A stretch of DNA of 64,000 nt from contig NC_092582.1 in the NCBI RefSeq assembly GCF_037975245.1, positions 268,001-332,000 on the forward strand. The letters run 5' to 3'. A program made the translations under genes and the position numbers. This document shows positions 1-64,000 of the stretch, one piece after another. The stretch comes from Apostichopus japonicus (lineage: Eukaryota; Echinodermata; Holothuroidea; Aspidochirotida; Stichopodidae). The notes below the pieces were generated by a model that was not told where the DNA came from, ran no database searches, and saw nothing but the letters and a program-made list of their open reading frames with translations. The first letter of the stretch is position 1. Each line of letters opens with the position of its first letter.

Positions 1-45
1 CCACCAGGCTGGCGCTCCGCTTAGAAAGTCTTTGGGATGTCCAAG
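1..45. repeat. Edge of a GCGCCA-hairpin dispersed element
   Basis: Carries ccaccaggctggcgctccgc followed by ttaga, like copies at 42,844, 43,200, 48,705 and 49,049. The element is cut by the window start. Confidence 0.5.
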
Positions 46-93
46 TCCCCACAACTTTAAGGCCCAAGGGGCAATCCCTACTGGAATCCCTGG

Positions 94-561
94 GAAGGTG
101 AAAATATCATTATTCAAAAACATATATGGAAGGTGAAATTATCAACTGATGTTCTAGGTTTGTTCTTTTACTATGTAACATTAACATAAAGACACCCTCT
201 ATACGTCTTTCACAATGTAATTTCATCAAACTAGGCTGCCAGGGTCGCCGATTTTGCTTCCCTCGTGGTTAGGTACTTCAATGTTTCTCGGCACAGTAGG
301 TATGGTAACAATACCAATTTAGCGAATTAACGAATGTGCTGAATAATGCCTATATTGATTAGCTGAGTATAGGTTATGTTGAGGCATGAAATGCTCCGTA
401 GTGCAGTATGTGATGCACTTATTTGTAATTTGATGTTTCTTTTTCTCAAAATTAGCAAAGGGCCATACTTCCCTACCCATCACCTCCTTTTTGCCGTCGA
501 CCTTCTTATCTCCATTTTTCAACCTTTCGATGTTTGCCGCAATGCACTCAAAAATAATTAA
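94..561. repeat. Dispersed repeat, copy A (direct repeat with 62,993-63,456)
   Basis: About 465 bp that reappears in the same orientation at the right window edge with scattered substitutions and small indels. Shared landmarks include aaggtgaaaatatcatta, aggctgccagggtcg, tatattgattagctgag and tttcgatgtttgccgcaatg. No terminal repeats or coding potential are seen. It is an interspersed element of unknown class. Confidence 0.75.
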
Positions 562-1489
562 ATTTTGGCAGAAATGCTGATATGCCTCGAATCCATGGCC
601 GTCGCATTAGGCCTAACACTACAGTAGGTTGCTACATTGTAAACAGGTCTCGGAATATGGTCTAGAATTTGCTCAAATCAATTATGCACAAGTAAATGCA
701 AAATTTTTCATGTGAAAAAACAATATTGGAGTAGTTTCTAGTTGTTATGATTTCTTTACATCAATTTGCTAACATTCTACATTAATTATAAACAAGTTAC
801 AATGGTACCATTTGCATTTCAGTTTGATTGGCCTAAGCTTACATTTTCTAATTGATTTTGAATGGAGTTAAATAGATAACGAATAAGGATGTTTAACTTC
901 AAGTTCGTAACATTTCTATTTGTTCACAAACGGAATAATATAATAATTAAAATTTACACTTTGGTAAAGATTGAAGATGGATGGTTTGTCTGAGATACTT
1001 TATGAGATGGATATTTTGAGTAACTATTCTTAACGCATTTCAAGCCATTCACAGTCTTTCATGTCACTATTGCCACAAATGCTATCTAGGTTGCCTTCAA
1101 CTCCCCATGTGTTCATGAATATATCATAAGCAGCTTTACACACTCTGTTTCAGACATATAAATACTTTCTGTTTCCTACAACAACAGGCTTTCATCAACT
1201 CTGTCACCAGCCATTTATCAAGAGCTGTTTCCTAAAGTCAGAAGAAGTTCAATGGCTCTGCAGGAAATGCATTTTTGCAAATGCAGTCAAGGTACCGATC
1301 ATTCCCAGTTTTGAATCTTAAAAATAATGTACTAAAACAAAATGTCCATTTTGAGGAGAAGAGGGTGGGTGGGGGTGGGGATGAGGGGAGTGGTTAATGA
1401 GATATGAGGAGCCTTAAAGCATTCACATAATTTAGGCACTGTCAAGAACACATATTTTGTGTGTGGGTTATGTGTATGTGATGCTTTGG
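562..1489. other. No recognisable gene
   Basis: AT-rich non-coding sequence, either part of a PCL intron or its upstream flank. I searched it for Tudor and PHD1 exons and found none. Confidence 0.5.
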
Positions 1490-2110
1490 CTTGTAAACAT
1501 GATAACTCAATATTCTAAAGTTGCATTGACTTCAAATTTGAATGTAGATGCACTGTATTGAGTTTTCGGCTGCTTTTGTGTTTGGGATCAAAGGGCATAC
1601 TAGGTCACCATAGGTCAAACTGAAACCTTGTAAACATGATAACTCAATATTACAAAGTTGGATTAACTTCAAACTTAACATGTACATGCAACATAGTGAT
1701 TTCTGGGATCAACTGTCATACTATGTCACCAGAGGTCAAACTGGAAACATTGTATACATTATATCTTAAGAAGAGAAGCTTTTATGAATTTTCTGCACTT
1801 GATGTCATCTATTGAGTAGAGAACCTATTGAAATTAGTGAAGGTCAAATGTCATTTGCAATCAATGTTTAAATCAAAATCTGAAAATCTTGTAAATATGA
1901 TAACTTAAGAGGTACTGTACGTCATTCTTGAACTTCATACTTAGTATGTAGATGTAGCTTGGTGAGTGCAAGAATCCTACTGAAATAGGTAAAGGTGAAA
2001 GGGTACATTAGGTAAACAGGTGTCAAACTCTGAAAACCAATTAAACATGATAACTCCAAACTTAAAGCTACAATTAACCTGTGTATCCTCCAATGCTATG
2101 TTTTCCATTT
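1490..2110 (+). repeat. Degenerate ~120-150 bp tandem repeat
   Basis: Four or five diverged units share cttgtaaacatgataactca, acttcaaa...atgtagatg and taggtcaccataggtcaaa. Unit starts are near 1490, 1627, 1749, 1888 and 2040. The units contain AGGTCA half-sites, but spacing is irregular. Confidence 0.6.
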
Positions 2111-3056
2111 GGTGAACATAGTTTGGTCAAATTCAGTTCAGTTGAGTTTTGTGAAGGGGCTCTATAATAACATAAGTCATCCAGGAAATAAAATCTGATT
2201 CAAAGTGTTGATAGTCTTGCTTTAGCACACTCACACTGGCCCTTATTAGTTTTTCACCCTCGGAGCTTCAAGGGTACAACAGGTTATCTCAAATAGGGAG
2301 GGTGAAACAATTGACTCAAGAGGTCAACACGTTATCTCAAATGGTCTCAAAATTATTCATTTAATCTACATGATTTACACTAGATGACCTTTGCTTTGGC
2401 AGTAAGTTGTGCAAATATTTCACAGTGTATAAACAATGTCATGTAGACCTCTCATTCATTAATAACAATGATTAAAGGGATGGTTGCAAAGTGGCAGAGC
2501 TGATTTTCTAGCTCAAAACTTGATTTCAAAATATGCCATTTTATTCATTACATCTACGTGTCTATATTTCACATAGGAAGACTGTTCTTTCTGCATATTG
2601 AAACATTTGGAATAAATATTCTAAACTGTAAAATCCTTTCCAGTGAATGAAATGGCTGATGCCCACAATAAGACCTGGAAATCTCTGGTCTTTTCTGGTT
2701 CTCACTTCATTCTTAGACAAATTTAACTCACTTTTGAGCAAATTGTATGGCAAGGAATCACAAAGCCAACTGGCTTTCTGGTTTTGAGTAATAAACTGCT
2801 GACCAAATACAGATAGCTAGAGTAAAAGAACATTACATGTCATTGCCTGAGGTTCAGATGATCAGAAAATAAAAAATCAAATTAGGTCAAGTAAAGGTCA
2901 CAATTCAGTTACAATTTCAGATTATATCCTAACTCAACAGCTTTACTTATTATTGTAAGGTACATGTCAATAAAAAAAATGTTTTTTTCATTTAATATCA
3001 CTTTATTTCATTTAATATCAATTTATTTCTATTTCAAAAATTTACACCTGTTGAAG
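2111..3056. other. PCL intron sequence, no gene seen
   Basis: Ends in the T-rich acceptor region of the exon at 3057. The short open frames lack coding character. Confidence 0.5.
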
Positions 3057-3128
3057 ATTGGTGGTGCTTCAAATAAAGGACAAGCTGCCAGGATGTTTCA
3101 ACAAGTGAAAAGGAGCTTACCTTACAAG
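3057..3128 (+). CDS. PCL: PCL exon: PHD1-PHD2 linker
   Basis: 24 codons in phase 0 at both ends, reading [20 protein letters not shown]. This matches the linker before PHD2 in vertebrate PHF19 (GGALKKG...). The acceptor is ...ttgaag and the donor is AAG|GTAAGG. The 80-bp minisatellite starts about 40 bp downstream. Confidence 0.88.
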
Positions 3129-6100
3129 GTAAGGAAATTGAAGAACTGGTCTTTTAATATTACTTCATAACTTACCTGTCTCCTCACACACTCCTATCTG
3201 ATGTGCTCACTGCTCTGATACATTTGGCACTGTTATCTCCCTTACTTCCCACTTACCTGTCTTATCACATACTCCTATTTGGTGTGCACCCTGCTCTGGT
3301 ACATTTGGCACTGTTATCTCCCTTACTTCCCACTTACCTGTCTTATCACATACTCCTATTTGGTGTGCACCCTGCTCTGGTACATTTGGCACTGTTATCT
3401 CCCTTACTTCCCACTTACCTGTCTTATCACACACTCCTATTTGATGTCACCCTGCTCTGCTACATTTGGCGCTGTTATCTCCCTTACTTCCCACTTACCT
3501 GTCTTATCACATACTCCTATTTGGTGTGCACCCTGCTCTGGTACATTTGGCACTGTTATCTCCCTTACTTCCCACTTACCTGTCTCCTCACATACTCCTA
3601 TTTGATGTCACCCTGCTCTGGTACATTTGGCACTGTTATCTCCCTTACTCCCCACTTACCTGTCTCCTCACATATTCCTATTTGATGTCACCCTGCTCTG
3701 TTACATTTGGCACTGTTATCTCCCTTACTCCCCACTTACCTGTCTCCTCACATATTCCTATTTGATGTCACCCTGCTCTGTTACATTTGGCACTGTTATC
3801 TCCCTTACTTCCCACTTACCTGTCTTATCACATACTCCTATTTGGTGTGCACCCTGCTCTGATACATTTGGCACTGTTATCTCCCTTACTTCCCACTTAC
3901 CTGTCTTATCACACACTCCTATTTGATGTCACCCTGCTCTGCTACATTTGGCGCTGTTATCTCCCTTACTTCCCACTTACCTGTCTTATCACATACTCCT
4001 ATTTGGTGTGCACCCTGCTCTGCTACATTTGGCACTGTTATCTCCCTTACTTCCCACTTACCTGTCTCCTCACACACTCCTATTTGATGTCACCCTGCTC
4101 TGGTACATTTGGCGCTGTTATCTTCCTTATTTCCCACTTACCTGTCTTCTCACACACTCCTATTTGATGTCACCCTGCTCTGGTACATTTGGCGCTGTTA
4201 TCTCCCTTACTTCCCACTTACCTGTCTCCTCACACACTCCTATTTGATGTCACCCTGCTCTGGTACATTTGGCACTGTTATCTCCCTTACTTCCCACTTA
4301 CCTGTCTCCTCACACACTCCTATTTGATGTCACCCTGCTCTGGTACATTTGGCACTGTTATCTCCCTTACTCCCCACTTACCTCTCTCCTCACACACTCC
4401 TATTTGATGTCACCCTGCTCTGTTACATTTGGCTCTGTTATCTCCCTTACTCCCCACTAACCTGTCTCCTCACACACTCCTATTTGATGTCACCTTGCTC
4501 TGTTACATTTGGCGCTGTTATCTCCCTTACTTCCCACTTACCGGTCTCCTCACATACTCCTATTTGATGTCACCCTGCTCTGTTACATTTGGCGCTGTTA
4601 TCTCCCTTACTTCCCACTTACCTGTCTCCTCACACACTCCTATTTGATGTCACCCTGCTCTGTTACATTTGGCGCTCTTATCTCCCTTACTCCCCACTTA
4701 CCTGTCTCCTCACACTCTCCTATTTGATGTCACCCTGCTCTGCTACATTTGGCGCTCTTATCTCCCTTACTCCCCACTTACCTGTATCCTCACACTCTCC
4801 TATTTGATGTCACCCTGCTCTGTTACATTTGGCGCTGTTATCTCCCTTACTTCCCACTTACCTGTATCCTCACACTCTCCTATTTGATGTCACCCTGCTC
4901 TGTTACATTTGGCGCTGTTATCTCCCTTACTCCCCACTTACCTGTATCCTCACACACTCCTATTTGATGTCACCCTGCTCTGTTACATTTGGCGCTGTTA
5001 TCTCCCTTACTCCCCACTAACCTGTATCCTCACACACTCCTATTTGATGTCACCCTGCTCTGTTACATTTGGCGCTGTTATCTCCCTAACTTCTCACTTA
5101 CCTGTCTCCTCACACTCTCCTATTTGATGTCACCCTGCTCTGCTACATTTGGCGCTGTTATCTCCCTTACTCCCCACTTACCTGTCTCCTCACACTCTCC
5201 TATTTGATGTCACCCTGCTCTGTTACATTTGGCGCTGTTATCTCCCTTACTCCCCACTTACCTGTATCCTCACACACTCCTATTTGATGTCACCCTGCTC
5301 TGTTACATTTGGCGCTGTTATCTCCCTTACTCCCCACTTACCTGTCTTCTCACACACTCCTATTTGATGTCACCCTGCTCTGTTACATTTGGCGCTGTTA
5401 TCTCCCTTACTCCCCACTAACCTGTCTCCTCACACACTCCTATTTGATGTCACCCTGCTCTGTTACATTTGGCGCTGTTATCTCCCTTACTCCCCACTAA
5501 CCTGTCTCCTCACACACTCCTATTTGATGTCACCCTGCTCTGTTACATTTGGCGCTGTTATCTCCCTTACTCCCCACTAACCTGTCTCCTCACACACTCC
5601 TATTTGATGTCACCCTGCTCTGCTACATTTGGCGCTGTTATCTCCCTTACTCCCCACTAACCTGTCTCCTCACACACTCCTATTTGATGTCACCCTGCTC
5701 TGCTACATTTGGCGCTGTTATCTCCCTTACTTCCCACTTACCTGTCTCCTCACATACTCCTATTTGATGTCACCCTGCTCTGCTACATTTGGCGCTGTTA
5801 TCTCCCTTACTTCCCACTTACCTGTCTCCTCACATACTCCTATTTGATGTCACCCTGCTCTGCTACATTTGGCGCTGTTATCTCCCTTACTTCCCACTTA
5901 CCTGTCTCCTCACATACTCCTATTTGATGTCACCCTGCTCTGCTACATTTGGCGCTGTTATCTTCCTTATATCTAACTTACCTGTCTCCTCACATACTCC
6001 TATTTGATGTCACCCTGCTCTGCTACATTTGGCGCTGTTATCTTCCTTATTTCTAACTTACCTGTCTCCTCACATACTCCTATTTGATGTCACCCTGCTC

Positions 6101-9100
6101 TGCTACATTTGGCGCTGTTATCTCCCTTACTCCCCACTTACCTGTCTCCTCACATACTCCTATTTGATGTCACCCTGCTCTGCTACATTTGGCGCTGTTA
6201 TCTCCCTTACTCCCCACTTACCTGTCTCCTCACATACTCCTATTTGATGTCACCCTGCTCTGCTACATTTGGCGCTGTTATCTCCCTTACTCCCCACTTA
6301 CCTGTCTCCTCACATACTCCTATTTGATGTCACCCTGCTCTGCTACATTTGGCGCTGTTATCTCCCTTACTCCCCACTTACCTGTCTCCTCACATACTCC
6401 TATTTGATGTCACCCTGCTCTGCTACATTTGCACTGTTATCTCCCTTACTTCCCACTTACCTGTCTCCTCACACACTCCTATTTGATGTCACCCTGCTCT
6501 GCTACATTTGGCGCTGTTATCTCCCTTACTTCCCACTTACCTGTCTCCTCACACACTCCTATTTGATGTCACCCTGCTCTGCTACATTTGGCGCTGTTAT
6601 CTCCCTTACTTCCCACTTACCTGTCTCCTCACACACTCCTATTTGATGTCACCCTGCTCTGCTACATTTGGCGCTGTTATCTCCCTTACTTCCCACTTAC
6701 CTGTCTCCTCACACACTCCTATTTGATGTCACCCTGCTCTGCTACATTTGGCGCTGTTATCTCCCTTACTTCCCACTTACCTGTCTCCTCACACACTCCT
6801 ATTTGATGTCACCCTGCTCTGCTACATTTGGCGCTGTTATCTCCCTTACTTCCCACTTACCTGTCTCCTCACACACTCCTATTTGATGTCACCCTGCTCT
6901 GCTACATTTGGCGCTGTTATCTCCCTTACTTCCCACTTACCTGTCTCCTCACACACTCCTATTTGATGTCACCCTGCTCTGCTACATTTGGCGCTGTTAT
7001 CTCCCTTACTTCCCACTTACCTGTCTCCTCACACACTCCTATTTGATGTCACCCTGCTCTGCTACATTTGGCGCTGTTATCTCCCTTACTTCCCACTTAC
7101 CTGTCTCCTCACACACTCCTATTTGATGTCACCCTGCTCTGCTACATTTGGCGCTGTTATCTCCCTTACTTCCCACTTACCTGTCTCCTCACACACTCCT
7201 ATTTGATGTCACCCTGCTCTGCTACATTTGGCGCTGTTATCTCCCTTACTTCCCACTTACCTGTCTCCTCACACACTCCTATTTGATGTCACCTTGCTCT
7301 GTTACATTTGGCGCTGTTATCTCCCTTACTTCCCACTTACCTGTCTCCTCACACACTCCTATTTGATGTCACCCTGCTCTGCTACATTTGGCGCTGTTAT
7401 CTCCCTTACTTCCCACTTACCTGTCTCCTCACACACTCCTATTTGATGTCACCCTGCTCTGCTACATTTGGCGCTGTTATCTCCCTTACTTCCCACTTAC
7501 CTGTCTCCTCACACACTCCTATTTGATGTCACCCTGCTCTGCTACATTTGGCGCTGTTATCTCCCTTACTTCCCACTTACCTGTCTCCTCACACACTCCT
7601 ATTTGATGTCACCCTGCTCTGCTACATTTGGCGCTGTTATCTCCCTTACTTCCCACTTACCTGTCTCCTCACACACTCCTATTTGATGTCACCCTGCTCT
7701 GCTACATTTGGCGCTGTTATCTCCCTTACTTCCCACTTACCTGTCTCCTCACACACTCCTATTTGATGTCACCTTGCTCTGTTACATTTGGCGCTGTTAT
7801 CTCCCTTACTTCCCACTTACCTGTCTCCTCACACACTCCTATTTGATGTCACCCTGCTCTGCTACATTTGGCGCTGTTATCTCCCTTACTTCCCACTTAC
7901 CTGTCTCCTCACACACTCCTATTTGATGTCACCCTGCTCTGCTACATTTGGCGCTGTTATCTCCCTTACTTCCCACTTACCTGTCTCCTCACACACTCCT
8001 ATTTGATGTCACCCTGCTCTGCTACATTTGGCGCTGTTATCTCCCTTACTTCCCACTTACCTGTCTCCTCACACTCCTATTTGATGTCACCCTGCTCTGC
8101 TACATTTGGCGCTGTTATCTCCCTTACTTCCCACTTACCTGTCTCCTCACACACTCCTATTTGATGTCACCCTGCTCTGCTACATTTGGCGCTGTTATCT
8201 CCCTTACTTCCCACTTACCTGTCTCCTCACACACTCCTATTTGATGTCACCCTGCTCTGCTACATTTGGCGCTGTTATCTCCCTTACTTCCCACTTACCT
8301 GTCTCCTCACACACTCCTATTTGATGTCACCCTGCTCTGCTACATTTGGCGCTGTTATCTCCCTTACTTCCCACTTACCTGTCTCCTCACACACTCCTAT
8401 TTGATGTCACCCTGCTCTGCTACATTTGGCGCTGTTATCTCCCTTACTTCCCACTTACCTGTCTCCTCACACACTCCTATTTGATGTCACCCTGCTCTGC
8501 TACATTTGGCGCTGTTATCTCCCTTACTTCCCACTTACCTGTCTCCTCACACACTCCTATTTGATGTCACCCTGCTCTGCTACATTTGGCACTGTTATCT
8601 CCCTTACTTCCCACTTACCTGTCTCCTCACACACTCCTATTTGATGTCACCCTGCTCTGCTACATTTGGCGCTGTTATCTCCCTTACTTCCCACTTACCT
8701 GTCTCCTCACACACTCCTATTTGATGTCACCCTGCTCTGCTACATTTGGCGCTGTTATCTCCCTTACTTCCCACTTACCTGTCTCCTCACACACTCCTAT
8801 TTGATGTCACCCTGCTCTGCTACATTTGGCGCTGTTATCTCCCTTACTTCCCACTTACCTGTCTCCTCACACACTCCTATTTGATGTCACCTTGCTCTGT
8901 TACATTTGGCGCTGTTATCTCCCTTACTTCCCACTTACCTGTCTTCTCACACACTCCTATTTGATGTCACCTTGCTCTGTTACATTTGGCGCTGTTATCT
9001 TCCTTATTTCCCACTTACCTCTCTCCTCACATACTCCTATTTGATGTCACCCTGCTCTGATACATTTGGCACTGTTATCTCCCTTACTTCCCACTTACCT

Positions 9101-12100
9101 GTCTCCTCACATCTGTGGCTGTACAGTTTCCTTTTGAGTTAATCTTAATCAATCACTTGGGATATTTAAGTCATTCTTAATAGTCAGAATAGTGTTGTTC
9201 ATATATTATCTTTAGTCATTGGATTTCTTTTCAAATAGAATTGATGCTGATAACTTTGTTCATGTTCTCCATGTTGCTAATTGCATGTGGTTCATGATAA
9301 GATGACAATGTTCAGCTGATTTAATGTTGATTATTAGTAACTCATCTCTTTGATCAGTTTAGGGTTAACATATGTCATATTTTAGTGACTGAACATGGAT
9401 TTTTTTATGTTAAAAACGTCTTTTTGTAAGTAAAATTAAATAAAGTTGTAGTCTTCTTACTCTTTCCCCCATCAGATTGAGGATCTAAAATGGGATAAAC
9501 ATCACAGAACCAATTTACAGAAGTGTTATTGTTATTGTGGTGGACCAGGAGAGTAAGTATGCATGAATAGTGTGTTCCTTAAATCACCTTCTTACTCCCC
9601 CCCACCCCACCCACCCCCCTAATGATTTAATTGTGTGCCTGGCTTATATTATTTGGCTCGTAACCATCACTCTATGTGGTTTTAGTGAGATATAACTTTT
9701 TACCTAAAATTGTATACTCCAGTACAAGGAACTTGTATACCTGTCCCAGTATTACTTGTGCAGATATTTCCAGTCAACGCCACCATTGACCCACTATGAC
9801 CTACCCACACCTGCTACATCCCCTAAACTTATCGACAATAATGTGAATGAATTAGAATAGAGAGCCCTGTGTTCATTTCTATTACAGATGGTACCTTAAA
9901 ATGTTGCAGTGTTGTCGATGTATGCAGTGGTTTCATGAAGGTATTTTAAAGTTTGAATCCCTTTTCAGTTTTAAAGTGTGGTAATTTGGTTAAAGTGACT
10001 GTTGAATTATAATTTCATGATGTGTTATTGGTATGGGTACATAAAATGTAGACTTTCATGTTCTATTGCTATCAAACTCCGAAAAAAAAAATATACCGTA
10101 CATTCTTGAAAAACATTTTGAATTGATTTTTGTGTTTATTTGTTTTTCATTATAGCGTGCATTCAGTGCCTGTCGATGCCTATGCTGTACGGTGATAGGT
10201 GAGCTATGTTTGGTTATTGCTAAGTAGCCTCTCCTGAAGCACCAGGTGTAACATCTTTCTGTCTTGGCAAAAGGACTTCAAGACCCAATTTATTTCTACT
10301 TTACTAGTCAGAATCTCTCCTCGGTGTGTCCAATAGCCCAGATTTGAATACTGTTGATATGTTCAGAATGTAATGTAGTAGATGTGTCTGGGTCTTTTAA
10401 CAAGGGATGGAAGGAAATCCTTGTTATTCAGTGGTCACTGGCATTCCTTTGCCAGTGATATGTATTTATCTGATGATTTCATCTAACCTATTTGGGGAGC
10501 CTCTAATCCATGTAACACATCTGAGAACTGAGTTTTGCTCCCTGGCACCAGTAAGTAGGAGTAGGGATATAATGTAACTGAGCCAATTTATTAGATCTAT
10601 ACTGGCCATACTGAAGACCTCAGTAGTAATGCTCAGAAGCAGTATAGTTGTGCAACTTAACTAATGAGATCAAGTAATCAATTGGTTAACTTGAACATGA
10701 TTGAAATGAAAATTGTTGCTGAGGATTTATTAGATTATAACTTCCATGTAACCTTAATTGACAGTATTCCTTCTTTATGACTTGAAATGCAGACAAGTAC
10801 TGTCAGTATGTGGAGGTTATATCCTATAAGTCTGACAAGTACTGTCAGTATGTGGAGGTTATATCCTATTAGTCTGACAAGTACTGTCAGTATGTGGAGG
10901 TTATATCCTATTAGTCTGACAAGTACTGTCAGTATGTGGAGGTTATATCCTATTAGTCTGACAAGTACTGTCAGTATGTGGAGGTTATATCCTATAAGTC
11001 TGACAAGTACTGTCAGTATGTGGAGGTTATATCCTATTAGTCTGACAAGTACTGTCAGTATGTGGAGGTTATATCCTATTAGTCTGACAAGTACTGTCAG
11101 TATGTGGAGGTTATATCCTATTAGTCAGACAAGTACTGTCAGTATGTGGAGGTTATATCCTATTAGTCTGACAAGTACTGTCAGTATGTGGAGGTTATAT
11201 CCTATTAGTCTGACAAGTACTGTCAGTATGTGGAGGTTATATCCTATTAGTCTGACAAGTACTGTCAGTATGTGGAGGTTATATCCTATTAGTCTGACAA
11301 GTACTGTCAGTATGTGGAGGTTATATCCTATTAGTCTGACAAGTACTGTCAGTATGTGGAGGTTATATCCTATTAGTCTGACAAGTACTGTCAGTATGTG
11401 GAGGTTATATCCTATTAGTCTGACAAGTACTGTCAGTATGTGGAGGTTATATCCTATTAGTCAGACAAGTACTGTCAGTATGTGGAGGTTATATCCTATT
11501 AGTCTGACAAGTACTGTCAGTATGTGGAGGTTATATCCTATTAGTCAGACAAGTACTGTCAGTATGTGGAGGTTATATCCTATTAGTCAGACAAGTACTG
11601 TCAGTATGTGGAGGTTATATCCTATTAGTCTTAAGTCAGAGCATACTTTTCTTTTCTTCTTTTAATTTTATTCAACATAATAATGGTACTGAAATGTGTC
11701 TTGAATGATGATCGATGACAACTGCTAATGATGAAAGTGTATTTCTTCAATGAAGCTCATCATCCTCTGAAGATCAATCTCTCACCATCTCTTTGATTAA
11801 TCTCTCACCATCTCTTTTTATTAATCTCTCACCATCTCTTTGATTCTCCGAAGATCAATCTCTCACCATCTCTTTGATTAATCTCTCACCATCTCTTTGA
11901 TTAATCTCTCACCATCTCTTTGATTCTCTGAAGATCAATCTCTCACCATCTCTTTGATTAATCTCTCACCATCTCTTTGATTCTCCAAAGATCAGTCTCT
12001 CACCATCTCTTTGATTTTCTGAAGATCAATCTCTCACCATCTCTTTGATTTATCTCTCACCATCTCTTTGATTCTCTGAAGATCAATCTCTCACCATCTC

Positions 12101-15100
12101 TTTTTATTTATCTCTCACCATCTCTTTGATTAATCTCTCACCATCTCTTTGATTCTCCAAAGATCAGTCTCTCACCATCTCTTTGATTCTCTGAAGATCA
12201 ATCTCTCACCATCTCTTTGATTAATCTCTCACCATCTCTTTGATTCTCCGAAGATCAATCTCTCACCATCTCTTTGATTAATCTCTCACCATCTCTTTGA
12301 TTCTCTGAAGATCAATCTCTCACCATCTCTTTGATTAATCTCTCACCATCTCTTTGATTCTCCGCAGATCAATCTCTCACCATCTCTTTGATTTATCTCT
12401 CACCATCTCTTTGATTCTCCGAAGATCAATCTCTCACCACCCTTTTGATTTATCTCTCACCATCTCTTTGATTCTCCGAAGATCAATCTCTCACCATCTC
12501 TTTGATTTATCTCTCAACATTTCTTTGATTCTCTGAAGATCAATCTCTCACCATCTCTTTGATTAATCTCTCACCATCTCTTTGATTCTCTGAAGATCAA
12601 TCTCTCACCATCTCTTTGATTTATCTCTCAACATTTCTTTGATTCTCTGAAGATCAATCTCTCACCATCTCTTTGATTTATCTCTCACCATCTCTTTGAT
12701 TCTCCGAAGATCAATCTCTCACCATCTCTTTGATTAATCTCTCACCATCTCTTTGATTCTCCGAAGATCAATCTCTCACCATCTCTTTGATTTATCTCTC
12801 ACCATCTCTTTGATTCTCCGAAGATCAATCTCTCACCATCTCTTTGATTAATCTCTCACCATCTCTTTGATTCTCCAAAGATCAGTCTCTCACCATCTCT
12901 TTGATTCTCTGAAGATTAATCTCTCAGCATCTCTTTGATTAATCTCTCACCATCTCTTTGATTCTCCGAAGATCAATCTCTCACCATCTCTTGGATTAAT
13001 CTCTCACCATCTCTTTGATTCTCTGAAGATGTCTCTCACAATCTCTTTGATTTATCTCTTACCATCTCTTTGATTCTCCGAAGATCAATCTCTCACCATC
13101 TCTTTGATTTATCTCTCAACATTTCTTTGATTCTCCGAAGATCAATCTATCACCATCCCTTTGATTCTCCTAAGATCAATCTATCACCATCTCTTTGATT
13201 TATCTCCCATCCTCTCTTTGATTCTCCGAAGATTAATCTCTCACCATCTCTTTGATTCTCCGAAGATCAATCTCTCACCATCTCTTTGATTAATCTCTCA
13301 CCATCTCTTTGATTCTCTGAAGATGTCTCTCACAATCTCTTTGATTGATCTCTTACCATCTCTTTGATTCTCCGAAGATCAATCTCTCACCATCTCTTTG
13401 ATTAATCTCTCACCATCTCTTTGATTCTCTGAAGATCAATCTCTCACCATCTCTTTGATTCTCTGAAGATCAATCTCTCACCATCTCTTTGATTAATCTC
13501 TCACCATCTCTTTGATTCTCCAAAGATCAGTCTCTCACCATCTCTTTGATTCTCCGAAGATCAATCTCTCACCATCTCTTTGATTAATCTCTCACCATCT
13601 CTTTGATTCTCCAAAGATCAGTCTCTCACCATCTCTTTGATTCTCCGAAGATCAATCTCTCACCATCTCTTTGATTCTCTTGAGAATGATATAGAAATAC
13701 TCCTAACCAATGTAGTACTTTCAAAGCCAGTCCAGAATGTTACATATGAAGCCAGGACATTACATTGCTTTATACTCATTTTTTAATCAATTTTTACAAT
13801 CTAAACAGGCTTTCACAAAAAGAGATGACCATGTTTCCAATATTTTGCAAGCAGGACAGACAAACCAAGGAAACTTCAACAAAACAGCAATCATATCTCA
13901 GAATAGCTATACATTGTACAACAATCCTTCTTTCCTTGTTCATGCCTATGTATTTCTCCTCCATTCCTTTTTGTTTCTTACATAAAACTTGCTACAATTA
14001 CCCACTTTTTATACTTATTGCCTTTATTTTGTAATGCATGATTTCAACAGTGATGGGAAACTGTTTTTTGTTGTTTTGTTGCATCTCAGGTACCATACCA
14101 AACTAACACTGTTTTCCATAAATATTCACTTTTATATTTCAGACATTCATTTACCTAGTACCTCATCAATAATGTTCCTACATGTCTGGTATATGGGTTG
14201 TACCTCTTCCTTCTATTTTACTTTTTTTGCCTATGTTTTGTACTTTTTCATTCCAACATTTGTCCTACTTTTCAATAGGGATGTACTGGACAGTATTCTG
14301 TCAACAAATGTAGGGTAACACCTTTGTCAGAGCTGAAGCGTAACACTTATTATTACTAAATGTAGTATCTTTTAGGTAGCTTAATGCTGCAGCTGCTCCA
14401 GCTTGTTACCGATGTGAACATAATTAATGGCTTTGTGTCAACTTCAGTTGTCTTTGGTTTCTCTTAATTGTTTTGTGCCAGTACATTCACCATGTTTGAC
14501 TGAAAATGGTTTTTGTTTTGCAGGTTCTTTCTCTTTGTGTGTTCTGTATGCAATTCTGGCCCAGAGTACATCCAGAGGTTACCATTAAAGTGGTAAGGAA
14601 TGTGTTGTCAAGTCCTTACAATTAGTAAGACCTGTTATCAGGGAATAATATATCCAGTATCACACTGCAAAATGTTAGTCAAACTGGTGAACTTACAAGT
14701 CCAAAGATGTATATAGCAGTTCTTTACACAAGAACCAAGAAAAATATATCCAGTATCACACTGCAAAATGTTAGTCAAAATGGTGAACTTACAAGTCCAA
14801 AGATGTATAGCAGTTCTTTACGCAGAAACCAAAGTATTTTGAGACAAGCTTCAGACCGTTAAAACTGCTCACTTAATTTGAACACCAAGTTATTCCTGAC
14901 CATTAATGACAAATTCTTATTGTTTGCCAAATGATGGATGAAAATTATAAATTCAAAATGTAATGAAAATTGGTCACAAGCTTGAAAGCTGCATTTTGCA
15001 TAGGGTTACAATGTGGTGTCATTTTTTGATTTATTCACACATGACTTCTCAATCTAAACAACAGATCTGTGTCATATTAATTTGGCTGCTCATAACTATC

Positions 15101-18100
15101 AAGTTGTTCAACACAGGAAACTACCTAGAAGTATCTGATTTATTTCATCACTGAAGACACACATCATGTTCTTTTATCAGTACATTGAGTAGGAAAATTG
15201 CAAGATTGTGGCAAATATGACCTTAAATGTAGCTACAAATGAATTAAAGTTGGATACGGAACACAAAGAGAATTAAATGTGCAAATTTTATAATATGAAT
15301 ACATTCAAATATCTGACATCTTAAGAAGAGAACAAGCTATGTAGCTAGGATTTAATTAGACTTTTCCTTTAGTTACAAATATAAACTTCTAGATGTATGA
15401 ATTTTAGTATAATTTTCTCCACATACCTAGTAATAACAGTCACTTATAAGTGCTTATGAAGTTAGTTTGCTGTCGACATTTATCACCAAAATTTCTACCT
15501 CTCTTTTATGTTGTCCTGGATTAGGTGGGTAGAACATACTGTTACCTCTCTTTTATGTTGTCCTGGATTAGGTGGGTAGAACATACTGTTACCTCTCTTT
15601 TATGTTGTACTGGATTAGGTGGGTAGAACATACTGTTACCTCTCTTTTATGTTGTACTGGATTAGGTGGGTAGAACATATTGTTACCTCTCTTTTATGTT
15701 GTACTGGATTAGGTGGGTAGAACATACTGTTACCTCTCTTTTATGTTGTACTGGATTAGGTGGGTAGAACATACTGTTACCTCTCTTTTATGTTGTACTG
15801 GATTAGGTGGGTAGAACATACTGTGACCTCTCTTTTATGTTGTCCTGGATTAGGTGGGTAGAACATACTGTTACCTCTCTTTTATGTTGTCCTGGATTAG
15901 GTGGGTAGAACATACTGTGACCTCTCTTTTATGTTGTACTGGATTAGGTGGGTAGAACATACTGTGACCTCTCTTTTATGTTGTCCTGGATTAGGTGGGT
16001 AGAACATACTGTGACCTCTCTTTTATGTTGTCCTGGATTAGGTGGGTAGAACATACTGTTACCTCTCTTTTATGTTGTCCTGGATTAGGTGGGTAGAACA
16101 TACTGTTACCTCTCTTTTATGTTGTCCTGGATTAGGTGGGTAGAACATACTGTTACCTCTCTTTTATGTTGTCCTGGATTAGGTGGGTAGAACATACTGT
16201 TACCTCTCTTTTATGTTGTCCTGGATTAGGTGGGTAGAACATACTGTTACCTCTCTTTTATGTTGTACTGGATTAGGTGGGTAGAACATACTGTTACCTC
16301 TCTTTTATGTTGTACTGGATTAGGTGGGTAGAACATACTGTTACCTCTCTTTTATGTTGTACTGGATTAGGTGGGTAGAACATACTGTTACCTCTCTTTT
16401 ATGTTGTCCTGGATTTGGTGGGTAGAACATACTGCTACCAAGAATGACTTATTCCATAGCTTGATAATTTTATTATTTGTCTTTCTTACTAGGATTGACC
16501 TAGCACACCTCATCCTCTATAACATGACCTTGACATTTAGAAAGAAGTATTTCATTCTTGAAGATGATATTTTGCCATTCTTGAATGAGAAGTGGACAAG
16601 ACTTCAAGTTGATCATGTGAGTATCATGTGTACATAACTGTGAGTATCATAACTGAGTATCATTTATACATAACTGTGAGTATCATGTATACATAACTGA
16701 GTATCATTATACATAACTGTGAGTATCATGTATACATAACTTTGAGTATCATGTATACATAAACTGGGAGTATCATGTAAACATAACTGTGAGTATCATG
16801 TATACATAACTGAGTATCATGTATACATAACTGGGTATCATGTATACATAACTGTGACTATCATTTATACATAACTGTGACTATCATTTATACATAACTG
16901 TGAGTATCATTTATACATAGTTGTGAGTAATTATGTATACAGGTCCCGAGTCTGGGTCTCGAGTTCATATTAGGTCCCAAGTTTGAGTCACTCCAAGATT
17001 AATGTATGTCGTCCAGAGTTATAGAGTTGTTGACAATTCATAATCATGGGCATTAAATATGAATCTAAGAGACTGACTTCCGTCAGCTTTGGCTTTGATA
17101 AGCCAATGATGGCTTCTTTTCGAGTTCCTGCTTTGAGGAGGATCTAAAATAAATGCATACATGCATAACCGAGTATCATGTATATATAACTGTGAGTATC
17201 ATGTATACATCATGTATATATATTTCTGAGTATCATGTTTACATAACTCTGAGTATCATGTATTTAACTCTGAGTATCATGTATATATATTTCTGAGTAT
17301 CATGCATTTATAACTCTGAGTATCATGCATATATAACTCTGAGTATCATGTATATGTAACTCTGAGTATCATGTATACATAACTCTGAGTATCATGTATA
17401 TTTAACTCTGAGTATAATGTATTTATAACTCTGAGTATCATGTATGAGTATCATGTATATAACTCTGAGTATCATGTATATATAGCTCTGAGTATCATAT
17501 ATATTTCTGAGTATCATGTTTACATAGCTCTGAGTATCAGGTTTACATAACAGTATCATGTATACATAACTCTGAGTATCATGTATTTAACTCTGAGTAT
17601 CATATATATATTTCTGAGTATCATGTATATATAACTCTGAGTATCATGTATATATAACTGGCAGCCCTTCCCTCCTCATGCCCACCATTAAACAGCTTGG
17701 AAATGGGGATGTCAAAACCCAAGCAATGTAGTATTCAACAGAAATGATAGTAATATATGGAAATAAAGTACATAAAGGCAAACCAACAAGCATTTACACA
17801 AAGAGAAGATTACACTTGCTGTAGTTTGCAAAGAACTGTCTTCATTACTGGATATTTCTTCACATACAGATGTAAAAGAACAGCATTTCTCACACTTTTA
17901 ACTTGATTTCAGCTGTACCTGGCAATGGAGTTTGGTTATCTAGTACCTGACTGTTATCAAAACTAATTGTATGTAATAGCTCACTCTGGTAGGTGCAAAA
18001 TTGATCTAATGTATGTATTAGCTCACTACGGTAGGCGCAAAATTGATCTAATGTATGTATAAGCTCACTCCAGTAGACGCAAAATTGATGTAAAGTATGT

Positions 18101-21100
18101 ATAAGCTCACTCCGGTAGGCGCACTCCGGTAGGCGCAAAATTGATCTAATGTATGTATTAGCTCACTCCGGTAGGCGCAAAATTGATGTAATGTATGTAT
18201 TACAGTAGCTCACTCTGGTAGGCGCAAAATTGATCTAATGTATGTATTAGCTCACTCTGGTAGGTGCAAAATTGATCTTGTGGGCCGCAGTGAATTTTGC
18301 ACCATCTGCGGAGCACAACACTTTGGGATATACCTACTCCAGTAGTAAGAATGGTTACATGTGACAGTCTTCATGCATGTGGTCTATCTGGTGAAGTATC
18401 TCATCACATGAAGCCTCTATATATATACAAACTTAACATTGCCATGCTAGTAGGATCTTCTTCTATGGCAGACTAGCTCAGTTGTCCTTGGAAGAAGATT
18501 CTTCAAGGATCAAAAACATCAAGTCATATCAATTATACATGTACATTAACAGGCATTTTTGCAGTGGATATTAAGCAGTTTTCTCTATTATGTTTCCTTT
18601 GTAAGTTATAACATGTATAAGATACCACTAGACAAATTAATTTAATTTTGAAAACCTCACAGGCTGTAAAATATTAGACTGCACTTTGCCCATCTGTGTG
18701 TTTGGACATAAGCATCAAAATTGTTTCGGACCTGTTTTGTATGAATGTGGTAGCCAATTTGTTCTAAGTGACAACATAAAGTTTGTTATTTCGAGAAACT
18801 GAAATAGGAAAAGATTTGTTTTAGTTTTTACAATTGGAAGAAAATAAAATACATAAGTATTACTCTTGTATGCCTCTTGTCATACAATGTTTAATTGAAG
18901 CACCAATATAGAAATGAAAGTTCCAAATAATGATTTTCTTTTTCTTTTTGCCAGCTTGCAGCCAGAAGGTCTGAGAAACAAAGCTTTCTGTTGTATGCCT
19001 TACAGTCATCTCAGACAAGGTAAATCAATCTTGAGATGTGAGGAACAGACTCAAATAGTCAGAGAATTGACAGAGTAATCAAATCTGGGATTACATCCTG
19101 TCTTATTCATGTTCTGGTTTTCAAGTTTAATAATGTTTGATTTTTTCTCAGAGCTGAGATGTTGTTTTATTGTTTTCATTGTTAGTGATGGTTTTAGATG
19201 CTATTATGTGTAAATTTGATAACATGTATTGGTCACAGTATCTTGTTTGAGCTAATTTAGGTTTCTCTGAAGCTTTTAACCAACACAATTCCTTCAGAAA
19301 AAAACACTGTACACATTTATGATAGATTTACGTCATTATAATTCATTCACCTTTTGCACTGTCAAAGGTCATGATGTCATATTGCATCATAATATTGCAT
19401 CATGGTATTTGCATTTGAAACTGTTTGTGTGATGACATTTGAAAAGTTTGTACAAACATTTCTGTTGTTCTGTCATCAGATTTGCTTGTGGCAAAGAGGT
19501 AAAGAAAAAGAAAGACCTCTGGGGTCTAAGGAATCGATCACCACCCGTCCCTCCAGCTGTGCTGCTACCAGCTGTCGGTCAAATCACAGATGAAGTCATG
19601 ACTAACTTTCAATCTGTAAAGGAGTCAAAGGTCATGACTTTTGTGCCAGCTGGCAAGTGAGTTTTACTTCAGCCACTTTATTACTCTGTTATTGCTAGTA
19701 CTTCTGTTACAGATGTGCTTTATGACTCTCTTAATCACTAGTACTGCAGTTACAGAAGTGCTTTATTACTCTGTTATTGCTAGTACTTCTGTTACAGAAG
19801 TGCTTTATTACTCTGTAATTGCTAGAACTTCAGTTTCAGTGGTGCTTTGTTACTCTGTAATTGCTAGTACATCAGTTTCAGAAGTGCTTTATTACTCTAT
19901 AATTGCTAGCACTTTAGTTCCAGAAGTGCTTTATTACTCTGTAAATGCTAGTACTTCAGTTTCAGAAGGGCTTAATTGCTCTGTAGTTGCTAGTACGTCA
20001 GTTCCAGAAGTGCTTTATTACTCTGTAATTGCTAGAATAACAGTTTAAAAAGTGCTATATTACTCTATAATTGCTAGCACTTTAGTTCCAGAAGTGCTTT
20101 ATTACTCTGTAAATGCTAGTACTTCAGTTTCAGAAGGGCTTAATTGCTCTGTAGTTGCTAGTACTTCTGTTACAGACAAGCTTTATGACTCTCTTAATCA
20201 CTAGTAATGCAGTTTCAGAAGTGCTTTATTACTCTGTTATTGCTAGTACTTTTGTTACAGAAGTGCTTATTACTCTGTAATTGCTAGTACTGCAGTTTCA
20301 AAAGTGCTTTATCACTCTGTAATTGCTTGTACATCAGTTTCAGAAGTACTTTATTACTCTGTCATTGCTAGCACTTTAGTTCCAGAAGTGCTTTATTACT
20401 CTGTAAATGCTAGTACTTCAGTTTCAGAAGGGCTTAATTGCTCTGTAGTTCCTAGTACGTCAGTTCCAGAAGTGCTTTATTACCTGTAATTGCTAGAATA
20501 ACAGTTTAAAAAGTGCTATATTACTCTATAATTGCTAGTGCGTCAGTTTCAGTAGAGCTTTATCACCCTGTAATTGCTACTGTAGTACTGCAGTTTCAAA
20601 AATGCTTTATCACTCTGTAATTGCTAATACTTTCGTGTCAGAAGTGCTTTATTACTTTTTTAATTACTAGTTCGTCAGTTTCAGAAGTGCTTTATTACTC
20701 TGTAATTGCTAGTACTGCAGTTTCAGAAGTGCTTTATTACTCTGTAATTGCTGGTACGTCAGTTTCAAAACTGCTTTATTACTTGTTAATTGCAAATACT
20801 GTAATTTTGGAAGTGCTTTTTTACTCTGTAATTGCTAGAACTGCAGTTACAGAAGTTCTTTATTATTCTGTTATTGCTAGTATGTCAGGTTCAGAAGTGC
20901 TTTATCACTCTGTAATTGCTAGCTGCTCATATTCAAATGTTTGTTATTCTTTCTAACTTTATTGTTTTGTATTACCAAGCTTTTAGATTAATGAATTTTA
21001 TTATAATGAATTGAAGCATCCAAACACTGCAGTATCTTTGCAATTGTGCAGCAACTTGTAAGATTCTGCTCTAGAGTGTCGAAGAAAATTATTCCCAGGT

Positions 21101-24100
21101 TTGCAACTCTAAATAGCCACTCCTAGAGAGGAATAAAAGATATCTGCTGAGTAAACTTTTTGCTTTTGATTCCAAATGAAGTTTGTATAATAATAGGTTT
21201 TGTTACATAATGACTGGGATATACTTTCTACTCCTTTAGTACATCTCCTGTTCCGACAAGTGTTATAAAGAGAGGTAGGAAGAGCAAGCAACTCACCAAA
21301 GAGGATATTGAGAAGAAGACAAAACTAGCAAAGAAACAACTGCTAGCTGCAACCTCTTCTGTAAGTATCTCATGACAGGACAATTCCATTTGTCATTTCT
21401 TGCAGCACAAAGTACAGCAGTCAACCAAACCCTTTTGGGTTTTTTCTCTGTTATCAATGCAATTGATCAAACTTAAGACATACTCTGGAGAATATGGAAT
21501 AATATAAAATCAGTAAGTCATGTGGAAACGAGTGTCTGGTCAGTTACCCTAAGTTCATTCATACTTATAAGTTAAATTCTTGAATATGATTGGCCCTATG
21601 TCATCAGCTCACCGTGCATATGGATAATGCATGGTAAACTCACTGAAGGATTAATATAAGTTACACACAAAACAGTAAAGTATCCCAATACCAGCTAGCT
21701 GCCTCAGATTATTCAAAGCAAACATATCATATTAAATATGGTATGGCAAAAAGCCTTTTGGTATAAACACCCCTTGACAACATGATAATAATTTTTTTTT
21801 GAGAAAGCTAGCTTTCAGCCTGAAGTGTACTTACCATTACTAAGCCTGAAGTGTACTTACCATTACTAGCCTGAAGTGTACGTACCATTACTAGCCTGAA
21901 GTGTACTTACCATTCCTAGCCTGAAGTGTGCTTACCATTACTAGCCTGAAGTGTACTTACCATTACTAGCCTGAAGTGTACTTACCATTACTAGCCTGAA
22001 GTGTACTTACCATTACTAGCCTGAAGTGTGCTTACCATTACTAGCCTGAAGTGTACTTACCATTACTAGCCTGAAGTGTACTTACCATAACTAGCCTGAA
22101 GTGTACATACCATTACTAGCCTGAAGTGTGCTTACCATTACTAGCCTGAAGTGTACTTACCATAACTAGCCTGAAGTGTACATACCATTACTAGCCTGAA
22201 GTGTACTTACCATTACTAGCCTGAAGTGTGCTTACCATTACTAGCCTGAAGTGTACTTACCATTACTAGCCTGAAGTGTACTTACCATTACTAGCCTGAA
22301 GTGTACTTACCATAACTAGCCTGAAGTGTACATACCATTACTAGCCTGAAGTGTACTTACCATTACTAGCCTGAAGTGTGCTTACCATTACTAGCCTGAA
22401 GTGTACTTACCATAACTAGCCTGAAGTGTACTTACCATTACTAGCCTGAAGTGTACTTACCATTACTAGCCTGAAGTGTACTTACCATTACTAGCCTGAA
22501 GTGTACTTACCATTACTAGCCTGAAGTGTACATACCATTACTAGCCTGAAGTGTACTTACCATTACTAGCCTGAAGTGTGCTTACCATTACTAGCCTGAA
22601 GTGTACTTACCATAACTAGCCTGAAGTGTACTTACCATTACTAGCCTGAAGTGTACTTACCATTACTAGCCTGAAGTGTGCTTACCATTACTAGCCTGAA
22701 GTGTACTTACCATAACTAGCCTGAAGTGTACATACCATTACTAGCCTGAAGTGTACTTACCATTACTAGCCTGAAGTGTACTTACCATTACTAGCCTGAA
22801 GTGTACTTACCATTACTAGCCTGAAGTGTACTTACCATTACTAGCCTGAAGTGTACTTACCATTACTAGCCTGAAGTGTACATACCATTACTAGCCTGAA
22901 GTGTACTTACCATTACTAGTCTGAAGTGTACTTACCATTGCTAGCCTGAAGTGTACTTACCATTGCTAGTCTGAAGTGTACTTACCATTACTAGCCTGAA
23001 GTGTACTTACCATTACTAGCCTGAAGTATGCTGTGCAACTGAGTTATACCACTGTTTGTGTATTAACCTGCAATAAATGCACAGCAGACGTTGATTAACC
23101 CTGGTTATATAAGTTTACCATTTTAGTAATTAGTTACCACATGGAATTGGTTACTTCATCTTGAAACCACTGTTATTTCAATCAGCATTGATAGTTCAAA
23201 TTTAAAACCATAAATATTGATCTAGCTTAACACCACCAGTCTCAGTGACATCACACATTGTGGTAATTGTAATTACCGAACAAGGATTGTCAATTAGTCT
23301 ATGTCTTGCTAAACTTTTCAAAATCCACATTTGTAACACTGTCACTTTTGTGCAGGTTCTGTATCATTCTTACATACAGTATGCTCTTGAGAGGACATAT
23401 TTATTACTTAGTTTTCAGCTACTCTTTCAATCTTGTTGATGGTTTCTCCTTTGCTGCAATGCTTTGACATATTTCATAATGGTTTTATGTTGAGCAATGG
23501 TGAACATCTCCATTAGTATTTGGATGAAAGATAATCACAAGAATCACTGTCGCAATAGACATAACTCCAAAATTGTTGTCCTTCTATTTGTAGAGTAGAA
23601 ATCCACAAGTTCACATTTTTTCCTACTATTTCAGAAGAACAAAGTGGGGAGACCTCCAAGTGTTAACCAAAGCTACCAGGGGTATGCAGGGGGAGTTCCA
23701 CCATCGCCGAAGGTGCGACGTACTTGTGGTGGTCCTTCCATTTTAGACACCATTGAACCTCTGGAGGAGGCTCTTGAGAGGAGTCGACTAATCACCATCC
23801 ATCATCCTCGTTGTTTTGCACCACAGTCAAGTGTCCACTTTCAACCTCTCACTGCAACTAATAACATTTCCCGAACAAATAATCAAGAAGTGCCTAAACT
23901 CAAGAAAAAACGAGGGAGAAAACCAAAGCATTCCAAACTGGAAATACCAAAGATAAAAAAGAAGAGGGGAAGAAAACCCAAGCACCGGCCGCCAGAGGAT
24001 TTACAAACCATAGACATTAAAGAGAAAGATACAGTAGAGAGTGAGAACTTGGAATCTGACCAAGCATTAGAATATGGGAATGGGGGCACACAAAACAAGA

Positions 24101-24246
24101 TGAGAACATTAATCAACTCTGTGACATCGTACTTTGGAGCAGAGGGGAGGATTGCTAGTGGAGAAAAGTACAAAGTGTTAGCAAAGAGAAAAACAACCAA
24201 TGGTAAATTTCAGTATTTAATAGAATGGGAAGGAACCACCCCCTGA
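3057..24246 (+). CDS. PCL: Polycomb-like protein (PHF1/MTF2/PHF19 family), 5'-partial, 10 exons
   Basis: PRC2 accessory subunit of chromatin. The family binds H3K36me3 by Tudor, unmethylated CpG DNA by the extended-homology (EH) domain, and SUZ12 by its C-terminal chromo-like domain. Exons joined: 3057-3128, 9476-9552, 9888-9940, 10156-10198, 14524-14592, 16493-16616, 18955-19019, 19480-19656, 21240-21360, 23635-24246. All junctions are GT-AG and phases agree throughout (1413 nt, 470 codons plus stop). In the partial protein, PHD2 has ligands C43, C45, C58, C61, H66, C69, C88 and C91. The EH region spans about 105-195 with the lysine loop KEVKKKK. Two KKRGRKPK motifs lie near 357-384 and the chromo-like end is about 425-470. 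Tudor and PHD1 (about 170 residues in relatives) are not seen in 1-3056 and should lie upstream. The gene is single in the window; which vertebrate paralogue it matches best cannot be said, as expected for a pre-duplication orthologue. Confidence 0.95.
3170..9113 (+). repeat. 80-bp minisatellite, about 74 units
   Basis: Unit runs ...cccttacttcccacttacct gtctcctcacacactcc tatttgatgtcaccctgctc tg(c/t)tacatttggcgctgttat ct. It fills almost all of the PCL intron 3129-9475. The first units are 81 bp (tttggtgtgcaccc) and diverged. Units from about 6430 to 8800 are nearly identical, and the last few diverge again. Shorter units occur near 6430 (79 bp) and 8070 (78 bp). The reverse strand of nearly every unit carries CAGGTAAGT, a full 5' splice-site consensus. 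Confidence 0.97.
9476..9552 (+). CDS. PCL: PCL exon: start of PHD2
   Basis: Encodes [13 protein letters not shown] followed by CYCYCGGPG, the hallmark start of the second PHD finger in PCL proteins. The acceptor has a strong pyrimidine tract (tctttcccccatcag) and the donor is GA|GTAAGT. It leaves phase 2, completed as Glu by the next exon. Confidence 0.95.
9888..9940 (+). CDS. PCL: PCL exon: PHD2 core
   Basis: Encodes [18 protein letters not shown], nearly identical to the vertebrate PCL PHD2 core. It contains zinc ligands 3 to 5 (CxxC and His). The donor G|GTATTT is weak. Confidence 0.95.
10156..10198 (+). CDS. PCL: PCL exon: PHD2 middle
   Basis: Encodes [15 protein letters not shown]. The family has ACVQCLQKPMLFGDR at this position. 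The donor is AG|GTGAGC and phase is kept with both neighbours. Confidence 0.95.
10791..11631 (+). repeat. 42-bp minisatellite, 20 units
   Basis: Unit gacaagtactgtcagtatg tggaggttatatcctattagtct, almost perfectly conserved, in PCL intron 10199-14523. Because 42 is a multiple of 3, it stays open and mimics a 292-codon ORF repeating [14 protein letters not shown]. Variation is limited to t/a in the last triplet and ataag in place of attag. Confidence 0.97.
11766..13683 (+). repeat. Composite minisatellite of ~21-bp and ~32-bp units
   Basis: A higher-order array built from tctcaccatctctttgatta a and tctcaccatctctttgattc tccgaagatcaa, mostly alternating (about 53 bp) with irregular runs. It lies in the same PCL intron as the 42-bp array, separated by about 130 bp. 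The C/T-rich strand is the sense strand. Confidence 0.93.
13684..14523. other. Intron sequence, no gene seen
   Basis: T-rich. Open frames of 82-109 codons here have low-complexity hydrophobic translations and lie inside the intron before the exon at 14524. Confidence 0.5.
14524..14592 (+). CDS. PCL: PCL exon: end of PHD2
   Basis: Encodes [19 protein letters not shown], the last CxxC of PHD2 and the start of the EH region. The acceptor is tttgttttgcag and the donor is TG|GTAAGG. Confidence 0.95.
14646..14833 (+). repeat. ~95-bp tandem duplication
   Basis: Two copies share atatccagtatcacactgca and gaacttacaagtccaaagat. A diverged relative is at about 31,970-32,060 (tcaaagatgtatagcagtt), so the source is an interspersed repeat. 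Confidence 0.75.
15497..16437 (+). repeat. 47-bp minisatellite, 20 units
   Basis: Unit acctctcttttatgttgt(a/c)c tggattaggtgggtagaaca tactgtt. It ends 55 bp before the PCL exon at 16493. Two site variants (a/c in gtNctgg and t/g in ctgNacc) are interspersed, which suggests several rounds of local expansion. Confidence 0.97.
16493..16616 (+). CDS. PCL: PCL exon: EH winged-helix, first part
   Basis: Encodes [14 protein letters not shown], then KKYF and NEKWTRLQ, matching the WVDIAHLCLYNL...KKYF...NENWDRL pattern of the EH domain. The donor CAT|GTGAGT is the first unit of the minisatellite that fills the next intron. Confidence 0.95.
16617..17660 (+). repeat. ~20-bp GAGTATCATGTATA minisatellite starting at a splice donor
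   Basis: Units of about 18-24 bp run (c)tgtgagtatcatgtatacat aa at the start and ctctgagtatcatgtatata taa later. It begins exactly at the 5' splice site of the exon ending at 16616 (CAT|GTGAGTATCATG). A SINE-like sequence interrupts it at 16,941-17,154. Confidence 0.92.
16941..17154 (+). mobile_element. 5'-degenerate tRNA-derived SINE inserted in the minisatellite
   Basis: From about 16,973 to 17,153 it matches the SINE at 35,332-35,555: gtttgagtcactcc, agattaatgtatgtcgtcca g, attcataatcatgg, gactgacttc.gtcagctt and gaggaggatctaa. The tRNA head is eroded and only a box-B remnant (ttgagtcact) is left. The array continues on both sides, so the SINE arrived after the array formed. Confidence 0.75.
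17955..18290 (+). repeat. 42-bp minisatellite, about 8 units
   Basis: Unit agctcactccggtaggcgca aaattgatctaatgtatgta tt, in the same PCL intron as the previous array. Open frames on the minus strand ([14 protein letters not shown] repeated) come from the period being a multiple of three. Confidence 0.9.
18955..19019 (+). CDS. PCL: PCL exon: EH middle
   Basis: Encodes [20 protein letters not shown], the divergent helix before the lysine loop. It fits by phase and by the leading LA and SE positions of the family. The acceptor is tttctttttgccag. Confidence 0.88.
19480..19656 (+). CDS. PCL: PCL exon: EH CpG-binding loop
   Basis: Encodes [20 protein letters not shown] then VPP, matching SGKEIKKKKHLFGLR...PPVPP of MTF2. 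The lysine run is the wing that contacts unmethylated CpG in the family, so DNA binding is probably kept. The 42-bp minisatellite begins about 8 bp after the donor. Confidence 0.95.
19665..20925 (+). repeat. 42-bp minisatellite, about 30 diverged units
   Basis: Unit cagtttcagaagtgctttat tactctgtaattgctagtac tt. It starts only about 8 bp after the PCL donor at 19657. Each unit carries a sense acceptor-like stretch (tttcag|aag or gttacag|aag). Divergence is higher than in the other arrays, so it is probably older. Confidence 0.93.
21240..21360 (+). CDS. PCL: PCL exon: basic linker
   Basis: 41 codons, rich in Lys and Arg ([19 protein letters not shown]), with a likely helix at the end. The acceptor is ctcctttag and the donor is TCT|GTAAGT. 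It has no named domain. Confidence 0.9.
21812..23031 (+). repeat. 25-bp minisatellite, about 48 units
   Basis: Unit ctgaagtgtacttaccatta ctagc fills the middle of PCL intron 21361-23634. Variants are gtgctt, gtacat and cataac. The reverse strand reads ATGGTAAGTAC, close to a 5' splice-site consensus. Confidence 0.97.
23635..24246 (+). CDS. PCL: PCL last coding exon: basic repeats and chromo-like domain
   Basis: Starts in phase 0 with KNKVGRPP, as in MTF2 (KKKSVGRPP). The middle has two near-identical blocks [13 protein letters not shown] and [13 protein letters not shown], which are AT-hook-like, then an acidic stretch. The end has [25 protein letters not shown] and YLIEWEG, the C-terminal chromo-like domain that binds SUZ12. 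The stop is TGA at 24244-24246, one or two residues after the usual end of the family. Confidence 0.95.
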
Positions 24247-24642
24247 GGGACCTCTGCTGAATGTTTTCTTCTTCTTTAAAAGGATCACTGCACATTTTAG
24301 TGTATAAAGGAATAATCTGACCTAGTTTTTCTCTACAATTTATTGCATTATTTCAAGAGGTTGAATAAGTTTCAAAAATTCTAGCTTTTGGTCAATATTG
24401 TCGGTTTTCTCAACTAAGGTTCCAATTGGAGAAACATTCGCTGTGTTAATATCTCATGGAAAGTCAGAATGCTTAGTAAAACTTGTTGTTATCTTTGTCT
24501 TTTTATACTTCAATTTGGCAACTTGAATTGGCCTTTTCACCTTGTTCACAGTATATTTGGTGTTTATTAGGGTTCAAGTAACTGGTGAGCTTTAAGTTGT
24601 TACGTTATCTTTATATTAAATTAATTTAATGTCTGAGCAGCA
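24247..24642 (+). other. PCL proximal 3' UTR or flank
   Basis: AT-rich, without coding character. A variant poly(A) signal attaaa lies near 24,616 just before the 78-bp array. No canonical aataaa is seen in this stretch. Confidence 0.4.
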
Positions 24643-25899
24643 TAATCTAGTTTCTGGGCTGGCAATTAAAAGAAGGTACCAGTAGGATTTGACAGTGGTG
24701 CATCAGATGGCCCTCACAACAGATCTAATTTCTGGGCTGGCAATTAAAAGAAGGTACCAGTTAGATTTGACAGTGGTGCATCAGATGGCCCTCGCAACAG
24801 ATATAGTTTCTGGGCTAGCAATTAAAAGAAGGTACCAGTTAGATTTGACAGTGGTGCATCAGATGGCCCTCACAACAGATATAGTTTCTGGGCTAGCAAT
24901 TAAAAGAAGGTACCAGTTAGATTTGACAGTGGTGCATCAGATGGCCCTCACAACAGATATAGTTTCTGGGCTGGCAATTAAAAGAAGGTACCAGTTAGAT
25001 TTGACAGTGGTGCATCAGATGGCCCTCACAACAGATCTAGTTTCTGGGCTAGCAATTAAAAGAAGGTACCTGTAAGATTTGACAGTGGTGCATCAGATGG
25101 CCCTCACAACAGATCTAGTTTCTGGGCTGGCAATTAAAAGAAGGTACCAGTTAGATTTGACAGTGGTGCAACAGATGGCCCTCACAACAGATCTAGTTTC
25201 TGGGCTGGCAATTAAAAGAAGGTACCAGTAAGATTTGACAGTGGTGCATCAGATGGCCCTCACAACAGATCTAGTTTCTGGGCTAGCAATTAAAAGAAGG
25301 TACCAGTTAGATTTGACAGTGGTGCATCAGATGGCCCTCACAACAGATCTAGTTTCTGGGCTGGCAATTAAAAGAAGGTACCAGTAGGATTTGACAGTGG
25401 TGCATCAGATGGCCCTCACAACAGATCTAGTTTCTGGGCTGGCAATTAAAAGAAGGTACCAGTTAGATTTGACAGTGGTGCATCAGATGGCCCTCACAAC
25501 AGATCTAGTTTCTGGGCTGGCAATTAAAAGAAGGTACCTGTACGATTTGACAGTGGTGCATCAGATGGCCCTCACAACAGATCTAGTTTCTGGGCTGGCA
25601 ATTAAAAGAAGGTACCACTTAGATTTGACAGTGGTGCATCAAATGGCCCTCACAACAGATCTAGTTTCTGGGCTGGCAATTAAAAGAAGGTACCAGTTAG
25701 ATTTGACAGTGGTGCATCAGATGGCCCTTGCAACAGATCTAATTTCTGGGCTGGCAATTAAATGAAGGTACCAGTTAGATTTGACAGTGGTGCATCAGAT
25801 GACCCTCACAACAGATCTAGTTTCTGGGCTAGCAATTAAAAGAAGGTACCAGTAAGATTTGACAGTGGTGCATCAGATGGCCCTCACAACAGATCTAGT
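24643..25899 (+). repeat. 78-bp minisatellite, 16 units, in PCL 3' flank
   Basis: Unit ttgacagtggtgcatcagat ggccctcacaacagatctag tttctgggctggcaattaaa agaaggtaccagttagat. It starts about 400 bp after the PCL stop. The 26-codon period gives false ORFs (LTVVHQMALTTDLVSGLAIK). Each unit has the variant poly(A) signal ATTAAA in sense. Confidence 0.96.
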
Positions 25900-28090
25900 A
25901 ATAATGACACCACCATCATAGGTTCGATGTGCTATATTAACCTGTATACTATACTAGAACATTGATGGTTGGACTGATTTTTCTTTCAGTTTTCTGACTT
26001 GAGGCTACTTTGCCAATCTCCCTCTCCCTGCCCGTCATAAAACATTGACTTAGTGATGATTGGTTTGAGTTAACATGACCATGCAGTTCTTCTCTTTTTC
26101 CAGCACATGGCATTTCTGAAACCAGTATTATATTAGTATATCACCAGTGCTACAGACTACAGTGCCTTATTTATTTGTATTTAGTGTTTGAATCCTCATC
26201 ATTTTGTCTTGGGGATTATATACTAGTTCATTTTAGGTGGGCTAGTCAGTGAGAAGGGTAAACACAATGTGGCCCTGGCATGTGTGTATGCAAGCATTGT
26301 TGTAAAGACTCTCTCGCACAATTAATGCTTATGTATTTCCTTAATACATATTAAGCATGTGGCCTCATTTTTGTGTTCAATTCATACAGAAAAAGATACA
26401 GTACACACAATGTGTAAGCAGTCTTCCTTACTTTCCTTATGTCGATGGAGGGAGGGATGGGGGGGGGAGTATTATTTGTCAGAACTCTTTAAGATATCAT
26501 CAACTTGCCACTTAACTATATTTTGTTTATTTCTTGCGTCTTTGTTATGATACAGAAGCATTTCATTGGTACAATACTCTGGTAAACTCTATCCCTTCGT
26601 AGGACATGTTTAAGGGGGAAAACAAGTATAAATTAACTTATCTGTTAAGATGGACAATGTGAAGAAAAATTTAAAGTCAAGATGATGAGAAAAAAGGAGA
26701 GGTTTGACTCAGTTAAAATGTAAACCATGTGAGATTAAATATGGAACCTTGTTATAACATGCATTATAAAAAAAATATTTCTCTTTGAGTTGCCGTTCAG
26801 CCATTTGTTTGTTGTTGATTTTAATGAGATTTGTGGAAATATGACATAGAGGTGATGTCATGTTGTGAGATAGATACAGGGCAGGAGATGAGGAGTGGTG
26901 GCAGAGTAATTAATGATGAGTGTGGTTCTGATATTCCAGTGGATCATGTTAAATGTTTTACTTATTCAAGTCAAAGCTATACTTAGCTTTATGATATCAG
27001 TACACTCAGCTATAATAAATTACATAGACAAAGACTGATAAATATCAAATTTCATTTTACCATACCATCCAATTCCTGTTTCATAGTTATGTTTTCCTCC
27101 ATGAACAATTGTTTTACTTTATTTTAGGAGACTCTCACAGCATTGCTATTGATTCATTGTTCCTCTTTCATAGCTGCATTCTTTCAAACTTCCCCTATTT
27201 ACAATTTTACATTTACAATGTTTCATTATTAGTTTCTTCTCATACAGCATCACTGTTTCTGTATGTAGTGTCTTCTCAGTCCCCATGGCTGGTTGCATAA
27301 CTATAAAATTAATTAAGTCGTGCTTGAATTCTAATACCATGTTCTTGCTATTAGGGGGGGGGGGGGTTCAATTGTGTGGGGTTTTTTTTCATTTATTTTT
27401 TATTGGTGCATGCTAAGTTTATGATCATATGTCGGTTGTTACTTTGTAAAGTTATGATTTACTAATATTTTTTTAATGAGTTAACACCATCATCAATACA
27501 GACTGAAACAGTAACCTTTATGACCTCATTCTTTCTGCATTGTACATTGTGCTAGAAAAACCATGAATAAGGAAAGTAATACATAATTCATTATTCCACT
27601 AATCAGAGGAAGTCACTGTCATTTACCAGCAGTACAAAGACAAAGCTAGTAGACTTCTAACAGCAATACATAGGCTATATGTAGCAATTGTTGGTCTGTG
27701 AGAGACATGTGGGCAAAAGTCCTATACCCAGTTGTAAATTTACCTGTAATAATTCTCAGACATACTCTACTATGTAACAGGATAGTAAATAACAGTACCT
27801 GGTACAAACAAAACTATGCCATATACAGGCATGAGACTCTTCCGCGGAAACGCGGATTTCAGATTATTTTTTTTTTCATTTTTGCGTTTTTTCTCGTAAT
27901 TCGCGGTTTTTATTATTTTTTATTATTTATTTATTTATTTTTTTTTTTTGCCGAACATGCTGGACTGTGAAGGGAAGGAACACCGAATTTGACCAGTGGT
28001 GGACTCAAGTAGCACAAAGCAAGCAAAAAAGCCCTTTTTTGGTTCAAAAAAGCTAACGGATAAATTATACAAGCAGAAATTCCACAATTT
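25900..28090. other. Intergenic, no gene seen
   Basis: AT-rich sequence between the convergent PCL and TMEM141 genes. It includes a 12-13 nt G run near 27,354 and T/A-rich low complexity near 27,865-27,950. Confidence 0.5.
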
Positions 28091-28260
28091 TTTGGCGAGT
28101 TACGTGATGTGATAGATTCCATCTAGAGTCCACCATTTTGCATTTAAGCCCTCCTTACCTGACAAAAAAATTCTAAAGGGGAAGGGGACACCCCCTCCCC
28201 TTAAACCCCTCCCCCAGGATGGCGATCAATAAATTTCAGATTTTTTTTCCCCGGCTCAGT
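28091..28260 (+). repeat. GC-hairpin dispersed element
   Basis: Contains aaggggaaggggacaccccc tcccctt at 28,176-28,202, followed by aaacccctccccc, the same core as at 44,440, 47,687 and 48,024. The borders are approximate. Confidence 0.6.
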
Positions 28261-28584
28261 CTCATCCCTGCATATAAACAAATCCTTTTCCTGTTTCATC
28301 TTCCACTGAAAAGTGAAACATCCTTGAAAAGGAAATATAGAGAAGAATCTTGAATCCATTATTGCTTGTATTCTCGCATATTTGATATCAAAATTTTGCA
28401 ATGTATACATTTACTAAAATGCTTGTTAATTGTTACCCAACACTTTCCAATTTTTTTGATGAGGTCAGCTCAACTTGGTAGCATAGATTTATGCTGCTGT
28501 TGAGGATAATGAACATACTACTCATACCAAGACTAACATAAATCATGTCCAATGCAAATGTGCCACTTTTAATCCTTCCCCCTG

Positions 28585-28586
<2 letters not shown>

Positions 28587-28636
<50 letters not shown>

Positions 28637-28668
28637 TAAATAAATATATATATATATATATATATATA
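28587..28668. repeat. (TA)n microsatellite
   Basis: Two TA runs separated by aaataataaataa. They form the A/T-rich tail side of the SINE that follows. Confidence 0.9.
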
Positions 28669-29020
28669 ATTGAAAACGTTATGAGAAGGAAAATCCAGAG
28701 CAATGAAAAAACTTCCAGCCTCCACCGGGATTCGAACCTGGGCCTCCCGCTTTGTACACGGACACCCTGACCCACTATGCCATGGACGCTGATTGTATGT
28801 TCAGAGGTTCGAAACCGGTAAGGAAGGTCATAATTCCACTGTAGGCGCCCGTCACCTGTATCGAACAATACTAGTCCTGTTTTTGGTGACATATTTTGCC
28901 CTACTCTAGAGATCAAACATGATGCTAACCAACTCGAAAATCATTTGTGATTCCTTGAGCCAGATCTCGAAAGAGATACTTTGAACTGACTTTATGTTAA
29001 AGAAATATTTATATATATAT
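28669..29020 (-). mobile_element. tRNA-derived SINE-like element, minus strand
   Basis: Reading the minus strand, box A-like TGGCATAGTGGGT lies near 28,782 and box B GGTTCGAATCC near 28,730. These are the split pol III promoter of tRNA-derived SINEs. The flanking 230 bp (ggacgctgattgtatgttcag to gaaagagat...actttgaac) recur at 46,731-46,985. A (TA)n run borders each side. Confidence 0.7.
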
Positions 29021-29804
29021 ATATATATAAATGCAAATCTGGGTCCAAAGAATGTCCCAAAATGAATTTGAGGTAGAAATAATGTTTTGATCACCCGGCC
29101 CAAAATGGGCCCAGAATTTTTTAGGCCCAGATGATCCAAAAACATAAGACCTACGTGAACCAGCTACTAACCAACAACGGTATACCAAGGTTAGCTACAT
29201 CCGACATAAGGTTGCGGATTTATTACAAATGTAAAGATTTTTACGTTTGGCCCCAAACCTCATTAATATTCATAAGATCAGCCTTCTCACTAGAATACGT
29301 CTACATAGCAAGTATGAGAAATACCCATCACACCGTTGTTGAGTTCACCGACCAAAGCTAGTGTCACAGATGTACACACACACGTGCCAACCTGACTGCA
29401 TTGGTTCCTTTGCTTCCAGCATGGAACCAACAATAGTGAAAGCTAAATTTCAACTAAAGAACGGTAACCAAATTATGAGGTTTCCACTTTGTAACCAGCA
29501 AAACATTTACCTCGAAAAATTCAATCTGACATGGTTAAAAGGGTCTGACCAAAGTTAATCAAGTTGCCAGTATCTAAAGAGATATGTGCTTTCTATATTG
29601 CTACCATACCTTCACCTGTGCGGAGGGTAAATGTTTGATCATTTAGCCACAGCTGGAAAGACTGCCATATATGGACACCAATACATTATTTATACAGTAG
29701 TAAGTCAGTCCAGTAGGCTCCCAAATAATGTTGTTGATTGCTTCCTGATCTGTGGAAGAGGTAGGTTGATAAACCATTTGCTTAGCCACAGATTTGGTAG
29801 AGTG

Positions 29805-30303
29805 AAGGCTGCTCTGTTTACCTCCAAACAGACACTGATTAGGATCCCTGGCTTTGCTTCAAAAAGCAGGCTTAAATATTGCTCTGTTTACCTCCAAACA
29901 GGATTAGGATCCCTGGCTATGCTTCAAAAAGCAGGCTTAAGTATTGCTCTGTTTACCTCCAACCAGACACTGATTAGGATCCCTGGCTATGCTTCAAAAA
30001 GCAGGCTTAAGTATTGCTCTGTTTACCTCCAAACAGACACTGATTAGGATCCCTGGCTATGCTTCAAAAAGCAGGTTTAAGTATTGCTCTGTTTACCTCC
30101 AAACAGACACTGATTAGGATCCCTGGCTATGCTTCAAAAAGCAGGCTAAAGTATTGCTCTGTTTACCTCCAAACAGACACTGATTAGGATCCCTGGCTAT
30201 GCTTCAAAAAGCAGGTTTAAGTATTGCTCTGTTTACCTCCAAACAGACACTGATTAGGATCCCTGGCTATGCTTCAAAAAGCAGGCTTAAGTATTGCTCT
30301 GTT
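29805..30303 (+). repeat. 70-bp minisatellite, 7 units
   Basis: Unit gtattgctctgtttacctcc aaacagacactgattaggat ccctggctatgcttcaaaaa gcaggcttaa. It lies just downstream of the TMEM141 3' end and is intergenic. The 138-codon frame over it is a repeat artefact. Confidence 0.95.
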
Positions 30304-30591
30304 TCTGTCTTATACTTCTAATGTTTGTCACACAATCTCCCAACAGCTTCAGTTACCTCACTTCCAGATAATCTCTGTTATGCCTTTTTCCCTCTCTTTT
30401 CTTGTGGGGTTGGGGAGGGAGGGGGTTAATACTAAACTTGTTAAGGTATCTTTAAGTCCCCTCCAATCATCAATTACCAACAATCGTCCATGGTAAACAG
30501 TCTGTTGTTTCTTCTTTGTTCCAGGTTGATCATTAGCACATGAGATTACATTCCTCAGAGGATAATTGCACTTTTGAATCAAACAAGATTT

Positions 30592-30851
30592 TCAACCCAT
30601 CACATCTCCGTATTTTGTGCTCTTCCAGTTAATATTCCCAGATTCAGATATCAACTGATCTGCAGTTGGTGTAGACTCTTGCACCTCTGAAATAACTTCT
30701 ACTACTGTGGACTTTGCCACACTTTCTCCGGAATCTAAAATCAAATTTTCTTGGTCTACTCTATTCTTATTCAGTTGAGATTGGACAAGTGTCTTCTGGC
30801 ACTTTCTGGATGCTCGGGCTGTGACCAAATATCCAGCTAGAACAGCAACAC
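30592..30851 (-). CDS. TMEM141: TMEM141 last exon
   Basis: Starts after ...caatccag, completing Gly from the previous exon, with VAVLAGYLVTARASRKC, which matches the second membrane segment and the conserved basic-Cys end (VESEKC in human). It then runs about 68 residues of polar Ser/Glu-rich tail to the stop at 30,592. Confidence 0.85.
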
Positions 30852-33800
30852 CTGGATTGAACAAGAAATGAAGTAAAATTTTATCCTGAATGTGCTCAGA
30901 AATATGTGTATTGTAAAAACAATTGAGTAAAGATTCAGCCTTAACCTTCCTTCTTTCCTTGGCCACTCTCCATCACTCTCTAGTCTTAATTGTATTAATG
31001 CCCATTGATGAATTGGACAATACAGTAGAAATGTAGAACCAATAATTCCAAAGAAATTTCTGGTTCCAGCTTAATAATTAATTTAAGGTCATCATGGTAT
31101 TTACCTCAAATATGCTGGAAATGTCTTATAATACTGGTCAGCTGCTTTCAAGCTTCAACAAGCAATTTAATGACAACTTCTTAGCATTTTCCCTTCCTGA
31201 AAATTAACCAGAATGCAAACATGCATTGTGGTTTTGATCATGAAACATGAGCAGTTTTCTTCATGAATCTGATGTAATGTATAGTGAGGGTGTACCAAAT
31301 ATGACATTTGTCCGACCTTCCCTTCTTCAGATATTGTGTTTACAAGCTGGGCGTCACAAACGCACACACACACACAAACATACACACACATACGCCATCA
31401 TGAATGCAAAGGTTACGATTATCATCGAAACCAACAATTTCACCTGTCACAGGTTCTGGAGATAACTGGGAAGCTAAAACAATTATGAAGATGACAGTGT
31501 CATGTTTGTGGTAATAATCATAATTATGCTAACAATAACTTAGATAGGTTAAGGAACATTTGGCATGTCAACATACACAAGACTCACCAGTGACATAGAA
31601 CACATTATAACGGGACGGTAAACTTGGGAAGAACCGTTGTGCTGCAAAGGTTGAAAGCAAACCTGTACCACCACCTACATGAAGTAAATTTGAAGTGAAA
31701 AAAATAAGACAAGACAGTGTTTCATTAAAAGAACAATTGCAAGAATGAATGATACATCGATACATGGTTATTTTGCAGTGTATTTAAAACATAAGTAGTA
31801 TCAAAACAACTTTCTTTCACTTATTTTAATTTTTTTTTAAAACTTTTTGTTCGATGGGGTGTAGGAACCAACAGCAGGCATTTTGTTCATTTTTCATCAA
31901 CTGAACATACTGTAGTGATTCTAAAGTTCAGTAGTAGGATGACTGTAACAGGGAATAGTTTAGCTGGTGTCACATCACAAAATGCTACACAAGATGGTCA
32001 AATTACTATGCAAGTTCAAAGATGTATAGCAGTTTTGTACCTCTAATAGTATATTATTTGAACCAAACTTCAGAAGCTTGCTATACAAACTTTGAATACT
32101 AAACTCTTACTAGTTGGTATAAGTCAAGTTATTTATATCATTATGTGTGCACTTGCTTTATATGTCCAATGAGAAGAGAAACTTGTGGCAATATATTATT
32201 TCCCAAAATACAGTATGAACTAAGTTTTCCCAAAATTACATCATGTTTTTTTCATGAAAGAGGTGAAATATTGTACCTACCCACTACCATTCCAAGAAGT
32301 CCTTGAACAAATGCCCTAGACTGGCATGTTGCATAGTTTCCAATGCCCTTTGAATATAAATATTAATAGAAAGTGAATGGTCATCATTTTATAATGCATG
32401 CCAGGATTTCGATATCTTCCACAGAATAGTCTACAGTACAAGGAAAACAATATCCAGGCAATGATTTGATCAAGCAAAAACTTGAACATATCACTTGATA
32501 AAACAGTCCAACAATTCTGTTAATACTAGGCAATGAAATGCTCAATATTATAGGTACTTGATGTATGCGTGAAAAACCCAAAACCTGTACTAAAGGATGT
32601 ATTACAGAACTTTCTTTCAAGGAAAACACTGTAATAAACCAACTCAGTTAAAAGGAGTCATTTTGATATAACAGTTATAATGTTAAGTTCTATATGAATT
32701 ACAGTATGAATATAAACTGTAACATAACAAGCCCAAATGTGATATGATCACCCTTAACCATATGGTACAGGCAACAATGCTTATGCATGTCAACGATTAG
32801 ACATTTGGCACACTAAGTTATGCAAAATGTAGCAAACAGGAGAGGTTTGTCTGCATATTGCCCGGCATATTTTTATTGCAATTTTGTGGTTGTGGTTTGC
32901 TGTGTTTTTAATGATCTGCTTTATTGGTTCCAAGTTTGGCACGCTATACTGTAGCTAGTAAAGTTTTGTGATTATGTAATCGACCTGCCACGGTGGTAAA
33001 TCGACCTCAGGCTCAACAATTAGCCTGCATACTGTAGCTCGTAAACACCATTAGGCTCTTACACGTAACACTGTGTGGAAATATGTTCATGTCTACTGTG
33101 TAGTTAACTTATTCATTCAGCCTTCACAGAAAGACCCTCATACAAGAAAAATTATGTGGCAGGCATTGCAGACTAATCGGTAAAAAAAGGTTATTTTATG
33201 ACCAAGGCATGTCGATTACGTAAACTTAAGAAACTCTTCCATGATACAGTAGCATGCTTTAGTTGGGGTCTATACAGCAGACCATTAAAAAAGTCATAAA
33301 ATAGTCCCCAGCCTTATAAAAAAGGCCGTGGCTATTCTTACAACAAGGAGTAACAATTATTTATAAACTATTCTTATGACATCGGCGAATTTCTGGTTAC
33401 GCATGCGCAGTAAAGTAAATAAAGCAACTGCGCATGCGTTACCGGTAATTATTGTTACTCCTGGTCTTAAAAATTGCCACTTTGTATAAAAAAAGTCAAG
33501 CAAATTGATCTCACTTAGAGATGAGCTTCAATAACCTCAAGGAAAGTACTTATATGAAAACTTTGATGTTTACAACTAGGATTTTTAATTCATTCGATAT
33601 CTACAAATGGACCAAATGCTTGGCAAAATTGTATTTAGTCATGATTTTGTGATTATTAATTAAGTAAGTGGATATTAGTGCCAAAAAAAACTGACAAGAT
33701 ACATTACTGTAGGTATACATTTAATCATGTTTATAATGGAATGATCAATGCGACTTTCAGATCAGTAGAACAATTTTTATTACTTTCACAGACTTTCCAA

Positions 33801-34865
33801 CATTGAGGAAAATTTATGAGTGTGATCAGCGGCAGTGGGGGAGGGGTCTAAGAGGAGCGGGTGTCCCCCTCCCCTTTGGAAAATTGTTCGTATTTTTGAC
33901 TGCCTAGATGCAAAATGGTGCATTCTTTTTCAGTTTCTCTGAGTAATTTTATATTGAGAATTTCATCATATATATATATATATTATTGAAATCAACAAGC
34001 ATGACAATTCTCAACAAAGACATTTCTTGAATCGATGAAAGTAATCACTTGCTAACATAATTGAACATTTATATCGGAAATTGAAGCGCACTTCTCAATC
34101 TCTAGTACCAACACCTCTCCCACCCGGCGTTTTCCACCACCACCATGGCAAACGCACTACTCTTGTAAGTGTAAGTACTCAAAGTTGCTTTGTGTTGTAG
34201 AGGTATGTAGCCTTCTTAGCATCTTTCAGTGGATGTTAGACGAAATCAAATATATTTTAATTATGCCGCTAACCTGATTTTACAGCTAGGTTTATATGGA
34301 TTTCGCTCCATGTTGCACACATGGTTTTTTGGAGATTGTTTGTGCATTGCGTGTGATAAAGTGCACATAGCGTGCGGTGTGAGCGTGTGACAGGCTGGAA
34401 ATGCGTGTGTCACACGCCAAATGCGTGTGAGTTGGAATATCTGCTTTCACTTTATGCTTAATGATGGTCAGTGACTGAACCAGGGAACTGACATGTACAG
34501 ACTGAACTGCATGTTTTTGGACAGAAACTGTAAACTGCATTACAATGAACTGCTATAGCATACAACACATTGTCTGTGTAAATATGGTTTATTGGCTTTA
34601 CAAGAATAAGAAATGCGTTCGCATAATTGCTCAGTTGATGAAACAATGAGCATGTATGTATACTTAACTTCAAAAAGTGACTGACATAATCGAATCGATG
34701 ACAAACAAATTTCGCTTAACTGATACTTTGTATCATTACTCATTAGTGTATCGATCAATTTAACTGGAGCAAGATATCACTTCATAAAAAAATGGTGTAA
34801 TGTGACCGTACCGGATATTTACTGGCTGTATGTTCATCTAAGTTATCAAGACCCTGTAGCACCAT
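30592..34865 (-). CDS. TMEM141: TMEM141 homologue, 4 coding exons
   Basis: Small membrane protein family of unknown function. Coding exons on the minus strand: 34865-34812 (18 codons, MVLQGLDNLDEHTASKYP), 32347-32281 (GIGNYATCQSRAFVQGLLG), 31674-31588 (ending FFPSLPSRYNVFYVT) and 30851-30592. They join in phase to 155 codons plus stop. Human TMEM141 reads MVNLGLSRVDDAVAAKHP then GLGEYAACQSHAF, and both the residues and the exon joint after P agree. Two membrane segments are likely, AFVQGLLGMVVGGGTGLLS and VFYVTGVAVLAGYLV. The C-terminus is about 50 residues longer than human (108 aa) and is polar and acidic. Introns are 2463, 606 and 736 bp with GT-AG ends; the first donor, GTACGG, is weak. 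Confidence 0.85.
31588..31674 (-). CDS. TMEM141: TMEM141 exon 3
   Basis: 29 codons between a tgtag acceptor and an ACTG|GTGAGT donor. It encodes GTGLLSTFAAQRFFPSLP, matching GTGMAFGLQMFIQRKFPYP of the human protein. Confidence 0.88.
32281..32347 (-). CDS. TMEM141: TMEM141 exon 2
   Basis: 67 bp, phase 0 in and phase 1 out. It encodes the family signature GIGNYATCQSRAF. The acceptor is ttcaaag and the donor is G|GTAGGT. Confidence 0.88.
33347..33461. repeat. Fold-back element with NRF1-like core
   Basis: Outer arms GGAGTAACAAT / ATTGTTACTCC; inner arms ggttacgcatgcgcagt and actgcgcatgcgttacc (one mismatch, 15-nt loop). Both inner arms contain GCATGCGC, resembling NRF1 sites. It lies in TMEM141 intron 1. 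This is a small MITE-like fold-back. Confidence 0.6.
33830..33960 (-). repeat. GC-hairpin dispersed element, reverse copy
   Basis: gggggaggggtctaagagga g and gtgtccccctcccctttgg are the reverse of the core seen at 44,440. It lies inside TMEM141 intron 1. Confidence 0.55.
34812..34865 (-). CDS. TMEM141: TMEM141 first coding exon
   Basis: The start ATG is chosen because MVLQGLDNLDEHTASKYP aligns residue for residue with the human N-terminus. The start overlaps the stop of an upstream frame (TAATG). An acceptor tattttag lies at 34,904-34,905, so a 5' UTR exon is expected upstream. Confidence 0.85.
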
Positions 34866-34903
34866 TATTCTAACAAGCTGGGGATCAGATCCTCTGCAAT
34901 CAT
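34866..34903 (-). promoter_or_regulatory. Upstream ORF abutting the TMEM141 start
   Basis: On the minus strand after the tattttag acceptor, ATG ATT GCA GAG ... TTA GAA TAA encodes MIAEDLIPSLLE. Its stop shares one base with the TMEM141 ATG. This arrangement could allow termination-reinitiation. It depends on the transcript including this stretch. Confidence 0.4.
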
Positions 34904-34943
34904 CTAAAATAAATTGGGGAGTCAGCTCGCAGCTAGTGCGTGA

Positions 34944-35060
34944 GTTTAACCGGGGTGAAGTTAGTTACTTATTCCGCGTTCCTCGTTCGACATTCGCGAA
35001 TGAGTAACTGCTACCTACTCAGTTACTTATTCGACAATGGTATCGACGTAACACCTATGG
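34944..35060 (+). repeat. Left arm of ~115-bp inverted repeat
   Basis: Matches the reverse complement of 35,926-36,041 with few differences (cttattccgcgttcctcgtt and gacaatggtatcgacgtaac). Each arm contains its own hairpin around cgaatgagtaactg / cagttact(c)attcg. Confidence 0.8.
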
Positions 35061-35331
35061 CAAGACGAAAGCTTTCTTACAAGATGTTCAACATTAGGTC
35101 GTGGAAAGAGGTCTATCTATGGGTCATATGAACTCTAATGACAATGTAGAAGGTTACCATAATGCATCTTGCCCGGTCCAAAGAGTGCTTGACCAATTAA
35201 AAGGACCACTACATCATCTCTTCTTAAATGAAAGTAACGGGACCTGAAAAACACCTTAAGGCCCTAATCAAAACCAGCACGCCTTTTCCACGACCTAATG
35301 TTGAACATCTTGTAAGAAAGTGTAAGAAAAT

Positions 35332-35555
35332 GGAGTGTTAGCTCAGTGGTTAACGCCGGTGCCTTTCAATCATAAGGTCCCCGGTTCGAGTCACTCCCAG
35401 ATTAATGTATGTCGTCCAGTTACAGAGTTGTTTTTAACAATTCATAATCATGGACGTTAAAAATGAATGTAAAGAGACTGACTTCGGTCAGCTTGCGGCT
35501 TTGATAAGCCAATGAGGCTCCTTCACGAGTTCCTGCTTGCAGGAGGATCTAATAT
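35332..35555 (+). mobile_element. tRNA-derived SINE with intact pol III boxes
   Basis: Box A TAGCTCAGTGG at 35,339-35,349 and box B GGTTCGAGTC at 35,383-35,392, 33 bp apart. Acceptor-stem-like GGAGTG and CACTCC flank the head. The body (agattaatgtatgtcgtcca g ... gactgacttcggtcagctt ... gcaggaggatctaa) also occurs at 16,973-17,153, so this is a repeated family with a conserved body. Confidence 0.82.
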
Positions 35556-35569
35556 ACAGGGGGGGATCT

Positions 35570-35940
35570 AATATATTGGGGGGGGGGGGGGGCTGTAACG
35601 ACTTGGCCGAAAAATATAACCCAAATTTTACGCGCGCTTCGCGCGCATTCAACATGTTAATGTGCATATCATACAGGCATTCATCGGTTATTACATCATA
35701 TGCATGATGCCAATGTTACCCTTCCATATATATATAAGTATTGGGGAACTCGTTACAATGGTAATAATAATATAAGTATACAGTAACCATTTAAAAACAC
35801 ATTGCAAATTATATTTCTTTCAATAGGTGCCCGAAATATCTCAGCATATTGCCCGAATTTTCACAAAATTTTGGGGTTGGGGGCTGCAGCCCCCCCCCCC
35901 AGCAACCCCCGCCTCCTACGCCTATGGGTGTTACGTCGAT
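35570..35940 (+). mobile_element. MITE with CTCCTACGCCTATG terminus and G-rich ends
   Basis: Ends in gcctcctacgcctatg. A relative in reverse orientation at 43,981-44,693 keeps the matching outer end (cctacgcctatga at 44,680) and shares tgtaacgactt.gcccgaaaa, ttcatcggtt.ttacatc, ggtaataataatataagt and aggtgcccgaaa. The terminal CATAGGCGTAGGAG is inverted between the ends. No coding content is seen. Confidence 0.65.
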
Positions 35941-36041
35941 ACCATTGTCGAATGAGTAACTGAATAGGTAGCAGTTACTCATTCGGGAATGTCGAACGAG
36001 GAACGCGGAATAAGTATCTAACTTCACACCGGTGATTAAAC
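35926..36041 (-). repeat. Right arm of ~115-bp inverted repeat
   Basis: Partner of 34,944-35,060. The arms enclose 865 bp that hold a SINE and a TIR-bounded MITE, suggesting a composite or nested non-autonomous transposon. Confidence 0.8.
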
Positions 36042-36544
36042 CGTAATCGGTTCTCACTCAATCTTTGGGGTTTCGTTGACATGGGTGACGTCAGTTACAT
36101 GGTGACGTCATATGCCACAAGTCCCTAATACGACAATATATCCGAAACTTGGGTAGCGCGGGAAATTGGGTTTGCCCGGTGTGTATTACACACTGCACTA
36201 TATACGTTCATGATACATGATTCGAAGTTTATTCGAAGTATTCGAAGTATATTTGGACGGGATTATATCTTGATTCTGAACCAAAATTAACTGGACACAA
36301 AGTGGTGGAAGTGAACTTTGACAGAACTTTTCCTTCTGGTAAAGATCGAAGAAACGTAGTTTAACTTCTTTAGGGCTATGTTCAATATTCAGTACTAGAA
36401 AAACAGAGCACCAAAGAGCCCAGTATTTTATCAATTTGTACACGACATTGTAGCCTGCGGCTAGTACTGAAAACAACTGTAAAGTAGGCTATTATACAAA
36501 TAATGTATGGTTATGAAAAATATGAGTGCAATAATGCAAATATT

Positions 36545-36638
36545 GTTGAAAGATGTAGTTGATGTATAGTTGAAAGATGGAATGTTCCATTCAACGAGGC
36601 GCAGCCGAGTTGAATGGAAGAAATTACATCTTTCAACG
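36545..36638. repeat. Two-tier inverted repeat
   Basis: Outer gttgaaagatg (36,545 and 36,569) pairs with catctttcaac (36,628-36,638). Inner ttccattcaac (36,585) pairs with gttgaatggaa (36,609). The loop gaggcgcagccga is GC-rich. Confidence 0.65.
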
Positions 36639-36654
36639 AATGAAATATTTGCAC

Positions 36655-36790
36655 TATTGAACGAATGTTGTCACTCATGATTATTATCAAAATGTCTGTA
36701 CATATCTTGTGTATGAGTGTATGTACAATCATATATATGATCCACATCGATATGGGTTCACTGGGTTTCCATTTTGCCTGTTTCCTACTG
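36655..36790 (+). repeat. Dispersed repeat, inverted relative of 46,224-46,352
   Basis: Shares tcatatatatgatccacatcgatatgggtt (in two parts), gtttccattttgcctgtttc and gttgtcactcatgattatta with the reverse complement of the second site. Confidence 0.75.
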
Positions 36791-37093
36791 TTTTTAGTTA
36801 TATAAGGAAGGGGCTGACCAGAAATGAGTTTGAAAACATCTAGTGTTTCCAAGTTTGCGACCGTTGGAAGAAAAACCGTGTGCCCAGTCATAGAAATTGA
36901 AGTAGAGAGAATGACGTCATGCGACGTATACTGCATTGAAGCCACCCATCCTACTGGTGGCGCTTTGCTTGTACGGTAAGAAAGTACCGGCGCTACGTCT
37001 TTGAGATAACTAAAGTGGCAGTGGACTGCAGTTTCACAGGTAATTCTTAGGAAGCGATAGTAGAAGCAATTATACATATGAATCTAATTACTT

Positions 37094-40000
37094 TACTAGT
37101 GTCGTCTGACCAGCGGCTGTATTGTTATTCACTGGACCCTGGATATAATTAGCCTACGCCCCTAGAACGGCTACGGCTGTCCTTTCGGATGCGATATGAC
37201 TAAAGTCTAATTACAAAAATTATCACCTCATATTACTTAAAACTGAGGATAGATCCATGATGCTAGAATAACATGTGATGACGGTAATGATGTCCTGGGC
37301 TTATCACTAACAATTCAATACTATGAAAATAGGCTAATACCCACTTTGCAACATTAACATTAAACTGGGAACTGCATGCACAGACTAATATGGAAGTATT
37401 ACACACACGTAGGTGACATGTGTGTGTGGGAAAGGGATTGGGAGGAGGAAGGCTCGCTTTTTCGCGGCATTTTCCATGGACAACTATGTGACACTATGTG
37501 AGTGGAGCACTTAACTAATACAAGTAACATGTTTGATTTTGCCTCTCAAATAGGCCTACCGCAAATGACACTTTCCAAACATTAAAAGTTGCACAAACAA
37601 CTCCACTTACTCTAGTCAGTAGAGGCGAAAAAGAAAAGTTTTCAAAGTTGTTTCATAAGTCAGGAGTATAGTTCTTACCACTCTGGTCGCCATTACATGT
37701 CTCTGTTGTGCAAAGTACAAAAAAAGCGGGTAAATTCAAATTCGGTTTCAAAGTCGAATGCACAATGTATGTATGAAGTCGTACAAATGATCTGTCTTTT
37801 TGCCGTATAAAGCAAAGCGCCTTCACTTTTTCAAGGCTTCACTGCTTAAACACACGACGATACACTGTGTCCGCATTCTTCCTAGATAAAATTCTATGGG
37901 CCTAGCTGACTAGACATCGACTCTCACCCCTGTCCGTGACAATTCTAGGCCCGTAATTAGGTAAGTATGTTATACGGGCTTGGTTTGAGTTATTAACAAC
38001 ATCCGAATGAAGATATGACTAGAGATGATCATGGGGATTAATTCGTAAGTTGCATTATTTTTGTTATTAGGACTATGGACCGCACTAAATAAACAATTTT
38101 GTGGCCATTTCTAACGTTTTTGTGTGATCATCTGGTGACTAAAGTTGATTCCTCAGCAAAACGGCTGTTGGTTATGTTTTTTTTTCGTTTTTTAAATTCA
38201 CGGTTAGCCCCATCCTCATGGCATTTTGTATTTTGCCAGGTTTTTAAATTTGATAATATTTTTTAAATGCTGTCAACAGTAAAGTGAATGATGTCATCCG
38301 GACACTCAAGAGTTGACAATGTGTTTGAGTTTGTAGCGGCCCTATATAATATTTAAATCATTTATTTATTTATTCAACTACGATGAATAATGACAGCTAA
38401 GCGAACGTTTCCAATGTTTCAGGTGCCAAGGATAAATCAACAAGAATATAAATAAAGCTTTGAAGAATAGTTACCGTGACGACATCATATAAAACAATTG
38501 GGATCCAAGTTCTTGGAATAAGGCAGTGTCTGTCACCAGAATATCCTTTCAATACCAGCATAGCAGCATGTTTTCTCTAGCCTACGTGCTGCATCCTGTC
38601 AGTGGTGTTTCATTCCTATTAAGGCATGCTAATACCTGACTACTTCTAAGCCTCATGTTCTATGGAAAGTATTTCATTTTCCATGGATATGGGTACACAA
38701 TAATGACAAAATCAAGAACAAAGAAAAATTTGAATAAATTCGTACTGTTGAAGACGCATTTAATTTAAATCTTCCGTCAAGCTTTCCCTTCCTTTATAGT
38801 ACGTCGTTCCTACATACTGCCCTTATATTGAATCGAAGTGTCTCTCATTTGTTCGTGTTTTAATCCGGTTTTAATGCGCAAGTGCGCTACGTGTGTAATA
38901 TTTCTTGCGCACGGATCTTCCGAATCGGCCCGCAGGACCGTGAAATAATTGTAACAATGTCTTTATCCAACCGCAAACTCAAATAGTGGATTCATCTAAT
39001 GACCGAAAGATAACAGATCATGAAACTTTGCGAACTTTTATTAGGGGCTATTATACTTTTTTCTACATCTCGGCATAACGAAGAAAATCCGTACGTGGGC
39101 TTGATGATATATCAGTTATCATGCAGGGCAGATCGGAATACCGACTGATTGGGTCGGAATTGGTAGGCCGCTGGGCCCACTAGGTTGAGGTGCCCAAGAC
39201 GCCGATTTCCTATTGGTCAAGAAAGATGGAAATTTATCTTAGGCGCCATATGCACGTCTTGAACTTTGTACCTTAACGCCGCCGATTAGATACAAGGTTG
39301 TTATACAGGCTCCTTATACGCGTAGCTCAGCCTTTGCGGTGTGAACAGGAAAATCCAGGTTTTTGTCCCCACTTTAAGTGTCAGAAAATTAACGTTAGTT
39401 TACGCCTGTATTGATGACTTTGATGTCACAATAAAGGCTTTTTTGTTGTCGATTACCAAGATGAGAAATTTGGGGAAATTGAGGCAGCAGAGGTGCAAAA
39501 TTGTGCTATATTTTGCAAAGTTTGAAGTAATGTTACTTATCATATATGTTACTTACCAACTGAAATTGTACAATTTCAATGGGTTGTATATAGTTTAATA
39601 CTGTGCTTTAGGAATGTGTGTCACATTCTGTCTTCCAGTGGAGAGGGGTGGATGAGCCCTACACCCTGATTTTTTTCTGGGAGTAAAAGCCCACAAAGTA
39701 GATGTATTTGCACCCCTGCTCTACCCTCTGTAATAATTTCAAATTTATGAGGAGCTAAACACCCTGTATCCTTTTGATCATCGTGGATAAACACCGGGCT
39801 TATACCAAGCCTTCTCTTTTGGATGAGTGTTCAGATAGTTACGAGGCAGGCGTGAATTGTCGCACTCATTCGTGCTCCCAGGATTGCCATTTAACGTCCC
39901 ACATATCCAACGGACGAGAGTGTACCTCAGCATGTGACCACTTTTCAACTTATACTGAAGGAGGTGAAGGTACCCAACTCATCATCACTGTAGTGCAGCT

Positions 40001-40209
40001 ATGGCGAACGAAGTCGTTTCAAAACCATAGAAAGAAGAGAAACAAACCCAGATTCGTAACCCAGATACCAAATCCACTGACGGCTCCGCTCACTACACCA
40101 TGCTACATCACACCTTAATCTCAGGGGAGGGGGCTTACATCCGTTCTCGAGAGGGTTCAGTTAGGGGCCTACATTTCTATAATTTTCATCATTTTAACTA
40201 CATCTGCTT
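37094..40209. other. No gene recognised
   Basis: Non-coding in appearance. The area near 37.7-38.0 kb could hold the TMEM141 promoter if the far 5' exon is real. The frame at 39,774-40,118 (114 codons) has no recognisable family. Confidence 0.45.
37679..37693 (-). other. Candidate far 5' exon of TMEM141 (or first exon of another gene)
   Basis: The minus strand reads gtaATGGCGACCAGAGTG followed by the strong donor GTAAGA. If spliced to the acceptor at 34,905 it stays in frame with the upstream ORF (MATRV then MIAEDLIPSLLE). The link is inference. Confidence 0.3.
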
Positions 40210-42720
40210 CAGTGGCGTAACCAGACTTTTTCATCTATGGGGCAACTTTCGCGAGCGACCAGTTCGGTAATGTTAGGTACTTTGCAGTGTACACCATTAC
40301 ACTAATACTTATAACCATGGTAACAGTACAGTTGTTAATGCTTCTTTACCCAAATTGAACAGTTTATTCCTCAGTTCCATCCACTAAATTGTTGAAGGGA
40401 TAATCCAACTAATAATATGAACTTGATATATTGTAGAGACAGTCACTATACTCTTAGCTGATAACCCTGTGTGCTCTGTTCTCATACTGTTTACAGCACA
40501 TGAATGTATCGTTCACACTTTGACTACAAAATCCTATATTTCTTTATAATTGGATGATTCATTCTTCAGTAAAATTTGCCGAAACAAATTAGAAATCTGG
40601 ATAAACTTAAAACATTAAAAATGCCAAATCGATGTGATTTTGACGATTGTGCTCAGTTTATCGTCCTTTCAGTTGTTTTGTCTGAAGTTATCATTTTGGT
40701 CTGGACTATTCTTTCAACAGTACAATGAACTCATTGTCTATGATTTACTACTTTTTGTATATGTCATAGTCCATCGGTTTTATTACATTAATTGGCTTAA
40801 ATATGTATAGTGGTAGGAAAAGTATTTCGGTTAGGCCTATTCTAACGACTAATCAGTCTGTGTGAGTTGAAATTACCTAATATATCATGCTGCAGCGTCC
40901 AGATAACAATATCGGATTACCTTCGGTCAATATAACGATGATATAAACTTAGAAACATGCACATGATATCATAAATGGTAGCAGCAGGGAGCTGCTGTTA
41001 GAGTAGCAGCTCCCTGGCAACAGGTGATCTCGTTGGGTAGCGTGTGTGGCAATGGGAGGGGGGAGGGGGCTGGGAGCTCGTAGTGAATGTTCGTCCAATA
41101 TTTTCTTGCCCATCAATGATATCTGGGGTGGGGGAAGTTGGGGGAGGGGCAAGACATTTGACTTGGGAATCCGGTACCTGCCCCCCCCCCCCCCCCGCTG
41201 ATGACGCCATAGAATTACTTAGTACAAATCTAAATATTTCCATTGTATATAACATTAAGTGTGTTTTTGCAGTCCCCTTTTTACCCCTGAAATTGTCCCC
41301 TGCCTCTTCTGGCCACGCCACTATATGGTTCGCCCCTGTTTTTTTTTGTAATATTTCCAACATGTCATGACAGGAAGCCTTCGAATGAACTCGATGAGGT
41401 AACGAAATGAGCACGATGGATCGAATGTGGGTATGCTGTTACAAAACGAAAGCCTATTACTATTAGTTAATATGTTGACTCAAGCTCATGGCTATGCACG
41501 AATCTCCAATAAAAGTTCGCACAGTCTACTTTATGTAGACTAAACAAATACAGATCTTCCAACATATTGTGATCAAACTTGAGAAACAAGTCATAAGTCT
41601 TAAAATCTCTAATCGTCTAAATTGAAATAATTTATCAAGACGAACCCAATATATTTTTATGCACATTAGCAAGCAAGCTGAACAATTTACAGTGCAGTCT
41701 ACATGTACAACTTTTATTAAATTGTTAGCTGTTAGCTGAAAATACTTTTTCACTTTATGACTCTGATTCACGCAAGGAACGATGACGTCATATGTATAAA
41801 TTCACAGTTGCACTGGAAATGGCTTTATCTGCATGGATGCTTTGATTTGATTGAGGCGTGATTGTATGATGTAGTTTTGTGTGAATTGGTAAGGTTGGGC
41901 CAAAGCTTCATAAAGAGCTGGTATCTACCCACCAAGTCAAAGCCCGCGTGGTTATAGTCACCTGACACATGTAGTTGTACCTTTATCGGCCGTTAACAAA
42001 CCTTTCAACATGCTCTGCAAACAAAAAAACATACACTATCTTCACAAGGTAATTCAGGTTTTGGCAACATTCTTAAATGCTGGCGACATTGTAACAAATA
42101 ATGCTACAACAGGCTCTTAGAATTAAGATGAACTGTGCTCCATCTCTTACATTATCTGTCGCCAATTCCACGGGCGGATCTAGCGAAGAGGGTGTGAGGA
42201 GCACTGCTGAATTCTTCTGGCAATAAACATAACTTTGCTCAAAACCAAGCAATCTCCTTACATTTTACCCGGCTGTTAAATACGAATCATTCGACTGATA
42301 AGGTTTGTCCCGCGGGCCCCTCATCTAGGGTACTCCGTTGCATTCATTGTATTGCAGGACTGACACTGAAACTAACAGCACACAAGTATAACCTACAATG
42401 GCTACGATAATTAAAGAGTGCCCTTTAAATTTATGGTAAGGAATGCCAAGAAGATCATTTTTTTATTGTATGACTTTGTGGTTGCCTCCTCCTAATATAT
42501 TTTGCACGACTCTCCCTCTCCCATTTGCTGACACCCCTGGGGACGTGAACACCTTAAATATAGTTTTGAAACAGATGTGTATTCTTTTTACAACTTTAAT
42601 CTGAGGTAGTTGTCAAATTTTTTTGTTTACAGGCCCGTACTAAATTCCTCCGTACGTACCGTGGATATGTCGCTATAACTGTTTAGTTAGGGAATGGAGA
42701 GTGGGGTAGGGATAGACAAA
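40210..42720. other. Transposon-edge and low-complexity sequence, no gene seen
   Basis: A hAT-like terminus CAGTGGCGTAACC lies at 40,210-40,222 and a 17-nt C run near 41,182. Opposed frames at 40,998-41,414 are shadows of G/C-rich sequence. Confidence 0.45.
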
Positions 42721-42722
42721 CG

Positions 42723-43330
42723 CAGGGGCGGCGATTTGTTTCAAATATTGGGGAGGGGGGACATTTGCTTGGGTTCAGACGCGTAGCAACTTTCATCCCC
42801 AAAATTGTTCTCGCACTTCGTGATATTTTGTATATTACTATCTAAGCGGAGCGCCACCATCAGTTGGCGCGCAGCGTACAAGAAAATTTCTGGTTTTGAT
42901 AGCCCCCCAGATCACCGGAAATGGCACTTCTCGGGCTTGAAAATGACCAACCAGATGTACACTTTTGCCTGAGAACCAAGTTTTTCCCAATAGTTTTCTT
43001 TTCCATCCATAACCTTTTTCAAGATTGTCACCAGTCACACATAATGTTCGACCTCATCGCATCTCATGTGGATCATTGCTTTTGTAGGTAATACTACGTA
43101 ACGGCCCACAATACCCGTCAGTCAGGGGCGTCAATCCGATTTGAAACGTGGGGGGGGGGGACGTAATCGATTCGAGTATTCCGGCCGTAAGTACTATCGA
43201 AGCGGAGCGCCACCATCAGTTGGCGCGCAGCGTACCAAGAAAATTTCAGATTTCAATACCTGCCAGATCGCTGGAGATGGCACTTGCCAGGCTGGATAGC
43301 AGCCATCTAGTTGCGTGATATCGGATGAAA
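42723..43330 (+). repeat. Two tandem G-rich hAT-like non-autonomous elements
   Basis: Termini caggggcggcgat (42,723) and caggggcgtcaatcc (43,133) each lead into a G run and then gcggagcgccaccatcagtt ggcgcgcagcgtac at 42,846 and 43,202. After that comes cagatc.c.ggaaatggcact. The two copies are about 360-410 bp apart. Confidence 0.6.
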
Positions 43331-43980
43331 ATTATAAATTCGTCACTCAGGAAATCTGCAATAAAATTCATGCGACCTTCATTTTGGTGGATTATTTCTT
43401 TTATTAGTGATTCCAATTGACATGAACATTAGAACCCAGGGCAAGGTGACAAATGATGCGGCGAACTGGAACCCCAGCCCCATTTTGCCCTATGTTTTAG
43501 GACAGAATACCCCTCAATTGTTCGAACCCATGACAACTAACAATCTGTGAATAAATTTTATCGTCAGGCTTAGAATAGGTCCATGTGAGTGGTGGCTAAA
43601 GTGATGAAGGCATCCAAATAAATCAGTGGTTGTTCGTTGGAGTCCTCACGCAAGTTACCTCGGTTGCTAGGTGGATCTGCATCTGGTAATCGGGTGAATT
43701 CTGGTCGGAGCGTACTATGTAACCACCGTGTACCCAGGAACGTAGCTAACGCCTGATGATTGAGGGGGGGGGGGGGGTGTAGTGGCTGAAAATCCAACTG
43801 GATGGGTTTAAGCCAGAAAATTCCGACTGCTGCTTTGTACACCACCCCCCCCCCACCCTCGCGCTACTCGTCAACGATACGGTCAGTGTCAGTCAGACAC
43901 CCAATATTTCGCGACTGCACTTTTGTTCCGAACTTTCTTCGATACATTTGTACCCACCGGCACTCATTTTACAAATTTAT

Positions 43981-44695
43981 CAGGCCCCCCCCCCCACCCC
44001 AACCAAATATTTTGTAAAATTTCGGGCAAAATGCTGATAAATTTTCGGGCACCTACTGAAAGAAAGATAATTTGCAATGTGTTTTTTCATTAGTTAAACT
44101 TATATTATTATTACCATTCATATTGTAACGACTTTCAAATAATTCTAACCAATATGGAAGGGCAAGGGCGTAGGAACCGGGGGGGGGGGGGGCTGGGGGG
44201 GCGCCAGCCCCCCAGTGAAAAATGTGGAGGGGCGGAAGTATCATTCCGCCCCCCGCTTCGCAAGTCAGAAAACCCCTTTTTCATTTCCAAATGAGAAAAA
44301 AAACCTCATTTGGAGCACCAAATTGCATCTAAGGCCAGGTGAAAATACAAAATTAAGTTTACAAAATGGAGTGGGTGTTGAAGTGTGCTATATTGCACCA
44401 AATCGCATCTGAGGCCACCTGGAAATGCAAAAAATTCCAAAGGGGAGGGGGACACCCCCTCCCCTTAGACCCCTCCCCAGGTCGGCCATCAGTCTTCAGC
44501 CCCCCCACTCAAAAGTACCTTCCTACGCCACTGTGGAAGGGTAATAAGACGGAAATGATGTATGCTATTTGCATGCGATGTAAAAACCGATGCATGTCTA
44601 TACGTGGAACGCGCGCGTATATTTTGGTTAATTGGTTATACTTTTCGGGCAAGTCGTTACAACCCCCCAAATCAAATTGGCTCCTACGCCTATGA
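43981..44695 (-). mobile_element. Nested MITE pair
   Basis: The outer element is a reverse copy of the 35,570-35,940 MITE, ending at cctacgcctatga (44,680). It is split by an inner element from gggcgtaggaaccgg (44,167) to ccttcctacgccactg (44,518-44,533). The inner element carries the hairpin AAGGGGAGGGGG-ACA-CCCCCTCCCCTT at 44,440-44,466. Confidence 0.6.
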
Positions 44696-44881
44696 CGGTA
44701 GTTATTCAAAATCATAAGAAGTTTTGTACGGTGGAGTATAAGAATCGCGAGATACAATTTCTCAAAGTGGAAAGGAAAACGTGGTAAATATGACAGACTA
44801 AAGGTCAATTTTGACCGACATTTTTCAATTTTCAGGTCATGCACAATCACAGGAATAAATGAATAGGCCTAGATAAACTAA

Positions 44882-44914
44882 AGTGCGACAGTCGGAAATT
44901 CCGACTGTCGCACT
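44882..44914. repeat. Perfect 33-nt palindrome
   Basis: Arms agtgcgacagtcggaa and ttccgactgtcgcact pair perfectly over 16 bp around a single A. Confidence 0.9.
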
Positions 44915-44950
44915 CCAATTTTCCAACTATCGTCAGTTTGACCAAGTTTG

Positions 44951-44991
44951 GGGTGAGACCAGAGCCGTATATATACGGCTCTGGGTGAGAC
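44951..44991. repeat. 26-nt perfect palindrome flanked by a 9-bp direct repeat
   Basis: CCAGAGCCGTATA / TATACGGCTCTGG at 44,959-44,984 is a perfect palindrome. GGGTGAGAC stands directly on both sides (44,951-44,959 and 44,983-44,991), as a target-site duplication would. Confidence 0.85.
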
Positions 44992-45180
44992 ACTCCCACA
45001 CCCCCCTCTATAGCGACGTCCATGCGTGTACCCAGTGTTCTCAATGTTGAGTAAACTCCGGTATCACTCAACAAGAAGGTAACATGGGATGCGCTGCCAC
45101 GGAATATGCTCCCTATTTCATTTCCCCAATATTAGGGAACGGGCACCGTCTTTGAAACACCAACTACAACTAAACAACCA

Positions 45181-45765
45181 CTATGTACAAGCTTTGGCTC
45201 TAGCTATGAAGTGCTGTGTCTTATGAAAATGACGGAGCGCAATAGTTTTCAACTGGAATCGCCCGAAGATGCGGCGTCTGTAATCCGAGGAACCAACGAA
45301 CTTCTCTGTTAACTCCTCAGGCTTCAACTGGGCTAGACGTTCGCGGTGAATATAGCACACCATCACATGGTTCAGCCTCTGTTGAGTCATGGTGCTCCGT
45401 AGCCATGTCTCCAATCGCCTCAAAGCACTAAAAGATCTCTCGGCTTCCGTCCAACTGGCGGAGGAGACGAGGAGCAACCACAAGAGAGCTTCGACTTCAC
45501 CAAACATAGCCCGTACCGCTGGATTCATCAACTTGAATATTTGTCTATACCCTTCAACCGACAACAACTGGAACTGGCCTCGAAAGAAAGGCAGACTAAG
45601 CTTAAGATTGTCGGAGAGCTCATGGTAACAACTCACGAGATCTGGGTGGAATTCTCCATTCAGCAACATTGAGTGATATTCGATGATATGAATCCTGAGA
45701 TGTGTAAGTCCTAACCAAATAGAGACACGACATAACTCTTTTTCCAAATGTGTATGTGTGTGTGT
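45181..45765 (-). CDS. hAT transposase C-terminal fragment (ZMYM-like)
   Basis: An open frame of about 190 codons encodes the C-terminal dimerisation region of hAT transposases: SSASWTEAERSFSALRRLET, then WLRSTMTQQRLNHVMVCYIH. This matches the family pattern AERSFSALRRLKTYLRSTMxxxRL. No frame break is seen, so it is relatively young. The N-terminal zinc finger and catalytic RNase H part are absent: upstream the frame runs into a (GT)n/poly-G stretch at 45,750-45,860. The translated Gly-rich start from there is not real protein. It ends at TAG (45,181-45,183). It could be the remains of the element that mobilises the nearby hAT-like MITEs. Confidence 0.8.
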   Translation of the reverse strand, partial: THTHTHLEKELCRVSIWLGLTHLRIHIIEYHSMLLNGEFHPDLVSCYHELSDNLKLSLPFFRGQFQLLSVEGYRQIFKLMNPAVRAMFGEVEALLWLLLVSSASWTEAERSFSALRRLETWLRSTMTQQRLNHVMVCYIHRERLAQLKPEELTEKFVGSSDYRRRIFGRFQLKTIALRHFHKTQHFIARAKACT

Positions 45766-45880
45766 GTGGGGGGGGGGGACATTTGCTATTGTTTCCCCCA
45801 CCCATCGAAATGTGGGGGGCGTGTCCCCCGTCCCCCCGTCCCCCCGTCCCCCCGTCCCCCCTGGATTGACGCCCATGCCG
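45766..45880. repeat. G-rich tandem CCCCCGT and (GT)n next to a CATGGGCGTCAATCC terminus
   Basis: Four or five copies of cccccgt, a GT run, and the reverse terminus ggattgacgcccatg at 45,863-45,877. The same terminus, with g for t, is at 43,133. Confidence 0.6.
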
Positions 45881-46223
45881 TCATCCCCACTTTTCAATGT
45901 TTTAAGCCCATTTTGTTCAGAATTTGAATAATAAATTCACTTCATAACATGCCCATAATGTTGCACAAAATATCATCTATGGACAACCAATTCAACCCCT
46001 AACAGACCGGTCAAAATTGCACGAGTAGAGGGAAGTATGATGGAGAATGTTGGTCAGGGAATTTTCGAAAATTCAGACACAGTTAATTTATTAGTGTACA
46101 AATATTAAAACCTCTTATAACGGCTACTATAAAACTTCGATATCATAAAAAAAATACAAAAAATATGCTCGAGGGGGGGCCTCCCCCTTCGCCCCTGGCT
46201 ACGCGCCTGCGGTTAGAAATCTT

Positions 46224-46352
46224 GTAGGAAACAGGCCAAATGGAAACCCATTGAACCCATATCGATGTGGATCATATATATGATTGTACGTACTTACACT
46301 CCTACACAAGAGATGTACAGACATTATGATAATAATCATGAGTGACAACATG
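46224..46352 (-). repeat. Dispersed repeat, inverted relative of 36,655-36,790
   Basis: Shares gaaacaggccaaatggaaac ccattgaacccatatcgatg and the following catatatatgattgtacgta. Confidence 0.75.
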
Positions 46353-46607
46353 CTATACGATCACAGGTCACAGAAACGACCACGAAGAGTCATTTACCTC
46401 ATGCAGCATGTGCTGGATGAAGTTTTAGTCACCGCCAAATATGATTTGGATAAATAATCTCACGCATAATTTTCTATTTATAGCCACACAAAAAGACTAT
46501 GCCACCAAATATTGGGGGGGGGGGGTATTAGATACTATATCCCCGCACCTAAAATATTGGGGGGGGGACCATGTCCGGCCCCCCGTCCCCCCATGATCGC
46601 CGCCCAT

Positions 46608-47077
<470 letters not shown>

Positions 47078-47101
47078 ATATATAGGCCTATATATTGTGA
47101 A

Positions 47102-49090
47102 CACTGGCGGATCCAAGGGGGGGGGTCAAGGGGGGCCATGGCCCCCCCAAAGGTGAGCCAAAAAGTGTTTCCGAACATCCGCTAAATCATATGCTTGGAA
47201 ATTAAAAAAATCGAGAGGAATAGCAGTGGTAGACTAGTCTAAACCTTTTCGTTTTCTGGTTTAAAATTAAATGCAGAGCTCCCAACTGACCCGCAATTCG
47301 CGGGAATTAGACCCGCATTCTAACACCCAAACCCGCTGACCCGCACAAGCGTCCGAAAAAACCGCATTGTAATTGTCAAGTATACATAAAAAAATTTGCA
47401 TCAAATTTTGACTTAGCAACCATCATTTCTTTGGCATTTAGCATAATAGAGTATAAAACCTCCTTTACAGCATCATTTGAACTTCAAATTAGCCTATATT
47501 TCTTTTCATTGGGGCGAGCAGCGAACATTTTCATGCCACGGGAAAGAATGAATTATCACTTACTATTCAATTTATTGATGTTACACACAGAAAAATGCAT
47601 ATTTCTCAGAAAATTTTGGGTGACAAAAGCCTTTCTAAGTGCCACCATTTTACATGTAGGCATCACCAGGATTCCAAAAAAATCAAAAGGGGAGGGGGAC
47701 GCCCCCTCCCCTTATACCCCTCCCCAGGACAGAGATTCGTGGCATGGACCAGCATTTGCCTTCTCAAGAGTTGGGAGCTATGTAAATGTATGAGCATGAG
47801 GATTTACAGTTTAACACCATTTTGCAGTTACAGGCTGGTTGTAAGAAATTTATAACCTATGAGAAATAAAATTTCTCGAGAAAGATGATCCCAACTTTGT
47901 TTCATAAATATTTTAGAAAATTACACCTGGGAAACATTTTTTTTAGAAGTAAATTAACATCACCATTGTACACTTTTGTCGCACCAAATTGCATCTGAGG
48001 GCATTCAGCAATAGAAAATTTTCCAAAGGGAAGGGGGGGGGGCACCCCCTCCCCAGTGGCGGCGGAACCGGGGGGCTTGGGGGGCTGAGCCCCCCAATGA
48101 AAAAGTTGAGGGGGCAAATGCATGATAAGCCCCCTCTCCCAATATTTACCAAGGTTCCGAAACGTGCATCTGCCCACTTTTCAATGCATACTTGTCGATC
48201 TGTCCGATGAACACGTATACTATATAGGTGTAATAATTTTAGTAATTGCTGGGGACCCTCGGCCCGTCCCCTGGCTATAGACCATATTGTCACCCCAACC
48301 GCGTCTTCACGCCCCGTGAAAAGTGGAAGAAGTTAGTGTGAGTACCGGTAAGCGTAACACAACTTCGTCTTAGGCCAATGACTTGCCTCATTTCAGGCAG
48401 TTCTCCAACATCCCCTTACTTAGTGGCGGAGCGTCCATATATACAGTCAGGGGTGGATGCCCCCTGACGGACTCAAATGGACTACTGGCGCCCTTTTCAG
48501 CTTTTCACTACTTTTTTACTTATTCGCGATTATTGACTATTTTATTACGCTCTCATATACCTATTGACATTTGTCATATTCTGTTGGTGTAATTTTCCGA
48601 CAAAATGGCGACGACACCTATTTATTCTCCGTTTATCTGCAAATTAGTAAGGCCCGAAAGGGTGATTTCCTGCAATCAAGGGAGTGTCTTTACTCAAAAA
48701 TTTTCTGACCGCTCCGCGCCAACCTGTGGTGGCGCTCCTCTTAGATAGTGTCGAAAGCGCCCCTACAGACTATTCTTGCCCCCCCCTGACCAATACCCCT
48801 AGCTCCGCCACTGCCCTTACTACACTCAAAAACGTCTTTGCAAGTACACTTCGAGTAATAGCTACTCTCTTATTAAAACACCATCGAATATACAAATTAC
48901 AATGTTTTTACAGACTTTCGTGCAATCTGAGAAATTGCAGGCTTGAGACCCATATTCTAGGGGTAGGTATTCGAAGCATAAAACACTCGGGAAGTGCCGT
49001 TTCCGGCCATCTGGGGGTTTGAAAAAACCCAAAATTTTCTTGAACGCTCCGCGCCAACTGATGGTGGCGCTCCGCTTAGATAGTGTCCAC
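47102..49090. repeat. Cluster of G-rich hAT-like MITEs
   Basis: Termini include cactggcggatcc (47,102), cagtggcggcggaacc (48,054) and agctccgccactg (48,801). GC-hairpin cores lie at 47,687-47,713 and 48,024-48,052. GCGCCA-hairpin blocks (gctccgcgccaac...ggtggcgctcc) lie at 48,709 and 49,050. Individual borders cannot be fixed by eye. Confidence 0.6.
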
Positions 49091-49269
49091 ACATTAGCCC
49101 CCCAATAATTTTTCCGTTCCGCCGCGCCTGCCCCTCCCCTTAGACCCCTCCCCCATATCACTCTAATTCCACTTTGGCCCCTCCCAAACAAAGGCTCTGG
49201 ATCCGCCAGAGATTGTGAATGGGATAGCCAAATGATGGCGACGGAGGAGGATAATCCGACGCAGAGTGG

Positions 49270-49273
49270 CCGG
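49270..49273. repeat. Target-site duplication CCGG, left
   Basis: Directly precedes the TGT terminus; identical to 55,665-55,668. Confidence 0.65.
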
Positions 49274-49460
49274 TGTGACAGTACAGAGTGTCCCCCTGTA
49301 CAAAGTGTCTCCGCGGACACTTTGTACCAGCATATTTAGTCCGGTCGGACATTATCTGCTGAAAATTGTGTCCCACCCTCACAGCAAATATAGTCCCACC
49401 GGACGAAATGTCCTGGTACAGAATGTCCGCAAATACTTCATAGCATATTTTGTCCCGCAT
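49274..49460 (+). repeat. Left terminal inverted repeat made of palindromic words
   Basis: Contains GTACAAAGTGTC...GACACTTTGTAC (perfect 12-bp arms, 6-nt loop, about 49,298-49,327). Words GTCC/GGAC, TGTAC/GTACA and agcatatttwgtcc then recur, each inverted copy separated by 2-6 nt. Confidence 0.8.
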
Positions 49461-49469
49461 AAAATTTAA

Positions 49470-52400
49470 GCATTTCGATATTCAAAAGGCAATTGAGTTC
49501 ATTATATCAATAATTAGAGCAGATGCATACGTCAGAGTTAAATGTTACAGGAAATAAATGAGACGTTGTGCGTTGCTGCAAAACAAAAAATAGAACGGGA
49601 AAAAAAGAAGAAAAAGAAACAAGTCTTCCATCTGTAGAAGATGTTAATCATGTTTTTGTTGTGATTGCTGCTATGTTATCCTCCGTATATGTTGCATTTT
49701 GTATTCGGCAACTACATTGCGTTCATAGTCATCTTTACAGAGGGAGAGATAGTATAAACCTAACTTCCTCCCCCAACGGAGGGCGGGTACGGGATAGGTA
49801 ATGCAACAGCTACAACAAAATATGATAATTGCAGAGGTAAAATATTACGAACTTTAGGAGTCCAAACTTCATTTTTTCCGTATTTCCCTGACACACAGTG
49901 GGTAAGTTTTGGCAAGTATGGTAACTGTACTTCATGGGTCTACGAGAGTTGCCTAGCCAATATGAAATTTCATCCGTGCGTAAAGCTCATTATAGGACGG
50001 GAAGTTACCGAGAGTGTTTTCAAGTTACATCCTAAATGAAATCGGCAACGCTATATACAAAGCTCAGGCCCATACACATAATTTTGAGTGCAAGGATAAG
50101 GGGGGGGGGGAGTTGGGATGGTAAGTTATCGAATTTGTGTCCTGGGGAGGGGTCTTCTTAAGTCTGTGACCTATCTGTGATGAGTTCCAAAATATTTTTG
50201 TTTGCTAATAACAACCGTGAATTAGCTGGAAGATACTTCTCTGACCTTGAAAATGTCAACACTGCCCCAACCCTCTCCGTATGGGCTTGACACCTATTTA
50301 TTGACTTTCATTACTACTTTATTGTTTACTTTTTAACCGTTCCTTATTTTTGTCACTCAATCGTCGAGTCAAGGTTTTCTCCCTCTCAACAGGGTGGAAG
50401 GACATTCCCCCACCCCTGCCCCCTAAGCCCGTTGTGATGGCCATGCGCGAAGCAAATCTTCATTTGTATAGACAAATGGCATTCCAGGCAATTCCAGTGA
50501 TAAAGGTTTGTTGTTTCTTATTATGAAGGTTTCTTATTGGACAAAAGTGGTTCAAATTAGAAAAGATGTATTAGACAATATTCTCTTCAAAAGAGCTGCA
50601 AAACATACAGGAAACAAAACAAAGCCAAACAAGGGAAAGAATAAAGCAAATAGGACAGAGCAGGATGCAATATGCTAGATTTGTTGTCTCATCATGTTTC
50701 TCACACTTTAAATATGTCATTCTTGTAGAGAAAAGTTTGTTTAAAGAAAGTTAATATAGTAAAAATCAAAACATGAAATTGGATGATAGTCATGCACAAA
50801 CACAATATTCTGAATCTATATCAGACTGGGCAAAGAGTGAAAAATGATTATACATGGGATCAGGGAGCCAGGAGCCGGGGGGGGGGGGGGGCACTGTCTG
50901 TACATACTATTTTTAAAATGGCATCCCATATCTTTTTATAGCAAGGTTAACAATAAACAATCTCAATAAATAGTATTGATAACATACTAACACATCATAT
51001 ATATTTAAGTGATATGGCCGGTGTGTATCGGTTTATAGCATAACGAGTGGTGGTTGTGGAATGAGAAAATGTCCCTCTGATGTTGTGTGCCCACACCCAT
51101 TTCCTACCCCCTGCATGGGGAAATTTAACTGGAATGATGACTCTCCCTTTGTAGCTCTGATGCAACTAAAGATAATCCATGCTTTCTAGAGCATCCTTCA
51201 AGCAGGGAGGTATTGCTTGGTTAGAATGATATACTACTGTCACTCTTCTTCAAACAATATGTACTTGAAACTCTCATAATCCACATGAAGAAAATCCTCT
51301 TTAGAGTTTGGTAAAGACCTCAATAAAACCATGCAGAAGTTTCCCTATTAGAATCCCCCCCCCCCCCCCTTGAACTGCTTTCCACAGACAGTAAGATAAA
51401 ATGCTTTAATGTGCAACTTGATACCGTCAAAAGTTAAATCTTGATTGTAAATTACAAAATAAAATAGCTGATTCTCATGTATCCAACGGGTTTTTCGTTA
51501 AGACTTACACAGAAATCCATAACAGCAAAAGTTACAACAGGAAGCAGAATATGGTCAGTTATATGTTTTACTATGAGAACTTATCTTGAACACATTTTCC
51601 AGAACCAAGAAACACGCCTTCGTATTTGTTATTTAATGAAGTAATGAGGTGATAAAGAATTTCAAGCGTCACAACCCTTCAACTTGACCTGCAAATATAT
51701 GGATTTCCACCGAACGACTGGCAGTGAAAAGTCAATGGCCTCTCTTTGCTTAAACATATAGCAGCCGACAAAGTTTTCTCTCATGATATGTTAGAGTGAA
51801 AGACAAGATTATTGTCGGTAACAAGTTAACTGCTAAGAAAATCGTCTAGACATGTCTTCTGTTAACTTCATACATACTCCCTCCATTGGTGGTCAGAGAT
51901 GAGATATCAGTACAACCAAATCTGAGCAAAATAAAAGTTGAAAGCAATATTATGAGTAGTGAATGCCACACTGTAAGTCATATATAAAATAAATTATCAT
52001 CTTGAAAGGTTATGTGTAAGCTCCACTACAAAGATAATTAACATTCACCATATTGGTTAAGTGTAGACTGTATAGTGTACAACTGAACTATGCTTAGGCA
52101 TTGAGTTAATTGGATGATCTTTTATTGTGACACTTACATGTTTATGGGAATACTGGGTCCATTTTTTTAATTGGAGATTGCATGTCATAATTTTGGCGCT
52201 ATATTGTACAGTTCACTACCAAACCTGAAAAGTTTTAACCACATGAGCCAATACAACATTTGTGACATATTAATGAAATTTAATATCAGAAATTTATCAA
52301 ATTAGCTTAAGCTAGGATACAACAGAAGTTTGATGCCTTTTGGTGCTCTATTGATGTATGTGTGCATGGCATGACTGTTTAATGCCGATCAAACATTAAT

Positions 52401-53240
52401 TATCCTGAATCAGGATCCATGGGGGTTCAAAACACCCTCTCTATGACCCAAATGCAAAACCAAATAATGCTAGCTAACCATTATTATGGTAAAATGTACT
52501 ATTATACATCATTTTGCGTCAAGAGACCTAAACATTGCCCTATTTTGCCAAAACAGAGGGTCCCTCTCCCAGGTTTCAGGAAATATCCCCCCACTATACA
52601 CACAAACACATTTAGCAATTTTCCACAACGGACCTAACAGAGAAATGGTACCAAAACTCAGTTGATACATTATCTATCTTATCTTGTCGAAGTTCCTGTC
52701 AAAACAGCCAATTAGTAATAAGTTCACACTTTCTAAACAGAAAAGTTCCCTGTGGTTACAATATCAAACTGTCCAACACCTTTTTGAAAAACAACACACA
52801 AAAGGTGGTGTCTAGCTGTGGAATGTGGTCTTAATTATTTACTCATCATTTGTTTGAACAAATAAACTGTGTCTGCTGCAGTGAAACATGTCCAGCCAAA
52901 ATCACTTTTTGGGGATGTAAATTAAATGACGACAATTGTCAGGCTATATGCTACTTAAAAACCAGAGGTGGAACCTTTGCAAGTAAATATAGGAACAAAA
53001 ACTACTTACATATAAACTTGTTAATGGGGACTTAACCTGCAAAGATTTACAGTACACTTTCTCGGTTCTCACCTACCTTCGTGACCTTTCTGTATGCTTA
53101 ATACCTATTTGGAAATAGAATAGAATAGAATCTGCCATGCACTACAAGTTATTTGCATGGTACAAATAACAGATATGATGCCATTCATATTGGAACTAGT
53201 TACTAACTACAGAAAATTGTTCACTTTTTAAGACATGCTT
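49470..53240. other. Interior of the GINGER element, no coding remnant recognised
   Basis: No integrase D or E motif was seen on the minus strand. Poly-G and poly-C runs lie at 50,100, 50,877 and 51,355. This part may be replaced or heavily eroded. Confidence 0.45.
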
Positions 53241-53242
53241 AC

Positions 53243-53404
53243 CTCATCATCACATCAGTAATGAAATAAGAAGTTGATGCTGCAGTCTTGTCAGGCACTG
53301 CCTTAGCCTGTCTCAGGCCACTTTGAATAGAAGTCAGACAGTGTTATCATGTACAGTCGATTGGCAGCTGTCACTGGTAGAGGACCAATAAGATCAACAC
53401 CAAC
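53243..53404 (-). pseudogene. GINGER integrase exon, catalytic core start, frameshifted
   Basis: Minus strand after cttaacag: VGVDLIGPLPVTAANRLYMI then TLSDFYSKWPE, holding the first catalytic Asp (VDLIGP) of an integrase core. A 4-bp insertion after WPE shifts the frame. After it AKAVPDKTAASTSYFITDVM continues to an intact donor AG|GTAAGC. The continuation with the second Asp and Glu was not found. Confidence 0.75.
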
Positions 53405-54081
53405 CTGTTAAGAAAGAAGACAGCATTTAGGTGCTAATTTAATTTTTTTTTACAAGTTGCAGGCTTTGCCTTGACTGTTGTTCTATTCCATTGCTTCATG
53501 CTGTACACAGATCTAGATAAAAACAGTGGGATATCTGATCGAAACAGGATGTTGGTGGATTTAGGCCAATTATTTTTACCTTGCAAATATGAAAATGTAA
53601 CTTACACCATACTGTACCATATATTTACAATCGCTTCAACCACTAAACCAGTAAAATGATACGCCACTTTTTGCAACTTACAATTACATGCGGCAACATG
53701 CCTATATTGATGGTTGCTCTGCAGTTAGGCCAGAGTGTGGCTTAAAGGTTTGCTGTATGGGCCCTAAATATGCCAAATTTTCACTTTGGACAAAATTCTG
53801 TAAGTATGTTTATATCCCTGAAGGAAATTTACCTCACTGGGACATTCAATCATCTCGTGTCATCATTTAGAATGTCTGAGCACAATTTAAAGGGTTATTA
53901 CCCCCAGAAAAGTACTTTTTGAAAACTTCTAGCAACTAAAGTGGCCAAAATTTAGGGCCAATACAGACTACCGTTAAACTTGTAAATGTTTAATTTGTCC
54001 AGAAAGAATGACATTAACTAAACTAAACCTTCACTGCATACTGCGGACATCCTGTGCAATTAAAACAGATTGAATATTTAC

Positions 54082-54258
54082 CTGTTTCCATAATCCAGTT
54101 ACAGGAATGCTATGGAGACTTGTTCGTAGGTCTACATGACAATGACGCTTTGACATCCTGTTGAACATAACTTGTTACATCATCGTTGATAGTTTTCCAA
54201 TAGAATCTAGACAATAGACATAGTCTGTTGTCTGGTTTATCTATGCAAAGATGAACAC
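54082..54258 (-). pseudogene. GINGER integrase exon, zinc-binding H2C2 region, frameshifted
   Basis: Minus strand after ctttgaag: HLCIDKPDNRLCLLSRFYWK then TINDDVTSYVQQD, matching the H2C2 finger (FYWxxxxxDVxxYV). A frame change follows, and RTSLHSIPVTGLWKQ, the usual bridge before the core, leads to the donor CAG|GTAAAT. Confidence 0.72.
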
Positions 54259-55145
54259 CTTCAAAGAGATAAGAAAATTCATGATCAAAGGAGATATGTT
54301 TTTTTGCCCCCCCCCCCAAAAAAAAACCACAAGCAAACAAACACACACAAATATATGGGCTGCAGAATTGGTAGTTCTAGCTGAAGTGCCTTAAAATTGA
54401 ATTACAACTCTATATCAGTGTTTGAAATGGAATATTCCCATTATTGTACACATTGCTTGGCCACAATTGGGATCTATAGATATTTAAGAAGTTTTCTTCT
54501 GCAGTGAGGTTTGGCATGTAGAGAATATGCCACACCTAAAAAAAGTACTATCAGGCCTTCAATAATATATCTGTTCTTACCAACCAAAATTAATGAACGT
54601 GAATTTATTATGTACAGTATTAGTGCCACTTTCCTCTAGAAGTAGGCTCGGCTATATGCTATAGTCCAATAATTGCATTTTATAGTGTCCCATGCATGCA
54701 AACCAGACTAGTTCTCTAAGCTTTAGTAATCTGTTGTTATCTTTTATGATAGGCAGGGCGATTAAAGGTGGAAATTTATAATAATTGTCACAAAAATTTG
54801 TTTGGGTAAACAATTGGGTAAACAAAACGAAAAGAAATAGGCCCTAATAACTTTGCTCAAGCATACAACTGATTATAATGTTGCACAAGCAATTGCTTGA
54901 CTTTTGCGAATGAGTTTTTACAACTAACCAAACGTGGTAAAAGAATATCATGATTTGTTCACCAAAAAGGTCCTAGAGGCCTGGTTATAGTTTAACTGTG
55001 GAATGGCCGTTCGCCATTTAACAACCAAAGGCATACTGTGTATCCTATACTGTAAGTTACAGACATTACCTTATAGATGTCACTAGTCAGTGTGAGCTGC
55101 TTCGATTTGGGCGAGTTGAGTAGCCCTAGATAGCAACACTTTCCT

Positions 55146-55391
55146 TCAATTTCGGTACGCAAGAGTTCCATTTTCAGCCAGTCTGAAAGACTGACTTTGT
55201 CTCCGTAAGATTCTTCTCTGTTTTATTCTTGTAAACCCACTTGGATAGCTCTCATCTCTTAGAATATCCGCAATTTGTCTCACGTTTTCTGCTAGCTTTT
55301 CCGTTTTTAGTTGTCGCACGACTTTACTGCTAAATATACGGAAGCCGAAATGCGACAATTTGCTAATAATACGGATACTGCCAGAGTCCAT
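55146..55391 (-). pseudogene. GINGER integrase first exon with premature stop
   Basis: Starts ATG at 55,391 and encodes IADILRDESYPSGFTRIKQR then RILRRQSQSFRLAENGTLAY. This is the N-terminal YPxGxxxxxRRxxRRxxxxFxLxxGxLxY pattern of GINGER, KRBA2 and GIN1-type integrases. An in-frame TGA at 55,146 follows YRN, and the same frame then continues RKVLLSRATQ, so the stop is a decay mutation. Confidence 0.75.
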
Positions 55392-55429
55392 TACTAATTA
55401 AATTTTTGCTACTCGGACGTACATGCTAC

Positions 55430-55664
55430 GGCGGACATTGTGTTCAGGGGGACACAATTTACAACAAAATATATGACCGTCAAATAATGTCCCCCTCCGT
55501 GTAACCATAGCATATTCTGTCTGGGGAGACAGTCTGTACCAACTGGCCTTGTACAATAGGTCCGGGGAGACCAAACGTACTGGTAAATCCAGTATAAACT
55601 GTCCTGTGGGACCGGGACAGTTTATCCTGAATATGGAATATTTGCGACAGTTTGTACTGCTACA
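55430..55664 (-). repeat. Right terminal inverted repeat made of palindromic words
   Basis: Same style as the left end: aaactgtcc...gggacagttt, tgtctggggagaca, ggtccggggagacc and agcatattctgtc. Only the outer 20 bp or so aligns clearly with the left end, so the inner palindromes have been rebuilt or exchanged. Confidence 0.75.
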
Positions 55665-55668
55665 CCGG
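55665..55668. repeat. Target-site duplication CCGG, right
   Basis: Directly follows the ACA terminus; identical to 49,270-49,273. Confidence 0.65.
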
Positions 55669-58600
55669 CCTCCTCCGTAATCTTCAACGTCCCGTCCCTC
55701 TATTGCAGCACCACTGTCAACTTCACCGTCACAACTGAAAACACAATTAAGTGGTAAGATTTGAGTGAAAGAAGACGACGGTTAGCCATTTTAACGAGAA
55801 ACGTTTTTTCGGGCTCGTATCATCAAACTTATTGACTGGGTTCGGTGAGCTTTGCTTCGATCAGCATGTACACATGTGATCAGCGATACGACTGGCGTGT
55901 CTTGTAAATCATGCGTACCAGGGCCGTAAATAATACGATATTCTAATACAGTCTAGCTCTCAACGCCATCTTTAGAAGTTTTCCCTGCTTCTGTGCAAAA
56001 CTGACTCCTCCAACTTTCGAGAAGACCAAGAAAAGCAAAAAATGCATGGCAAAACTATGTGACCAATTTGTTATCTCTATTGCCCGTTATGCTTGTACAT
56101 GAAGCTAACGCTAGCCGAAAGATTGGCTGTAAAGTAGTATCATTAAATGGTAACCTACACTTCAAACTGATGTCAGACCTTCAGGATAAGAACCCAGCCT
56201 TCAAAGAAGAAGATTGTCGAACCTATTCTTATTCCTGAGTAGTTTTCAACCGGAGAGCCACTGTGACAATAACGAATGGGATCCATTATGTATCCCCTCT
56301 TGTAAAAGCCTTAGTGTTGAGACTATCCTGAATGGATTTACTTGTTTGGGTAAGAAATATTCAAAGTTCTGCGATCAGTTGTTTGTACAGAATGCAAAAC
56401 TAGTGAACTGAGTAATACTCGTTCTACATACCAGACAGTACTGCATATTGTGTTGCAAGTTAGACCGTGAGAGTTGTTATTTTGTTGTTTTCAATTATGA
56501 AGACAACTTTTCTGTCTTTCCGCAAATCTCTAGGGTCTTACTTTTATCGACCCAGCCGAAGGGTATCACTTTGTAAAAAGATTCGTATTTAATTTTTGAG
56601 AGGAGAACCTTGTTAAAGAAACCACGATTGGCTTTGGAAAGTTGAGTTTTAAACTTTTAGGCCGAATGAATCATCTAGGAATACAGTATTTACAACACAT
56701 GCATGTGTGTCTCCAAGTGTCTGAGTGCAACAATTTCCAATGGTCAGCTGGTACGAATCTGACTTTTCTGCTGAACACTTCATAGCAAATTTTTCCTTCA
56801 AATACATCACTGCTGCAATGAACAAGATTAACGGAAAGTGTTAACAGAGTTTTATTCCAGAACTTATTGAGATAGATATTGGGCCAAGGCATTTTGGGAA
56901 GTTGACAAATTGTTTAAATGTTTTGAGGAAACTTTTTGATCAAGATATAGCCATGAAGAAAGGGTAGGCTTATCAAAGTCTTTCAATATTTCTTATTTGC
57001 ATTTCATTATAGTTTTACAGTAGGGTTATACAGTAATTAATATAAGTCATGATATAGGCTTCTCAGTTTTCGCAGCATATCTGATACTCAGTATACTGTA
57101 TGTAGTTGATATCTTCAGCATCATGAATACCGACATGTACTCTACATAATGTTTGTGACAAATTTTATCAAGGTTGTTTTTAATCCTTCACGATGTCAGG
57201 AAACTATGTACAATAATATGTCCTTGTCAGTAGCTTTGTTTTCAGGTGCACTCAAGCAGATTATCTGGTACCTAGTAAATCAATACTGTACAGATTAAAA
57301 CTCCAATGTTGGAAAATTGATAAGAATAGCAAATCTCCTTGTCCAATAAGTGTGACACTGGATGAAAGTCAATAGTAGTAGTACATTTTTGTAGTCTTTT
57401 GTGAAAATGATCATTTCAAAGACTATGATGTGCTGTAAGATGTATTGTAAATCAAATTATACAGACCACGGAATACTGTTTTACTGCTGTATCAGCTCAG
57501 CCTCTGTTAAAACACCTCCTCTGCTCTATGCATTAAAGAAATTTTCCAAATATCAATTTAGCTTTTTATAATTAAATAAAATTTGTTATTTGAAAAGATT
57601 GTACTATTATGCATCATATGTTTGGTAACCATGCAAGTAGTATTTTACACCAACTTTTGGCAGCTAGACTCAGACCTGTACTTCAAACTTGAAATCTACT
57701 ATTACCATGTACATACCAAACTACTGATTAGTATAGCTAGGCTAGTAGTATCGTCAAATCTGCAGTGTAAGCCTAGCCTACTACTATACCATTACCATAC
57801 ATGACGTACCAAACTACCGATTAGTATAGATAGTTGTATTGTCAATACACACATTTGCGCTCAGACCACCATGTTAAGTATGTTTAGTGATAGTGCAGTG
57901 ATGATGATATTCCCCAGTACCATGACATTAGAAATAATTATACAGAAAATGAAGTTGAGGTAGCAGTTGGCTGAATTCGAATAGCTATTCTGTAATACCC
58001 CCATCACTGCCGGCACTAATACTGTACGGAATGTATGCGCTACGTTAGGCTATAACCTTAATATGAAATCATAGGCCTTGATCTCATGCATTGGATTCCA
58101 GGCTTACAGGGCGTGCTGCAATACTACAGTAGATGAGTTAATCTCTTAAAGTTTAGTATCGTGTACTTGTATACAATTTAGAGGAAATTTAGAGAAATCT
58201 TTGCAGAAGGTGTGGTTTAGGAACACGTGTGTGTATAATGCAAGTGAAACTACATGTCAAAATTCCTATGCAAGCAAAAGTACGAATTAAAGGCATTGAA
58301 GACTCGCCCCAAACCGTGTGCGGCCATCTGAAAAGTTAACTTTCCGTTGCTTGCAAGTGATGTTTTGTTCGTGTCGCTACAAAATGCAGACAGTACAGTA
58401 ATGAAACGTGATACCTTGTTATCTTTAGCTGGACCTGAGATGTCAATCGCTGTATTGTTTGTACACTGTGCTGTGGGGTATTGACCACAGCTGTATACAT
58501 GTACTGACTGTACACTGTTACCGATGATAGCAAGCTGTGTGTGTATTTTCTGGGATCGATGGTGGTGTCTTACACTTCTGTTATGTCACCTCATTCGAAA

Positions 58601-59700
58601 CTACGTAGGTCAGTTTACCGGCATTAGACGTTTCTTTTTGCGCGAGTCTTCACACCCTTTAAATGTTGAAAGCTTTTGAATCTCCCTTTTTTTTAGTGGA
58701 AAAGGAAATATCTTTAAGTTTCAAGGTTAATTCCAACTAAATAATTTTGCTTTGTTCATTGTGACATGTTGCATAGTATGTAGTCTGTGTAAAAAGTCAA
58801 GCCTACCTGTATATGCAATTGTTACATGTGCATATTTTAGGGTTTAGCATGATGAACTTTTGTAAATATGTTTGAACTTTGAAGCTGTGGAATAGAATCT
58901 TGAACAACCCTTCAGATATGTACATTTTTTATGCTGTTTAAAAACATGCAAAATGCCCATTATAAAGTGTCATTTTTGTCCTACTCAGAAAGTAAAAATT
59001 ATTTCTACAAAGCAAATATGTGACAATTCAGTAAAAACTTCAGAATCTCTAACAAAACACTAAAGACATCCTCTGCTTGAATAAACGATTCATGAAAGCC
59101 TGGAAACAGAACAAAAGCCTACAATACAGTACAGTACACTTGGAAAACTTGCACAGTTTATCAGATGTCTCCCACAAACTACAGTACTTATGTACTGGTT
59201 AACAGTACTAGTAATGATGTTCTGGTTAACAGTACTAGTAATGATGTTCAAGAACTTCTAGAATCTGTCAAGTCTGTTTGGCTCTCTGTTCTGTATAATT
59301 TAGATTGTAATGCAGACACTGTATAATTTAGTTTGTAATGCAGACACTGAGAACTACCAATAAGAAAGCAAACTTTGTTTCAAGATATGTTGCAAACCTG
59401 TACAGTGCACCCAGCAGTTATGTAACCATGCTAACAAGTACTGTTTCCCAATTTATGTGCTTTTACATTGTAAATGGCTACTTAAGTATGAGATGCAGTA
59501 CTCTATTGTGTTTGATTAGTGATGTAGGAAGCCAGGGCTAGCCTCTCTGGTCTTCAGTGCAGTTGTGAAACTTTTGTGCCTCTTTGTGCCTTATGGCCTA
59601 CTGTAAAGTAGTTTCACTACACATTCTGCCTTCAGGGCATTGCAAGTAATTTGCTGTTAAAGCAATACATCAGACTATATAGTACATGCGAGCAAGGGAA
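55669..59700. other. No gene recognised
   Basis: AT-rich. A minus-strand ATGGCTAACCG with good context lies near 55,790, just outside the GINGER element, but no family is evident. Short duplications occur near 57,700-57,830 and 59,190-59,350. Confidence 0.45.
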
Positions 59701-59823
59701 GAATTCACATTTCATTTTATTTATTTGTTTCTTCACAATATAAATACAGAGAAGTTAACTAAGTGACAAAACATATCAACAACAGGGAAAATTGTGAGAG
59801 GAAGCACTCCAAAAATCCCAGAG

Positions 59824-59891
59824 GGCTTGTCTAGTAGAGCGCTTGTCTAGTAGAGCGCTTGTCTAGTAGAGCGCTTGTCTAGTAGAGCGCT
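59824..59891 (+). repeat. 16-bp tandem repeat, 4 units
   Basis: Unit gcttgtctagtagagc repeated four times; the first has ggg in place of cgc. Confidence 0.9.
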
Positions 59892-60189
59892 CCCATAAGT
59901 AAATAGAGAGAATATACAAGAAAACAGTAACACTTATATCCATCCACACACCAACCCAATACGTATAACCCACCCACCCCACCCCCATCACCTACAGTAC
60001 AATATATACACATGCATACATACACAATTGAATACAAATACAAATACACATACACACACCCATGTTAAAATAAACATGTATGCTTACTTACACAAACACA
60101 AAAACAATCATGTATGTTGGGGGGGGGGGGAAATATTACAATAACAAAGGGATGGCTACAGCGTACAAAATACAAATGAAAACTTAAAA

Positions 60190-61740
60190 TCTTAGTAGAG
60201 GTTTAAAGGGATCTAGTAAAGTTGTACCGAATGGAGTGTACATTATGCTTAAAAGTTAAACTCTCTGGAATGGAATTCCAGGTGCTGATGGCTCGATAAT
60301 GCAAGCTTGTCTTCGTAAAAGTTGTCTGATTGCCAGGGAGACAAAGACCATTGTTTTGACGTGTGTGATAATTGTGAACTAGGGAATTCCGAACGAATAA
60401 ATTAGAAAAACCTAAAGGTAAGAAATTGTTGAAAAAGTGATAGGTGAAGGTTGCAGTATTACCTTTGATTAAATGTCATTTAATTTTAACAAGTTAAGGG
60501 ACTGAAAAAGTGCACTGGTGTGTTCGTGTGTTCGCGTGGTGCGGAATACGTAATATGTCTGATAGCTCGTTTTTGGAGAACAAATAACTTTCTTAAAGCG
60601 GAGTTCAAGCGAGACTACAGTAGCAGAGATGCAGATAAACAAGAGTTAGATAAATAGTACAAAGAATACGTTTCGGCAATATCTTTTAAGTCTACCGATC
60701 ATTCCAACACCCTTAGCCACAAGTTGCGAACATACTGTAGGTGAGAAGTATGTTCATGCCAATTAAGCTTTGAGTCAATAAGAACACCAAGAAATTTAAC
60801 AGTGGTAGCAGCTTCAAGTGGGTGGTTATTAATGATAATACTAAAGTTGGGGTTTTGAGTATGAGGCATGTTAAAGACCATATATAGTCTGTATTGATAA
60901 CATTAAGCGAAAGCTTATTTGAAGCAAACCAATCAGAGTATAACACAAGTTCACTGCAAGCAGTACTCTCAAGGCGTTGTACATCTGTGTCTTTGATAAA
61001 ATACTGTTGTCGTCTGCAAACATCACTATTGAAGATTTAGATGAAATCGTGGTTATGTCGTTCATGTAGATGATAAAGAGTAGTGGTCCTAGAATGGAAC
61101 CTTGGGGAACACCACAAGAGATTGTTGGCCAGTTAGAGTGTTTTTTTAGTTGAAAGAAGTAAATTGTTTCTTTCCTGTCAAATAAGTTTTGATCCAGTCA
61201 TATGTTAAGCTGCGAAATCCATACATGCAAATTACTTATCTAACAAGATAGAATGGTCAATAGTATCAAACGCCTTAGAAAGATCAAGGAAGGCACCTCT
61301 AGAGAGAAGTTTCATTGTCACTTGCTGCTTGACTTAGCTAATCAAGCACGTCGAGTTCAGAGGGATATCCTGGATGGAAACCATACTGGCTGTTTGACAA
61401 AATGAGGTGTTTGTTAAGAAAAACTAGGATCTTGTTGGACATGATTCTTTCTATGATTTTTGAAAAGCATGGTAGCACAGAGATTGGGCGGTAGTTAATA
61501 TACTGACAGCATGCCCCTTTTTTAAAAATGGGTATAACCTTTGCGATTTTTAAGATATATCAGGAAAAGTACAGTACCACCAGCAAACGATAGTTTGCAG
61601 ATATGAGTTAGCGGTTTTGAAATTAGATGAATGATCCTACGAACCACGGCCGGGCGTATTTCATCATAACCATGCAACATGTATGTATTCTTTGGAAATA
61701 ATTTGCTGGTTAATTTCTCCAATCCTCAGGATGCTGTCAC
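60190..61740 (-). pseudogene. Non-LTR retrotransposon reverse transcriptase remnant
   Basis: Reading the minus strand across frame breaks: GYDEIRPAVVRRIIHLISKP, INYRPISVLP, PQGSILGPLLFIIYMND, then FADDNSIL (the catalytic YADD box), then VKFLGVLIDSKLNWHEH. This is the motif order of LINE reverse transcriptases of the jockey/CR1/L2 type. The 3' part near 60,240-60,390 reads like the usual LINE C-terminus. Multiple stops and shifts show it is dead. The endonuclease part is absent, so it is 5'-truncated. Confidence 0.85.
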
Positions 61741-62043
61741 CAAGTGAGGGGTAATGAACAAGTAATCAATTTGATTGGTTGGATCTGCATTTGATCATGT
61801 GGAATTTATTGTAAGCAGCATCTAGTGGTTACACATGTATGTAGATTTGAATTCTTAAATTTCAAGAAAGTATTCACTTTAAAGTACAGCACTACTTGAA
61901 ATAACACTTGATTGTAAGTTAAAGTAGCTTTGACCTATAGATCTTTCATTGGGCTTTTGCCTTGAATTAACTTGAACAAAATAGTAGAAAGGCTGTATTA
62001 AAATGAACAAACATTGCAGAACGTATTTCTGTTTCTCGTACAG

Positions 62044-62216
62044 TGTAGCCCAGTCCTCTCGCAACACAGATGACGATATGACAAGAGTCATCCACTGGTT
62101 CCCTATCAAAGCGTTGGTACATTCCAGATTCGTACTGATGCTGGCAGCCTTTCTTATTGTTTTAGGTGTGATAGAAATCCAAGTTCACAACTTACAGACT
62201 TCAATTGAACTTTTAG
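62044..62216 (+). CDS. Exon of a type II membrane protein, possibly heparan sulfate 2-O-sulfotransferase
   Basis: Bounded by a strong acceptor (ttctgtttctcgtacag) and a perfect donor (TTTTAG|GTAAGT). The likely start is the ATG at 62,078, giving 46 codons: MTRVIHWFPIKALV, the membrane anchor FVLMLAAFLIVLGVI, then EIQVHNLQTSIELL. The short basic N-terminus, single anchor and coiled start fit a Golgi type II enzyme. EIQVHNLQTSIELL resembles ENQIQKLEESRSKL of vertebrate HS2ST1. The frame is also open upstream of the ATG to the acceptor. Later exons would lie beyond the window or in 62,217-64,000; none was recognised. Confidence 0.5.
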
Positions 62217-62424
62217 GTAAGTATCAATTACACATGTTTGATCAAATTGATAATATTCTTAAAACTGTATCGCCAATTTTGTGTTGTCAGGCCTCATTAT
62301 ACAGTAGCTCAGTATCGTGTGTTCCTGAAAAGTTATTTTAAAGTGAATGTGTTCATAGAGGACTGCAGGGACACAAGTTTTTTCTGAGTTGGCACATTTA
62401 TAACAAGATGTGTCACAGGGATGA

Positions 62425-62600
62425 AACCTTTTAAACCCTAGTAACAATAAGTACTGATAAATACTGATAGTACTGCATACCCTGTAATGTTCATAATGAC
62501 AGTTGAATTTCCCAGTTAATCCTAGTAACAATACTGATAAAAACTGATACTGCATATACCTTGTAATGTTCATAATGACACAGAGCTGTTGAATTTCCCA
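62425..62600 (+). repeat. ~75-bp tandem duplication
   Basis: Two copies of ctagtaacaat..tactgata, actgcata.accctgtaatg, ttcataatgacag and ttgaatttcccagtt. Confidence 0.75.
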
Positions 62601-62992
62601 GTTTTAACACTTGTAGTCTGCAGGTTTGTAATGCTTTTTCACAATCCTCCCATCTTACACTCTGAATCTCCCAGCAAAAAGCAAAAATCCAATTCCTTTT
62701 TTCGGGAAATATTTGTATACTGGGTTCTATGCTTTACAGTATATATGTCATTGTGTTTTGCAGCACTTACGTTAGCACGACAATAACTTAAATTACATTT
62801 GTTGTGCATTAAAGTACATTTGTTGTACTATATCATGACAGAGGGGATGTGATGTGGAAATAAAAACAATTAGTGTTCAAACGATAATCGGAATCGGGAA
62901 GATTATTGCATGATGGGAACATAATCGGAATCGGTAAATATTATGTAGAATATGTATATACCTGTTATGTCACACCGATCATTCAAAAACAT

Positions 62993-63456
62993 GGAAGGTG
63001 AAAATATCATTATTCAAAAAATTATGGAAAGTGAACTTATCAACTGATGTATTAGGTTTGTTCTTTTACTACAAAAAATTAAACTGAAGGTACCCTCTAT
63101 ACATCTTTCTCAATGAAATTTCATCAAATTAGGCTGCCAGGGTCGCGGATTTTGCCTCGCAGTTAGTGACTTCATATTTCTTGGCCCAGTAAGCATGGTA
63201 ACAATAACAATTCTGCAAATTATCGAATGTGCTGCATAAGGCCTATATTGATTAGCTGAGTATAGGTTATGTTTAGGCATCAAATGTTCCATAGTGTAGT
63301 ATTTGATGCACTAATTTGTAATTTGATGTTACTTTTCCTCACAATTTGCAAAGGGCCATGGATTCTTCCCTGCCCATCCCTTGTACCGTGGTCCCTCCTA
63401 TCTGCATTATTTTCAACCTTTCGATGTTTGCCGCAATGCCCTCAAAAATAATTTCA
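62993..63456. repeat. Dispersed repeat, copy B (direct repeat with 94-561)
   Basis: Same orientation as copy A and collinear from aaggtgaaaatatcatta to tgccgcaatgccctcaaaaa. Confidence 0.75.
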
Positions 63457-64000
63457 GTAAGTAAAACTATTAGTACAGTCTAGAGTAGTATATACTGTAA
63501 CTGTACAATCTATCCCTGCAGGAGGAGGAACTTATCACAATGTAGTTACCACACAAACAGCAGGTGTTTGTGAAGTTTGGAAAAGTATAAAAAGTTCAAG
63601 AGTCAAGACTTTAAGTTATCATATGGGAATGACCTGGATATGGAATGTGGTCATTGGAAATAGTATTACTTGTACTGTAGAATGTGTATACATATTTCAA
63701 TTGTTAAAGCTAGTTTGTTAATTACCAAATTACGTAAATTAAGCGAAAATCTTGGCAGAAAATTATTTCAATGGGATAGTCACCTCTTTAAGTAACATTC
63801 CATACTTATAATTGTGGACTTAATAGAAATGGCTAAAGACAAACATGTCTTGGCCAAATTTAAGTAAACTGTACATACTGTACAGTATGCTTAATTAATG
63901 CACAATGAATACAAAGTTCTGTATGTAAAATGCACAAAGTCAAAAGGTCACATTTTGTACAATAGCAGTGTCATCTATTGCATTGTGACAGTACACATGT
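63457..64000. other. No gene seen
   Basis: AT-rich. I looked for the next exon of the 62,044 gene and did not find one. Confidence 0.4.

Follow-up and report, generated by a model that had tools for sequence, protein, structure and literature searches.

The 6,391-bp element at 49274..55664 of the window very probably belongs, as a complete copy, to a non-autonomous family that is young and would descend from a DNA transposon of the Ginger1 type whose transposase gene lost its second half. The window is the whole stretch of Apostichopus japonicus DNA that was analysed (64,000 nt; GCF_037975245.1, NC_092582.1, 268,001-332,000, forward strand), and its positions are used as coordinates below. 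The copy was probably moved in trans by an enzyme made elsewhere, and, apart from questions of mechanism, the family is a case of ordinary transposon decay and mobilisation in trans.

Extent, ends and target site

49274..55664, minus strand (the strand of the gene remnant): whole element, 6,391 bp; copies align end to end, flanks unrelated
49270..49273, no strand: CCGG, left target-site duplication; left and right 4 bp identical in 27/27 insertions
55665..55668, no strand: CCGG, right target-site duplication; read in the sequence and in the flanks of other copies
49274..49292, plus strand: left terminal inverted repeat TGTGACAGTACAGAGTGTC; 15/19 identical to the inverted right end
55646..55664, minus strand: right terminal inverted repeat, TGTAGCAGTACAAACTGTC read inward; 15/19 identical to the left end
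49281..49427, plus strand: left array, 12-bp motif GTACARANTGTC in direct and inverted orientation, at element positions 8, 25, 43, 128 and 143; motif count and inverted pairs
55434..55657, minus strand: right array, seven copies of the 12-bp motif; motif count

By direct reading, the element starts with TGT and ends with ACA at the bases listed above, with CCGG on each side; the full-length unit described in the earlier note was thus recovered. In the first set of 20 copies fetched, 19 aligned to it from the first to the last base, the exception being L023, whose right end is missing. The query in this alignment ended at the element edge; the point where homology stops therefore rests on the comparison of flanks. 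The 100 bp to the left of CCGG matched the window flank at 18-32 of 100 positions (20 loci) and the 100 bp to the right at 15-32 of 100 (19 loci), which is about chance; beyond CCGG, the sequence around other copies is unrelated, and no homology past 49,274 or 55,664 was seen.

The 4-bp duplication was identical in each of the 27 insertions for which the outer flank was read on both sides (26 by script, the array on C19 by hand). Its sequence was CCGG in 23 of them and CCTG, CCCC, CAGG and CCGC in one each. The base outside the duplication was G in 24/30 left flanks and C in 26/28 right flanks (hand count), a bias that suggests GCCGGC as the apparent preferred target. An empty site with a single CCGG was read for L015, whose flanks, when joined there, align to an uninterrupted paralog at C17:17746800. 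L012 and L019 have their insertion site in common.

Regarding the ends, TGTGACAGTACAGAGTGTC and the inverted right end TGTAGCAGTACAAACTGTC were identical at 15/19 positions and over the next 41 positions at only 8/41 (ungapped), so that the inverted repeat is limited to about 19 bp; a gapped alignment of the ends can extend past 19 bp, where the motif array is shared. Self-comparison of the window element yielded no direct repeats. Short palindromic motifs repeated in both ends, as noticed earlier from the letters, were confirmed by counting: with up to two mismatches, GTACARANTGTC occurred five times in the left 220 bp (0.075 expected, mean of 200 mononucleotide shuffles) and seven times in the right 280 bp (0.15 expected, mononucleotide shuffles), far above the shuffled sequences, and three times in the element interior (2.45 expected, 20 shuffles). 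The arrays are candidate integrase binding sites, a role strengthened by natural mini-elements of 125 and 176 bp, which have the same ends and the same duplication and keep five motif copies each.

The left-end 19-mer (up to two mismatches) was found 164 times, compared with 16 for the reversed control, and the right end 170 times, compared with 14; among the matches listed, 100/100 left ends and 97/100 right ends were exact. When left and right ends were paired within 30 kb, 70 of the 100 left ends among the matches listed found a partner, and 54 of these 70 pairs spanned 6,162-6,433 bp. Similar copies in the large genome number about a hundred or more. Three clusters of copies showed 99.2-99.9% identity (gaps ignored), and the family is judged to be young from its many near-identical copies.

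Gene remnant and fuller relatives

55070..55391, minus strand: exon 1 remnant, ATG opening a frame of 81 codons that ends in a stop, remainder in another frame; splice donor by eye
54082..54258, minus strand: exon 2 remnant, part of an H2C2 zinc finger; weak Pfam match and match to L050, splice borders by eye
53243..53404, minus strand: exon 3 remnant with the first catalytic D (VGVDLIGPLP...), out of frame through 4 additional bases; copy comparison, splice borders by eye
51854..51921, minus strand: exon 4 remnant, first part of the DDE second half, interrupted by indels; L052 exon 4 alignment, coordinates placed by hand
49460..51853, plus strand: left interior, no Pfam match, source of the sequence unexplained; at most one 36-bp L052/L053 piece (E 0.001)

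Three integrase exons had been claimed on the minus strand. Remnants of them with GT-AG borders (by eye) are present, but they are frameshifted, and the only Pfam match to the window exons, H2C2 (E 0.0064), lay below the cut-off. Exon 3 matched neither Pfam nor PDB entries, and the second cysteine pair of the finger lies outside the open frame in the window copy (by eye). The assignment to the GINGER type was upheld by matches to L050, a gene of Ginger1-like type in this genome (E 4e-17 for exon 3, in the copy L010, and E 1e-4 for exon 2).

The spliced transposase gene implied by the earlier note was not borne out. Exon 1 is interrupted by a stop, exon 3 is shifted by a 4-bp insertion that also occurs in L009 and L018, and about 68 bp of exon 4 are left, homology to L052 ending at about 51854. 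In the window copy, neither Pfam on all six frames nor tblastn with the exons of a relative (rows inspected for 8/27 sequences; best GPY/F match in the window copy, E 9.9) recovered GPY/F, the catalytic E or the bulk of the DDE second half. The six translated frames of the window copy and the five open frames of L052 that were sampled gave no Pfam match to an OTU or Ulp1 protease domain. Broken and with its second half missing, the gene of the window copy is judged to be nonfunctional.

L052 (C17) has an exact right end with CCGG, as in the window element, and is a fuller relative with the missing exons, also decayed. Its exon 3 matches that of the 6.4-kb family at 75% and its DDE exon that of L050 at 59%; exons 3 and 4 joined gave an rve match just under the cut-off (E 1.1e-7, 32.5 bits, cut-off 32.6), and a GPY/F-like match has a stop inside. 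The integrase core of L052 supports Ginger1 descent, although the window copy is without this core. The window family retains the region matching positions 147-3705 of L052, of a gene that reaches about 7,220. No left end was found within L052/L053; L054, 36.5 kb away, has a left end with an outer flank like that of L036 (by eye), and the L052-L054 span may be a large, nested or tandem insertion.

An intact autonomous partner with window-type ends was not found among the 150 of 1,184 DDE candidates that were scored, which included only two DDE exons of Ginger1-like type, C17:17750438 (open frame, remaining gene decayed) and C4:28964954 (one TGA). Among longer or more complete loci, L036 (7.87 kb) was rejected as a carrier of an intact gene, being a member of the family interrupted by about 1.7 kb of foreign DNA, as were L045-L048, which are diverged members with indels; L049 (94% to exon 3, 117-aa frame) was rejected as a fuller gene, with both ends truncated and no DDE match. 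A 7.9-kb member on C1 was read at its right end only.

Classification and alternative explanations

Traits that characterise Ginger1 are the 4-bp CCGG/CCGT duplication, TGTNR ends, terminal inverted repeats of 40-270 bp, the H2C2 plus DDE core, GPY/F, YPYY before the zinc finger and a C-terminal OTU/Ulp1 domain. The available text of Bao, Kapitonov and Jurka 2010 gives Ginger1 inverted repeats of 40-270 bp and a size of 2.6-7 kb (PMC2836005). The window family agrees with that text in its 4-bp CCGG duplication, its TGTNR ends (TGTGA and TGTAG in the window element), the length of the window element within the size range, its multi-exon gene with GT-AG introns, and the integrase core and GPY/F match in L052, not in the window copy (PMC2836005). 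It differs from Ginger1 as described there in a continuous inverted repeat of about 19 bp, in ends that are arrays of a 12-bp motif, in a gene that is a remnant (no H2C2 plus DDE core transposase and no GPY/F in the window copy), in the suggested GCCGGC target and in its head-to-tail arrays. As far as the available descriptions go, GIN1/GIN2 (PMC2836005) and Imagin (PMC12863088) have their protein lineage in common with the family, and Imagin likewise kept finger and core while losing catalytic residues; these are, however, host genes, Imagin being described without inverted repeats (PMC12863088), whereas the window family is dispersed with a decaying reading frame. Ginger2/TDD elements differ in their AT-rich target RTATAY, the targets of the window family being GC-rich and mostly CCGG. 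Large non-autonomous or MITE-like DNA transposons have lost the transposase internally and kept the ends. The 125- and 176-bp mini-elements are in line with such families, from which the window family differs in that its main amplified form is long (54/70 paired copies of 6.2-6.4 kb) and still contains the initial part of the gene region.

Integrase-type exons and TGT...ACA ends would also fit a Gypsy-type LTR retrotransposon, whole or fragmentary, and the genome is rich in integrase cores, many of them in open frames of >1,000 aa (genome-wide Pfam rve search, 150/1,112 candidates scored) that are taken to be Gypsy-type pol; among these scored candidates the search did not pick out the window family. 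The ends are, however, inverted and not direct, reverse transcriptase, RNase H and protease had no Pfam match in any of the six frames of the window copy, and the introns lie at borders common to L050 (borders by eye). A Gypsy or LTR origin, rejected for the lack of direct repeats and of a pol match, is regarded as extremely improbable. An autonomous element with an unusually encoded transposase (other splicing, frameshifting), in which the breaks are tolerated, is very improbable. Most copies are indeed still open in exon 1 (free of stop in 19/20) and exon 3 (unshifted in 17/20), but both Pfam and tblastn (8/27 sequences inspected) missed GPY/F, the catalytic E and the greater part of the DDE second half, exon-bearing 200-bp bins vary by 0.045-0.105, within the range of all bins (0.03-0.115; 19 copies, L019 dropped), and three copies of 99.8-99.9% identity have the frameshift in common, yet spread. 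Points against the preferred explanation, i.e., a Ginger1-type transposon that lost part of its gene, are the inverted repeat of about 19 bp, the lack of an intact partner among the loci found, the unexplained left 2.4-2.6 kb and the insufficiency of Pfam alone for integrase identity.

Head-to-tail junctions and transposition route

In the proposed mechanism, an integrase-like transposase from another locus would bind the GTACARANTGTC arrays at both ends, bring the ends together and integrate them at CCGG, with cuts staggered by 4 bp. A second element landing at an edge CCGG would then yield a head-to-tail element-CCGG-element pair, which is possible because each insertion leaves a fresh CCGG at both element edges. 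The young near-identical copies, the readable empty site and the 12-bp candidate motif are concrete substrates for testing how Ginger1 leaves its donor site, the excision mechanism being stated as unknown in the available text of PMC2836005. The 125- and 176-bp mini-elements bound the cis requirements, and the head-to-tail arrays are a means to separate circle from double-insertion models.

IS3/IS30-type bacterial elements have a circular intermediate with abutted ends, and an origin of the pairs from such a circle, instead of two separate insertions at one CCGG, is unlikely. It would account for the four element-CCGG-element junctions, all head-to-tail with a single CCGG separating the right end from the left (search with up to one mismatch), and for the C19 array, in which the 250-bp ends compared were identical or one base apart; random landing at CCGG predicts about 0.02-0.07 adjacent pairs (100-200 copies). 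The more general proposal, that Ginger1-type transposition proceeds via a circle with ends abutting across the 4-bp CCGG, where the arrays would assemble the integrase, and that head-to-tail arrays are integrated multimers, is decidedly unlikely; if it were true, Ginger would be a copying, IS3/IS30-like or retroviral-like system and not cut and paste. McGurk and Barbash (2018) are said to be the source for head-to-tail double insertions of class II elements being common. Such insertions are described as common in the available text of PMC12368964, a trimer can arise by unequal crossing-over, and palindromes from head-to-head pairs may be lost. The partners of the C1 pair are probably unlike (on weaker grounds, with the interior unread), and those of the C8 pair differ (6,381 and 6,288 bp, the second with a gap at 756-820 as in L019), which points to two insertions.

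Extent, copy number and target sites

The genome searched comprised 671.6 Mb in 35 contigs, with the window at C22:268001-332000. The unit under study is as follows:

49274-55664, gene remnant on the minus strand: full-length unit, 6,391 bp, CCGG on either side

Among 20 further loci fetched for comparison with the window element, 19 aligned with it from first to last base, the sole exception being L023, which is without the right end. The outer flanks matched those of the window only at chance level (18-32 of 100 bases on the left in 20 loci, 15-32 of 100 on the right in 19 loci), which supports the claim of an earlier note that this is a complete unit with CCGG borders.

Allowing up to two mismatches, 164 matches to the left-end 19-mer (reversed control 16) and 170 to the right-end 19-mer (reversed control 14) were found. 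Among the first 100 of each, which were used for pairing, at least 70 left ends had a right end within 30 kb, and the element length was 6,162-6,433 bp in 54 of 70 of these pairs. With gaps ignored, pairwise identity was about 98-99% outside clusters, 99.2-99.9% in three clusters, and about 96% for one old member (L019).

Target sites were read by scanning the fetched loci for ends and counting by script (26 insertions with both outer flanks read); the outer flanks of an array on C19 (L033 and L030) were added by hand, giving 27, and L013 (junction on the right side) and L023 were excluded. Identical four bases stood on both sides in 27 of 27 insertions, all from copies chosen with a probe starting with CCGG, and two of them (L012 and L019) with a common flank and thus possibly non-independent. 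The duplicated 4-mer was CCGG in 23 cases and CCTG, CCCC, CAGG and CCGC in one each; since the latter four are not CCGG, a true duplication is indicated rather than merely a palindromic target, and the CCGG duplication proposed earlier holds. By a hand count that included single-sided sites, 24 of 30 left flanks had G as the base just outside and 26 of 28 right flanks had C, from which the preferred target looks like GCCGGC. Direct evidence of one empty site comes from a paralog at C17:17746800, which crosses the insertion site of locus L015 with a single CCGG (146 bp read). L015 (C17:15376263-15384763) holds two elements about 110 bp apart, one of them inside the beginning of a short open frame (MTRTTL...) that resembles a secreted protein (MTRTTLFGVLLCGSLLLNSA).

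Termini, gene remnant and classification

Over the terminal 19 bp the two ends are identical at 15 positions, and over the following 41 at 8. A long inverted repeat is absent; each end instead has an array of GTACARANTGTC, the copies lying in either orientation, with five copies in the left 220 bp and seven in the right 280 bp (means of 200 mononucleotide shuffles 0.075 and 0.15) and three in the interior (mean of 20 shuffles 2.45), the motif having been picked after inspection of the same ends; the repeated short motifs described earlier at both ends were thus recovered. Five copies each were also found in two naturally occurring mini-elements (125 and 176 bp, both with a CCGG duplication; shuffle means 0.06 and 0.08), and six in the right 280 bp of L052, a fuller relative (0.13). 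Variation was low in the terminal 200-bp bins (0.03 left, 0.042 right; all bins 0.03-0.115; 19-copy alignment, L019 dropped), in copies selected by their left end and with a few interior bins equally low.

Of the spliced transposase gene implied by the earlier note, the GT-AG borders of three minus-strand exon remnants stand (by eye), but the frames are broken and only about 68 bp of exon 4 are kept, homology ending near 51854. In exon 1 the frame hits a stop and the remaining exon lies in a different frame; in exon 2 the second cysteine pair of the finger lies outside the open frame (by eye); exon 3 is frameshifted by four extra bases, an insertion common only to L009 and L018 among the 20 fetched copies. 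The H2C2 Pfam match is weak (E 0.0064; 0.087 in the six-frame search), and no other Pfam domain was found in six frames of the element (X at stops).

L050, a Ginger1-like multi-exon gene at another place in the genome, matched H2C2 (E 1.4e-17) and part of the integrase core (E 3.4e-5, under that profile's cut-off). Exon 3 of the family matched L050 at 53% (E 4e-17) with the same borders (by eye); the second-half exons of L050 gave nothing convincing against the element (best DDE E 1.1; rows inspected for 8 of 27 sequences searched). L052, at C17:17746946, has the exact right end and CCGG; next come an exon 3 at 75%, a DDE exon in open frame and a stretch resembling GPY/F. Joined, its exons 3 and 4 matched rve with E 1.1e-7, a score 0.1 bit short of the cut-off. 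It is decayed too, with exon 2 interrupted, a stop within the GPY/F match and no match to exon 1 except one stop-bearing piece. Among 150 scored of 1,184 candidates, its type of DDE exon occurred only at C17 itself and at C4:28964954 (89%, one TGA), the next-best matches reaching 59%.

Judged by the defining features published in PMC2836005, the family has the CCGG duplication and TGTNR ends of Ginger1, whereas the element differs in inverted-repeat length and in having no intact transposase; it is therefore classed as Ginger1-derived and Ginger1-like in action, not as a standard member. Very probably it derives from a Ginger1-type element, is non-autonomous and was moved in trans. Among the papers listed by literature searches, judged by titles and abstract openings, none described such a family, which may already have an entry in repeat databases.

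Tandem junctions and shared sites

A pattern in which one end faces another with four bases between them (one mismatch allowed; control 0) occurred at four places, each an exact match with CCGG between a right end and a left end:

C1: one junction
C8: one junction
C19: two junctions, within a three-member array

Random landing at CCGG would yield about 0.02-0.07 adjacent pairs for 100-200 copies (window CCGG density). The C8 partners are of unequal length and one has the gap seen in L019, so they belong to different subfamilies, as the C1 partners probably do; double insertion explains both pairs best. Over the 250-bp ends compared, the members of the C19 array differ by one base at most, and this array may stem from unequal exchange. 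A circle intermediate, as a source of the head-to-tail junctions, is considered improbable; double insertion is preferred for the C8 and C1 pairs.

Two loci with similar flanks, C17:17746946-17783407 (L052, L053, L054) and C17:15384369-15392242 (L036), differ in which family member occupies the same CCGG site; in one of the two the outer ends are 36.5 kb apart. L012 and L019 likewise have one common site, occupied by members of different subfamilies.

Other features of the genome and window

A second Ginger1-like gene family includes L050 (C12:11104000-11111000), L051 and the following loci (Mb):

C19:31.17-32.30
C20:0.34-1.40
C21:0.26-0.44
C14:0.22-0.63
C11:0.20-0.53
C4:29.05-29.43

Its open DDE exons recur every 100-229 kb near contig ends, mostly as 137-aa frames with equal scores; stop-bearing or shorter relatives lie in interior clusters, e.g. 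C12:14.8-17.3 Mb. One possibility is that large subtelomeric repeats carry this family as a Ginger-derived gene. A stop-free open frame of 507 aa includes, at C23:5797612-5797902, a DDE stretch of Ginger-like type (55% to L050).

Further features of the window were:

45181-45936, minus strand: 251-aa open frame resembling a hAT transposase C-terminus (by eye only)
23599-24246, plus strand: open frame of 215 aa, by eye with basic repeats resembling AT-hooks and an end resembling a chromodomain
3170-9111, 10792-11631, 21817-23027, 24645-25899 and others: dense long tandem arrays, for example an 80-bp unit in 74 copies with 97% matches
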